A stretch of DNA of 64,000 bases from NCBI GenBank assembly GCA_036874045.1, contig JAZBRI010000010.1, forward strand, positions 2,004,001-2,068,000, given 5' to 3'. This stretch comes from Cymodocea nodosa (Eukaryota; Streptophyta; Magnoliopsida; Alismatales; Cymodoceaceae). Shown here in pieces: positions 1-64,000 of this stretch. Each line of letters starts with the position of its first letter. Position 1 is the stretch's first letter. The notes beneath the pieces were generated by a model. That model was not told the origin of the DNA and searched no databases. It was given only the letters and a program-made list of their open reading frames with translations. Both the position numbers and the translations under genes were made by a program.

Positions 1-993
1 ATTAATGAATTAAAATGCAAATAGAGATCCTTTTCTCAACCATGATGATGTAGTTGTTTCTATTTCCACAAATACTTCAATGTACTCATCTTCCCACTTC
101 TATTCGTTTAGGTCTTTCACTATCCATATTTGAAATTTCATTAGGTCATCCCACCATCTTACTAGACATAAAGTAGGATTATTAGATTCACTATACCATA
201 TTCCCAGTTGAATTTTATCATATTCTACGGATGGTGGTTCAGCTATAACTTGAGGTGTAGGTAATATTTCTATAAATTCATTATAACTGTCTATGCTCAC
301 TATGTGTAAGTTAGATCTAAATGCAACTGATAAATTTGTGACTAGATATATATACCCATCAAGTATCATATGAATGTTGTTAACTAGTGTTTTCTCTCCT
401 GGATATACTATAACATTTTCATTCCAAGATCTATTCATAAAATTATAAACACTTAAACATAATCCTTCATCCAAATTTCCAGTTGGTCTCCAATAAAATA
501 ATTTTTCAGGAATCATTGAATTCTTATCAAAAAATGTTAAGGTTATCCTACAATTTTCAATTGGTACTTCAAACATAATAAGTCTTCCTATATTCCATTC
601 TTCTCTAGTGATAGAATTTCTAATAAAAATATCAGGTAACAGAATAGCATACATTGGTTTAGTTCTATATATGATCAATCCTTCATCTATTTTCATAATA
701 TGATCTATTCCTTCTAATGTATTGGGTGGAATTCCAATAGTTTCTTCTATATTCATGTATTCATAACTGATTGTACTATGATTGAATACCTTCCATAAAA
801 ATTCATCTCTAATGTTAGTCATATTCGCAACTTGTAGTCCATAAAAATATCTTTCTATGACACATTCTCTAATTTGTTTTGAGATACAACACAATCTGCA
901 TAAATCTTTAGTTGATAGATTACTTAATACTTCTCTTAGTGCATCTAGTGGTAATTCCATCAATTTCATCTGTTGTGATTCTGTATTCAGCAA
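1..993 (-). CDS. F-box protein gene carried by element B
   Basis: The open frame 993-100 gives 297 residues, and homology to the other copies continues to the window edge. Residues about 14-50 look like an F-box (LPLDALREVLSNLSTKDLCR, then LCCISKQIREC), the part that in the family binds SKP1 of SCF ubiquitin ligases. Residues about 110-140 have the pattern IRNSITREEW, like the NPxTRE start of plant F-box-associated (FBA) domains. It lies about 200 bases downstream of gag in the same strand, as in elements A (15614-16662) and C (38879-39900), so it belongs to the retroelement rather than to a host locus. The target is unknown. No signal peptide or membrane segment seen. Confidence 0.8.
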
Positions 994-1049
994 TATAAAA
1001 CAAAATTTAAAAGAGATAAAATTTAATAGCTACTTACAGATACCTTTGT

Positions 1050-1110
1050 GGAGTTAAGTCGTAACTCAACAAACTAAGTTCGTTAATTAATAACTCTACG
1101 ACACTACTAA
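1050..1110. repeat. GTTGAGTTA-type palindrome cluster (B, gag/F-box junction)
   Basis: Contains GTAACTCAAC followed by AAGTTCGTTAA and TAACTCTACG, diverged copies of the palindromic motif seen across all elements here. The equivalent sites in A (15487-15547) and C (39963-40025) also sit between gag and the F-box gene. Confidence 0.6.
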
Positions 1111-1189
1111 CTATAGCTTCTATTTTTTTCCTATATATTTTTCTACTTACTATAATATACATAGCTACTAATAATTATGCTGCCTTATT

Positions 1190-3398
1190 CAACTTCCCTC
1201 CCAAAAGAGGTATCAACTTCATTAACAGTTCTATTCAAAGGGTTCGATACTGCTTGAATTGGTAGTCCTCCTATAGGTCTAACTTCTATTGATTCCTTCT
1301 GTCTAGGAAGTATATTTCTATTCATGTTTTGATTCTGAATGGTAGTATTTCCAAACACATGATCTAGACGATTATTTAATTGTTGAATTATTTTTTCTAA
1401 TTTCTCTATTCTAGATCCTTGTTCAATTAATACTTCATAACTTGGATTTCTATCTTTTATATTTTCTCCTCACTGGAAATTGTTATTTCTCTAAGATAAA
1501 TTTGGGTGATTCCTTCAATTAGGGTTATAAGAATTAACAAAATTATCTTTCGGGTTTCTAGCATAGATAACATCTAAGTCATTCATATTTGTATTCTTTT
1601 CTGCTAGTTTTTGATTTAATGATAACTCTTCTATTTTTCTAGTTAACTCAGTTAATTTAACTTCAAGCATAGTGCTCGAATTAATTTCATGCATTCCTCT
1701 TAGCAATATTTTCTTATTTGTAATAGCTTCAATTGAGTTTTTCCATTGAGCAGTTCTTTTTGCAAAATTTTCTAAATAAGCCCATGCTTCCTCACTACAT
1801 AACTTCAGAAATCCATTCTAATAGGTAGATTCTAATAAAGATTTAGTTGAAATATTTATGCCTTCATAAATTATACCTATTAATTGTGTCTTATTTATTG
1901 CATGGTGTTGACATTGAGTTAATAAATCTTTAAATCGTTCAAAATATTTCTAAAATGATTCTCCTTATTTTGGCTACACATTAATATCTCCTTTTTCTTC
2001 TTAATCGTTTGATGAGTTGGATAATATTTTTCTAGAAAACTAAACAAAATTCAGTCCACATAGAAATTGAATCAAGAGCTAGAGTATATAGCTATATGTT
2101 TCGGTTGTTTGTAAAGTTAAATTAGAAAACCTATATTGTTCAATCAGATCTTGCCTATTGTATATATTAATAAATTCTTTTAAGAGAACAAACAACTTTT
2201 CACACAAATTAGATATTAAGTCCAATTTGTATTTTTAACTATAAGTACACAGCGTATATTGTATTTGTGTGCAAGTACAAGTTGATCCCATAGAGATTGA
2301 GTAAGAATTGTGTACTATTTTAATTTTTATACTAGAGTTTATATGTGTTCAATTAAGCACTTCATTGAGTTACTGTTAACTCAACGAACTTAGTTCGTAG
2401 AGTTACAGCTAACTTAACGAACTAACTTCGTAGACTTAAGTTAACTCCACGAGCCTACCTTTCCAGTTAAATGCTGCTATTCACAAAGGAATTTGACCAT
2501 CCATTAGGTGGTTCCACAGAATGTAAATAACATCAATTAAGCATTTTAATGTTAGTTAACTTGAGATTTGTCATTAATCAACACTAACATCCAGATATTT
2601 TGAATAGTAACCATTAAGATTTTTTTTTGTATTCTTGTACTAATCAATTTCAGTACTCTATAAATTACTTTTTATTTTTTGAATCAACTAAACATAAAAC
2701 ATTCACAATACTAACAATAATAACATTAATCACGATACAAAACAAATAATACAACACATTACTACTAAATGTAAACACAGATAATTAGTGTTTTGGTATT
2801 TTTGTTTTGATATGTTCTTGAAATTATACAGATTCTTTCATTAAGGCATATAATCATGCAATTATAACATAATGGCTTAATTTTCATATGATAAGCTAAA
2901 TATTATGCAATTAACCATTATTTAACTGTTAATATTATGTAGTTTTTATTCTAAACACTATCTTTTAGCTATGTCTTTTAAACCAAAGGGAATATATCTA
3001 AGTTTAATAACATCAATACTCATATTAGGCATTCTCATCATTTGACAAACTTCATTAAATTCTCCAAGGAAATAATAAATGTCTTCTCTTTCTAATCCAT
3101 GAAAGTGTGGTAATTGACTAATATAATTAGATTTCAATTCAAACCTATCTCCCTCAAAGTTTGGTAATCAAATACATGAAGGTTCATCTACTAATTTAGG
3201 GTAAAGAATTTCTCCTAATGGTTTTTCTACTAGAGCAACCATTTTTTCATTTTCCTCTAATGAAATGTTAACTACACCCCTAAGGATTTCGTTAAATTCA
3301 ATTTTAGAAATTTTTTTAGTATGCTTCTGTGTTAAATAACCCTATGTAGGTGTTTTGACTAATTGTTTAGTGCTAAGAGAATGAATCCATTTGCTCAT
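1190..3398 (-). pseudogene. gag: gag (capsid) of element B, split by a solo LTR
   Basis: The minus-strand coding region matches A gag (14039-15388). The capsid-type part is at 3398-2963 and 2091-1720; the region rich in charged residues with ending similar to YNPNWRNHPN is near 1706-1500, and a short coiled segment follows towards 1200. The family is Retrotrans_gag as in Athila, whose protein forms the particle shell. The gene is downstream of pol and ORF-X, which is unusual. It is broken, and a solo LTR sits inside it. Confidence 0.75.
2097..2957 (-). repeat. Solo gypsy LTR inside gag of B
   Basis: Begins TGTTTAGAATAAAAAC and ends ACA in minus sense, matching the start and end parts of the A LTR but much shorter (861 bp against about 2050). 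It is flanked by a near-perfect 5-bp target duplication: CTATC at 2958-2962 and CTATA at 2092-2096. The surrounding gag sequence resumes cleanly on both sides. No internal region remains, so this is a solo LTR left by recombination. Confidence 0.8.
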
Positions 3399-4060
3399 AA
3401 ACTCTCAACATATAATAAATTACAAAAAGTTAATTACATACCAATCTAATGTTTTGCTCTAAATGTGTAAAAGTTATTGACAAATGAACTTGAATTAGCT
3501 GTTTCTGCTTCCAGTTCTTCAACAAGTTCTCTTGTTTTTAGTCAATGCTGGTAACTAGTAAATAACATTCCATTTTGTTTTTATAATGCACGACCATATT
3601 GTAGATGCATCTCCTTGCAAGAATGTGTCTTGTAACATGCAGTATGATTCCTATATTTATGGATACATGCTCTACTTTTAAATTTAAATTTCAATAACCG
3701 CTAAACTCACGAAGTCTAGTTTGTTGAGAAAAAGAATAACCATTTAGCTAACTCCATAGACTAACTTCGTTGAGTTATAGATAACTCAACGAAATGACCA
3801 GGTTACTATTCTTAACTTAACAAACTAACTTCGTTGAGTTACAACTAACTTAATGGACTAGCTCAGGCTTCTATTTGCTAACTCCATGGACTAACTTGGT
3901 TGAGTTATAGACAACTCAATAGAGTGACCTTATATTCTATTACTGATTTCATGGAGTTAAGGTTAACTCCATGAACTAACTTCGTTGAGTTAACACTTAG
4001 ACAAATTTTCCTAAAAAACCTAGTTCTTATATTAACTTCTAATTTTCTTTCCTGTATATT
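3399..4060 (-). promoter_or_regulatory. B spacer upstream of gag: hairpin cluster and TATA-like box
   Basis: The spacer between ORF-X and gag of B. It holds a dense GTTGAGTTA palindrome cluster (about 3694-3990) and, on the minus strand near 3580, GCATTATAAA, matching the TATA-like site before gag in A. It is interrupted at 4060 by element A; the other half of the spacer resumes at 20575. Confidence 0.45.
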
Positions 4061-4407
4061 TGTTTAGAATGAAAAAGTACATAATATTAACAGTTAAATG
4101 ATGGTTAATTGCATAATATTTAGCTTATCATATGAGAATTAAGCCATTATGTTATAATTGCACTATTATATGCTTTAATGAAAGAATCAACATAATTTCA
4201 GGGAATTAATGTTAATTTAGTACATTTCTGAACTGTCGGTAAATTGCAGGGTGTGACATTCTTAAGTATCCGAATTTTCTATTATTTCAGAGAGCTTTGT
4301 TTAATGTACCAGACAGTTATGTTTTAAAGAATATTTTATTATTTCTTGAAATACACGTGTTGAAACCATAATGCATGACTTAAGTGGATTTTCAGTAAGT
4401 TATCTGT

Positions 4408-4443
4408 TAACTATCCGAAATGCATCTAGGCATCGGATAGTTA
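4408..4443. promoter_or_regulatory. U3 hairpin, arms TAACTATCCGA / TCGGATAGTTA
   Basis: Two 11-base arms are perfectly complementary, with inner ATGC/GCAT also pairing. A pair of related hairpins is in the C LTR at about 59870-59940. The same CGGATAGTTA motif recurs in the LTR inside Harbinger 1 near 24130 and in a tandem array at 43071-43195. It may be a transcription-factor or silencing target; no function is shown. Confidence 0.55.
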
Positions 4444-4866
4444 GGTTCGTAAGTGTCCAAAATATTTGAACTTGTTAAGTTAGAATTATGCACATGTTGA
4501 ATTTAAATGTTTTAGTATATCACGGGAGATGCACATGTTTAACTCATTAAGTTAGCATAATTATACGCATTGAGTTACATGAATACACACTAAGGTAACA
4601 CGTTATGTTAGCAACTTATTTCTTTATTGCACGTGTTTTATAGTTAAATCAACGAAGTAAGTTCGTTGAGTTATCTGTAACTCCACGGACCATTTAATTT
4701 CTAATATACCACTATAGCGGTTACAGAAATAGGACATTCGAAGGAAAACCACGATTGCATGTATCACATAGGAATTCACTCGTGGGAGGGAGAAGAAATC
4801 ACCATCATTGATCTGAATGAAGGAAATCCAACCGATCATCTAAAGTAGTAGTTACCACTAAAGAAA

Positions 4867-4874
4867 TATAAAAG
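4867..4874 (+). promoter_or_regulatory. TATA box of the A 5' LTR
   Basis: TATAAAAG, conserved in position in all related LTRs: 19323-19330 and 24520-24527 on plus, and 36177-36184 and 59603-59610 on minus. Transcription would be expected to start about 30 bases downstream. Confidence 0.6.
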
Positions 4875-6085
4875 AAGAGGAGAAAAAACGAAGGTGTGGT
4901 TGGAGGTGTGTGGCAGTGTGTGTAAAGGTGGAGAATCGCGCTAATTGCAGGCAGCGTCGGAAGTTCACTGAATCATCCACATCATCACCACCAATTCACC
5001 AACATCACCAACATTACCATAATCACCAACCATCGGAGGTCTATGAGGATACTTTCCTGATGTTGGGTTGATTCTAAGCCAAACATAGTGCCTAACAACC
5101 ACTGTGAGGAGTGATCACGTCACGGGAAGGGAAGCCATTTTCGCTAAGCACCGACTCATATCTCAGGAGATCGTAAAGCTTCTAGCCTTGGTTTTAGGTT
5201 GATGCTAGTACGCTGAAGAGGAGATCATCTTGCAATTCTGGACTGGCGATTCTATAGGGAGAGGAGGCAGAATTGTAAGTGATTAAGTTTTCAGTAGTGT
5301 AATCACATAGCATGTAGTGACAGAAGTATTTACTGTCGATAGAGATTTTTACATTTCACCTTTCGCCCATTTTCATGAACATCTCAAAACAAAAATACTA
5401 AAACAACAACTTATTTATGTTTATATTTAGTATTTAAGTGTTGTATTGTTCGTTTTGTATCGTGATTAAAGTTATCATTGTCAGTATTGTGAATGTTTTA
5501 TATTTGCTTGATTTAGAAAATAGAAAATAGTATTACAATTTACTGAAATCGATTTGTTCTAGATACTTAAAGATTTTAATGGTTATTGTTTGAAATATTT
5601 GAATGTTAGTGTTGCTTAATGATAAATCTAATATTAACTAGCATTAAAGAGCTTAATTGATGTTATTTACAATCTATGGAACTGCCCAATGGTTGGCCGA
5701 ATTTCTCTGTAAATAGTAGTATTACACTAGAAAGATAGGCTCATGGAGTTAACTTAACTCCACGAGATTAGTCCATTGAGTTAGTCATAACTCTACGAAC
5801 TTAGTTCGTTGTGTTAACTATAACTCAACGGAGTGATTACTGAACACATTAAGTATAATATACAAAATGAAACAGTACACAATTCTTACTCAATTCTCTG
5901 TGGGATCGACTTGTACTTGCACACAAATACAATATACACTGTGCACTTGTAGTTAAAATACAAATTGGAATTAATATCTCATTTGTGTGAAAGGTTGTTT
6001 GTTTACTTCTAAAAAGAAATTATTGATATAAGCATAAAGAAAAATTAATCAAGTTAAAAACAGAAGTTAACAAATACAAGTTAAT

Positions 6086-6169
6086 TGGTGTTGTTGCCTG
6101 GGAACCAAACAAGTTCTCTAGTGCCGCCTAAAGCAACCAAACAAGTTTTTCTGGCACCGTTGTTGGGAA
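6086..6169 (+). other. Primer binding site region of A with serial primer-site-like copies
   Basis: TGGCACCGTTGTTGGGAA at 6152-6169 resembles the complement of the plant tRNA-Asp 3' end, the usual Athila primer. A degraded copy (AGTGCCGCC) lies near 6119-6128, and TGGTGTTGTTGCCTGGGAA at 6086-6104 lies inside the LTR end. Each copy is followed or preceded by CCAAACAAGTT. The repetition suggests primer-site sequence has been added step by step to the LTR end. Confidence 0.6.
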
Positions 6170-6239
6170 ATTGAGAAGCTAAGCAACTGTAAATGCTGTT
6201 TTGTTTTAATAGCAAAAGTGTTGTGTGTTTTCTTCTATA

Positions 6240-6359
6240 ATGGAGAATATGGCATATGCTTGTGCTCAAAGATTTCTGAAACCTATAGTTAGCATATGTG
6301 AATTCTGTAATTTGGAAGGTCACGACATTTCTGATTGTTTGAAACTGAAACGATCGTAG
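6240..6359 (+). CDS. Short zinc-knuckle ORF (nucleocapsid-like) of element A
   Basis: 39 codons, starting MENMAYACAQRF. Residues CEFCNLEGHDISDC form a CX2CX4HX4C zinc knuckle, the nucleic-acid-binding motif of retroelement nucleocapsids. In Athila gag this knuckle normally lies just before the YNPxWRNHPN segment at the end of the capsid protein; here that segment (15030-15080) has no knuckle and the knuckle stands alone at the 5' end. The counterpart in B is near 34880-34790, minus strand. Confidence 0.65.
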   Translation: MENMAYACAQRFLKPIVSICEFCNLEGHDISDCLKLKRS

Positions 6360-7184
6360 ATGGTTAGATCACATGAACAACAAATGAATTATCTTCACTA
6401 TAATAGATCTAAGTATGAGAATCCTATGGTTTACCCAACTAATGGTCAGCTTAGAATGTGTAACATGTTAAGAGACAAGGAAGTTTGGGATAGGTATGAC
6501 AGACTGGAGTTTAGCATAGAGCAAAACATGGACAAATTGGAATAATTTATGTGTCAGCAACAAGAAGTCAACCAATTAAACTATAAGGAAGCATATTCAG
6601 AACCTAAAATTGATATCATTTACGAAACTGAAAAAACCATAATGAAAATTGATCAAAAATTGAATGCAATGAGATTAGATGATTTGGAAAGAAAACTAAA
6701 AGCATTGGACGAATATACAATGAAATTACAAGTTATGCAACAGGACAACACAAATGAAAATTATAATGTTATAGATTTGCATAATTTACAAGACATACGA
6801 ACAAAAGAAAATACCAATGCAAGAGAATTTAAAGAGTGCAATTTAAGACTAAAAACAGTTGAAGATCATAATCACAAAAATGATATACAAGAACATCAAG
6901 AAAGTAACGAAAATCTAAAAGATGTATGTATAGCATTAAGATCTGGAATTGATATACCATCAAGAATTCAAAACGAAAATAATATGAAGGTGGATAAGAA
7001 CAAAAACCAAAATGATAATGAAAATGTAATATCTGAAAATATAGAAATTAATGAAGAAAAATCTGAATCTGCAAATGAGACTAAAAATGATCAAACAAAT
7101 CAAATGAAAGAAAAAGAATATTTTAAATCACAGTTATTAGCACCCTATCCTGAAAGATTACAACAACCATTTCCTGAAAAATAA
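6360..7184 (+). CDS. Acidic, coiled-coil-like region between zinc knuckle and protease (A)
   Basis: The longest open part is 6549-7184 (211 residues). It is rich in Asn, Glu and Lys, with heptad-like stretches such as MKIDQKLNAMRLDDLERKLK and a C-terminal SQLLAPYPERLQQPFPEK that corresponds to the segment before the protease in Athila polyproteins (PFPxR). It is equivalent to the linker between gag and protease and binds nothing I can identify. The B counterpart is 33990-34720 on the minus strand. Confidence 0.55.
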
Positions 7185-10100
7185 GAAAAAATAAGAGAAA
7201 TTTTTGAAAAAGTACAAGTTAGCATTCCTTTGTTAGATTTATTGCAGAAAATGCCACCTTGTGCTAAATTTCTTAAGGATTGGTGTACTAAGAAAAGAGA
7301 GCGTAAAGTTTTAAGGAAAGTCTTTTTAGCTGCGCAAAGTAGTTCCCTATTTCTGCCACAAATTCCTAAAAAGTTATCTGATCCTGGAATCCCTGTTATA
7401 TAATGCACCATAGGAAATACCTTTCTAGAAAGAACCTTAATAGACTTAGGTGTAGGTATAAATGTTATGCTAAGTGATATATTTGCATCCTTAGGATTAG
7501 AATGCTTAATCCCTACTAGGACTGTTATTCAATTAGCTAATAGAAGTATAAGATACCCTAGAGGAAAAATAGAGGATGTCTTAATTAAAATCAAAAACTT
7601 CATATATCCTATTGATATTGTAATTTTGGATTCCCAACAAATTAAGCATAAAAATAGTGATACATCTTTAATTTTGGGAAGACCATTTTTAGCAACATCA
7701 GGGGCTGTTATTAATTGTAAAACTGGAGTAATGAAGTTAGCATATGGTAATGAGGATACTCAACTAAATATTTTCAAACCAGAAAAGTTTGAGTTAGAAA
7801 TGTCCTTACATACCATAGATTTTTTAGAAGATGAAGGATATATGCTAGATGATGTGATTCAAGAAGAGTTAAATAGGCAACTCAATTCTGAAACTTTAGA
7901 CGAAAGTGAAAGCATAAATATAAAAGGAGATCAGGAAGAAAATGAAGATGTTCAATTAGGAGCTCTAGCTTCTGATGGGCAGCAATTAGAATTAAAACAT
8001 TTACCTCTTAAATTAACCTATATATTTTTGGAAGAAAAACGAACATGTCCAATCATTATTGCTTCAGATTTAAAAGAGGATCAAATTGCTAAATTAAAAG
8101 ATGTAGTCAAAACTTATAAAGAAGTAATAGGATGGACTATGACTGATATAAAATGGTTAAGTGCAACTTTATGCTGTCACTACATATATTTAGAAGAGAA
8201 TGCTAAACCTATTAGAATTCCCAAGAGGAGATTAAATCCAAACCTTAAAGAAGTAGTAAGGAAGGAAATAGTTAAATGGTTAGATAATCACATAATTTAT
8301 CCAATTTTTGATAGCTCATGGGTTAGTCCAATCCATGTAGTTCCCAAGAAATCAATATTAACAGTTATTAGGAATGAAAGTCAAGACTTGATACCTACAA
8401 GAATTCAATTAGGCTGGAGAGTATGTATAGACTATAAAAAGCTGAATGCAGTGACTAGGAAAGATCATTTTCCCTTACCTTTCATAGATCAAATGTTAGA
8501 AAAATTAGCAGGGCAAGAATATTTTTGTTTCCTAGATGGGTATTCAGGATATAACCAAGTCCCAATAGCATTAGAGGATTAAGAGAAAACAACTTTCACT
8601 TGTCCTAATGGAACTTATGCTTTTAAGAGAATGTCATTCGAACTGTGCAACACACCAGTCACCTTTCAAAGGTGTATGCAAGGCATATTCACTAGAATGA
8701 CTGAAGATTTTTTAGAAATATTTATGGATGATTTTACTGTTTATGGAACTTCATATGAAGTGTGTTTAAACAATTTAGACCAAGTATTAAAACAGTGTGT
8801 GGAAAAAAATCTAGTTCTGAATTGGGAAAAATGTCACTTCATGGTTAAACAAGGAATAGTCTTAGGACATGTTGTTTCAAAGAAATGGTTGGAAGTAAAT
8901 AAAGTTAAAATAGAAATAATTTCTAATCTACCAAAACCTAAATCAATAAAAGATATTAGATCATTTCTAGGACATGCTGGATTTTATAGAAGATTTATTA
9001 AAGATTTTAGCAAAATAGCTAGACCTTTAACCAATCTATTAAAAGATGTCCCATTCAATTTTGATAAAAATTGCAAAGAAGCATTTTTCAAGCTTAAAAC
9101 TAGCTTAATTTCAACTCCTATAATTCAAGTACCTGATTGGAGCCATCCATTTGAATTAATGTGCGATGCATCTGATTTTGCTATGTGTTGGGATAGAAGA
9201 TAGAAAAATCTCCTAGAGTGATTCATTATGCAAGCAAAACCTTAAATGATGCTCAAGTTAATTATACAACTATTGAAAAAGAACTGTTAGCTATTGTGTT
9301 TGCCTTAGAAAAGTTTAGATCATATCTGATTAGAGCTAAAGTGATAGTATACATGGATCATTCGGCTTTAAAACACCTAATACCAAAAAAACAGACCAAA
9401 CCTAGATTGATCCGGTGGATATTATTATTACAAGAATTTGATCTAGAAATTAAAGATAAAAAAGGTTGTGAGAATGTAGTAGCAGATCATTTATCAAGAT
9501 TACAAATAGAAGAATTAAATATTGAAATTAAGGATAATTTTCCTAATGAACAATTAATGACCATCAACATAATGCCTTGGTATGCAAACATAGTTAATTA
9601 CTTAGTTACTGGTTTAACACCTAATGATTGGAATAGACAGGATAAGAAATTGTTCTTTTCAAGAGTAAAATACTACTATTGGGAAGACCCATACTTATTT
9701 AAGAAATGTCCTGATCTGGTTTTAAGGAGGTGTGTTCTAGAAACTGAATATCAGAGCATATTGTCTTTCTACCATGACCAAGCATGTAGAGGGCATTTTG
9801 GTTCAGGGAAAACTACTGCTAAAATTCTGTAATGTAGATTTTATTGGCCAACACTATTCAAAGATGCTCATAAATATTACTTAAGTTGTTTAAAATGTCA
9901 ACAAATAGAAAGAATATCAAAGAGGAATATGTTGCCTCTTAATCCTATTATTGAGGTTGAAATCTTTGATGTGTGGGGAATAGAATTTATGGGTCAATTT
10001 CCTACGTCTAATCAATTTAATTATATATTGTTGGGGGTGGATTATGTATCTAAATGGATAGAAGCTATTCCTACAAAAACTAATGACAACAAAGTGGTAA

Positions 10101-10878
10101 TACAATTTATAAGAACCAATATAATTACCAGATTTGGGATACCTAAAGCTATTATCAATGATAGAGGAACTCATTTCTGTAATAGAAGTTTGAAGCCTTA
10201 ATGAAGAAATATGGAGTAAACCACAAAATTGCAACATCATATCATCCTCAAACTAGTGGACAAGTAGAAAGTGCAAACAAACAAATTAAGTTAATCTTAG
10301 AAAAAGTAGTAAATCCTACTAGAATAGATTAGGCTAATAGATTGATAGATGCACTTTGGGCTTACAGAACTACTTATAAGACAAGCTTAGGTACGTCACC
10401 TTTTAGGCTAGTATATGGAAAAAGTTGTCATTTACTAGTTGAAATTGAACATAAAGCTTCTTGGGCATTAAAAACTCTAAACACTAATTTAAATTAAATT
10501 GTTGAAAATAGGAAAATACAATTGATTGAATTAAAAGAATTTAGGAATGAAGCTTATTCAAAAATTGTAAGAGAAAAAGAGAAAATGAAGTTCTAGCATG
10601 ACAAGAAAATTATTCCAAAAACCTTTGAAATAGGACAAGAAGTATATCTTTACATGACTATACTCCATAACCATCTAGGAAAATTAAGATCTAGATGGGC
10701 AGGACCTTACATAGTTCGAAATATTTATCCCTATGGAGTTATTGAAATTGAAAATCCTAAAAATCAGAATATATTTAAAGTAAATGGACAAAGACTTAGG
10801 CCTATTTTGAAAATACCAAAAAGTTCCTTTGGAATTATAGAAGAAGTAAGAGTAGAGGATTATTCAAGCTCCACTTAG
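7185..10878 (+). pseudogene. pol: pol of element A (protease, RT, RNase H, integrase)
   Basis: Protease about 7200-7780: LIDLGVGINVM and LGRPFLATSGAVIN. RT about 8200-8960: WRVCIDYKKLNAVTRKDHFP, then FLDGYSGYNQ, then the catalytic box FMDDFTVYG (about 8722-8748). RNase H about 9110-9500: [37 protein letters not shown]. Integrase about 9640-10520: HHCC finger ([11 protein letters not shown]), core DVWGIEFMGQFP and NDRGTHFC; C-terminal GPY-type segment RWAGPYIV in 10654-10878. Together these match Athila pol in motif and order. The polyprotein copies RNA to DNA and integrates it. The reading frame is broken in several places; the copy is not functional. Confidence 0.88.
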
Positions 10879-10919
10879 TAAGAAATTTTTTGAGTATAAA
10901 AAAAAAAACCTTATTTAAA

Positions 10920-11225
10920 TATAATCACGGTTAAACCGAAAGGAATTATCGGTTTTACCGAAATATATATTTTAAAAAGAAAAAAATTGTTGCGGTTTAA
11001 CCACAAGATCCATCGGTCTGACCAAAACACAAAAATATAAAAAGATATTTATATTATATTTAGTTTAATGTCAATGTTATCGAAGTATAGTATCAGTTCA
11101 GCCAATAGGAAAAAAATATATGTAATTTAGGTTCAACCAAGGAATATAACGGTTTGACCGAAAAGTTTTAAAGTGTTGAAAAAGTAAAATCGGCTAGACT
11201 GGAAATTCTTTGGTCTTGACAGAAA
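10920..11225. repeat. Tandem array of CGGTTTAACCG-type hairpins
   Basis: About five diverged units spaced roughly 65-70 bases (starting near 10926, 10993, 11065, 11130 and 11190). Each unit holds two short palindromes such as CGGTTAAACCG and CGGTTTTACCG separated by about 15 bases. Equivalent arrays follow pol in B (29820-30125) and C (42770-42905). Non-coding; function unknown. Confidence 0.6.
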
Positions 11226-11254
11226 AATTATTATTATTTGCATTTTTATTAGAT

Positions 11255-11425
11255 ATAACTTTACGAGAAGTCCGTTGAGTTACACGTAACTCAACAAACT
11301 TACTCCATTGAGTCTAAGATAAGTTAACGAATTTACCCCGTTAAGTTAACTCTAACTCAACGAAGTACTGTAGTTAAGTCCACAGACTAAGTCCATGGAG
11401 TTAACTATAATTCCACGGATGAGAG
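11255..11425. repeat. GTTGAGTTA palindrome cluster before ORF-X (A)
   Basis: Several units alternate GTTGAGTTA, TAACTCAACG and TCCACGGA variants. B has the matching cluster at 29620-29785 and C at 42585-42735. Confidence 0.6.
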
Positions 11426-11588
11426 AGCGAGAGTTTCGCATGGGAAGTGACCCAATTACCCGCCTAAACTTAGGGCTTATTTATACTAAACTTAGGGTTT
11501 GGGGGCATTCTCCACAGAATTATTTAGAACTTAGAATAGTAGAGATCAGAGCGATTCTATTCCATTGTGTAACTCCACAATGAGGAAG

Positions 11589-13078
11589 ATGACACCTGAG
11601 TTCTGGGAAAATGCAGTTGACATGTTAGAATTTCTTAAAGATTCAAAGGAATGGCACACGAGGCAGAAAACAGGAATACGACGAGGGAAAAAGAGCTACA
11701 AAAGGTAGAATCTGACCTTTTCTATTGGAGGAAAGAGTTAGTAGATTTGGGTATACAAATACCTTAGATAATGGAAACTAGAATCAAAGTTGCTATGGAA
11801 GCAACAAGAGCAAAGAGAAGAAGAAAAATAGGCTGAAACTAGTTTGTAGCCTATACAAGCAGAAGAAACAGAAGTTAGGGTAGAAGCTGATTTGCCCGTA
11901 ACTCCATCCCAATCTACCACAGAATCAGAAAGAACAATGACATTGCAGATTGGTAGTCAGGAGGAAGAAGAAAAAGAAGAAAATGAACAAAAAGCTAAAC
12001 AATTACATATGGAAAGAGATGACTCGACAGATTCCACGGAAGAGCGAAGAACTCTCAGTAAATTTTGGACAGTATTCAAGACAAAGTAGAGAGTTCTGCC
12101 AGCTCACCACCATAGACAAAAGAAGAAAAAATACAAGAATCTGCGGAGCATTTTCAGTTAGTTTAAGTTCAGCATATGGAAGAGGAAGTTCAAGAACAAA
12201 CCCCTCTAGAGCAACAAATTCACATTCCTGACCTGACTGAAACAATAGTTGTAAATGAAGTACATTTTTGGAGTTAGGAAGCTTATAATAAATACCAAGA
12301 GATAAGGGGTTGTGATATCATTTACAGTAGACCAGTAAATTTGGACAAAATGTAAGAAATCAAAGATTTATTTGAGTTCCAAGGTCTACTGCAGTTTATT
12401 TCTCAAGAAAGAGGACATGCAATGTATGAAAATCTAGTGCCCTGCTTTTATGCAAACGTAAGAGAAGGAGAAAGAGGATTAATTTCCAACATAGAGGAAG
12501 CTGATGTACAAATAACACCAGAGCTTCTCTAAAACATTCTAGGATTGAAAAATGAAGGACTAGAAATTCTAGAAAGCATAATTACAGTCATGTAGATAGA
12601 ACAGACCATAAAGGATTGTTTAGCTATCAATCCTAATGTGTCATTATTAAATAGACTAAAGCAATTAAATGGTAAAGCACACATGATAGCTAACATTTTA
12701 ATTAAGAATGTCAACCAACGACAAGACCATGATATAAAACTGAGTCAATTTGTCAAATGGGCCACATATGCAGTTGTGAACAGAATTCAAATAAATTGGT
12801 TTGTAGTTTTTATCTCCAAGCTGAGAACAGTGAAGAAGAAATTATTTTATGGAGATCTGATTCCACTACTGATGGTGGACTGTATCGATTTCACTAAATG
12901 GGCATCTAAAAGGATAAGATCTAGAATCATTTTAGTGAAAGAATATGGAAATTATGCTGTTGTAGAGATTACTGAACCTTTTGGAGGAGTTACAGGAGCT
13001 ATAGAAAGGATTAACCAATTAGAGCAATAAGTGGAAAGACTCTAGAAGGAAGTAGATGAACTTAGGAGAAAAGATTAA
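11589..13078 (+). pseudogene. ORF-X of element A (plant transposon accessory protein)
   Basis: The start follows the C copy, which begins MTLEFWEEVD; A reads MTPEFWEN at 11589. The N-terminal third is charged and helical, the middle is a Glu/Gln/Lys-rich linker (11900-12200), and the C-terminal 250 residues form a conserved domain with LFEFQGL, ITPELL, LGLKNEG, LLNRLKQLNGKAHMIANILI and NRIQINWFVVFISKL. The same C-terminal domain occurs in the copia element (55240-55972). It resembles what is annotated as putative plant transposon protein domain in Athila-type elements; I infer this from memory of the family. No membrane segment is seen, so it is unlikely to be an envelope protein. Broken. Confidence 0.6.
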
Positions 13079-14038
13079 ATTGTATTGTTCGTCTACTTGT
13101 ATATATTTGTATGAAAAATATCTGATTGATTGTAATGTAAACTATTCATATAAATGAATGTATATTTTTCAGATGTTTTTGCATTTATGTTTGAGAATGA
13201 TGTAATGGATGAATTATCTTGAATATTATATAATTGTTTGAACAAGACGCAAGATTGTTTAAAATATATACAAATTTTATGAATGACAGGATTAAATACA
13301 AGATAACTGGTTAATGCTGAAAATATCTGCATGCTGCAGAGTAAAATATAAATTCTGCATAATATGAAATGAATTGTAAGTTAAATATTTATACAATGTT
13401 TAGATTCAAATGAGTTTAATGACATGTATTTAACTTTATTTAAGTTAACAGAATGCAAGAGAGAAAAATATATAACTTAATACGAGGAGTAAGCTTAGAG
13501 GTTGCTAAGTATTAACTCAACGAAGTAAGTTCGTTGAGTTAACCTTAATTCCACGAAGTCAATAATATAATATAAGGACACTCTATTGAGTTATCTATAA
13601 TTCAACGAAGTTAGTCCGTGGAGTTAGCAACAGTAATTGAAGCTTGTCTGTTGAGTTAATTGTAACTTAACGAGGTTAGTTCATGGATTAAACTAAATGG
13701 TTATTCTTTTAGCCACGAACGAAACTTCGTAGATCTAGCGGTTATTAAAATTTGAAATTAGAAGTGACACACGTACCCATAAAAATAGGAACCGCACTGC
13801 ATGTTTTAAGACACGTTCTTGCAATGAGATTCATTTGCTTTATGGACGTGCATTATAAATATAGAACAGAATGTTATTTACGAGTTACCAGCACTTTTGA
13901 AAGAAAAGGAACTTCGTTGGGGAACTGGAAGGAAAAGCAGCTGATTCAACTTCATCCATCAACAACTATTTACTAAGTATAAAGCTTCAGACTAGTATGT
14001 AATTAATCTTCTATTAGTTTACTTTATGTTAAGAGTTT
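13079..14038 (+). promoter_or_regulatory. Spacer before gag of A: palindrome cluster and TATA-like box
   Basis: 13079-13500 is AT-rich with nothing recognisable. A GTTGAGTTA palindrome cluster spans 13503-13690. TATAAATATA lies at 13854-13863, about 175 bases before the gag start at 14039; the intervening stretch is less AT-rich and reads like a leader. B keeps the TATA-like site and the palindromes in the same place. This could be an internal promoter for gag and F-box, since both are far from the LTR promoter. Confidence 0.4.
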
Positions 14039-15388
14039 ATGAACACATGGATTCATTCTCCTAGCATTAAAAGATTTGTAAGAACACCTACACGGGATTC
14101 TTCAACACAGAGACGTATTGAAGTATTTTCTGAATTAGACTTTAACGAAATCCTTAGGGGCGTAGCTAACCTTTCATTAAAAGAGAACGAAGATATGGTT
14201 GCTCTAGTAGAGAAACCATTAGGGGAAATTCTGTATCTTGAATTAGTTGATGAACCTTCATGTATTCGATTGCCAAACTTTGAGGGAGATAGGTTTGAAC
14301 TAAAATCTAATTATATTAGTCAATTGCCACATTTTCATGGATTAGAAAGAGAGGATGCCTATTATTTCCTTAGAGAATTTAACGGAGTTTGTCAAATAAT
14401 GAAAATGTCAAACATGAGTATTGATGCTATTAAACTTAGATATATCTCTTTTACTTTAAAAGACACAGCTAAGAGATGGTTATATACTCTGTTGCCTGAT
14501 TCAATTTCTGCATGGACTAAATTTTACTCTATTTTTCTAGAAAAATATTATCCAACACATCAAACGATTAAAAAGAAGAAAGAAATATTAATGTGTAGCT
14601 AAAAATAGGGAGAATCATTCTAGAAATATTTTGAAAGATTTAAAGATTTACTGACTCAATGTCCACATCATGCAATGAGTAAAGCACAATTAATAAGTAT
14701 AATTTATGAAGGCATAGATGTTTCAACGAAATCTTTATTAGAATCTACTTGTCAGAATGGATTTTTAAAACTGTGTAGTGAAGAAGCATGGGCATATTTA
14801 GAAAACTTTGCTAAAAGAACTACATAGTGGGAAAACTCAGCTGAAGCTATTACAGATAAAAGAATATTGCCAAGGGGAATGCATGAAATAGATTCAAGCA
14901 CTATGCTTGAAGTTAAATTAACTGAATTAACAAAGAAAATAGAAGAGTTATCATTAAATCAAAAGCTAGTAGAAAAGAATGCAAACGTTAATGATTTACA
15001 TATTATTTATGCTAGAAACCAGAAAGATAACTTTGGAAATTCTTATAACCCTAATTGGAGAAATCACCCAAATTTATCTTGGAGAAACAACAATTTTCAA
15101 AGAGGAGAAAATATAAATGATAAAAATATAAGTTATGAAGCTTTAATTGAATAAGGATCTAGAATAGAGAAATTAGAAAAGATAATCCAACAATTAAACA
15201 ATCGTTTGGATCTTGTATTTGGAAATGCTGCAATTCAAAATCAAAATATAAATAGAAATATACCCCCTAGACAGAAAGAATCAATGGAAGTTAGACCTAC
15301 TAGAGGATTGTCAAAACAAGCAATACCTAATCCTATCAATAGAATAGTTAATGAAATTGATACCTCCTCTAGGAGGGTAGTTGAATGA
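14039..15388 (+). pseudogene. gag: gag (capsid) of element A, placed downstream of pol
   Basis: The open part 14039-14602 gives 187 residues including FELKSNYISQLPHFHGLERE, DAIKLRYISFTLKDTAKRWL and FLEKYYPTHQTIKKKKEI, the Retrotrans_gag pattern of Athila (FxLRDKAKxWLxSLPxxS). 14867-15154 has TMLEVKLTELTKKIEELSLN (coiled coil) and YNPNWRNHPNLSW, the segment that follows the zinc knuckle in other Athila gags; no knuckle is present here. 15155-15388 is the C-terminal tail. The position after integrase and ORF-X rather than before protease is the oddity. Broken in a few places. Confidence 0.82.
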
Positions 15389-15486
15389 AACAGAATAATT
15401 GAAGTAATTATGTATAATATAGTAAGCAGAAAAACATAAAAATATAAAAAGAAAAAAATGTAAATTTAATTATAGTTAGTAGTATC

Positions 15487-15547
15487 ATAGAGTTATTACT
15501 TAACTCAACGAACTTAGTCCATTGAGTTATGACCTAACTCCATGAGG
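15487..15547. repeat. GTTGAGTTA palindrome between gag and F-box (A)
   Basis: Contains TAACTCAACGAACTTAG followed by TCCATTGAGTTA: two arms facing each other with a 3-base spacer, then a third arm, CTAACTCCATGAGG. The same location is occupied in B and C. Confidence 0.6.
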
Positions 15548-15613
15548 ATGTGAAGTAGCTATGTTAATTTTGTCTTTGTTAATTTTTGTTTATGTTATAT
15601 AGAATCACAACAT

Positions 15614-16662
15614 ATGGAATTGATGAAATTACCACTGGATGCACTAAAGGAAGTACTGAGTAACCTGTCAGCTAAAGATCTGTACAGATTGTGTTGTGTA
15701 TCAAAGGAAATCAAAGATTGTGTTAGAGAAAAATATTTTCATGGACTACAAGCTGCAAAAATGACTAAGATTAGAGATGGATTTTTATGGAAGTCATTTA
15801 ATCGTAGTTCAATCTGCTATAATATCTGAATATGGAAGAAACTGCTAGAATTCCATCCAATACATTAAAAGGAATAGATCATATTATGGGGATGGATGAA
15901 GGATTAATTATATACAGAACCAAACCAAGGTATGCAATTCTATTACCCGACATTTTGATTAGAAATCCTATTACAAGAGAAGAATGGAATATAGGAAGGT
16001 CTAATAGATATGAAGTACCAACTTAAAATTGTGGGTCAACTTTAATATTTTCTGATAAAAATTCAACCATTCCTGAAAAATTATATTATTGGAGACCAGC
16101 TGGAAATTGGGATGAAGATTTATGCTTAAGTGTGTATAATTTTCTAAATAGATCTTGGACTGAAAATACTATGATATATCTAGGATAGAAATCATTAATT
16201 AACAACATGCATGTCATACTTAATGGATATATATATCTAGTCACAGATATATCAGTTGCATTTAGATCTAATTTATACATAGTAAGCATAGACAGTTATG
16301 ATGATTTTATAGAAATATTACCTATATCGAGTGATATAGCTAAACCACCAACTTCAAAATACGATCAAATTCAATTGGGAATGCGGTATAATGAATATGA
16401 TGATGCTACTTTATGTCTGATAAGATGATGGGATGAACTGAAGAAATTTCAAATATGGATTATGAAAGACCTAAATGAATGGAAGTGGGGAGAAGAATAT
16501 ATTGAAATAGATATAGAAATAGAAACAGCTACATTATCTTGGAACACAAGAGGATCCCTTTCTGCATTTCATTTCATTAATGGTAATACAGTTATATTTA
16601 GTATTGATAACATATTGCAAGTTTACAAGCTAAAAAGGAAAGCAAATTGCATTAAAACATAA
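15614..16662 (+). pseudogene. F-box protein gene carried by element A
   Basis: The N-terminus MELMKLPLDALKEVLSNLSA followed by KDLYRLCCVSKEIK is an F-box; IRNPITREEW begins an FBA-like region, and the C-terminal half (SVAFRSNLYIVSIDSYDDF, SLSAFHFINGNTVIFSIDNI) has the beta-strand-rich look of an F-box-associated domain. Full homology spans about 350 residues, normal for plant F-box/FBA proteins. Known family role: substrate receptor of SCF ubiquitin ligases. Located 225 bases after gag. Copies in B and C share the position. Broken in a few places. Confidence 0.78.
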
Positions 16663-16857
16663 TTAATAGCAAGAAGAATTATGCCTAAAAAGTTTGCATG
16701 GACTAACACGTTTATTCCATTTGTTACTACTTTTCAATCATGTTTTTAAACTATGATTTTGTGCTTTTAATGCTGTGTATTCTACATTTTTTTGAAAAGA
16801 AAAATTTTAGTTTTAGTTTTATTCTATAAAAAAAATATATATATATCAATCTAGTTT

Positions 16858-16933
16858 GTTGGTATCTGTTCTGGGAAACCAACTGGCTTGCTTGTGAGCC
16901 ACCAAAGGCATAGGAGCTTGGGTTCCACACAAG
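16858..16933 (+). other. Pair of conserved hairpins
   Basis: GTTGGT (16858-16863) can pair with ACCAAC (16878-16883), and CTTGTG (16891-16896) with CACAAG (16928-16933). In D both stems are kept. In C the second stem reads CTTGTG with CATAAG, which keeps pairing through a G-U pair. An RNA role such as packaging or splicing control is possible but unproven. Confidence 0.45.
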
Positions 16934-17166
16934 ACACTACTTTAACAAGTTAAATTGTTATTTTGTTATATACTTTGCTTTTATGTGTGAATGAAAAGTT
17001 TTTCAAAATCAAAAAATCAGAAGATATTGAAGGAGATACAAAAGGACGAGGTATGTATTTGATTACTTATCCTGAATTTACATTTCAACTAAGTTCGTTG
17101 AGTTAGATGCTAAGTCAACGAAACCATATTCATGGCTACTATAATTATTGTATTTATTGTAAAATC

Positions 17167-17209
17167 TTTTACATTGAGGACAATGCAAAATGTAGGTATA
17201 GGGGGGAGG
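17167..17209 (+). other. Hairpin followed by internal polypurine tract
   Basis: TTTTACATTG (17167-17176) pairs with CAATGCAAAA (17181-17190) around the loop AGGA, and AGGGGGGAGG follows at 17200-17209. The same arrangement is in C (38281-38332) and D (61615-61660). The TTGAGGACAATG plus G-run pattern is familiar from the 3' part of Athila-type elements. It may act as a second plus-strand primer. Confidence 0.5.
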
Positions 17210-17848
17210 TAATTAAAGTAACAACCATGTAATTTTGTTAATTAGAGGAATTAGAATGGTACTGCAAAAGTTCTGTCTATGGAAATTGAAAATTTTTTGA
17301 ACAAGAATTTGTTGTAACTATCCGATATTTGAAACTGTAAAATTTTTAAGAACTGTAACTACTTGAATGTTATATTTATAAGCTTATATAAGATGCTACA
17401 AATTTTATTATTCATACAAATCTAGATATAGTATCTTATGTTGTTGCTGAATTTTATGAGTTTAATAATTTCATGATTTTAAAATGAAATCAGAATGCTT
17501 AACTGAAACTCAATAAATTATCTGAAATCCTAAAAGAGCTGAAATGTTGATTTTTGGATTAAATGAAATACATATGATCAAGGATACATTTAATTTGATT
17601 GATTAAACTTGTAGAATGATTTATGTGTAGAGCTTATTAAACTACAGAAAAAGTATGAGCTTATTGACATGGATTCATATTTTCAGTAAATAATAGAAGC
17701 ATGACTATATGAGATTTGTATTTTATTGCATCTATATTAATGAAATATATACATATACTGTGTTGAAAAAAAAAAAAAAAAAAAACTTTGAGAGTTTATT
17801 GACTTGTTTGATCATGAGCCTTTTGTACTTGAGTAGATAGGTATGTAA

Positions 17849-17920
17849 GGATTGTTGACCTGAAAAAGGACTCTTTAAATCTAGCAACCTAAGATCCTGA
17901 TCAGATCTGGGATTGTTGAC
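17849..17920 (+). ncRNA. 72-nt repeat-and-hairpin motif shared by gypsy and copia elements (A copy)
   Basis: Starts and ends with GGATTGTTGAC (17849-17859 and 17910-17920). Between them CAAC (17885-17888) and ATCC (17894-17897) can pair with either flanking repeat, giving two exclusive stems. The span is 72 nt in all copies: C 37571-37642, D 60917-60988 and copia 52905-52976. Candidate RNA element by structure only. Confidence 0.45.
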
Positions 17921-18515
17921 TGAAAGCTCGATACATGGGTACACTAGAAAGCTCTTGTATAATTCAAGCTTGTCAAATTAACTTTTAAAGTACAAATATG
18001 CATATACTGTTTTGAAAAGATACAAGTGTTTTGTGAAATGCAAATATCTTTTGAATTGAGTATATGTTCTATTATCTAAAATTTCTGAAGTATGAATCTA
18101 GAATAAACTTTTGAAGTTGTTTATTTGAGATACAATTCTTTATTCTACTTGTCTTAATCATATTGAATTGGATTGTGTTTTGATTCGTATGTACTTGAAA
18201 TTTATTCAGGAAATCATATTGAAAAATTCAAGATGACAGATGCTGAAAAGAAGAACAAATGATAATATAATTAACACCTATGTGATGCTGATATATTTTG
18301 TATGTAATTTACATATATTCTAAGTATATTTGCAGGTTGAAGAGGAGAAAACAAAGTTAAAATAGATTACTGAAACATATAGAAAATCTATATAGTAATC
18401 TAATTTATTATTTTGAAGAAGAACAAGGTGAAGAATTAATTCTAGCACTTTAGAAAGACCAACTAATTAGATCTTAGTTTGCTAAGGGACTAGCAAAATT
18501 TAAGTATGGGGGAAG

Positions 18516-20574
18516 TGTTTAGAATGAAAAAGTGCATAATATTAACGGTTAAATGATGGTTAATTGCATAATATTTAGCTTATCATATGATAATTAAGCC
18601 ATTATGTTATAATTGCACTGTTATATGCTTTAATGAAAGAATCTACATAATTTTAGGGAATTAATGTTAATTTAGTACATTTCTGAACTGTCGATAAATT
18701 GCAGGCTGTGAAATTCTTAAGTATCCAAATTTTTTGTTATTTTGGAGAGTTATGTTTAATGTACCGGAAAGTTATGTTTTAAAGAATATTTATTATTTCC
18801 TGAAGTACACGTGTTGAAACCATAATGTATGACTTAAGTGGATTTTCGGTAAGTTATCTATTAACTATCAAAAATTCATTTGGGCATCGGATAGTTAGGT
18901 TTGTAAGTGTCCAAAATATTTGAACTTGTTAAGTTAGAATTATGCACGTGTTGAATTTAAATGCTTTAGTATATCACGGAGATGCACATGTTTAACTCGT
19001 TAAGTTAGCATAACTATACGCATTGAGTTACATGAATACACACTAAGGTAACGCATTATGTTAGCAGCTTATTTCTTTATTGCACGTGTTTTATAATTAA
19101 ATCAACAAAGTAAGTCCGTTGAGTTATCTGTAACTCCACGAACCATTTAATTTCTAATATGCCACTATAGCAGTTACAGAAACTAGGCATTTGAAGGAAA
19201 ACCACAATTGCATGTATCACGTAGGAATTCACTCATGGAAGGGAGAAGAAATCACCATCGTTGATCTGAATGAAGGAAATCCAACCGATCATCTAAAGCA
19301 GAAGTAGTTACTACTGAAGAAATATAAAAGAAGAGGAGAAAAAATGAAGAAAGTGTGGTTGGAGGTGTGTGGCAGTGTGTGTAAAGGTGGAGGACCGCGT
19401 TAACTACAGGCAGCGTCTGAAGTTCACTGAATCATCCACACCATCACCAACAATTCACCAACAACACTAACATTACCATAATCACCAACTATCGGAGGTC
19501 TGTGAGGATACTTTCCTGATGTCGGGTCGATTCCGAGTCAAACACGGTGCTTGACAACCACTGTGAGGAGTGATCGCGTCGCGGGAAGGGAAGCAATTTT
19601 CACCAAGCACTGACTCATATCTCAGGAGATCGTAAAGCTTCTAGCCTTGGTTTCGGGTTGATGCCAGTATGTTGAAGAGGAGATCATCTTGCAATTCTGG
19701 ACTCGCGATTCTATAGGGAGAGGAGGCAGAATTGTAAGTGATTAAGTTTTCAATGATGTCATAATCACATAGCATGTAGTGACGGAAGTATTTACTATCG
19801 TTAGAGAGTTTTACATTTCACATTTCGCCCATTTTCATGAACATCTCAAAACAAAAATACCAAAAACAACAACTTATTTATGTTTATATTTAGTATTTAA
19901 GTGTTGTATTGTTTGTTTTGTATCGTGATTAAAGTTATCATTGTTAGTATTGTGAATGTTTTATATTTGTTTGATTTAGAAAATAGAAAATAGTATTACA
20001 ATTTACTGAAATCGATTTGTTCCAGATACTTAAAGATTCTAAGGGTTACTATTTGAAATATTTGAATGTTAGTGTTGCTTAATGATAAATCTAATATTAA
20101 CTAGCATTAAAGAGCTTAATTGATGTTATTTACAATCTATAGAACCGCTCAATGGTTGGCCGAATTTCTCTGTAAATAGCAGTATTAAACTGGAAAGATA
20201 GGCTTGTGGAGTTAACTTAGGTCTACGAGATTAGTCCGTTGAGTAAGCCATAACTCCACGAACTTAGTCCGTTGTGTTAACTGTAACTCAATAGAGTGAT
20301 TACTAAACACATTAAGTATAATATAAAAAATGGAATAGTACACAATTCTTACTCAATTCTCTATGAGATCGACCTGTACTTGCACACAAATACAATATAC
20401 ACTGTGCACTTGCAGTTAAAATACAAATTAGAATTAATATCTAATTTGTGTGAAAGGTTGTTTGTTTACTTCTAAAAAGAAATTATTGATATAAGCATAA
20501 AGACAAATTAACCAAGTTAAAAATAGAAGTTAACAAATACAAGTTAATTGGTGTTGTTGCTTGGGAACCAAACA
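18516..20574 (+). repeat. 3' LTR of element A
   Basis: Direct copy of 4061-6111, starting TGTTTAGAATGAAAAAGT and ending GGGAACCAAACA. It carries TATAAAAG at 19323-19330 and palindrome clusters at 19101-19143 and 20208-20300. It is followed by ATATT (20575-20579), the target duplication, and then by B sequence. Confidence 0.88.
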
Positions 20575-21463
20575 ATATTATCAACATAAATACAGTTAAA
20601 TACATAAAATTAATTCAGCATTCAAATTAAACTTCATTTAATTTCATTTACTTCCAACCATAAATGTATATTTAATTCAAAATTCATTTCCTATTCTGCA
20701 GTAAACATAATTTGTTTTTTTCAATATGCAAATATATTTATTTGTTTTCCAAATCCTTTAGTATTTAATCATCTCATTCATAATCTTAATTTTTATTAGT
20801 GTTGTAATACTTCAAACAAATACATATATATTCAAATTTTTCAATAGCACTTTGAATTAATTCAATCGTTCACATTCATATAATTTGAAAAGCATATTAT
20901 TTGTCAAATAAACATATATATAATTTGCTTACATTACATACAATTAGATATTTTACAATACAAGTAGATAATTAATACATTTAATCTCTATTCCTTAATT
21001 CATCTACTTCCTTCTAGAGTTTTTCTAATTGTTGCTCTAATTGATTTATCTGTTCTAAAGCTTTTGATGTTTCTCCAGAAAGTCTTGCAATCCTAGTATC
21101 AACAACTACAATAGCAGTAGTATTATTTTTGTATTCCTTCACTGAAATGACCTTGAATCTCATCCTTTTTTATATTCATTTCGTGAAGTCAATACCTTCC
21201 ACCATCAGTAGTAGAATCAAATCTCCATCAAATAATTTTTCTTTACTACTTTGAGTTTGGAGAGTATTACTTTACACCAATTCAATTGAATTCTATTCAC
21301 AACTACATAAGTGGTCCACTTGACAAATTGACTAAGATCTATATCGTGGCCTTATCTTTGATAAATAGTCTTCACTAGTATAGTTACTACCATGTGTGCC
21401 TTGCCATTTAAGTATTTCAATCTATTAAGTAATGGCACACAAGGGTCACTAGCTATACACTAC
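20575..21463 (-). pseudogene. ORF-X of element B, C-terminal part, plus AT-rich spacer
   Basis: 20575-20950 is AT-rich spacer between gag and ORF-X of B with no gene seen. 20960-21463 reads on the minus strand as the C-terminal end of ORF-X, matching A 12600-13078. Homology stops exactly at the TTA that borders Harbinger 1 and resumes at 27908. Confidence 0.7.
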
Positions 21464-21466
21464 TTA

Positions 21467-21889
21467 GGGTGTGTTTGTGTACAATTCCCATTAAGAAAGG
21501 AAATGACAGGAATTACTGGAAATGTTGGGAATTTGAAAACTTGGGAAATGATAAGAGATGACAGAAAAGTTTACGCATTTGTGCAGGTTGAGAAATAACA
21601 AGAAATGATAAAAAAGTTTGGCATATTTGTGCAAAATAGGAAATGAAATGATTGGAAATGACATGAAATTTTAACATGTTTATACATACTTCAATAATTT
21701 TTAATAATTTTTTAAAATAGTAAATAATAGTGCAACTTTAAAGTAATTTTTTAAATAATAACGTATATATTAATTATATTAAGTAATATAGTATAATATA
21801 ATATATAATACATAATTATTTTATCCAACTATAAATTTTTCATCACAAACATAATTCATTACATCAAATGTTCAACAAACAACATCTCA
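21467..21889. other. Left terminal and non-coding region of Harbinger 1
   Basis: Terminal inverted repeat at 21467-21480, then repeats of GGAAATGA and its variants to about 21665 (probable transposase-binding words by analogy), then very AT-rich sequence to 21889. No gene seen. Confidence 0.5.
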
Positions 21890-23058
21890 ATTCCTTTCCC
21901 ACATGGAATACATAATATGATCTCATTTTCTATCAGCTATTCTTTTTCTTTGTTCTACGCTCATATTACTAGAACTTATACTTTCTTCAACAACATTGTC
22001 AACAACTTCCTCAGATGTATCAACATTTACTTCAACTAATTCCTCTGCTAGATCTTAAAGTAAGTCTTCTCGATCTACTCTTCTAATGAAATTGTGTGCA
22101 AGAAAACATACTAATACAATTTTAACTTGTGTTTGGAATGGATATGGCATGTAACCTCATAAAATAGCAAATCGATGTTTGATCACTCCAAACGTACGTT
22201 CAATTACATTCCTTAATTGAGAGTATCTGTAATTAAAATTCTCTATTGCATTATTTGGAGCATAATTCTGATCATAGCATCTTGTAAGATCCTTGCATCT
22301 GCAAAATCCTTCCCATCCTGCAAGTACATACGTAATTTCCATATCAAAGTTACAAGCTGCTAATACATTTTGTGTTAATGCTCCCTTCCTATTCCTATAT
22401 CTTGCATTTTCTTCTCCATAAATTGTTGCATTTACATGTGTACCATCAATAATACCAATGCAATCCTACATTGAAAAATCAAATAGAATGTTAGTAATAC
22501 AATGTCAACTTTTTAAACTTTGAATAAATTGAAATTTACATCTTACTTTAAAATATGGGAAGACATTCACATCATTTTGAATTCTACTATGTGTTGATGA
22601 TGAAGGCTTCACTATAAGAAATCTTGTATTCTACAGATAGCATTTACAATCTCATTAAAATATGTGCTAATTGTCCAAGCAGAACGATGAAAATGCTTAG
22701 TGGTAACTCCACAGCTTTGGTTTTGTCCAACTGTGACAAGAAAAATCGCTAGTTTCTCCTCAATAGTAACACCTTGACTATCTTCTACTATCTTTTGTCT
22801 TCTAAGTAATTCACAAAACTCTCAAAAAACATGTTGACTCAATCGATATATTTTTCAACAATAATATGCTTGGTGAGGTAGTGATAAGTCTAACAATCTC
22901 ATGATATATCGTTGTCCTTCTCTACTATAGATACGTTTTGTTGCATTTGGAGTAACATTTGTAATATATTGTCCTACTAATCCACATGTATGCAAAATGA
23001 ACAATAGCAACCTACGTTGTCTTCTTCATCTCCTTTCATGTCATTCTAGATTGTTTGC
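21890..23058 (-). pseudogene. Harbinger 1 DDE transposase, decayed
   Basis: Minus strand. The N-terminal half at about 23058-22580 reads REGQRYIMRLLDLSLPHQAY and EEKLAIFLVTVGQNQSCGVT, the central part (22480-22160) holds DCIGIIDGTHV-like sequence and MEITYVLAGWEGF, and the C-terminal part RNVIERTFGVIKHRFAIL (about 22200-22157) is the DDE_Tnp_4 block with the catalytic Glu. Several in-frame stops (for example after CNKTYL and after the Tyr-Cys before KIYRLSQ) and a loss of the block with the second Asp (VDAGYP in Harbinger 2) make it inactive. Introns are likely, as in Harbinger 2. Its closest relative in the window is the Harbinger 2 transposase. Confidence 0.8.
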
Positions 23059-23424
23059 CATATGTAAAATGACCTGTACAAGTAGATGACATTTTAATAG
23101 TCAAATATTGTGTTTCAATGTAATAACCTGCTAAACAATTCAATACTCAAATATCAACATATAATGTACTAACCTACCAAACAATTCAACAATCAAATAT
23201 CAACATATAATGTAATAACCTACTAAACATTTCAACCACGACACACTTTTCAAATATCAACATTCTTTTATGTGTGAAAATCACATTCAACAATAGAAAC
23301 ATTCATAAATGAAATAAGCATTTCGAAAATAAAACATGAGTTTCAAAATTGGGGAAAACATAGAAGATAATATGTTCACAACTTCTAAAGATAACTAATA
23401 TAAAAACATAACACAACCAAGTGA

Positions 23425-26420
23425 CTAGTCCTTCAAATTGTAGCACAACCATTCAATCTGATCTTCATCAGTCTCTAATAATTGGAAAATAGCTCTTTTC
23501 ATCTCAATTTCTAGCAACTTAACCCCAACGAGTTTTTCTCCCTTAGTAAGACCTTCCATTTTCATCAAGTAGGGAACACATTCTTCTATTTCTCTTCTTA
23601 ATTTCAACATATTATAAGATGGTTCATCTTGTTGCACAAACTTTTTCACAAGCCCACTTATTTCATTCATTGACTATGTGTTTAGAATGAAAAAGTACAT
23701 AATATTAATAGTTAAATGATGGTTAATTACATAATATTTAGCTTATCATATGAGAATTAAGCCATTATGTTATAATTGCATTGTTATATGCTTTAATGAA
23801 AGAATCTACATAGTTTCAAGGAATTAGCGTTAATTAAGTATATTTCTAAACTATCGGTAAGTTACAGGCTTTTTAATTCTTAGGTATCCAAATTGTCTAT
23901 TATTTCGGAGAGTTACATTTGATGTACTGGACAGTTATGTTTTAAACGCTTAAAGAATATTTTATTATTTCTTAAAGTATATGTGTTGAAATTAAATGCT
24001 TTATTATGTCACGTGAGTTGCACATGTTTAACTCGTTAAGTTAGCATAACTATACGCATTGAGTTACTTGAATATATACTAAAGTAACACGTCTTGTTAG
24101 TGTTATGCAGAAATAGGAAAAGTAAACTTTCGGATAGTTAACGTTTCGTTTTAGTCGAAGAGTTATGTTAAAAACTTGTATAGTTATCTACACGTGTGTT
24201 TTAATGTCTTAAGTTTTCACATGTGTTCCATGTGCGTTCGATAATGAAAAATCGAAGAGTTAGATAACTATTCGAGTTTTATATGCATGGATGGATAACT
24301 GTTCGAGTTTTATAAAATGACTAACAAATAGATAAGTTTTCTTGTCCAGTCATGTATTTTTTAGGTGCAAGAACTAGAAGATACAATACGAAGGTAAACC
24401 ACGATTGCCCGTATCACGTAGTAATTAACTTGTGCAATGAAGAAGAAATCACTATCGTTGATATGAATGAAGAAAATTTAACCGATCATTTAAGCAGAAG
24501 CAATTACTACTGAAAGAAATATAAAAGAAGACGAGAAAGATGAAGAAGGGGGGGTGGAGAACCGCACTAACTACAGGAAGCGTCGGAAGTTCCTTGAAGC
24601 TCCACACCACCAAAATCACCAACCATCGGAGGTCTGTGAGGATACTTTCCAGATGTTGGGTCGAATTCGAGCCAAACACGGTGACTGACAACCACTATGA
24701 GGAGTGATCACGTCGCGAGAAGGGAAGCCTTTTTCACCAAGCACCGACTCATATTTCAAGAGATTGTAAAGCTTTTAGCCTTGGTTTCGGGTTGATGCCA
24801 GTATGCTGAAGAGGAGATCATCTTACAATTCTTGGTTTGCAATTCTATAAGGAGAGGAGACAAGATTGTAAGTGATTAAATTTTTAGTGGTGTAATCGCG
24901 TCACATGTAGTGATAGAAGTTTTTATTGTCGATAAAGATTTTTACCTTTCATCTTTCGTTCATCTTCAAGAACATATCAAAACAAAAATACCAAAAACAA
25001 CTAATTATATGTGTTTACATTTAGTATTAAAGTGTTGTATTATTTGTTTTGTATCATGATTAATGTTATCATTGTCAGTATTGTAAATGTTTTATGTTTG
25101 TTTGATTCAAAAAATAGAAAATAGTTTTATTGTTTACTGAAATTGATTCATTTAGATACTTAAAGATTTTAATGATTACTATTTGAAATATCTGAATGTT
25201 AGTATTGCTTAATGACAAATCTAATGTTAACTAACATTAAAGAACTTAACTGATGTTATTTACATTCTATGGAACCACCCAATGGTTGGCCGAATTCCTT
25301 TGTAAATAGTAATATTTAATTGGAAAGGTAGACTTGTAGAGTTAACTTAAGTCCACGAGGTTAGTCTGTTAAGTTAACCATAACTCCCCGAACTAAGTCT
25401 GTTGTGTTAACTGTAACTCAACGGAGTGCTTACTGAACACATATAAACTCCAATATAAAAATCGGAATAGTATACAATTTTTACTCAATCTCTATGAGAT
25501 CGATCTATACTTGCACACAAATACAATATACACTATACACTTGCAGTTAAAATACAAATTGGACTTAATATCTAATTTATGTGAAAGGTTGTTTGTTTAC
25601 TTCTAAAAGAATTCATCAATATAAGCATAAAAACAAATCAAACAAGTTTTTCTAGCTCCGCCTAATAGACAAGTTCTGATTTTAACTTTTCACAACAATA
25701 CACTTGCAATAAATTGAGAAGATTCTGCATGAGTTTGAGCTCTTTTCCATGCCTTTCTAAACGTGTGCTCCATATTACAAGAGCTAGGGCTTCCAATGCC
25801 CTCTTCGAATTCAGGAATTGATGGAGGCAGTTGAATACTGAAAATAGGAATGGGGTCTTCAGGTTCTATAGTTCCCTTCTCTTGTGTTTCTTATACATCT
25901 TGAGGAATTTGACTATTCACTCTAGTAGCCATATTGCCATCAAACACAATATGTAAGTCATAATAGATAGGACATCACTTTCCTACACATGATTTACATT
26001 ATGGATATTGTTGCAAAGAAAACATTTAAATAGTCCACTATTAGTAATAAGCTTTCCTAAAAATGTATTCAATGTAAGAAAATAAAATACCTATGTACCT
26101 GAACAATTTCATCCCATATTTCTTTCGATATATTAATATGACCACGAATATAATCTCACCCCCATCCACTTTGCTTGGCAATCTTCATATAATTTTTATA
26201 GATGGTCCTCCAAGTTTTCATCCTACTTTCCACTTTTTTTTCTCAACATTGGCATTTGTTTGAGCATTATATTCAGCAATCACCTTTACCTATGTCTCCG
26301 CTCTAAGCTTACCATCTTGTTGTTTGCATTTCCTTCTCTGATTTCTACTACTAATATACCTAAAAAAATTTCATCTTGTTTTGTGCTCCAATTCATGTAT
26401 TTTCTTTTCTCGGAGGACAT
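23425..26420 (-). pseudogene. Harbinger 1 Myb/SANT-like protein, interrupted by an LTR
   Basis: Minus-strand start at 26420: MSSEKRKYMNWSTKQDEIFL followed by GILVVEIREGN, the beginning of a Myb/SANT-like DNA-binding domain of the type partnered with Harbinger transposases. Further pieces are WRTIYKNYMKIAKQSGWG and ISKEIWDEIVQ near 26210-26100, YYDLHIVFDGNMATR near 25960-25915, and EHTFRKAWKRAQTHAESSQF near 25770-25710. The C-terminal 81 residues (MNEISGLVKKFVQQDEPSYN onward) lie at 23670-23425 beyond the inserted LTR. Frameshifts occur in the domain region (after GNANNKM), and an intron near 26080-25980 is likely. The protein normally brings transposase to the transposon ends. Confidence 0.7.
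23679..25709 (+). repeat. Gypsy LTR (E) inserted in Harbinger 1
   Basis: Starts TGTTTAGAATGAAAAAGT and follows the A LTR throughout, with TATAAAAG at 24520-24527 and a palindrome cluster at 25335-25430. Homology with LTR ends runs to about 25649 (AATCAAACA), followed by primer-site-like debris to about 25709. No internal region remains, so it is a solo LTR or LTR stub. The right boundary is uncertain and I could not confirm a target duplication. Confidence 0.72.
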
Positions 26421-27444
26421 ATTTCATGTACCATGTTAAATTTTGGTGATGATGTAAAGTTAATTGCGTAATAAAAGAAAACAATTACGTCACTTATGTC
26501 AAATATGTAACAAATTTATGCAAACATGATTAGTGCATTATAATACAAAATGCATAGATGATCTAACAATTACATATCATACCTATTTTTCTTTTTCTTC
26601 AAACTACATTGGGAATAATTCTTTACTTTCATGATTCTCAATTTTGTCAATCTCTTCAAAACATTCTCCAAAAATAATGATAAGGATAATCATGATAAAC
26701 AACATCAACAAGTTTGACTTAGAATATCAAGATACATAATAGCCAACATTGAATGAAATATTGCTATCAATGCATTAAAAGATTTAAACCGACTACAATG
26801 GAAAGGGTCTTTTGCAATACTTGCAATGCAAACTTCATTCAATAGTATTTTGATGGTGTAGATCTTAATAAGCATTTGATAATATGTAAGGGTAGTATTT
26901 TACCATAGCATTATGATCCAAAAAGGGTTAGATAATTTACAAACTACATTGGGAATAATATTAGTTCTTTCATTGTATATATGAGAAAAGTCATAACAAT
27001 CAATATTTTAGGAAAAATATTGGTACAAATATACTATGGGAATGTTTAAGAATATCCAAAATAGAAAATAGGGTAGCAAACAATATGAGCAGATTTGAAT
27101 AAAAATATACAACAACTAAACTCCAATAGCAAAAAATGTAATGCACACTTGATCAATGGATAGAGCATTATTCCAATGAAATTTCTATAGGGAATATCAA
27201 TCAAGCAACTACAAAATATTCATTCCATCATTACGTCGTTGGAAAAATGTTGTTGCACAATCTTTGCTCCTATCGATGGTCGAGGGAGACAAAGGTTGCA
27301 CACAATAGAGGTTACCTTGAGACAACAAAGGGGTTCGATTAAAGTCCAAAGAAAGGGGAAGCGACGTTCGACGATCGAGCTTTGTTGTCCTTCATGGAAG
27401 GCATCCTTCATGTTCAGGGTTCGACAAGGGTTTCGTTAGAGTCT
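26421..27444. other. Harbinger 1 upstream region, no gene seen
   Basis: AT-rich sequence between the Myb-like gene start and the minisatellite. Base composition changes at about 27230 to GC-richer sequence. Short open frames there on both strands (27220-27439) overlap each other and show no recognisable domain. Confidence 0.4.
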
Positions 27445-27694
27445 TGTGCGTTGACAATCATGAGTGTCGGCAGTCAAAGTCGATAGTCAAAGTTGCGAGT
27501 GTCGGCAATTGAAGTTGCAAGTGTCAGTAATCGAAGTCGCAAGTGTCGGTAATCGAAGTCGCGAGTGTTGACAGTCGGAGTCGCAAGCCTCGACAGTCGA
27601 AGTTGCTAGCTATGAGCGTTGGCAATAAAAGTCGTGAGCATCAACAATCGAAGTCGCAAGCGTCAACAGTCGGAGTCGCAAACTGCAAGCGTCA
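27445..27694. repeat. Minisatellite, 22-bp unit, near right end of Harbinger 1
   Basis: About ten diverged copies of a 22-base unit with core GTCGCAAGTGTCGG followed by AATCGAA. It is clearly richer in G and C than the rest of the window. It lies about 210 bases inside the right terminal inverted repeat, a place where transposase-binding repeats are common. Confidence 0.75.
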
Positions 27695-27907
27695 GGGTCA
27701 CAAGGGTTTTTGGGGATGATTTCCCGACCTTACCAAGAGGGGGGGGTTTGGAAACCATCTCCTAACAAGTTGTTTATATTGGGGAAACCTTAAGAAACAA
27801 TTTCCCAAGATTTCAAAAGTGCACAAACACACAAACCTTGGGAAAGTGTTTCCCAAGGTTACCTTTCCCGACCTTTCCTAACCTTTTCAAGAAACACAAA
27901 CCCCTCC

Positions 27908-29454
27908 TTAATCTCTTATTCAATCCATTCTATTGTAGTTGTTTCTTTCAGAATTTTAATTCATTCATTCCTTAAACCAAATTTATTGTGAAGGAGCTTA
28001 GGTGTTAACTATATGTCAACGTCCTCTACATTTGAAATTAAAATTTCTTCTTCCTTTCTCAAATTTACATAAAAGCAAGGAACTAACTTCTCATAAATAG
28101 CATGCTTGCTTACTTTTGGAATTAATTCCAATAGGCCTTGGAATTCAAACAATTCTCTAATGTCCTCCATTCCAGTCTAGTTAACTAGCCTACTATATAT
28201 AATGTCATATCCCCTTATTTCTTAATATTTTTCAGCAAATTCCTGACTCCTAAAATAAATTTCATTCATCATTATTGCTATAGAAGGGTCAGGAAACTGA
28301 ACTTGTTGCTCCATAGCAGCTTGTTCTTCAAATTCTTCCTCACTATGTTGAACTTGTTATTGTTGAAGAGATAATCTGTCTGGAGATTCGTACTCATCAG
28401 TTCTTAATTGTGGTGGAGAGCTTGTAGAACTTTCCACATCTTTCTCCTTTAAATTTTCCATATATTGCTGAAGAGTTTCATCCTCTTTAGTGGAATCTGT
28501 CGAATTGTTCTCTTCATTTTCTATTATTGCTTGTTCAACTTCTTCTCTTTCTTCTTCTTCCTCTAATACTAGGTCTATATATATGGGCTCTTGTGGCCCT
28601 AATTTAAATATTATAGGCTTAGATTTCACTTCTTGAGCCTCAAGCACGATTTCCTTTCCTTTTCTTCTTTTACTTAACTATGATTGTTCTTCCTCTTCTT
28701 CCTCAACTAATATATCTTCAAACAACATCTTTTCTTACTCTCGAGCCACAAGAACTAGCTCTTCTTCCTGCTTGAAAGTTACTAGTCTTGAAGGACCCAC
28801 CTTAGCTTGTTTTGCAACTAGTATTCCAGCAACTTCCTAATGTTGTTCTAACTTTATTTTATACTTAGCTTTTACTCTTTCTTTAATCCTTTTCCACTAG
28901 ATTGTATCGAACATAATGTGTGCTTTGGCTACTGTCATTGCTTCATCTACACCTTGTTCTTTCTAGAGTTTAACTAAATCTTCTAATTCTTTTTTCTCCT
29001 CCTTAGATCCTAAATCTACCAATACAATTTTTTCTAATGGTCTTGGTGGTTGAGTTGAGGGTTCTACTTATTGTTGTGCTACGGATGGTTCTGACTGTTG
29101 TTCCTCTTACTATTGTTGTCTATTTCTATATTCTCCAACATGATAAGATATCTTCTTTAGAAACCACAGTCTAGACTTACGCCTAATTAGTTCTAGGGCA
29201 ACTTCATTATTAGGGCATAATCTTCTCTCCCTATTAACGACTTTTTCTATTACTACCTTTATCCTTGTTTCCACAATGTTTGGTATTCTAACATTTAAAT
29301 CTATGATTCTCTATGTAAAATGAAAAATATCTTCTTCTACTTGTTGCAATTCTTTCTCATTAGTTGTATTTTGAATTTTCTTCTTTGAATGTCAATCTTC
29401 TAAGTGTTAGAGGAACTCTATAGTGTCAATCTCATCCCACTAGTTTTGTGTCAT
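27908..29454 (-). pseudogene. ORF-X of element B, N-terminal and middle part
   Basis: Minus strand; start at 29454 (MTQN) matches the start in A and C. Residues ETRIKVVIEKV-like follow the N-terminal helix region; a Glu-rich linker (28647-28357, LVLEEEEEREEVEQAIIENE) and the beginning of the conserved C-terminal domain lie towards 28000. The gene is cut by Harbinger 1 at 27908 and continues at 21463. Broken. Confidence 0.65.
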
Positions 29455-29619
29455 CTTCAGCTTCGTGGTGTTGCATAACAGAACTGATTTTTACTATTCT
29501 AAGTGCTAAATGATTTCTACGAATAATGCCCTCAATCCTAAGTTTAAGTTTAAATAAATCCTAAGTTTTTAGCGGGTAATCGAATTATTTCCTATGAAAC
29601 CCTTCACTTCTCTCACTTA

Positions 29620-30205
29620 TTACTCTGTGGAGTTACATGTTAACTCCACATACTAAGTTTGTGGACTTACCTTAGTACTCCGTTGAGTTACAGTTAACTC
29701 AACAGAATAAGTTCATGGACCTACCCTAGACTCAATGAAGTAAATTCGTTGAATTAAGCTTAACTTAACAAACTTCTCAAAAAGTTATATCTAATAAAAT
29801 AATGTAAATATAATATTTTTTTATTCGATCAAAATTGAAGAATCTCTAGTCTAACTGATTCTTGATTTTACTAGTTTTCTTAATTTCAGTCAAACCAAGA
29901 TATTTCTTTGGTCGAACCAACAATTATACTTAATATAAAACTTTTTCTTTTAACTTTGGTTAGACCAATGGATTTTTTCGATATTACCAAAACAAAATTT
30001 TTCTTTCTCTTTCAATTTTTTCTACTTCAGTAAAACTGTCAGTTTCTCTCAGTTTTACTAGACAAAACACACAAATAAAAATTTATATATTACCTACTTC
30101 GATTAAACCGATGATTTCTCTCGGTCAAACTACTATGATAGTAAAATATATAAATAATAATATTTTTTATTTTGTTTTATATATATATATATATGTATAT
30201 ATTTA
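29620..30205. repeat. Palindrome cluster, hairpin array and TA repeat of element B
   Basis: 29620-29785: GTTGAGTTA-type palindromes. 29820-30125: diverged units of the CGGTTTAACCG-type hairpin array (for example CAGTCAAACCAAG with TTGGTCGAACCAA). 30177-30205: a short TA microsatellite. Same order as in A (10920-11425, reversed strand). Confidence 0.6.
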
Positions 30206-30229
30206 TGTAATAGGACCTTAGTAGTCCTC

Positions 30230-33200
30230 CACTCTTACTTCTTCAATTCCAAATGAACTTTTTGGAAATTTAAGAATAGGTCTAAGTCTTTATCCATTTA
30301 CTTTAAATATATTCTGATTTTTGGGATTTTCAATTTCAATTGCTTCATAGGAATAAATGTTTCAAATTATGTATGATCCTGCCCATCTAGATCTTAATTT
30401 CCCTAGATGGTTATGAAGTTTAGTCATGTAAAGATATATTTCTTGTCCTATTTCAAAAGTTTTTAAAATATTTTTGATATCATGTCATAACTTCATCTTT
30501 TCTTTTTCTTTTACAGTTCTCAAATAAGCTTCATTCCTAAATTCTTCTAATTCAATTAATTATATTTTTCTATTTCCAGCAGCTTGATTTAAATTAGTGT
30601 TTAGAGTTCTTAATGCCCAATAAGCTCTATGTTCTAATTCAACAAGTAAGTGACAACTTTTTCGATATACTATCCTAAAAGGTGACATACCTAGGCTTGC
30701 TTTATAAACTGTTCTATAAGCTTAAAGTGCATCTATTAGTCTCTTAGCCTAATCTTTTCTAATAAGATTTACTACTTTCTTTAAAATTAATTTAATTTAT
30801 TTGTTTGCACTTTCTACTTGTCCACTTGTTTGCAAATGATATGAAGTTGGAATTTTGTGATTTACTCCATATTTTTTCATTAAAGTTTCCAAACTTTTAT
30901 TACAAAAATGAGTTCCCCTATCACTAATAATAGTTTTAGGTATTCCAAATCTAGCAATTATATTAGTTTTTACAAAATATATTACCACTTTGTTATCATT
31001 AGTTTTTGTAGGAATAACTTCTATCCATTTAAATATATAATTAACACCTAACAATATATAATTAAACTGATTAGACATAGGAAATGGACCCATAAAATCA
31101 ATTCCCCATACATCAAAAATCTTGACTTCAATAATAGGATTCAAAGGCATCATGTTTCTCTTTGATATCCTTCCTATTTCTTGAAATCTTAAACAACTTA
31201 AGTAGTAATTATGAGCATCCTTAAATAATGTTGGCTAGTAGAATCCACATTATAAAATTTTGGCTGCGGTTTTTCTTGAATCAAAATTTCCTTCACATGC
31301 TTAGTCATGACAGAAGGATAATATGCTATGATATTCAGTTTCCAGGACACACCTCCTTATGATTAAATTAAGACATTTCTTAAATAAGTATAGGTCTTCC
31401 CAATAGTAATATTTCACTCTTGAAAAGAACAATTTCTTATCCTATCTATTTCAATCCTTTGGTGTTAAACTTGTAACTAAATAATTAACTATGTCTACAT
31501 ACCAAGACATTATTTTTATGATAATTAATTGTTCATCAAGAAAATGATCCTTAATATCAATGCTTGATTTTTCTATATGTAACCTTGACAAATGATCTAC
31601 TACTACATTTTCACATCCATTTTTATCTTTAATTTCTAAATCAAATTCTTGCAATAATAATATCCACCAGATCAGTCTAGGTTTAGTTTCTTTCTTTGCT
31701 ATTAAATGCTTTAGAGTTGAATGATCCATGTATACTATCACTTTAGTTCCTATTAAGTATGATCTAAATTTTTTTAAGGCAAATACAATAGCTAATAATT
31801 CTTTTTCAATAGTTGTGTAATTAACTTGAGCATCATTTAGAGTTTTCCTCACATAATAAATCACTCTAGCAGATTTTTCTATCTTCTATCCCAACACTGC
31901 TCCTATAGTAAAATCAGATGCATCACACATTAACTCAAATGGATAACTCCAATTAGGTGCTTGTATTATAGGAGTTGTAATTAAGCTAGTTTTAAGCTTA
32001 TAGAAAGCTTCTTTGCAATTTCTATCAAAGTTAAATGGAATATCTTTTAGTAAATTCGTTAAAAGTCTAGTTATTTTGCTAAAATCTTTGATAAATCTCC
32101 TATAAAATCTTGCATGTCCTAGAAATGATCAAATATCTCTTACTAATTTAGGTTCTAGTAGAATAGAAACTATTTCTATCTTAGCTTCATCTACCTCTAG
32201 TCCTTTTGTTGAAACATGTCCCAAGACTATTCCTTGTTTCACCATGAAGTGACATTTTTCCCAATTTAGAACTAGATTCTTTTCTACATAGTGTTTTAAT
32301 ACTCAGTTTAAATTGTTTAAACATACTTCAAATGAAGTTCCATATACTGTAAAATCATCCATAAATATTTCCAAAAAATCTTCAATCATTCTAGTGAAAA
32401 TGCCTTACATACACCTTTAAAAGGTGGCTAGTACATTGCAAAATCCAAATGACATTCTTTTAAAAGCATAAGTTCCATTAGGACATGTAAAAGTTGTTTT
32501 CTCTTGATCCTCTAATGCTATTAGAACTTGGTTATATCCTGAATGTCCATCTAGGAAACAAAAATACTCTTGCCCTACTAATTTTTCTAACATTTGATCT
32601 ATAAAAGGTAAGAGAAAATGATCTTTCCTAGTCACAACATTCAGCTTCTTATAATCTATATACACTCTCTAGCCAGATTGAATTCTAGTGGGTATCAAGT
32701 TTTGACTTTCATTTCTAATAACAGTTAACCCTAATTTCTTAGGAACTATATGGATTGGACTAATCTATAAGCTGTCAGAAATAAGATATTTCATTATATC
32801 ATTCTCTATCAATTTCACAATTTCCTTCCTGACTACGTCTTTAAGGTTTGGATTTAATCTTTTTTCAAGAATTCTAACTAGTTTAGCATTCTCTTCTAAA
32901 TATATATGATGACGGCATATAGTAGAACTTAACCCTTTTATGTCAATCATAGTCTAACCTATTGCTTCTTTATATTTCTTTACTACATCTTTTAATTCAG
33001 ATATTTGATCTTCCTTTAAATCTGATGCTACAATTATTGGACAAGTTCATTCTTCTTCTAGAAATGTATAGGTCAATTCAAGAGGTAAAGTTTTTAAATC
33101 TAGGTGTTGACCATCAGAAGCTAGAGTTCCTAATTTAACATTTTCATCTTCAATATTAAACTCTTGTTGGTCTCCTTCTATTTTTGTGTTGAAGTCTTCA

Positions 33201-33930
33201 TCTAAATTTTCACTTCCTTCAAGATTTTCAGTATCTAATTACCTATTTAATTCCTCTTGAATAACATCTTTTAATATGTCTCATTCATCCTCTAGAAAGT
33301 CTATAGTATGAAAGGACATTTGTAAATTCTCATCCGCTTCTACTTTGAAAATATTTAATTATCCTCTTTATCATACACTAATTTCATCATTCTATTTTTA
33401 TAGTTTATAATAGCCCCTAACGTTGCTAGAAATGGCCTTCTCAAAATTAAAGATATATCATGATTTTGATGCTTAATTTGTTGGGAATCCAAAACGATCA
33501 TATCAACAGGATAGATGAAGTTCTTCACTTTAATTAGGACATCTTTTATTTTTCCTCTAGGATATCTTATACTTCTATCTACTAATTGAATGATAGTCCT
33601 AATAGGGATTAAGCCTTCTAATCCTAGGAATGGAAATATCTCACTAGGCATAACATTTATACCTACACCTAGGTCTATTAAGGTTCTTTCCAAAATTGTA
33701 TTACCTATTATGCATGATATAATAGGGATTCCAAGTTCAGATAACTTTTTAGAAATTTGTGGCAGAAATAGAGAACTACTTTGTTCAGCTAAAAAGACTT
33801 TTTTTAATACATTTCGCTCCCTTTTCTTAGTACACCAATCCTTAAGAAATTTAGCACAAGGTGAAATTTTCTACAATAAATCTAACAAAGGAAGGTTAAC
33901 TTATACTTTTTCAAAAATTTCTCGAATTTT
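30230..33930 (-). pseudogene. pol: pol of element B
   Basis: Minus strand, same domain set as A. Protease at about 33900-33350 (LIDLGVGINVMPS). RT at about 33000-32190 (DYKKLNVVTRKDHFLLPFID, FLDGHSGYNQ; the box with two catalytic Asp near 32370-32340). RNase H at about 32020-31530 ([20 protein letters not shown]). Integrase at 31480-30500 ([43 protein letters not shown]). GPY-type C-terminus at 30480-30230. The frame is broken in many places. Confidence 0.85.
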
Positions 33931-33989
33931 TTCTTGTTTTTCAGAAAATGTTTGTTTTAATCTTTCAAGATAGGGTGCTAATGATTGTA

Positions 33990-34895
33990 ATTTAAAAGAT
34001 TTTTTTTCTTTCATTTCTTTCTTTTGGTCATTTACAATTTCATTTTCAGATTAAGATTTTTCTTCTTTAATTTCTAAGTTTTCAAGTATTACGTGTTCAT
34101 TTTTATTCTGAAGTTTGTTTTTACTTAACTCCACTTTGTCTTCTTTTTGAATTCTTGGTGGTACATAAGTTCTAGATCTTAATGTTACACACACATCTTC
34201 TAGATTTTCAGCATTTTCATGATATTCTTGTATTACTGTTTCTTTCTTATGATTTTGATCTTTGATTGTTTCCATATATTCTTTAGTTAGATTACATTTC
34301 TCAATTCCTATTTCATTGATAATTTCATTTAATCTTTATGTTTTGTAAATTATGCATACTTTCGACATTGAAATTATCATTTGTGTTTTCATTTTTATCT
34401 TGTATTACTTGTAATTTTATTGTAAATTCATCTAGTGCATTTAGCTTTCTTTCTAGATCATCTAATCTCATTGTATTCAATTTTTGATCAATTTTCATTA
34501 TTATTTTCTCAGTTTCATAGATATCGATTTTAGGTTCTGAATAATTTTCTTTATAGTTTATTTAGTTGACTTCTTGCTGATAATACATGTATTATTCCAA
34601 TTTATCTAGGTTTTATTTTAAACTGCCTTCAAGTTTGTCATACCTATCCCATACTTCTCTTTCTCTCGACATGTTACTTGTTCTAAATTGACTATTAGTT
34701 GAGTAAGCTATAGGATTTTCATACTCAATTTTTTTGTATTAAATATAATTAATTTGTTGCTTATTTAATCTTACCAACTACAATCGTCTCAATTTCAAAC
34801 AATCAGCGATGTCATGACCTTCGAAATTACAGAATTCACATATGTTAACTACAAGTTTCAAAAATCTTTGAGCATAAGCATATGCCATATTCACA
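33990..34895 (-). pseudogene. Zinc knuckle and acidic linker of element B
   Basis: Counterpart of A 6240-7184. Near 34880-34790 the minus strand encodes CEFCNFEGHDIADC, the same CX2CX4HX4C knuckle, so the 5' location of the knuckle is shared. 34275-34051 and flanking sequence encode the Asn/Glu/Lys-rich linker (KNKLQNKNEHVILENLEIKE). Broken. Confidence 0.55.
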
Positions 34896-35039
34896 ATGAT
34901 AAAAACACACGACACTCCTTATACTAAGAAAAAAAAACAGCACTATAGTTATCTAGTTGTTAAGTTAAATCAAAAACTTGTCTATTCGGCGACACTAGAG
35001 AATTTGATTAGATCCCTTGCGGAGTCACCACAGAAAACT
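34896..35039 (-). other. Degenerate primer-site region of element B
   Basis: Between the LTR end and the zinc-knuckle start, with repeated AGTTTTCTG / ATTCTCTAGTGTCGCC / ACAAGTTTTT words, i.e. two or three eroded copies of the primer-site repeat seen clearly in C. Confidence 0.45.
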
Positions 35040-36975
35040 TATTTGGGTTTGTTTTTATGCTTATATTAATAAATTCTTTTTAGAAGTAAACAAACAACCT
35101 TTCACACAAATTAGATATTAAGTCCAATTTGTATTTTTAACTACAAGTGCATAGTGTATATTGTATTTGTATGCAAGTACAGGTCAATCCCATAGAGATT
35201 GAGAAAGAATTGTGTACTATTTTGATTTTTATATTGGAGTTTAAATGTGTTTAGTTAAACACTCCATTGAGTTACAATTATTCAACGAACTTAGTTCGTG
35301 GAGTTATGGTTAACTCAATGGACTAACCTCGTGGACTTAAGTTAACTCCATGAGCCTACCTTTCCAGTTAAATACTGCTATTTATAGAGGAATTCGGTCA
35401 ACCATTGGGTGGTTCCACAAAATATAAATAACATCAATTAAGCACTTTAATGTTAGTTAATATTAGATTTGTCATTAAGCAACACTAATATTCAGATATT
35501 TCAAATAGTAACCATTAAAATCTTTAAGTATCTAGACGAATCAATTTCAATAAGCAATAAAACTATTTTCTCTTTTCTGAATCAAACAAACATAAAACAT
35601 TCACAATATTGACAATGATAACATTAATCACGATACAAAACAAACAATACAACACTTTAGTACTAAATGTAAACACAAATAATTTGTTGTTTTTGGTATT
35701 TTCGTTTTGATATGTTCTTGAAGATGAGCGAAAGGTGAAATGTAAAAACCTCTATTGATAGTACAAACTTTTGTCACTACATGTGACGTGATTACACCAT
35801 TGAAAACTTAATCACTTACAATCTTGCCTCCTCTCCCTATAGAATCGTGAACCAAGAATTGTAAGATGATCTCCTCTTCAACATACTGGTATTAACCTGA
35901 AACCAAGGCTAGAAACTTTATGATCTCTTGAGATAAGAGTCAATGCTTGGTGAAAATAGCTTCCCTTCTTGTGACGCGATCACTCCTCACAATGGTTGTC
36001 AGTCACCGTATTTGGCTTGGAATCGACCCAACATCTAGAAAGTATCCTCACAAACCTCTGATGGTTGGTGATTTTGGTGGTGTAGTTGTGGAGTTTCAGG
36101 GAACTTCCAACACTTCCTGCAGTTAGTGTGGTTCTCCACCTCTCTACACACATACTTTCTTCATCTTTCTCCTCTTCTTTTATATTTCTTTCAGTAGTAA
36201 CTACTTCTGCTTAAATGATCGGTTGGATTTCCTTCATTCACATCAACGATAGTGATTTCTTCTTCCTTCCACGAGTGAATTCCTAGTGATACGTGCAATC
36301 GTGGTTTTCCTTTGAATTTCCTATTTCTACAACTGCTATAGTGGCATATTAGAAAATAAATAGTTCGTGAAGTTAGTGTAACTCAACAAACTTACTTCAT
36401 TGATTTAACTATAAAACATGTGCAATAAAGAAATAACTTATAAGCTACTAACACAATGCGTTACCTTAGTGTATATTCAAGTAACTCAATGTCTATAGTT
36501 ATGATAACTTAACGAGTTATACATTTGCAGTTCACGTGACATAATAAAGCACTTAAATTCAACACGTGCATAATTCTAACTTAACGAGTTCAGATGTACA
36601 ACCTACAGTTTTTACTCACTAACTCAATGAGTTCTCACATGAACTTTTTACACCTTTAAACTTGTAACTTAACAAGTTGTTACTATATACCTGAATATTC
36701 TTTTAGCATTTAAAACATAACTGTTTGGTACATGAAATGTAAATCTCTGAAATAACAGACAATTCGGATACTTAAGAATTAAAAACCTGCAACTTACCAA
36801 CAGTTCAGAAATATACTTAATTAACGCTAATTCCTTGAAATTATGTAGATTCTTTCATTAAAGCATATAACAGTGCAATTATAACATAATGGCTTAATTC
36901 TCATATGATAAGATAAATATTATGCAATTAACCATCATTTAACCGTTAATATTATGCACTTTTTCATTTTAAACA
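35040..36975 (-). repeat. LTR shared by elements B (5' LTR) and C (3' LTR)
   Basis: Minus sense: starts TGTTTAAAATGAAAAAGT at 36975 and ends near 35040. Upstream lies the polypurine end of C (36976-36990); downstream lies the primer region of B. One LTR therefore serves two internal regions. Contains CTTTTATA (TATA box on minus, 36177-36184) and palindromes at 35250-35360 and 36360-36420. The left end is placed by comparison only. Confidence 0.78.
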
Positions 36976-38878
36976 CTTCTCCTATACTTAAATTTTGCTA
37001 GTCCCTTAGTAAACTACTAAGATTTAACTTGTTGGTCTTTCTAAAGTGCTAGAATTAATTCTTCATTTTTTCTTCAGAATACATAGATTAAATTACTATA
37101 AAGATATCCTCTCTTTTTTTCCAGTAATCTATTTTAACGTTATTTTCTCCTCTTCAACCTGCAAATATATTTAAACATATGCAAATTACATACAAAATAT
37201 ATTAGCATCACATAGGTGGTAATTATATTATCATGTTTTTCTTTTCAAACATCTGTATCTTGAATTTTCCAATATGATTTCCAAAATAAATTTTAACTAC
37301 ATATGAATCAAAGCACAATCCAACTCAATATGATTAAAACAAGAAGAATAATGAATTGTATCTCTAATAAACAACTTCAAAAGTCTAATCTAGATTCATA
37401 CTTTAGTAATCTTAGATAATAGAAAATATACTCCATTCAAAAGATTTCTGTATTTCACAAAACACTTTTATCTTTTCAAAATAGTATATGCATATTTGTA
37501 CTTTAAAAGTTAATTTGAAAAGCTTGAATCATACAAAAGCTTTCTAGTGTACTCATGTATCAAGCTTTCAGTCAACAATCCCATATCTGATCAGGATCTT
37601 AGGTTGCTAGATTTTAAGAGTCTTTTTTCAAGTCAACAATCCTTACAAGTACAAAAGGCTCGTGATCAAACAAGACAATAAACTCTCAAAGTTTTTCTCC
37701 TTTTTTCCTTTTTCAACATAGTATATATACATATTTCATTCATACAAATGCAATAAAACACAAATCTCATATAGTATTGCTTCCATAATTTACTGAAAAC
37801 ATGAATCCATATCAATAAGCTCATACTTTTTCTATAGTTTAATAAGATTTACACATAAATCATTCTATAAGTTTAATCGATCGAATTAAATGTATCATTG
37901 ATCATATGTATTTCATTTAATCCAAAAATCAACATTTCAGCTCTTTCAGGATTTCAGATAATTTACTAAGTTTCAATTAAGTATTCTGATTTCTTTTAAA
38001 ATCGTGAAACTGTTAAACTCATAAAATTCAGCAAAAACATAACATACTATATCCAAATTTGTATTAATAGTAAAATTTTGTAGCATCTTATATAAGATTC
38101 TAAATATAACATTCAAGCAGTTATAGTTCTTAAAAATTTTACAGTTTCAATTATCAGATAGTTACAGGAAATTTTTATTAGTTACAGCAAATTCATAAAA
38201 AAAATTTCAGTTTCCATAGAAATTTGCAACACAATTCTAACTCCTCTAATTAACAAAATTACTTGGCTTTAATCTAATTACCTCCCCCCCATACCTACAT
38301 TTTACGTTATCCTCAATGTAAAAGATTTTACAATAAATACAGTAAATGTTAGCAAGCATGAATATTGTTTCGTTGACTTAGCACCTAACTCAACGAACTT
38401 AATTCGTTGAGTTAATGAATAACTCCATGAGCTGAGTTTGAATGTAAATTCAGGATAAGTAATTAATTACATACCTTGTTCTTTTGTATCTTCTTCAATA
38501 TCTTTCAACTTTTGATTCTGAAAAACTTTTCATTCACACATAAAAGCAGAATATATAACAAAATAACATTTAACAACAAAACATAAATTGTTAAATTAGT
38601 GTCTTATGTGGAACCCAGACTCTTATGCCTTTGGTGGCTCACAAGTAAGCTAGTTGGTTTCCCAAAACAGATACCAACAAACTAGATTGATATTTTGTTT
38701 GCTTTTTTCTTTTCTAAAAATAAATGCAGAGTACACAACATTAAAAGTACAAAATCACAATTTAAGAACATGATTGAAAAGTAGTGACAAATGGAATAAA
38801 CATGTAAGTCCAAGCAAACTTTTTAGGCATAATTCTTCTTACTATTAATTTTGTTTTAATGCAATCTGCTTTCCTTTT
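36976..38878 (-). other. 3' non-coding module of element C
   Basis: No gene. It contains, from right to left, the hairpin pair (about 38600-38680), palindromes (38380-38440), internal purine tract with hairpin (38332-38281), the block shared with copia including the 72-nt motif (37642-37571), and the terminal polypurine tract (36990-36976). Confidence 0.68.
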
Positions 38879-39900
38879 TTACTTGTAAACTTGCAGTATG
38901 TTATCAATACTAAATATAAGTGTATTATCATTGATGAATTGAAATGCAGAAAGGGATCCTCTTCTGTTCCAAGATAATGTAGTTGTTATTATTTCTACAT
39001 ATATTTCAATATATTTCTCTTCCCACTTCCATTCATTTAGGTCTTTCATAGTCCATATTTTAAATTTCATCATTTCATCCCACCATTTTATCAGACATAA
39101 AGTAGGCTCATCATATTCATTATACCACATTCCTAACTGAATTTTATCATATTTTGCAAATGATGGTTTAGCTATATCACTAGGTATAGGTAATATTTCT
39201 ATAAAGTCGTCATCATAGCTATCTATACTTACTATGTATAAATCAGATCTAAATGCAATTGATATATCTGAAACTAAATATATATATCCATTAAGTATAA
39301 CATGTATGTTGTTAATTAATGCTTTCTGTCCTAGATATATCATAGTACTTTCAGTCCAAGATCTATTCAGAAAATTATTCACACTTAAACATAAATCTTC
39401 ATCCCAATTTCTAGTTGGTCTCCAGTAATACAATTTTTCAAAAATAGTCAAATTTTTATCAGAAAATGTTAAAGCTGACCCACAATTTTCAGTTGGTACT
39501 TTAAATCTATTAGGTCTTTCTATATTCCATTCTTTTCAAGTGATAGGATTTCTATCAAAACATTAGGTAACAAAATTGCATACATTGGTTTGGTTATATA
39601 AATAATTAATCATTCATCTATCCCCATAATATGATCTATTCCTTCTAATGTATTAGGTGGGATTCCAGTAGTTTCTTCCATATTTAGATATTCATAGCTG
39701 ATGGAACTACGATTAAATGACTTCCATAAAAATCCATCTCTAATATTAGTCATTTTTGCAGCCTGTAGTCTATGAAAATATTTTTCTCTAACACATTCTT
39801 TAATTTCCTTTGACACACAACACAATCTACATAGATCTTTAGCAAATAAGTTACTCAATACTTCCCTTAGTGCATCCAATGGTAATTTCATCAATTCCAT
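38879..39900 (-). pseudogene. F-box protein gene carried by element C
   Basis: Minus strand. 39900-39610 encodes MELMKLPLDALREVLSNLFA with KDLCRLCCVSKEIKECV, the F-box, and EETTGIPPNTLEGIDHIMG. 39451-38879 encodes the FBA-like C-terminal half (YYWRPTRNWDEDLCLSV, SDLYIVSIDSYDDDFIEILP, WKWEEKYIEIYVEI). Sequence and position match A and B, so the gene was present before the copies spread. Broken in a few places. Confidence 0.75.
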
Positions 39901-39962
39901 CTATTGTGATTCTATATAACATAAACAAAATTTAGTAGAGATAAATTAACATAGCTACTTAC

Positions 39963-40025
39963 ATACCCTCGTGGAGTTAGGTCATAACTTAATGGACTAA
40001 GTTCGTTGAGTTAATAACTCTACGA
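39963..40025. repeat. GTTGAGTTA palindrome between gag and F-box (C)
   Basis: TAACTTAATGGACTAAG followed by TTCGTTGAGTTAATAAC; same location as in A and B. Confidence 0.55.
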
Positions 40026-40129
40026 TATGACTAACTATAATTAAACTTACATATTTTTTTCTTTTTATATTTTTCTACTTACTATATTATACATAGTTGC
40101 TTCAGTTATACTACTTCATTCAGCTTCCC

Positions 40130-40405
40130 TCCCATAGGAGGTATCAATTTCATTAAGAGTTCTATTGACAAGGTTAGGTACTGCTTGCATTGGCAATCTT
40201 ACAATAGGTTTAACTTCTATTGGTTCCTTCTGTCTAGGGGGTATATTTCTATTCATATTTTGATTCTAAATGACAACATTTCCAAATACATGATCTAGAC
40301 GATTGTTTAATTGTTGAATTATCTTTTCTAACTTCTCTATTCTAGACCCTTGTTCAATTAATGCTTCATAACTTATATTTTTGTCATTTAATAATTTTTT
40401 CTGTG
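40130..40405 (-). pseudogene. gag C-terminal remnant of element C
   Basis: Minus strand, encodes NDKNISYEALIEQGSRIEKL and NNRLDHVFGN, matching A 15100-15260. Only this end of gag is recognisable in C, lying directly next to ORF-X sequence. Confidence 0.65.
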
Positions 40406-42400
40406 CTTCTCTCAACTTAGAGATAAAAACTACAGACCAATTAATTTGAATCTTGTTCACAACTGCATATGCGGCCCATTTAACAAACTGACTTAGTTCT
40501 ATATCATGGCCTTGTCATTGGTAGACATTTTTAATCAAAATGTTAGCTACCATGTGTGCTTTACCAATTAAGTACTTCAATCTATTTAATAATGGCACAC
40601 TAGGATTGATAACTAAATAGTCTTTTATCTCCTATTCTATCTACTCGACTATAGTTGTGCTCTCTAAAATTTCTATTCCTTCATTTTTCAATCTGAAAAT
40701 ATTGTGGAGAAGCTCTGGTGTTATCTATAGATTAGCTTGCTCCATGTTAGAAATTAATCCTCTTTCTCCTTCTCTCAAGTTGGCATAAAAACAAGGCACT
40801 AGATTTTCATATACTACATGCCCTCTTTGTTGAGAAATAAATTACAGTAGATCCTAGAACTCAAATAACTCCTTAATTTCCTGCATACCGTCGTAGTTTA
40901 CTAGTTTACTGTATATAATATCATCGTAGATTTTCATACCCCTTTATCTCTTGATATTTGTTATATGCTTCTTGACTCCAAAAGTGAACTTCATTTAGAA
41001 TAGTTGCTTCAGCTGGGTCAGGAATCTGAATTTGTTGCTTTAGAGGAGTTTGTTCTTGAATTTCTTCTTCAATTTGTTGAACCTGAGTTTGTTGGAAATT
41101 ATCCGGAGATTCCTGAATTTCAGTTCCTCTTTCTATCTATGGTGGAAAGCCAGTAGAACTCTCCACTCTTTCTTCTTGAATTCCTTCAAAAATTTGCTGA
41201 AGAATCTCTCCCTCTTCAATGGAATATGTCGAGTCATTTCCTTCTTATTCCATTTGTACTTGTTCAGCTTCTTCTCTTTCTTCTTCCTCCTAACTACTAA
41301 TCTGCAATGTTACTATTCTTTCTAATCTTGTGGCAGATTAGGTTGGAGTCACAAGCAAATCAGCTTCTACCTTAACTTCAATTTCTTCTCTTTGTACAGG
41401 CAGTAGACTAATTTCAGCCTATTTTTCTTCTTCTCTTTGCTGTTGTTGTTGCTGCTCCTGCTCCTCCTCAGATTCAGATAGCAGATTAACAAAAATGGGC
41501 TCTTTAGACCCTTCTAATAGTCTAAGCTCAAGTTTAATCTCTGCTTGAACTTCAGGCACTATCTCTTTTCCTTTCCTTTTCCTTAATAACTGTGCCTGAT
41601 CTTCCTCTTCCTCCTCTAAGATTAAATCTACAAAAATAGGCTCTACAGACCCTCAAGCCATAGGTATTAGCTCTTCCTATTTTACTTTTTCTATAATTAC
41701 TAGTCTCGAATGACCATCTTTAGTTTCTTTTACAGCCATTGATTTAACTGCTTCTTGATGTTGTTCAACTTTAATTTTACACTAGGCCTTCAACTTATTT
41801 GCGGCCTTTCTCTTGTAGAGTGCATCATATAGTAAATGCGTCTTTGCCACAGCCATATCTTTAGAATTTCCTTGGCTTTTAGCAACTTTAACAAGCTTTG
41901 CAAATTCTCTCCATTCCTCTAGCATCGATGGCCCCAAAAATACTACTCTTCCTAACGGCCTTGGTAGTGGAATGGATGGTCCTAGCTGTTATTCTTCAGA
42001 AACTAGTTTTTCAACAGCCAACTCTTCAACTGCAAGTTCTTCAACTGCTCTCCTCTATTGTTGTTGCCGCCTAATTACACCCCTTGCACATTCAGCAATT
42101 TCTCGTAAGAACCATAATCTGGACTTGCACTAGATTAACTCTAGGGCAACCTCGTTGTTTGGCCTGATTTTTCTCTCTATTCACAACTACTTCTGTAGCT
42201 ACTTTGATTCTCATTTCTATAATTTGAAGTATGCTAATATCTAAATCTACCAAAACTTTTCTCCAATAGAAGATATCAGATTCTACCTTTTCTAGTTCTT
42301 TTTCCCTTGTCGTGTTTTTGATCTTTTGTTTGGCATGCCATTCCTCGAACTCATTGAGAAATCTTGTGGTGTCAACTTCTTCCCAAAACTCAAGCGTCAT
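40406..42400 (-). pseudogene. ORF-X of element C
   Basis: Start at 42400: MTLEFWEEVDTTRFLNEFEE, then KQKIKNTTREKELEKVESD and FYWRKVLVDLD, a charged helical N-terminus. A Glu/Gln-rich linker covers about 41900-41200. The conserved C-terminal domain begins near 41000 and ends in NKIQINWSVVFISKLREA (40460-40400). It is the best copy for defining the N-terminus of this protein. Broken. Confidence 0.65.
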
Positions 42401-42584
42401 CTTGTCTTCATGGCGTTACGGAATGGAATGGAATCACTTTGATCTCTATTGTTCTAAGTTCTAAATGATTTCTACGGATAATGCCCCCAAATACTAAGTT
42501 TTAGTATAAATAAACCCTAAGTCTGTGGCAGGTAATCAGGTCATTTTCCCACACAAACTCCCGCTCTCTCACTTACCTCTCTGT

Positions 42585-42905
42585 CGAGTTACAATTAACT
42601 CCATGGACTAAGTTCGTGAACTTAACTGCAATACTTCATTGAGTTACAGTTAACTCAATAGAGTAAGTTCATTAACTTATCTTAGACTCAACAGAGTAAG
42701 TTCATTGAGTTAAGCATAACTCAATAGACTTCTCGTAAAGTTATAACTAATAAAAATACTTATAATAATAATTTTTAATTTAGTCAAGACCGAAGAATTT
42801 TCGGTCTAACTGATTCTTAATTTTTCAACAGTTTAGAATTTCGATCAAACTGTAATATTCTTCGATTGCACCAAAATTAAATACTTTTTTCTTTTTTTTT
42901 CCTAC
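42585..42905. repeat. Palindrome cluster and hairpin array of element C
   Basis: GTTGAGTTA palindromes at 42585-42735 and CGGTTTAACCG-type units at 42770-42905 (for example TTCGGTCTAACTGA). Same order as A and B. Confidence 0.55.
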
Positions 42906-43285
42906 CAGTTATCTATCTATATGTATAAAAACTCGAACAATTATCTAACTCTTCGATTTTCATTACCGAATATACATGGAAAACACGTGACAACTTAAAA
43001 CATTAAAAACACACGTGCAGATAACTTAACTATACGAGTTTTTAACATAACTCTTCGACTAAATCGAAATGTTAACTATCCGAAAGTTTAACTATCTGAA
43101 AATCTAACTATCCAAAAACTTTAATTATCTGAAAACTTTAACTATCCGAAAGTTAACTATCTGAAATTTTAAATGAAACTTTCCGATAACTTGTCAACAT
43201 TTAATTATGTGACTATTATACTTAGAAAACATTATTTAGACTTATTTAAAAACTTTAATAAAGCATTTATCATCAAAACAAAATT
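42906..43285. repeat. LTR-derived stretch with tandem AACTATCCGAAAG repeats
   Basis: Sequence here is not expected between pol and ORF-X. 42920-43070 resembles U3 of the LTR inside Harbinger 1 (24110-24300, opposite strand). 43071-43195 is a tandem series of about six diverged units TTTAACTATCCGAAA, the motif of the U3 hairpin. It looks like a fragment of a related LTR. Confidence 0.5.
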
Positions 43286-43289
43286 TCTA

Positions 43290-45151
43290 ACATTGTCCTA
43301 TTTCAAAGGTTTTTGGAATAATTTTCTTGTCATGCTAGAACTTCATTTTATCTTTTTCTTTTATAGTTTTTGAATAAGCTTCATTCCTAAATTCTTCTAA
43401 TTCAATCAATTACATTTTCCTATTTTCAACAGCTTGATTTAAATTAGTGTTCAGAGTTTTTAACACCCAATAAGTTCTATGTTCAATTTCAGCTAGTAAA
43501 TGGTAACTTTTTCCATATACTAATCTAAAAGGTGACATACCTAAGCTTATCTTATAAGCAGCTCTATAAGCCTAAAGTGTATCTATTAATCAATTAGCCA
43601 AATCTTTTCTAGTAGGATTTACTACTTTTTCTAATATTAACTTAATTTGTTTGTTTGCCCTTTCCACTTGTCCACTTGTTTGTGGATGATATGATGTTGC
43701 AATTTTGTGATTTACTCTATATTTCTTCATTATAGCTTTAAAACTTCTATTACAGAAATGAGTTCCTCTATCACTAATAATAGCTTTAGGTATTCCAAAT
43801 CTAGCAATTATATCAGTTCTTTTAAAATGTATTACCACTTTATTGTCATTAGTTTTTGTAGGATTAGCTTCTATCCATTTAGATACATAATCCACCCCCA
43901 ACAATATATAATTAAATTGATTAGACATAGGAAATGGACCCATAAAATATATTCCCCACACATCAAAGATTTCAACCTCAACAATAGAATTCAAAGGCAT
44001 CATATTCCTCTTTGATATTCTTCCTATTTGTTAGCATATTGAACAACTTAAACAGTATTTATGAGCATCTTTGAATAGTGTTGGCCAATAAAATCCACAT
44101 TGCAGAATTTTGGCAGTAGTTTTCACTGAACCAAAATGTCCTCCACATGATTGGTCATGGTAGAAAGATAGTATGCTATGATATTCAATTTCTAGAACAC
44201 ACCTCCTTAAAACCAGATCAAGACATTTCTTAAATAAGTATGAGTCTTCCCAATAGTAACATTTTACTCTTGAAAAGAACAATTTCTTATCCTATCTATT
44301 CCAATCCTTAGGTGTTAAACCAGTAACTAAGCAATTAACTATGTCTACATACCAAGGCATTGTGTTGATGGTCATTAATTGTTTATCAGGAAAATTATCC
44401 TTAATTTCAATATTTTATTTTTCTATTTGTAATCTTGATAAATAATCTATTACTACATTCTTACAACCTTTTTTATCTTTAATTTCCAAATCAAATTCTT
44501 GTAATAATAATATCCATCAGATCAACCTAGGTTTAGTCTCTTTCTTTGCTATTAGGTGTTTTAAAGCTGAATGATTCGTTTATACTATGACTTTAGCTCC
44601 AATCAGATATGATCTAAACGTTTCTAAGGCAAACACAGTAGCTAACAATTCTTTTTCAGTAGTAGTATAATTAACTTGAGCACCATTTAATGTTTTGCTT
44701 GCATAATGAATCACACTAGGAGATTTTTCTATCTTTTGTCCTAGCCCTGCTCCTATAGCAAAATCAAATGCATCGCACATTAATTCAAATGGATGGCTCC
44801 AATCAGGTGCTTGTATTATAAGAGTTGAAATTAAGCTAGTTTTAAGCTTGAAAAATGCTTCTTTGCAATTTTTATCAAAGTTGAATGAGACATCTTTTAA
44901 TAGATTAGTTAAAGGTCTAGCTATTTTGCAAAAATCTTTAATAAATCTTATATAAAATCCAGCATGTCCTAAAAATGATCTAATATCTTTTACTGATTTA
45001 AGTTCTGGTAGATTAGAAATTACTTCTATTTTAGCTTTATATACTTCCAGCCCTTTCTTTGGAACATGTCCCAAGACTATTCCTTGTTTAACCATGAAGT
45101 GACATTTTTCCCAATTTAAAATCAGATTTTTTTCCACACAACGTTTTAATA
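43290..45151 (-). pseudogene. pol: pol of element C, integrase to RT part
   Basis: Minus strand. Integrase 44282-43590: [67 protein letters not shown]. RNase H and RT C-terminal part 45137-44580: NWEKCHFMVKQGIVLGHV, IRSFLGHAGFYIRFIKDF, FELMCDAFDFAIGAGLGQ, YTTTEKELLATVFAL. Continues beyond the copia insertion at 57233. Broken. Confidence 0.85.
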
Positions 45152-45156
45152 CTTGA

Positions 45157-46760
45157 TGTTGAGTATTTTTGTTTTGATGATGTGTGCTAATTGAAAATAA
45201 TCATATTTGCTCAATTACTATTGCTTGTGAAAAGAAATTAAAATCATCAATTAATACAGAAAAAGCTTACTGATATAAATACTTGTCTGTATTGGATCTA
45301 AAGTTAATAACTAGTCGTTTCGTTGCATTAATTTCTCATTTAGCTAAACGTTAATTTAACGTGTGTTTCTATTGAAAAGCATGATATGTTTTAAAGTTAT
45401 ATCTTCTGTATCATGAACAGTGCACGTTTAGACAACTCGTTAAGTTAGAGTTTTGTTTGTATAGAGGTCACGTGAGAACTCGTTAAGTTAGAGGCTTAAA
45501 GGTTAAAATAAGTCACATGATAACTCGTTAAGTTAGTGAGTAAAAGAAGAGATGAACTAGTTAAGTTAGTGTTATATATGTGGTGAAATTATAAGTTACG
45601 AATGTTGTATTGTATCACGTGAGGTGCACATGTTTAACTCATCAAGTTAACATAACTAAACGCGTTAAGTTGCTATAATGAACACTAAGGCAATGCGTTA
45701 GGTTAGCGTTATAAACTTAAGTTGTTATTTTTGCACGTGGTAAAATTCTTATTATAAAAACATTTGTTTATTACTGGTTCGTTGAGTTATCATAAAACAA
45801 TGGAGATGGTTCGTTGAGTTACCATAACACAACGGAGATGGTTCGTTGAATTAGCATAACACCACGGACTTAGTTCGTTGAGTTAACTACAGTACTTGTC
45901 ACGTGAAATGGCACATGAGGAACTCGTTAAGTTAGAAACGTTACGTTATATATATACTTGTGTTACTCGTTTAGTTAACATTAAAGTAACGACATCTTAT
46001 TACACTGATGAAAAACTTTTGGACGAGAAAGTTTATTTTGCAAGAAATTTTTCAGAGACCCAAGACTGATGATTAAAGAAAATTCGAAATATAAATGTGG
46101 GTTAGAACGTGTGTGTTTCGATGAAGGAAAAAGAAAAGACGTGGAGAAGTGGAAAACTAGTGGTGGTTAAACGTGAAGGATATGCATGAAATGAAGATAC
46201 AGTATAAAAGGCATAGAATTCTCGTTGATCAATTTATCCTTGCACACAAAAAGAAAAATCTTTTCGAGCATCAAACCATCCCTGCACACCAAAAGAAAAA
46301 TCTTTTTCAGGGATGAAAAACACCTTCTCGGGGAAAATCTCTCAAGTGGAAGAAAGTTCAGTGAAGCATAAAAAGGTAAGATTTTCGTCACTCAAGATTT
46401 GAAGTATCAGAAGAAAGCAAATTCGGTGAAGCATGAAAAGACAAGATATTCGTCACTGAAGAATTGCTAAAGAAGAAGAAGAAAGATCTCAAACAGGGAG
46501 AAAAGTTTTAAATTCCGCAAATTAGTTTTCTCTATTTGTAGTTATGAAATTGTTTAGATGATATATGGTATCAAAATATAATTGCATCTACAAATTCTGA
46601 GGAGAATTGAATTGTATATTGTAATTAAAACCTTGAATAAAAATGATTTTATAAAAACAATGTCTCGACTTGTTTTTGAGATTTAAAGTTTCAATTATAT
46701 TTTAGAAAATATTAAAAATACACAATTCACCCCCCTCTTGTGTAGCCATACGATCCTACA
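45157..46760 (+). repeat. 5' LTR of the copia element
   Basis: Starts TGTTGAGTATTTTTG and ends GATCCTACA. 45320-45930 holds many copies of CTCGTTAAGTTAG and GTTCGTTGAGTTA/TAACACAACGGA palindromes; TATAAAAG at 46203-46210; a direct repeat of AAAAGAAAAATCTTTT near 46250 and 46290. Confidence 0.88.
45320..45930. repeat. Palindrome cluster in the copia U3
   Basis: Two motif sets: AACTCGTTAAGTTAG repeated about six times, and TTCGTTGAGTTA with ACAACGGAGATGG repeated three or four times (45775-45880). The second is the same motif as in the gypsy LTRs and spacers. Conserved palindromes upstream of the TATA box are a known trait of Sireviruses. Confidence 0.6.
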
Positions 46761-46762
46761 AG

Positions 46763-46774
46763 TGGTATCAGAGC
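46763..46774 (+). other. Primer binding site, initiator tRNA-Met type
   Basis: TGGTATCAGAGC, the standard plant copia primer site complementary to the 3' end of tRNA-iMet, two bases after the LTR end. Confidence 0.9.
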
Positions 46775-46961
46775 TTTGTTAATAATCTTTGATATAAAAT
46801 CGATACCAACTTATTTAATATCAATGTTTATTCTACCTTCCTTGTTTTTAAACAGAAATTAATATCTGAGCATACGTTTAACTCTATTGATTTAAGGCTC
46901 AAGTTGTTTTAAACCTTTTAGAATGTTTAAAATCAAATAGGTTGAAAAATCTAAGGTAAAA

Positions 46962-47567
46962 TGGCTAACTGGAAATGGTAATTTTTCTTTATATGAAGTC
47001 TAAAATCTTAATCGTCCTCATTTATTTGATCGAATACATTTTGAATATTGGAAATATAGGATGACTGTTTTTCTTCAAAGTATAGATCATAAGTTGTGGT
47101 TCATGATTTCTAAACCATATACTCCGTTAACTACTCCTTATAATACTTGGACAATTACTGAAAAAGAAAATGAAACTCTGAATGCTAAGGGCTTAAATAT
47201 TTTATTTTGTGCATTGAGTTATGAACAGTTCATTAAAGTGTCGGCATATAAATCTGCTTATGAGGTGTGGCATGCATTAGAAGTTTCACATGAAGGTACT
47301 TCTCAAGTTAAAGAGACAAAAATAAACATGTTGATTCATAAATATGAACTCTTTAAGATGCATCAAGACGAAAATATTTCTAAGATGTTTTCCAGATTTC
47401 TTGATATCATAAACTCATTAAAATGTTTAGAAAAGAATTTTGAACAGAAGGATTTGGTGAGGAAAATTCTCAGATCCCAAAGTTCTAAATGGTCTCAAAA
47501 AGTAACATCAATTGAGGAATCACGAGATTTAAATGTTTATACTATGAATGAACTTATAGGAATTTAA
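46962..47567 (+). pseudogene. gag: gag of the copia element, N-terminal part
   Basis: A likely start is ATGGCTAACTGG at 46962; the long open part is 47061-47567 with 168 residues. It has the copia gag pattern (Retrotran_gag/UBN2): ESRMTVFLQ-like beginning, YEVWHALEVSHEGTSQVKET, YELFKMHQDENISKMFSRF, LDIINSLKCL, VRKILRSQSSKWSQKVTSIE. Forms the particle. Continues into 47618-49219. Broken. Confidence 0.82.
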
Positions 47568-47617
47568 CAGCTTATGAAGTTCAATTAAATGAATCACTAA
47601 GTCACAACAAACTAAAA

Positions 47618-49219
47618 ATGAAGAAAGAAATAGCCTTCGAAATTAATTCAGATTCTGATATATCTACTGATTCTGACGAGGATTTGATTTTGCTGACTAG
47701 GAAATTCAAGAAAGCATGGAAAGCTAGGAAACAGCAAAGGAACAAAAATGATAAACCCTCAACGTCAAAATCATTGAATGACAAGAATTCTTCATCCAAA
47801 AAGTATGTATGTTACAATTGTAAGAAACCTCGACATCTTTCTCCAGATTGTCCTATGAGGAAAAATGAAAAGCAAAGTAGGACAAATCAGAAAAAGACGG
47901 CTCAGAAAACTCAGAAAAAGTTTTACAAGAAAAAGGCTTTGAAGGTCACTTGGGATGACACGTCTGAAGAGTCTGAATCTGAGGAATTAGCATCAAAATC
48001 TTCACATTCAAAAGGAGAACAAGAGTTAGAAGATGTTGCTCATGTGTGCTTCATGGCAGATGAGTCTAAGGTAATATCTGATCATGAAAGTCATTCAGAT
48101 TTCAACTTTGATGAATTATTATGTGCTTATCATGCATTATTACAAAAACTTAATGTTTGTAAACTGGAAAATAAGAATATTAAAAAATCTTCATCCATTA
48201 TGGAAGAAGAAAATTGTTTCCTGTCTACTACTTTAAAAAAGTTTAAATGTGATAATGAAAATCATCCTAGAGATTTGCAAAAATTTAGATTTAATGAATG
48301 TATCTTGCATGAACAAATACAGAATATAAATGCTGAAAAATTAAAGATAGAATCTGAAAATGAAATGTTGAGAAACAATATAAATGAACTTGAATTAGAG
48401 ATAGATAAATTAAAATTGAGAGAGCAAGATTTAAATTCTACCTTTGAGAAATGGAATTTAAGTCAAACTAAGTTAGACAAACTAACTAGTACCCCTGCGG
48501 TGTCTTATAAATTTGACTTAGGATTTGATTATCCTGAATATCCTGAATCTCAAGCCAATAAAGGATTTATTAGTTGCAGTTCAAGTAAATCTAAGACTAA
48601 AACTCCTTTTATTATGAAACAAGGTAATAAATATGTAGAAGTAGATCATTCAAGGAATGAATCATGCAGTAATAATATAAATCAATGTGATTTGTCAAAT
48701 TGTACTTCTAACACGACTATAAATGTTTCTAAAAATCTTGTTTCTTGTTCTGGAAATTCAGTTTCTAATGTTTCTAAAATTTCAGACAATTGTAGTAAAC
48801 TGAAAATTCAGAAACCTGAGCATGTAATTCAATACACTGGTATTAGACCAATTACTCATTCTACATGTGACAAAACAAAAAATTCTTGTGTAGAAAAAGA
48901 TTTTGTATGTACGGAAAGTGTTAATACAAGTACAAAATCTTGGTATGAACTTACAGAAATGTATAAGCATGACCAAAATAAATTAACATCTGATAAAAAT
49001 ATGTTTGGTCTTGATTATACTACATTTGAAAACAAAAAGAATGATTGCAAAAGCAATAATGCTATATGTGAGTATGAAGCTAATGATAAATCAATAGTAA
49101 TTACAACTAATAAGAATATAAATGATAATGTTAAACTATTTTTAAACAAAAAGAAGAAATATGCGTTTAATGAACTTGGTCTTCAACAACATTGGGTACC
49201 AAGAAAAAGTTTTTCTTAA
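47618..49219 (+). CDS. gag: gag of the copia element, zinc knuckle and long C-terminal region
   Basis: 533 residues open. A Lys-rich stretch precedes the CX2CX4HX4C knuckle CYNCKKPRHLSPDC (47810-47851). Then acidic (SEESESEELASKSSHSKGEQ), a coiled coil at about residues 170-290 (NINAEKLKIESENEMLRNNI, ELELEIDKLK), and an Asn/Ser-rich tail ending LQQHWVPRKSF, the junction with protease. A long gag with a coiled coil after the knuckle is typical of Sireviruses and is where they bind the host light chain LC8 in some species. Confidence 0.8.
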   Translation: MKKEIAFEINSDSDISTDSDEDLILLTRKFKKAWKARKQQRNKNDKPSTSKSLNDKNSSSKKYVCYNCKKPRHLSPDCPMRKNEKQSRTNQKKTAQKTQKKFYKKKALKVTWDDTSEESESEELASKSSHSKGEQELEDVAHVCFMADESKVISDHESHSDFNFDELLCAYHALLQKLNVCKLENKNIKKSSSIMEEENCFLSTTLKKFKCDNENHPRDLQKFRFNECILHEQIQNINAEKLKIESENEMLRNNINELELEIDKLKLREQDLNSTFEKWNLSQTKLDKLTSTPAVSYKFDLGFDYPEYPESQANKGFISCSSSKSKTKTPFIMKQGNKYVEVDHSRNESCSNNINQCDLSNCTSNTTINVSKNLVSCSGNSVSNVSKISDNCSKLKIQKPEHVIQYTGIRPITHSTCDKTKNSCVEKDFVCTESVNTSTKSWYELTEMYKHDQNKLTSDKNMFGLDYTTFENKKNDCKSNNAICEYEANDKSIVITTNKNINDNVKLFLNKKKKYAFNELGLQQHWVPRKSFS

Positions 49220-49222
49220 TTT

Positions 49223-52200
49223 GTGTTGCAGGAGGAAACAATATCAAAATGGATCTTGGACAGTGGAGCATCAAGTCACATGACCAGACAAAAAAGTCTA
49301 TTACAAAATTTTACAAATACCATGAAAGGAAGTGTAACATTTGGAAACAAAAGCAAAGATAAAATCATAGGTATGGGCAATGTTCAAATAACTCCTACTT
49401 GTGTTATTTCGAATGTACTATATGTAGAAAACCTAGGATTTAATTTTCTAAGTGTCATAAAACTAACTGAAAATGGATATTATGTAGTGTTTGAAGATAA
49501 TGTATGCAAAATAATTGATAAAAATACAGATGAAATTAAGTTTATTGCTAAAAGAAAAGGTTCTGTATGTATTTTATCTTTACCTTCTGGTGCAATTGAT
49601 TTAAATTCATGTTTGCTAGTTGAAACTAGTGATGCATATTTATGGCAAAAAAGGATTAGGCATATAAATATGAGACTATTACATAAACTATCTAGAAAAC
49701 ATTTAGTGAGAGGTTTACCAAAGATTAAATACTCAAAGAACTTTATGTGTGATGCATGTGAGTTAGGTAAACTTCACAAAAACTCTTTTAAATCCAAAAC
49801 TGATATTTCAAGCAAGAGAGTCTTAGAACTTATACATATGGATCTATTTGGACCAACAAGAATCATGAGTCTTGGTGGTAAACGGTATGTATTTGTTTTA
49901 GTAGATGACTTCTCTAGATACACTTGGGTATATTTTCTAGCATCTAAGATAGAAGTTTTTGAAAAATTTAAAATGTTTAGCAATTTTGTTCAAAATGAGC
50001 ACAGTGTCTCTATTCAAAAACTTAGGAGTGATCATGGAACTGAATTTGATAATGATCAAATGAATAACTATTGTAATGAGCATGACATTTATCACAGATT
50101 TTCTTTTCCAAGAGCACCGTGTCAAAATAGTGTTGTTGAGAGAAAGAATAGATCACTTCAAGAAATGGCCAGAACTATGTTGAATGAACATAAGTTACCT
50201 CAAAATCTTTGGGCTGAAGCAGTAAATATAGCTTGTTATGTTATTAACAGAAGTCATTTAAGACCTCATGTTAATAAAACTCCTTTTGAAATTATGTTTA
50301 ATAGGGTTCCAAAAATTTCCTATATGAAACCATTTGGCTGCAAGTGTTTTATTCTTAATACTAAGGATAAAAGGGATAAATTTCAAGCCAAATCGGATGA
50401 AGGAATTTTTGTAGGTTACTCTACTAGAAGTAAAGCCTATAGAGTATATAACAAGACTTCTAGGACTATTGAAGAAACCCTCCATGTAAGCTTCAATGAA
50501 AATTCTCTTAGAGAATCTCAATCTAAAGTTGATAATGATGATATGATCAATTTTCCAAATGAGTTAGAGATCAATAGAGAGATTGATGATTTATCTGAGA
50601 AAATCAAAAATATGAACTTAAATGATCAAACTAATGATGAAAGTGATGGACTTTCAGATGTTGATGAGAATATTGAGGAAAATCAGAGAAATTGGCGTTA
50701 TTCTTCATCACATCCCATTACTCAAGTCATTGGTAATATTAATGAGGGAGTTAAAACTAGAGCTTCAGTAAATTTAAATAGTATGTGTATGTTTGTTTCT
50801 ATGGTGGAACCAAGGAATATACAAGAAGCATTATCTGATGAAAATTGGATAGTGGCAATGCAAGAAGAACTAAATCAATTCATCAGAAATGATGTATGGG
50901 AATTAGTCTCTCCACCAGAAAATCAGTCCATAATAGGTACAAAGTGGATCTTTAGAAACAAAACTAACGAAACTGGTCAAATTATAAGGAATAAAGCTAG
51001 ATTAGTTGCACAAGGGTATACATAAGAAGAAGGATTAGATTATGATGAAACATTTACTCCTGTGGCTAGGTTAGAAAGTATTAGAATATTATTGGCCTAT
51101 GCTTGTTATATGGATTTTAAATTATATCAAATGGATGTAAAGAGTGCATTTCTAAATGGTTTAATTAATGAAGAAGTCTATGTAAAACAACCACCTGGAT
51201 TTGAAGATATTAAAAATCCTGACTTTGTGTATAAATTGAAGAAAGTCTAATATGGTTTGAAGCAAGCACCTAGATCATGGTATGAAAGATTGTCTACTTT
51301 TTAATAGAAAAATGCTATATCATGGGAAAAGTGGATCATACTCTATTTATTAAGAGCGATGGTAAAGATCAGATTATTGTTCAAATATATGAGGATGATA
51401 TAATCTTTGGAGCAACCTCTGATATGTTGATAGAAATATTCTCTGAAGAGATGACTAATTAGTTTGAAATGAGTATGATAGGAGAACTTTCATATTTTCT
51501 AGGACTTCAAATTAAGCAAATGGATAAAGGTATATTTTTAAATCATGAAAAATATGCAGTTGAAATGCTTAAGAAATTTAATTTTAATGATACAAGGATT
51601 CGAGGAACTCCTATGAGTACTACTTTAAAGTTAGATATTGATGACATAGGAAAATCTATAGATCAAAGAAAATACAGAAGTATGATTGGTTCTTTACTTT
51701 ATTTGACTGCTAGTAGACCTGATATTATGTTTAATGTGTGTGTTTGTGCAAGATTTCAATCTAATCCTAAAGAATCACACTTAATTGCAGTTAAAAGAAT
51801 ATTTAGATATATACAAGGAACTAAAAATTTCGGACTGTATTATTCTAAGGATAGTTCAATAGATCTTATAGGATATACTGATGCTGATTATGCAAGATCT
51901 AAATCTGATAGAAAGAGTACCAGTGGCACATGTCAATTATTGGGAAATAATTTAGTGTCATGGTTTAGTAAAAAGCAAAACTGTGTAGCACTTTCTACTA
52001 CAGAAGCTGAATATGTTGCTGTTGCACTGTATTGCACTCAGATTCTATGGATAAGGCAAACTTTAGAAGATTTTGGATTATCTTATGATACAATTGAGAT
52101 TTATTGTGATAGTAGTTTTGCAATAAATCTTTCCAAAAATCCTGTATTACATTCAAGAGCAAAGCATATAGAGGTTAGACATCATTTTCTAAGAGATAAC

Positions 52201-52338
52201 GTAATTAAAGGAAAAATTAAATTAGAATTTGTGTCTAGTAAAAATCAATTAGCTGATATATTTACAAAACCTCTAGACGAAAATACATTCTGCAACATTA
52301 GATTAAATTTAGGTATTTGTAGGCTATGTGATGTGTAA
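49223..52338 (+). pseudogene. pol: pol of the copia element (PR, integrase, RT, RNase H)
   Basis: 49223-51025 is open for 600 residues: protease WILDSGASSHMTRQKSLL; pre-integrase zinc finger (LWQKRIRHINMRLLHKLSRK, CDACELGK); integrase core IHMDLFGPTRIMSLGGKRYV, VDDFSRYTWVYFL, RSDHGTEFDN, VVERKNRSLQEMARTML (D,D,E visible); RT start GTKWIFRNKTNETGQI. RT goes on at 51026-51460 (MDVKSAFLNGLINEEVYVKQ). 51469-52338 holds the end of RT and RNase H (TDADYARSKSDRKSTSGTCQ, STTEAEYVAV, HIEVRHHFLRD). Order PR-INT-RT-RH is diagnostic of copia. Few breaks. Confidence 0.9.
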
Positions 52339-53891
52339 AATGCTTAAACTACACATAAAAAGATAAATATTATTGATGATGTTGTTCACCTCATAGATAT
52401 TATATACTTATTATAAATATCTAAAGTAATATCTAAACTACTACTTAAGATACTATGTATTTATTGTAAAATCATAGTAGTATCTTATTGATTTTAAGTA
52501 GTTTATCAATTTTAATGGTTTTTATGATTTTAAGTGGAAATGTAAATGAAAAACATTAAATACTTCTGACATTCTGAAATTTTGATTAAATGTTTTCTTT
52601 TAACCAAGGAAAATGCATATGATCATGCATAAATTTGACTTAATTGATTAAACTTGTAGAATAAGTTATATGTAACTCATCTTAAACTATTAATCAAAAG
52701 TATAAGCTTATTGAAACTGATTCATATCCTAAGTACAATCATAGAAGTAAAAATTGTATGAGACTTGTGTTTTATTGCATTTGTATTAAAGGAATACATA
52801 TATACTGTGCTTAAAATGAAAAGTACTTACAAAGTGAAAATCTTTGAGAGTTTATTGATCAGTTTGATCACAAGCCTTTTGTACTTGAGCAGATAAGTAT
52901 GTAAGGATTGTTGTCCTCAAAAAGGATTCTTTAAATCTGGCAACCTAAGGTCCTGATCAGATCTGGGATTGTTGACTGAAAACTCATTACACGGGTACAT
53001 TAGAAAGCTCTTGTATGATTCAAGCTTTTCAAACTAACTTTTAAAGAAAATTATCAATTTTTACTGTTTTGAAAAGAAAAAGTTGTTTCATTAATTACAG
53101 ATATCTTTGAATCGCATATAGTTTATACCAATATGACTACTGATTTATTGAATCAACATTAGTACTTTTGAAAACGTTTATTTGAGATACATTCTTTTAT
53201 TCTCCTTGAATTAATCGAATTGACTTAAAAGTTGTGTTTTGATTCATATACAGTAGGAATTGATTCTGGAAATCATTTTTGATGATGTCAGGATAACGGA
53301 AGTCTCTGAAAAGAAAATGTAAAAGTATAGTTATACTTAACATCTATTGTCACTACAAGTATATTTTGTATTTTGATTGAATATATTTGAAGTATATTTG
53401 TAGGGGGAGCATTAACAATGTCAAAAACAGATTAATATAATTTAAAATACAAATTTTAGTTAATCTGAATTAATGTCCTCTTAAAATCTTGATGAAATAA
53501 TTTAAAAAGACAAAAAAACTATTTTAGATTCAAAGGACAAAATGTTCAAATAGTTTACAATGTTTTCAAGATAATGTTAAGTTTAGCATGTGTGTTGTTT
53601 TCAAAATGTTTTCGAAATGTTTTCGGAACGTGTACTAACTAGACGTTATGTTAGATAAGGTAACGTGTAAAACTGCCTCTAAACAGCGTTTGACTCCTTA
53701 GATTAGTTAACTCAATGAGTTATACTTGAATATTTTGGGTACTTTGATTGAATAAGTTTTATTCAATATTTATTTTATTTCTAAACCCGACTTATCTTCA
53801 CATTGAGTTATACGCCTAAAAACCCTATTTAAACACTTATAACACGGGGACTTAGGTTATTTGTAAACTTTGTCAAGAAAATCTTTCCCAC
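52339..53891 (+). other. Non-coding block of the copia element, related to the gypsy 3' module
   Basis: No gene. About 52560-53400 aligns by eye with A 17520-18350, C and D: for example CTTTGAGAGTTTATTGA, GCCTTTTGTACTTGAG, CAACCTAAGGTCCTGATCAG. It includes the 72-nt motif at 52905-52976 with the same span as in the gypsy copies. The rest (53400-53891) is leader-like sequence with ACACGGGGACTTAGG just before the next ORF. Confidence 0.7.
52905..52976 (+). ncRNA. 72-nt repeat-and-hairpin motif, copia copy
   Basis: GGATTGTTGTC (52905-52915) and GGATTGTTGAC (52966-52976) flank CAAC (52941-52944) and GTCC (52950-52953). GTCC can still pair with GGAT through a G-U pair, in place of ATCC in the gypsy copies. 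Candidate structured RNA. Confidence 0.45.
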
Positions 53892-55972
53892 TTGTTGCTG
53901 GTACAACCTGCGACGATGGTCTCCAAGTTCTACAAAGGTCGTGGCAAAGGAAAATGCAAAAGCAAAAGAGATGCAAAAGGAAAAGAAATAGAGAATGATG
54001 AAGTTCCACATACTTGGTTCAAGAAAATATTTCGAGTGGACAAAAGGTTAGAAGAACTTTATAGAGATTACTTCTTTTCTCAAGATATATTAGATGAATT
54101 TAGACAAGAACTTCAACATACTGATGCAAGTATTACATACATGGGTATTCGAAGTAAATATGATAGAGAATATAGAATGAAATGTGCTGAGATTGCATTT
54201 TTGGAACAATATGCAAAATATTTGGAAAAAAGTGTAAGTTCATCAAATAGAACTCCTCAAACTCTTATAAACGGTACAAGACTACATGCATTTGAGGAAG
54301 AGCATGAATCAGCTATCCCTACTCCTTTATATTCAAAACAAGTAGAATCAGATATTGCTGTAGACAAAACAAAAGTTGATAGTCTTCAAAAGGTTGTTGC
54401 AATAGAAAGTGCCTTACAAGAATTAAAGCAAAAAACTTTTATGGAGCAATTTGAAAAGAAAACAGCAATACTTGAAGAGGAGAAACAGAAATGTTATAGA
54501 AGAAGAAAAATCAGAAAAATTATGTCTAAGGAAACAAAGTCTATTGGAAAAGGACAATCAGATGAAAATTTATTTCCAAAGGACAATGTATGTCTAGGCA
54601 TTGTACCATATTATGCATCTGATAAACTCATCAGTTCCGAACACACTGAAACTGATGAAGATAATGAGACTTTTTTTCCCTTGCTAGAAAGCTTGAGAAG
54701 AAATACAAGTCAAATATGAGCTCAAGTTTTTCTATTAGTACAAGTCCTGATGATACAGAAATTGACAAATCAGAGCATCAAGCACCTGACATTGAACAAG
54801 TTATTGCAGATATAATTGACAATGTTGAGGTAGTAACTAGTTCAAAGGCTGAATTGTCTGGAGTAGCAGATATTGAAATTGTTAAGACTCCGGAAGAGCT
54901 AAAAGTTAATCAGCCTTCTACTGAATCTATAGAAGTAGAGTCTGAGAATTCACAGCATGAATCAATGGAAATATTTGTTGAACAAAATGAACAATTACAG
55001 ACAGATACACCGGTTGTAGAATTTGTAGAAAAATTGTACTCTGAACATTCTATAGAGACTGAACAGATGAATGTTAAGCATATTGACAATGTTCCTAACA
55101 CTGTTGAAGCTGGAGAATCAAGCTTACCTGAGCAGCTTCAAGATAATATTTTCAAAGAGGAACAACATGACATTCATTTTGAAGAAGAGGTTCCTAAAGA
55201 TGAATTAAACTCTGAATCACGGCTTCAGGTATCACCTTCTTTGTGTACAATATTAAAAATTCAAGGTAATGCAATTCATTTTAGATCTAAAGAAGCATTG
55301 CAGAAATACAATAATCTGATTACATGTCAAATTCTGCATGCTCGTCCAATAAAATTCAGAAATTTGATGGAAATAAGAGATCTGTTTGAGTTTCAAGGCC
55401 TCATTAAATTCTTGCCAGTAGGAACGAAATGGAAGCAATACACAGAGCTTATTGCAACTTTTTATAGCAATCTAGACAAGAATGGAAATTTTCTAAAAAC
55501 TCAAATAAATGAATAGGAGTTTATATTGTCTCCTGAGTTAATTTTTGAAGTTTTGGGATTAAAGAATGAAGGTGTTGTTGTCACCAACAGATTTGACATG
55601 ATAAGACAATTAGAATGGAACATTCAGTCTTTATCAAAAATTCCAGATGTATATTCTGAAATGAGATTAATGGAAAATCTAAATGCAGAGGCAAGGTTTA
55701 TTGCAAATATATTGCATGCAAATTTATTTCAGAGAGTTGGACACAATATGGAAGTCAGCAGAAGTTGTTTATATGCAACTTATAGCTTGCTGAATAGAAT
55801 TCAAATCAATTGGTTTGATGTTTTCACTTCTCAACTTCAACATATGAGTTCAAAGTTATTTTATGGTGATGCTGTATGTAAACTCATTATAAGCCAATTG
55901 AATTTATCCAACTGGCCCTCTGAAACTAAAGGCATGAGAGCATTTAGTGTCAAAGATTTGCAAAAATTCTAG
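53892..55972 (+). pseudogene. 3' accessory ORF of the copia element, related to gypsy ORF-X
   Basis: Open parts are 53892-54719, 54716-55516 and 55526-55972. The first encodes a basic start (FYKGRGKGKCKSKRDAKGKE) and a helical region (EELYRDYFFSQDILDEFRQE). The middle is acidic. The C-terminal domain from about 55240 has IHFRSKEALQKYNNL, IRDLFEFQGLIKFLP, LSPELIFEVLGLKNEGVVV, EARFIANILHANLFQ and LLNRIQINWFDVFTSQL, matching gypsy ORF-X residue for residue in many places. A Gln-rich tail lies at 55980-56060. No membrane span is seen, so calling it envelope-like is not supported. Confidence 0.7.
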
Positions 55973-55984
55973 GCCATGCATAAA

Positions 55985-56050
55985 CCTCAACGACAATAAC
56001 AACAACAACCTGATATAGACCATATACAACAACAACAACAACAAAGTTAT
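55985..56050 (+). repeat. CAA microsatellite
   Basis: Two runs of CAACAACAA, which would encode a polyglutamine or polyasparagine tail of the accessory ORF. Confidence 0.7.
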
Positions 56051-56325
56051 TCAGTTCAAGCAGAACAGCAAACCCAGCTACCTCCTGACTTAGATGCAGT
56101 GCTTAACGACATCAGAAATGATATTAGGCATCTAGGAGATAAAATATGTAATGCTATAAGTGATATACTTAGGAGGGGTCGCTAACTGTTTTTGTTTGTT
56201 TCTGAATACAAAATGTAATGTTTGTATTACTTGTTTGATTCTTTGAACAATACATTGGTTTCTATAAATGTTTACAATTCTTATTATTGTTTATAGAAAG
56301 AGTTGTTGTAAATATATCTCTTAAT

Positions 56326-56404
56326 TAAAAAAAAAGGGAGAAATGTTAATTATCCTTTACAATTCTTACTTATCTTTTTGATTAATGACAAAAAGGGGGA
56401 GAAA
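56326..56404 (+). other. Two polypurine tracts before the copia 3' LTR
   Basis: AAAAAAAAAGGGAGAAATG at about 56327-56345 and ACAAAAAGGGGGAGAAAT at about 56386-56403. Repeated purine tracts upstream of the 3' LTR are known for Sireviruses. Confidence 0.65.
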
Positions 56405-56449
56405 TATTATAAAAAGATGATTATGATCTTAATTGCATATATATATTAT

Positions 56450-57227
56450 TGTTGAGTATTTTTGTTTTGATGATGTGTGCTGAATGAAAATAATCATATT
56501 TGCTCAATTACTATTGCTTGTGAAAAGAAATTAAAATCATCAATTAATACATAAAAAGCTTATTGATATAAATACTTGTCTATATTGGATCTAAAGTTAA
56601 TAACTAGTCGTTTCATTGCATTAATTTCTCATTTAGCTAAATGTTAAGTTAACGTGTGTTTTTATTGAAAAGCATGATATGTTTTAATGTTATATCTTCT
56701 GTATCATGAACAGTGCACGTTTAGACAACTCGTTATGAAAAACACATCAAAAGAAAAATCTTTTTCAGGGATGAAAAACACCTTCTCGGGGAAAATCTCT
56801 CAAGTGGAAGAAAGTTCAGTGAAGCATAAAAAGGTAAGATTTTCATCACTGAAGATTTGAAGTATCAGAAGAAAGCAAATTCAATGAAACATGAAAAGAC
56901 AAGATATTCATCACTGAAGAATTGCTGAAGAAGAAAAAGAAGAAGAAGAAAGATCTCAAATAGGGAGAAAAGTTTTAAATTCCGCAAATTAGTTTTCTCT
57001 GTTTGTAGTTATGAAATTATTTAGATGATACATGGTATCGAAATATAATTGCATCTACAATTTTTGAGGAGAATTGAATTGTATATTGTAATTGAAACCT
57101 TGAATAAAAATGATTTTATGAAAACAATGTCTCGACTTGTTTTTGAGATTTAAAGTTTCAATTATATTTCAGAAAATATTAAAAATATACAATTCACCCC
57201 CCTCTTGTGTAGCCATACGATCCTACA
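56450..57227 (+). repeat. 3' LTR of the copia element (short)
   Basis: Starts TGTTGAGTATTTTTG and ends GATCCTACA like the 5' LTR but is only 778 bp against 1604 bp; it lacks the palindrome cluster. Confidence 0.85.
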
Positions 57228-57232
57228 CTTGG

Positions 57233-58320
57233 TCTAAATTGTTTAAACACACTTCATATGAACTTCCATATACAATAAAATTATCCATAAATATTTCTAA
57301 AAAATCTTCAGTTATTCCAATGAATATGCCCTACGTACACCTTCGAAAGGTAGCTAGTGCATTACATAATTTGAATCGCATTCTCTTAAAAGCATAAGTT
57401 CCATTAGGATAAGTGAAAGTTGTTTCTCTTGATCCTCTAATGCTACTAGAACTTGGTTATATCCTGAATACCCGTTTAGGAAACAAAAATATTTTTGCCC
57501 TGCTAATTTCTCTAGCATTTGATCTATGAAAGGTAAGGGAAAATGATCTATCCTAGTCACAACATTTAACTTTCTATAGTCTATACACTCTCCAACCTGA
57601 TTGAATTCTAGTAGGTATCAAGTCTTGACTTTCATTCCTAATAACTGTTAATCCTAATTTCTTGGGAACTACATGGATTGGACTAACCCATGAGCTATCA
57701 GAAATCGGATAAATTATGTCATTATTTAACCATTTCACTATTTCCTTCCTGACTACTTCTTTAAGGTTTGGATTTAATCTCCTCTCAGGAATTTTAACTA
57801 GTTTAGCATACTCTTCTAAATATATGTGGTGATAGCATAAAGTTGCATTTAACCCTTTTATATCAGTCATAGTTCATCCTATTGCTTCTTTATAAGTTTT
57901 TACTACATCTTTTAATTTAGCAATTTGATCATCTTTTAAATCTAAAGTAATAATGATTGGACAAGTTCGTTTTTGTTTCAGAAATATATAGGTTAATTCA
58001 AGAGGTAAAGGTTTTAAATTTAAATGTTGACCATCAAAAGCTAAAGCTTCTAATTGAACATTTTCATCTTCAATATAAATCTCTTCTTGATCTCCTTCTA
58101 CATCTATGCTTTCACTTACTTCTAAAGTTTCAGAATTTAGTTGCCTATTTAATTATTCTTGAATCACATCATCTAGCATATCTCCTTCATCCTCTAAAAA
58201 GTCTATAGTATGTAAGGATATTTCTAACTCTTCAAACTTTTCTGGTTTGAAAATGTTTAATTGAGTATCTTCATTACCATACGCTAACTTCATCACTCTA
58301 TTTTATACGAAACAGCTCTA
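57233..58320 (-). pseudogene. pol: pol of element C, RT and protease part
   Basis: Minus strand. 57870-57574: LNATLCYHHIYLEEYAKLVK, RRLNPNLKEVVRKEIVKWLN, DSSWVSPIHVVPKK. 57560-57354: RIDHFPLPFIDQMLEKLAGQ, FCFLNGYSGYNQ. A short protease end lies at about 58320-58230, directly next to the primer-site region. Continues at 45151. Broken. Confidence 0.8.
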
Positions 58321-58335
58321 ACAGTTGCTTATATG

Positions 58336-58440
58336 AATTCCCTGGCAACGGTGCCAGAAAACTTGTTTGGATCTCTAGCACGGCACTAGAAAACTTGATT
58401 GGTTACCTAACAACGCGCTAGAAAAACTTGGATTTATTAA
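58336..58440 (-). other. Primer binding site of element C with tandem primer-site-like copies
   Basis: In minus sense TGGCACCGTTGCCAGGGA (58356-58339) matches the complement of plant tRNA-Asp at 16 of 18 bases as I recall that tRNA. Two further copies of about 32 bases precede it on the LTR side, each containing CAAGTTTTCTAG or CAAGTTTTTCTAG and an eroded TGCCGTG / GCGCGTTGTTAGG. Best example of the primer-site duplication in this family. Confidence 0.65.
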
Positions 58441-60318
58441 CTTCTGTTTTTACTTAGTTAATTTATCTTTATGCCTATATCACTGAATTCCTTTTTAAAA
58501 GTAAACAAACAACCTTTCACACAAATTAGATATTAATTTCAATTTGTATTTTAACTGCAAGTGCACAGTGTCTATTGTATTAGTGTGCAAGTATAGGTCG
58601 ATCCCACAAGGAATTGCTTAAGAATTACGAACTGTTCCGTTTTTAACAATCAAATTTATATATTCAATAAGCTCTCTGTTGAGTTATAGTTAGCTCAACG
58701 GACTAAGTTTGTTGAGTTATAGCTAACTCAACGGACTAACCTCATGGACTTAAGTTAACTCCTCAAGCCTGTCTTTCCTATTTAATACTGCTATTTACAG
58801 AGGAATTCGACCAACCATTGGGCAGTTCCACAGATTGTAATTAACATCAATTAAGCTCTTTAATGTTAGTAAACACTAGATTTATCAGTAGGCAATACTA
58901 ACATTCAGATAATTCAAATAGTAATCATTAAAATCTTTAAGTCTATTGAACGAACCAATTTCAGTAAACTGTAAAACTAAAACAAATATAAAACAATCAC
59001 AACACTAACAAAGATAACATTAATCATGATACAAAACAAACAATACAATACCCAAATATAAAATACAAACACAGATAAGTTGTTTTTGGTATTTTTGTTT
59101 TGATATGAGCATGAAAATGGGTGAAAGGTGAAATGTAAAGTAATCTCAATCGACAGTAAATACTTCCACTACTACATGTGACGCGATTACACCACTGAAA
59201 ATTAAACCATTTACAATTCTGTCTCCTCTCCCTAAAGAATCGCAAGTCTAGAATTGCAAGATGATCTCCTCTTCAGCATACAGGCATCAACCCAAAGTCA
59301 ATGCTAGAAGCTTTACGATCACCTAAGATATGAGTCGGTGCTTAGTGTAAATGGCTTCCCTTCCCGCGACGTGATCACTCCTCACAGTGGTTGTCAGGCA
59401 CTGTGTTTGGCTCAAAATCGACCCAACATCAGGAAAGTATCCTCACAGACCTCCAATGGTTGGTCATTATGGTGGTGGGGGTGATGGTTGGTGTGGTACT
59501 TCAGAGAATTGTTGACGCTACCTGCAGAAAGCTTGGTGATCCTCCTCTACACACACTAGCCACACACATCGGCCACCACCCTACTACTTTTTTTCTTCTT
59601 TTCTTTTATATTTCTTCAGTGGTAACTACTTCTGCTTGAATGATTGATTGGATTTCCTTCATTCATATCAATGACGATGATTTCTTCTTCCTTCAACGAG
59701 TGAATTCCTACGTGATACGTGCGATCGTGGTTTTTTTCTTCCAACTATTCTGTTCCTACAACCGCTATAGTGGCATATTAAAAAATAAATGGTCTGTGGA
59801 GTTACAGATAACACAACAGACTTGCTTCGTTGATTTAACTATAAAACACGTACATAAATTTAACTATCCGATGCTCAGGTGCATTTCGGATACTTACAAA
59901 CTTAACTATCCAATGCCTAGATGCATTTCGGATAGTTAAAGATAACTCACCGAAAATCTACTTAAGTCATGCATTATGGTTTCGACACGTGTACTTTAGG
60001 AAATAATAAAATATTCTTTTAAAACATAATTGTTCGGTAATTTAAACATAACTCTTCGGTACATGTTCGGTACGTTAAACATAACTGTCCGAAATAATAG
60101 AAAATTTGGATACTTAAGAATTTCACAGCCTACAATTTACTGATAGTTCAGAAATGCACTAAATTAACATTAATTCCTCGAAATTAAGCAGATTATTTCA
60201 TTAAAGCATATAACAATGCACTTATAACAAAATAGCTTAATTCTCATATGATAAGCTAAATATTATGCAATTAACCATCATTTAACCATTAATAATATGC
60301 ACTTTTTCGTTCTAAACA
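58364..60318 (-). repeat. LTR shared by elements C (5' LTR) and D (3' LTR)
   Basis: Minus sense: starts TGTTTAGAACGAAAAAGT at 60318 and ends GATCCAAACA at 58364. CTTTTATA (TATA on minus) is at 59603-59610. Two U3 hairpins of AACTATCCGA type lie at about 59870-59940. Palindromes at 58670-58765. The polypurine end of D (60319-60335) abuts it on the right. Confidence 0.8.
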
Positions 60319-62063
60319 CTCCCCCCGTACCTAAATTTTGCTAGTCCCTTAGTAAACTAAGATCTAATTAATTGGTCTTTCTAAAAGTGTTAGAATTAAT
60401 TCTTCCTTTTTTCTTCTGTTCAGCATAAGAACTTGTATTATTATATAGATATTCTGTATGTTTCAGTAATCTGTTTTAACATTATTTTCTCCTCTTCAAC
60501 TTGCAAATATACTTAGAATATATGCAAATTACATACAAAGTATATCATCATCACATAGGTGTTAATTATATTATTGTTTGTTCTTCTTTTCATTATCTAT
60601 CATTCTGAATTTTCCAATAAGATTTTTAAAAGAAATTTCAACAACATACGAATCAAAGTGCAATCCAATTCAATATGATTAAGACAAGTAGAATAAAGAA
60701 TTGTATCTCCATTAAACAACTTCGAAGGTCAATTCTTAGATTTATATTTTAGCAATTCTAGATAACAGAAAATATACTCGATTCAAAAGATATCTATATT
60801 TCACAAAACACTTGTATCTTTTCAGAACAATATATGTATTTTTGTACTTTAAAAGTTAGTTTGACAAGCTAAAATCATACAAGAGCTTTCTAGTGTACCC
60901 ATGTAACGAGCTTTCAGTCAACAATCCCAGATCTGATCGGGATCTTAGGTTGCCAGATTTCAAGAGTCATTTTTCAGGTCAACAATCCTTACATACCTAT
61001 CTGCTCAAGGACAAAAGGCTCATGATCAAACTAGTCAATAAACTCTCAAAGTTTTTTTTTTTTTTTTCACATATTGTATATGTACGTATTTCATTAATAC
61101 AGATACAATAAAACACCAATCTCATTTAGTTCTACTTCTATTATTTACTGAAAATATGAATATATATTAATAAGCTCATACTTTTTTTGTAGTTTAATAA
61201 GATCTATACATAAATCATTCTACAAGTTTAATCGGTCAAATTAAATGTATCTTTGATCATATGTGTTTCATTTAATCTAGAATTCAACATCTCAGCTCTT
61301 TCAGGACTTCAGATAATTTACTAAGTTTCAGTTAAGCATTCTGATTTCATTTTAAAATCATGAAACTATTAAACTCATAAAATTCAGAAAAAACATAAGA
61401 TACTATATCTATATTTGCATAAATAGTAAATTCTATAGCATCTTATATAGCCTTCTAAATATAACATTCAAGCAGTTACAGTTCGTAAAAATTTTACAGT
61501 CTCAATTATCGGATAGTTACAGCAAATTCATAAAAAATTTTCAATTTCCACAAAACTTTGCTATACCATTCTAATTCCTTTAATTAACAAACTTGCATGG
61601 CTGTTACTTTAATTACCTCCCCCCCATACCTACATTTTGCATTGTCCTCAATGTAAAAGATTTGATAATAAATATAGTAATTGTAGCAGGCATGAATATT
61701 GTTTCGTTGACTTAGCACCTAACTCAATGAATGCGTTTAAATCTAAATTCAGTATCAGTAATCGATTACATACCTTGTTTCGTTTGTATCTCCTTCTACA
61801 TATTCTGATTTTTTATTCTGAAAAACTTTTCATTCATAGATAAAAGCAGAATATATAACAAAATAACATTTAATAGATATTGATAAATCAATGTCTTGTG
61901 TGGAACCCAGGCTCTTATGCCTTTGGTGGCTCACAAGCAAGCTAGTTGGTTTCCCAGAACAGATACCAACAAACTAGATTGATATTTTATTTTTATTTTT
62001 TTTATAAAATAAACTAAAACTAAAATTTTTCTAAAAGTAAATGTAGAAAACACACAACATTAA
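60319..62063 (-). other. 3' non-coding module of element D
   Basis: No gene. The same landmarks as in A, reversed: terminal purine tract (60319-60335), shared block with the 72-nt motif (60917-60988), T run (61052-61067), hairpin with internal purine tract (61615-61660), hairpin pair (about 61895-61975). The sequence breaks off at 62063 where Harbinger 2 begins; the rest of D is outside the window. Confidence 0.68.
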
Positions 62064-62079
62064 GGCGTGTTAGTGCATG

Positions 62080-62215
62080 ACGAAAAATTCTGATGGAAAG
62101 GAAAAGGAAAATTCTGACGGAAAGGAAATGGAAAATTTGTAACGGAAAGGAAAAGGAAAATTCTAAGAGGGGTTTAGTGCAGGACGGAAAATTCTGATGG
62201 AAATTCTGACAAAAG
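62080..62215. repeat. Subterminal repeats of Harbinger 2
   Basis: Words GACGGAAAATTCTGATGG and GGAAAGGAAAAGGAAAATTC recur about five times in 135 bases beside the left end. By family analogy these are candidate transposase or Myb-protein binding sites. Confidence 0.6.
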
Positions 62216-62282
62216 TTTATTACAACTAATATTCGAAAAATACAAATACATCTTAATTGAAATATTACAATACGAAATAATA

Positions 62283-63689
62283 TCATCTAGTTCTTCCATC
62301 CCACATTGCCATCATCATATCTTCTCGCATCTTATCTGCCATTTCTTTTCTTTGTTCTTGAGTCATTCGAACCTGGGCATTGCTTTCTATATGTATCTCT
62401 CCCATTGGTTGTATGTCATCAATAATATTTAACTCTTCCAACTCATCTAGCAGGTCCTCAAGTAAATCTTCCTTATCAGTCTTACGAATAAAATTATGAA
62501 GCAAAAAACATGCGATGACAATCTTTACTTGTGTTTCATATGGATATGGCATTTGACCACGTAATATTGAAAATCGATGTTTCACAACTCCAAATGTACG
62601 CTCAATGACTGTTCTCAATTGTGAATGTCTGTAGTTGAAATTTTCTACACCATTACGAGGAACTCTATCATTAACATAATCAGATAGATGGTATCTTACA
62701 CCTCGATATGGACAAATATATTCTGGTCGATTTGGATATCCAGCATCAACTAAGTAAAACTTACCTGTATAAAAAAAATATTAGTATGGTGATGTCTTCA
62801 TAACTTGTAGAAGTGGAAAACACATTTACCTGGTGGAACTTGAAAACCATTAGGTCTAGTAACTGCATCTTGGAGAATACGAGCATCAGTAGCTGATCCT
62901 TCCCAACCAGCTAAAATATATGTAAATTCCATATCAAAATTACATGCTGCCATTACATTTTGAGATAATTCACCTTTCCTGTTCCTAAATCTTGTTGTTT
63001 CTTGTCCATAAATAGTTGCTTTGATATGTGTACCATCAATAGCTCCAATACAATCCTATAAACATGCACTTTTATTTTAATATTGACTAAAATAACATTA
63101 AAGATAAGGAAACACCAAAGGTGTGAAAATGTACCTTAAAATATGGGTACACATTTGAGTCTTGACGAATTCGACTTGGTGTTTCAGATGAAGGTCTTGC
63201 TAGAAGAACATGATTTAGTCATAATACAGCATTCAACACTTCATTAAAGTATTTACTAACTGTCCAACTTGATCGATTAAATCGTTCTGTAGTTACTCCA
63301 TACCTTTGATTTTGCCCAACTGTCACAAGGAACATGGCAAACTTCTCTTCTACACTGATATTGTTGGTATCTTTCAGCACTTCTTCCCTCCTCATTAATT
63401 CACAAAAACCCTTGAAAACACTTTGACTCATTCTATAAATCTTTCGACAATTGTAAACTTGATGTGGTAAAGAAGGATCTAGTAATCTTCTTATATAATC
63501 TGCACCTTCTTTACTATAAATACGACTTGTACTTGAAAACAAAGTTGAGGTACTTGCAATCCCTGCTAAAATATTCCAAAAAGTAAGTAAACGTCTTCGC
63601 CTTCTTCTAGCATGTTCTTCCTCTTCTTCAAATAACATCAATGTGTTATTTACTAGTTCGTCAAAATCCTCTTCAAAATTCATCGTCAC
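62283..63689 (-). pseudogene. Harbinger 2 DDE transposase, one in-frame stop
   Basis: Three exons on the minus strand: 63689-63135, 63055-62830, 62764-62283, with introns 63134-63056 (79 bp) and 62829-62765 (65 bp), both GT-AG. Total 421 codons, normal for the family. Exon 1 begins MTMNFEEDFDELVNNTLMLF and includes the helical region YIRRLLDPSLPHQVYNCRKI and FLVTVGQNQRYGVTTERFNR. DDE_Tnp_4 catalytic residues are visible: Asp in GAIDGTHI (exon 2), Asp in YLVDAGYPNRP and Glu in VIERTFGVVKHRF (exon 3). A single in-frame TGA at 63221-63219 follows NAVL; otherwise the frame is open. It cuts and pastes the element at TTA/TAA sites. Very recent loss of function or a sequencing error are both possible. 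Confidence 0.85.
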
Positions 63690-63888
63690 CTACAAAATTT
63701 CATGTCCAAACATATTACAAGGTTGTAATACAAATAAACATATTACATGAAATCATTCCACAATTAATAGAACATAATCAAATATGATAAACAAACATCA
63801 ATAATAATATCATTCCACATTTCCTTGTCCAAACAAAAAGTAGTTACATCATACATCTAATACAAAAAAAAAAACATGTAAATCATCT

Positions 63889-64000
63889 TTAGTCTTCCAT
63901 CTTTTCTAAGTGAAACTTCAACCATCCTTGTCGCATTTCTTTTGGAATTGATAGAAATATTTTACTGATTTCTTGCTTTTGGAATAATTGAGTAGCTTTA
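63889..64000 (-). CDS. Harbinger 2 Myb/SANT-like protein, C-terminal end (partial)
   Basis: The last 36 residues are visible before the stop at 63889: KATQLFQKQEISKIFLSIPK then EMRQGWLKFHLEKMED. This matches the C-terminal pattern of Harbinger Myb-like partners (FLSxPxExRxxWL). The gene continues beyond the right edge. Tail-to-head spacing to the transposase start is 200 bases. Confidence 0.6.
   Translation of the reverse strand, partial: KATQLFQKQEISKIFLSIPKEMRQGWLKFHLEKMED

What the first reader, a model, noticed from the sequence alone, without database searches (positions are those of the whole stretch)
4061..20574. Athila-like element with permuted gene order: capsid gene downstream of pol, zinc knuckle left at the 5' end
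In A the capsid-type gag (14039-15388) follows integrase and ORF-X, while a CX2CX4HX4C knuckle sits alone at 6240-6359 before protease. The end of gag still has the YNPNWRNHPN segment that follows the knuckle in ordinary Athila gags, but the knuckle is gone. Exact 5-bp target duplications show that A moved as one unit with this order, and B and C have the same order. Capsid and nucleocapsid would be made from different places, perhaps different transcripts. I know of no described LTR element with this layout.
Basis: partly seen in the sequence, partly recalled or inferred. Interest (0 to 1): 0.88.

Follow-up and report, generated by a model that had tools for sequence, protein, structure and literature searches.

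The report
Plant retrotransposons with pol before gag
A group of jumping genes in this plant genome carries its shell-protein gene behind its enzyme genes, the reverse of the standard order, and it has done so long enough to split into several families with many copies.

Summary
Observation confirmed. Element A (4061-20574) has LTRs, PBS-like site, PPT and exact ATATT target duplications, in the order zinc knuckle-PR-RT-RH-INT-X-capsid gag. The genome (G000) shows a wider trait. Gag lies downstream of the 5' ORF in 10 of 10 same-strand pairs for family 1 and 23 of 23 for family 2 (CA 45% identical to A, own TSD GTTAA). In family 3 an open RT-INT frame precedes an open 454-aa gag. Two gag-first proteins gave 108 matches: 104 gag-only or PR-only, 4 at one secondary deletion. 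The 3' gag is as constrained as pol between A and B (dN/dS 0.32 both). Gag and protease trees are compatible, so gag probably moved within one lineage. Family 1 also carries an F-box gene after gag. A separate gag mRNA is inferred, not shown. Best filed as a new variant of Athila-like Ty3/gypsy elements.

The parts
4056..4060 (.). target site duplication ATATT, left
4061..6111 (+). A 5' LTR
6152..6167 (+). PBS-like site TGGCACCGTTGTTGGG, last of a run of about 33-bp PBS-like repeats that starts inside the LTR end
6240..6359 (+). start of pol ORF with lone zinc knuckle CX2CX4HX4C (knuckle 6297-6338); in-frame stops lie upstream in A and B
6360..7184 (+). fast-evolving linker with LRSG motif leading to protease
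7185..7900 (+). protease region
7902..9203 (+). reverse transcriptase (PF00078)
9218..9832 (+). RNase H (PF17917)
9833..10875 (+). integrase (PF00665)
11112..13027 (+). ORF X remains; relative in the Copia element E (37-41% aa), where it matches PF20167 weakly (E 0.014, below the curated cut-off); X has about 0.7 kb more in several other copies
13854..13863 (+). TATAAATA-type box upstream of gag, TATAAA in 9 of 9 copies compared (weak evidence)
14039..15388 (+). gag: capsid 14039-14866 (PF03732) and C-terminal part to a stop shared by A, B and C; no zinc knuckle; several stops in A
15614..16659 (+). F-box ORF, frame-broken in A (PF00646 E 1.8e-10 on 15554-15826)
18501..18515 (+). polypurine tract
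18516..20574 (+). A 3' LTR
20575..20579 (.). target site duplication ATATT, right
30213..36974 (-). element B: LTR 36974-35048, knuckle 34891, protease to integrase (30221)
1..4000 (-). element B, rest: pre-gag 4000-3399, capsid 3398-2961 and 2091-1707 (split by a solo LTR), gag C-terminus 1706-1188, start of F-box region; X lies at 29373-27991 and 21459-21032
36976..60318 (-). element C: LTR 60318-58425, PR-RT 58296-57226, RT-INT 45167-43293, X 42319-40389, gag C-terminus 40391-40119, 3' region to 36976; interrupted by E at 45157-57232

Best explanation
A belongs to a clade of Athila-like Ty3/gypsy LTR retrotransposons in which the gag gene stands downstream of pol. The 5' ORF is an independent Pol (zinc knuckle-linker-PR-RT-RH-INT). 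Gag is a separate downstream ORF that ends about where the ordinary gag-pol polyprotein would run on into the LRSG-protease part. Shown: order, two copies with paired LTRs and target duplications, more than one family, constraint on the 3' gag between A and B, compatible gag and protease trees. Inferred: the order arose once, by duplication of gag to the 3' side of pol, loss of the capsid from the 5' copy (its knuckle kept) and loss of the protease side from the 3' copy; family 1 later lost the gag knuckle and gained X and an F-box gene. Inferred: Pol is translated from unspliced or leader-spliced RNA and Gag from its own mRNA, by splicing from a leader donor to an acceptor just before gag (clearest in family 2) or, in family 1, perhaps from an internal promoter. 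Pol would then reach the particle through its own RNA-binding knuckle and not as a Gag-Pol fusion.
For: A with exact target duplications. Family 2 at G000:C19, LTRs 96.7% identical, TSD GTTAA, PBS TGGCATCGTTGCCAGGG 6 nt after the LTR, order knuckle-PR-RT-RH-INT-gag. Genome pairs: family 2 gag downstream in 23 of 23 same-strand pairs within 16 kb, 19 of them at 4.02-4.08 kb; family 1 in 10 of 10 within 25 kb, at 5.5-18.2 kb; no opposite-strand pairs within those limits (made from the 40 scored places each; the reference copies are among the pairs). INT-X-pre-gag upstream of gag in 16 of 20 stretches. Family 3: the part of pol read (RT to INT) is one open frame, then an open 454-aa gag frame (L044; same start in L047). 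P0008: 12 gag-only and 39 PR-only of 53 matches; P0013: 35 and 18 of 55; the remaining 2 and 2 are one place, a secondary deletion (the two lists share places). dN/dS A-B: gag 0.32 (0.24-0.45), pol 0.32 (0.26-0.40), non-coding controls 0.66-1.22. Protease tree: A, B, P0004, F2 one clade, 100/99. Gag tree: A, P0001, P0003, F2 97/96; with F3 91/87; with gag-first P0008 100/100. Metagenome protein P0004 also starts with the knuckle, first C at residue 20 as in A. Splicing: in F2 the leader donor ranks 3 of 748 and the gag acceptor 2 of 883, with no ATG between acceptor and gag start; donor rank 1 of 163 and acceptor rank 2 of 167 in the leader of L045, acceptor rank 3 of 129 in L048.
Against: No transcript or protein data. 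The splice matrix is recalled and approximate. In F2, 16 ATGs lie between the LTR end and the leader donor, so gag would be the first ATG after the acceptor but not the first on such an mRNA. The F2 pol acceptor ranks only 13 of 883; A has no strong acceptor just before gag, F3 only a modest one, and the TATA-type box is common in AT-rich DNA. Pol A-C gives dN/dS 0.53 (0.39-0.74), which overlaps the intervals of the controls; knuckle plus linker A-B is not distinguishable from neutral (0.70, 0.50-1.04) and the F-box only weakly (A-B 0.63, 0.45-0.95; A-C 0.43). The branch that separates P0008 from the pol-first gags has 91/87 only. In the protease tree the nearest group is six other proteins, with P0008 and three more Apium proteins next; a quick tree without F2 had P0005/P0010 next; long branches were flagged. 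Of F3 only RT to gag was seen, no LTRs and no 5' end; of F4, F5 and F6 only 5' ends. The family 2 copy read and the family 1 gags read are broken. Lists of 40-55 scored places are not a census.
Confidence: 0.88

Rival explanations
1. The order is an artefact of nesting, tandem arrays or assembly: a gag from one copy lies beside the LTR and pol of the next.
For: B and C do share LTRs in a tandem array, and one place (L046) is a gag-pol join best read as a deletion.
Against: A and family 2 have target duplications exactly at the LTR ends. Spacing of pol and gag is near constant in 19 of 23 family 2 pairs. Different families show it, one with open frames.
Confidence: 0.03
2. The 3' gag is an inherited passenger, and particles are built by gag of other, gag-first elements acting in trans.
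For: None of the family 1 gags read (8 loci) has a full open frame, and A-B knuckle plus linker looks nearly neutral.
Against: Constraint on gag equals that on pol for A-B. Family 3 gag frame is open in L044, and many gag-only places of about 454 aa are listed with no stop. No gag-first relative was found at the places of 108 matches of two gag-first queries, but for the one rearranged place; only the best candidates were scored.
Confidence: 0.07
3. A physical move or circular permutation (for example template switching between tandem copies so that the LTR came to lie inside gag) without any duplication.
For: The gag ORF ends about where the LRSG-protease part begins, and together the two ORFs of family 1 hold capsid, knuckle, YNPNW, LRSG and protease once each.
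Against: Knuckles occur in both ORFs in family 2, and in family 1 the knuckle sits on the wrong side of YNPNW for a single cut.
Confidence: 0.2
4. The 3' gag was captured from an unrelated element and not from the lineage's own gag.
For: ORF X and the F-box gene suggest that this lineage takes up foreign 3' genes.
Against: Gag and protease trees give the same groups, with gag-first Apium proteins close by in both.
Confidence: 0.06

Closest known systems
Athila / Calypso / Diaspora lineage (Ty3/gypsy, OTA)
   Same: Protease, RT, integrase and gag sequences look of this kind; long LTRs near 2 kb; CX2CX4HX4C knuckle; extra ORF after integrase. Diaspora passages seen in PMC1142308.
   Different: Diaspora has a single 1892-codon gag-pol ORF with the knuckle in gag (PMC1142308). 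Here pol comes first and gag is a separate ORF.
Apium graveolens protein P0008 and relatives
   Same: Closest sampled gag (joined to the pol-first gags at 100/100) and near them in the protease tree.
   Different: Capsid and protease lie in one 874-aa protein, gag first.
Plant LTR elements with an own gag mRNA (Ty1/copia BARE1, Evade)
   Same: Gag expression set apart from Pol by splicing (recalled; the paper search failed).
   Different: Those keep gag at the 5' end (recalled).
Foamy viruses
   Same: Pol made apart from Gag and packaged by way of RNA (recalled).
   Different: Gene order is gag-pol-env (recalled); no sequence kinship was tested.
Copia element E in this window (45157-57232); Sirevirus-like by my recall of such 3' ORFs
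   Same: Carries a homologue of ORF X and a stretch 77% identical to A's 3' region.
   Different: Ty1/copia pol, gag first.

Membership tests
LTR retrotransposon | paired LTRs TG..CA, PBS, PPT, target duplication | tested here: met
   A and family 2; the PBS-like site of A lies 40 nt from the LTR end, that of family 2 at 6 nt
Ty3/gypsy | PR-RT-RH-INT order within pol | tested here: met
Ty3/gypsy | GAG before PROT (order GAG-PROT-RT-RH-INT, PMC6317226 passages) | tested here: not met
Athila | falls with Athila proteins in a tree | tested here: inconclusive
   Protease and gag lie inside a set of Athila-like plant proteins, but no named Athila, Tat or Ogre reference set was used
Athila | no second RNase H (aRH marks the Tat clade, PMC6317226) | tested here: inconclusive
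   Pfam found one RNase H region in the pieces scanned; X scanned in part only
Athila | zinc knuckle in gag | tested here: not met
   absent in 7 of 7 family 1 gags found, of 8 loci; present in the family 2 gag
Athila | Athila ORF-1 (PF03078) downstream of pol, found in 16% of Athila elements (PMC6317226) | tested here: not met
   no PF03078 hit for 11950-12231, 12638-13030 or 12596-13027; the rest of X was not scanned, and most Athila elements lack it too

The most novel reading that the evidence does not exclude
A clade of LTR retrotransposons that has uncoupled Pol from Gag by reversing their order: Pol, with its own nucleocapsid-type knuckle, is translated first from the genomic RNA, and Gag comes from a spliced subgenomic mRNA like an env gene. 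In one family the capsid has even given up its RNA-binding knuckle to Pol, and an added F-box protein may act against host silencing, as the polerovirus F-box protein P0 does (recalled).
Probability: 0.45. Interest if true: 0.92.

Novelty: new variant of a known kind. Interest (0 to 1): 0.84.

Why it matters
Gag before pol is treated as fixed in LTR elements and retroviruses, because Gag-Pol fusion sets the Gag excess and carries Pol into the particle (general knowledge, recalled). A lineage that lives with the reverse order, in several families and many copies, would show that this coupling can be given up, and lets one ask how stoichiometry and Pol packaging are then solved. It was easy to miss: the survey of plant LTR elements in PMC6317226 says that elements with domains in unexpected order were in every case removed as likely mispredictions (passage seen).

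Tried and rejected
Tandem-array or assembly artefact: rejected by target duplications and genome-wide spacing. One apparently gag-first place (C14, L046) proved to be family 1 pre-gag-CA-gag C-terminus joined to linker-PR, best read as a deletion between tandem copies. Two PR matches of P0013 that reached into gag (C13, C1) looked like gag-first families; their upstream DNA (L049, L050) gave no match to nine gag queries and shows two knuckles at the start of pol, in decayed frames. Five P0008 matches start at 426-427, shortly before LRSG; I did not look upstream of them. Sharing of stops between A and B in the knuckle and linker made me consider a 39-aa knuckle mini-ORF; several other copies read through there, so I take it as decay. 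Viral-contig scans found no relatives and the plasmid search none. Paper searches: the listings (gene order and layout) showed no such layout; those of 66 and 70 (F-box in LTR elements) showed none; others failed. So absence from print is lightly tested. The A gag fold gave dArc1 capsid as best match but at E 1.4, so it adds little.

Rows dropped: the protease trees used 75 of the 105 database proteins (those covering at least 190 of 238 residues); one search left out six long-branch rows (P0079, P0082, P0085, P0086, P0090, P0092). The gag tree used hits covering at least 85 residues and left out P0092, which one search had kept with the same grouping of A, P0001, P0003, F2 and P0008.

Errors of mine: the RT1 piece was read one base out of frame. 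One search uses the right frame, and its values, with a transition weight, are the ones reported; the many 'shared stops' of RT1 are void. One search also printed dN/dS without transition weighting (gag 0.21, pol 0.28). A pre-gag control planned did not run.
Full report
What is there. Element A (4061-20574, + strand) is a complete, decayed LTR element: LTRs 2.05 kb, 92.8% identical, ATATT on both sides, PBS-like site and PPT. Going 5' to 3' the internal part holds a short ORF start with a lone zinc knuckle, a linker, protease, RT, RNase H and integrase; then ORF X; a 1-kb stretch without long ORF; a capsid-type gag (PF03732); and then pieces of an F-box protein (PF00646, E 1.8e-10 in A, 7.2e-11 in another copy), the 3' region and the LTR. 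Upstream in-frame stops close the knuckle ORF in A and B.

The rest of the window. On the minus strand lies a tandem array: the 3' part of a copy (62054-60319), LTR, C, LTR, B. A sits in B's pre-gag stretch, a solo LTR sits in B's gag, and a Copia element (45157-57232) sits in C. B shows the same order as A. C has INT-X-gag C-terminus but lacks most of CA and its knuckle. Because B and C share LTRs, only A fixes where the unit starts.

The genome. G000 (374.6 Mb, 28 contigs) gave 3526 first-look candidates for the A capsid and 3989 for leader plus knuckle, 40 scored each. Of 20 copies whose 10 kb upstream of gag I read, 16 have INT-X-pre-gag on the same strand, 3 have X-pre-gag without INT in view (one cut by a family 2 element, L016 with L041), and 1 is cut by an inverted copy (L019). 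Family 1 protease is in view in 8 of the 20 (in L011 as an inverted copy), and none of these 8 has a same-strand capsid upstream of it. In L023 a gag C-terminus upstream belongs to a preceding copy, followed by its own 3' region; L042 upstream of L025 has a capsid on the other strand. LTR-leader-knuckle is contiguous in L014, L015 and L020. All 40 scored places match nearly the full leader-knuckle query.

A second family. The element that interrupts copy L016 is divergent (to A: CA 45%, PR 51%, RT 62%, INT 54% identity), 13.3 kb, with LTRs 96.7% identical, TSD GTTAA, a PBS 6 nt after the LTR and a PPT. Its 5' ORF begins MDEFSFDL.. with a knuckle. Its gag starts about 0.2 kb after the integrase frame and has its own knuckle in the ordinary place. 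Both frames carry stops in this copy. No X or F-box match was seen in it. Positions of the 40 best gag and 40 best 5'-ORF places pair up on the same strand 23 times, gag always downstream, 19 times at 4.02-4.08 kb. Family 1 pairs 10 times, always downstream, at 5.5-18.2 kb.

More families. Two gag-first proteins from the database (P0008 from Apium, P0013 from a JGI source) were used as probes. P0008: 53 matches, 12 gag-only, 39 PR-only, 2 at one place. P0013: 55 matches, 35 gag-only, 18 PR-only, 2 at the same place. The lists overlap and hold only the best candidates. That place is a rearrangement in family 1. A gag-only place (L044) has an open RT-RH-INT frame, a 0.3-kb gap, and an open 454-aa gag frame with capsid, a knuckle that lacks its last cysteine, and YNPSW; L047 shows the same start. 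Its 5' end and LTRs were not read. PR-only places L045 and L048 start pol with MD.. and a knuckle, complete in L048 and lacking one cysteine in L045. L049 and L050 show two knuckles at the start of pol, in decayed frames, and no capsid upstream.

History. In the protease tree A, B, P0004 and F2 form one clade (100/99); the next group is P0009, P0011, P0012, P0016, P0018, P0055 (99/83), then four Apium proteins with P0008 (100/99). P0011 keeps YNPxW and LRSG in one frame, the ordinary layout; for the other five the 5' side is not in view. P0004, a protein from a 2.2-kb metagenome contig, also starts with the knuckle, first cysteine at residue 20 as in A; its DNA could not be read, so its start is the source's prediction. 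In the gag tree A, P0001, P0003 and F2 group (97/96), F3 joins (91/87), and gag-first P0008 is next (100/100). The two trees are compatible, so gag and pol probably share one history. Knuckles in both ORFs of family 2 point to duplication of gag and partial losses.

Function. A-B dN/dS with transition weight 2.5: gag 0.32, pol 0.32, X 0.42, F-box 0.63 (A-C 0.43), knuckle plus linker 0.70; pol A-C 0.53; non-coding pseudo-frames 0.66-1.22. The 3' gag was therefore most likely in use while the order existed. Expression is inferred. In family 2 a strong donor in the leader and a strong acceptor just before gag would give a spliced gag mRNA on which gag is the first ATG after the acceptor, though 16 ATGs lie between LTR end and donor. 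In family 3, 15 ATGs lie between pol and gag in L044, which speaks against simple reinitiation. In family 1 a TATA-type box upstream of gag is kept in 9 of 9 copies compared, but A lacks a strong acceptor close to gag.

Known work. Passages of PMC1142308 (Diaspora) and PMC6317226 (survey of plant LTR elements) were seen. The first describes one gag-pol frame with the knuckle in gag; the second gives GAG-PROT-RT-RH-INT as the order and says that elements with unexpected order were removed. Search listings showed no pol-first LTR element; five further searches failed.

Verdict. Real, shared by several families and constrained; a new variant of Athila-like Ty3/gypsy elements, of high interest. 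The regulation and the duplication route are inferences. The mended counts did not call for changed odds.

Noticed in passing
15614-16659 (A); L033, L034, L039: Family 1 carries an F-box ORF after gag (PF00646 E 7e-11 in L033), more open in other copies; constraint weak to moderate.
   Followed up: partly
53856-55972 and 52611-53404 against 12356-13027 and 17566-18336: The Copia element E shares ORF X (37-41% aa) and a stretch (77% DNA identity) with the Ty3/gypsy element A, which suggests exchange of 3' modules between superfamilies.
   Followed up: partly
6085-6170; L015; 58300-58395: About 33-bp PBS-like units are repeated across the LTR end and leader, and the LTR 3' ends differ between copies, as if the U5/PBS border had shifted.
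   Followed up: partly
4645-4690, 5741-5820, 13512-13690, 15485-15540: A palindromic motif (AACTCAACGAAGT..CGTTGAGTTA kind) recurs in LTRs, pre-gag and post-gag stretches.
   Followed up: no
L049, L050: A further family with two zinc knuckles in a row at the start of pol, seen in two decayed copies.
   Followed up: partly
62283-63689 and 22157-22821: Pieces of PIF/Harbinger-type transposase (label recalled); DDE_Tnp_4 found for 62283-62777, the only piece scanned.
   Followed up: no
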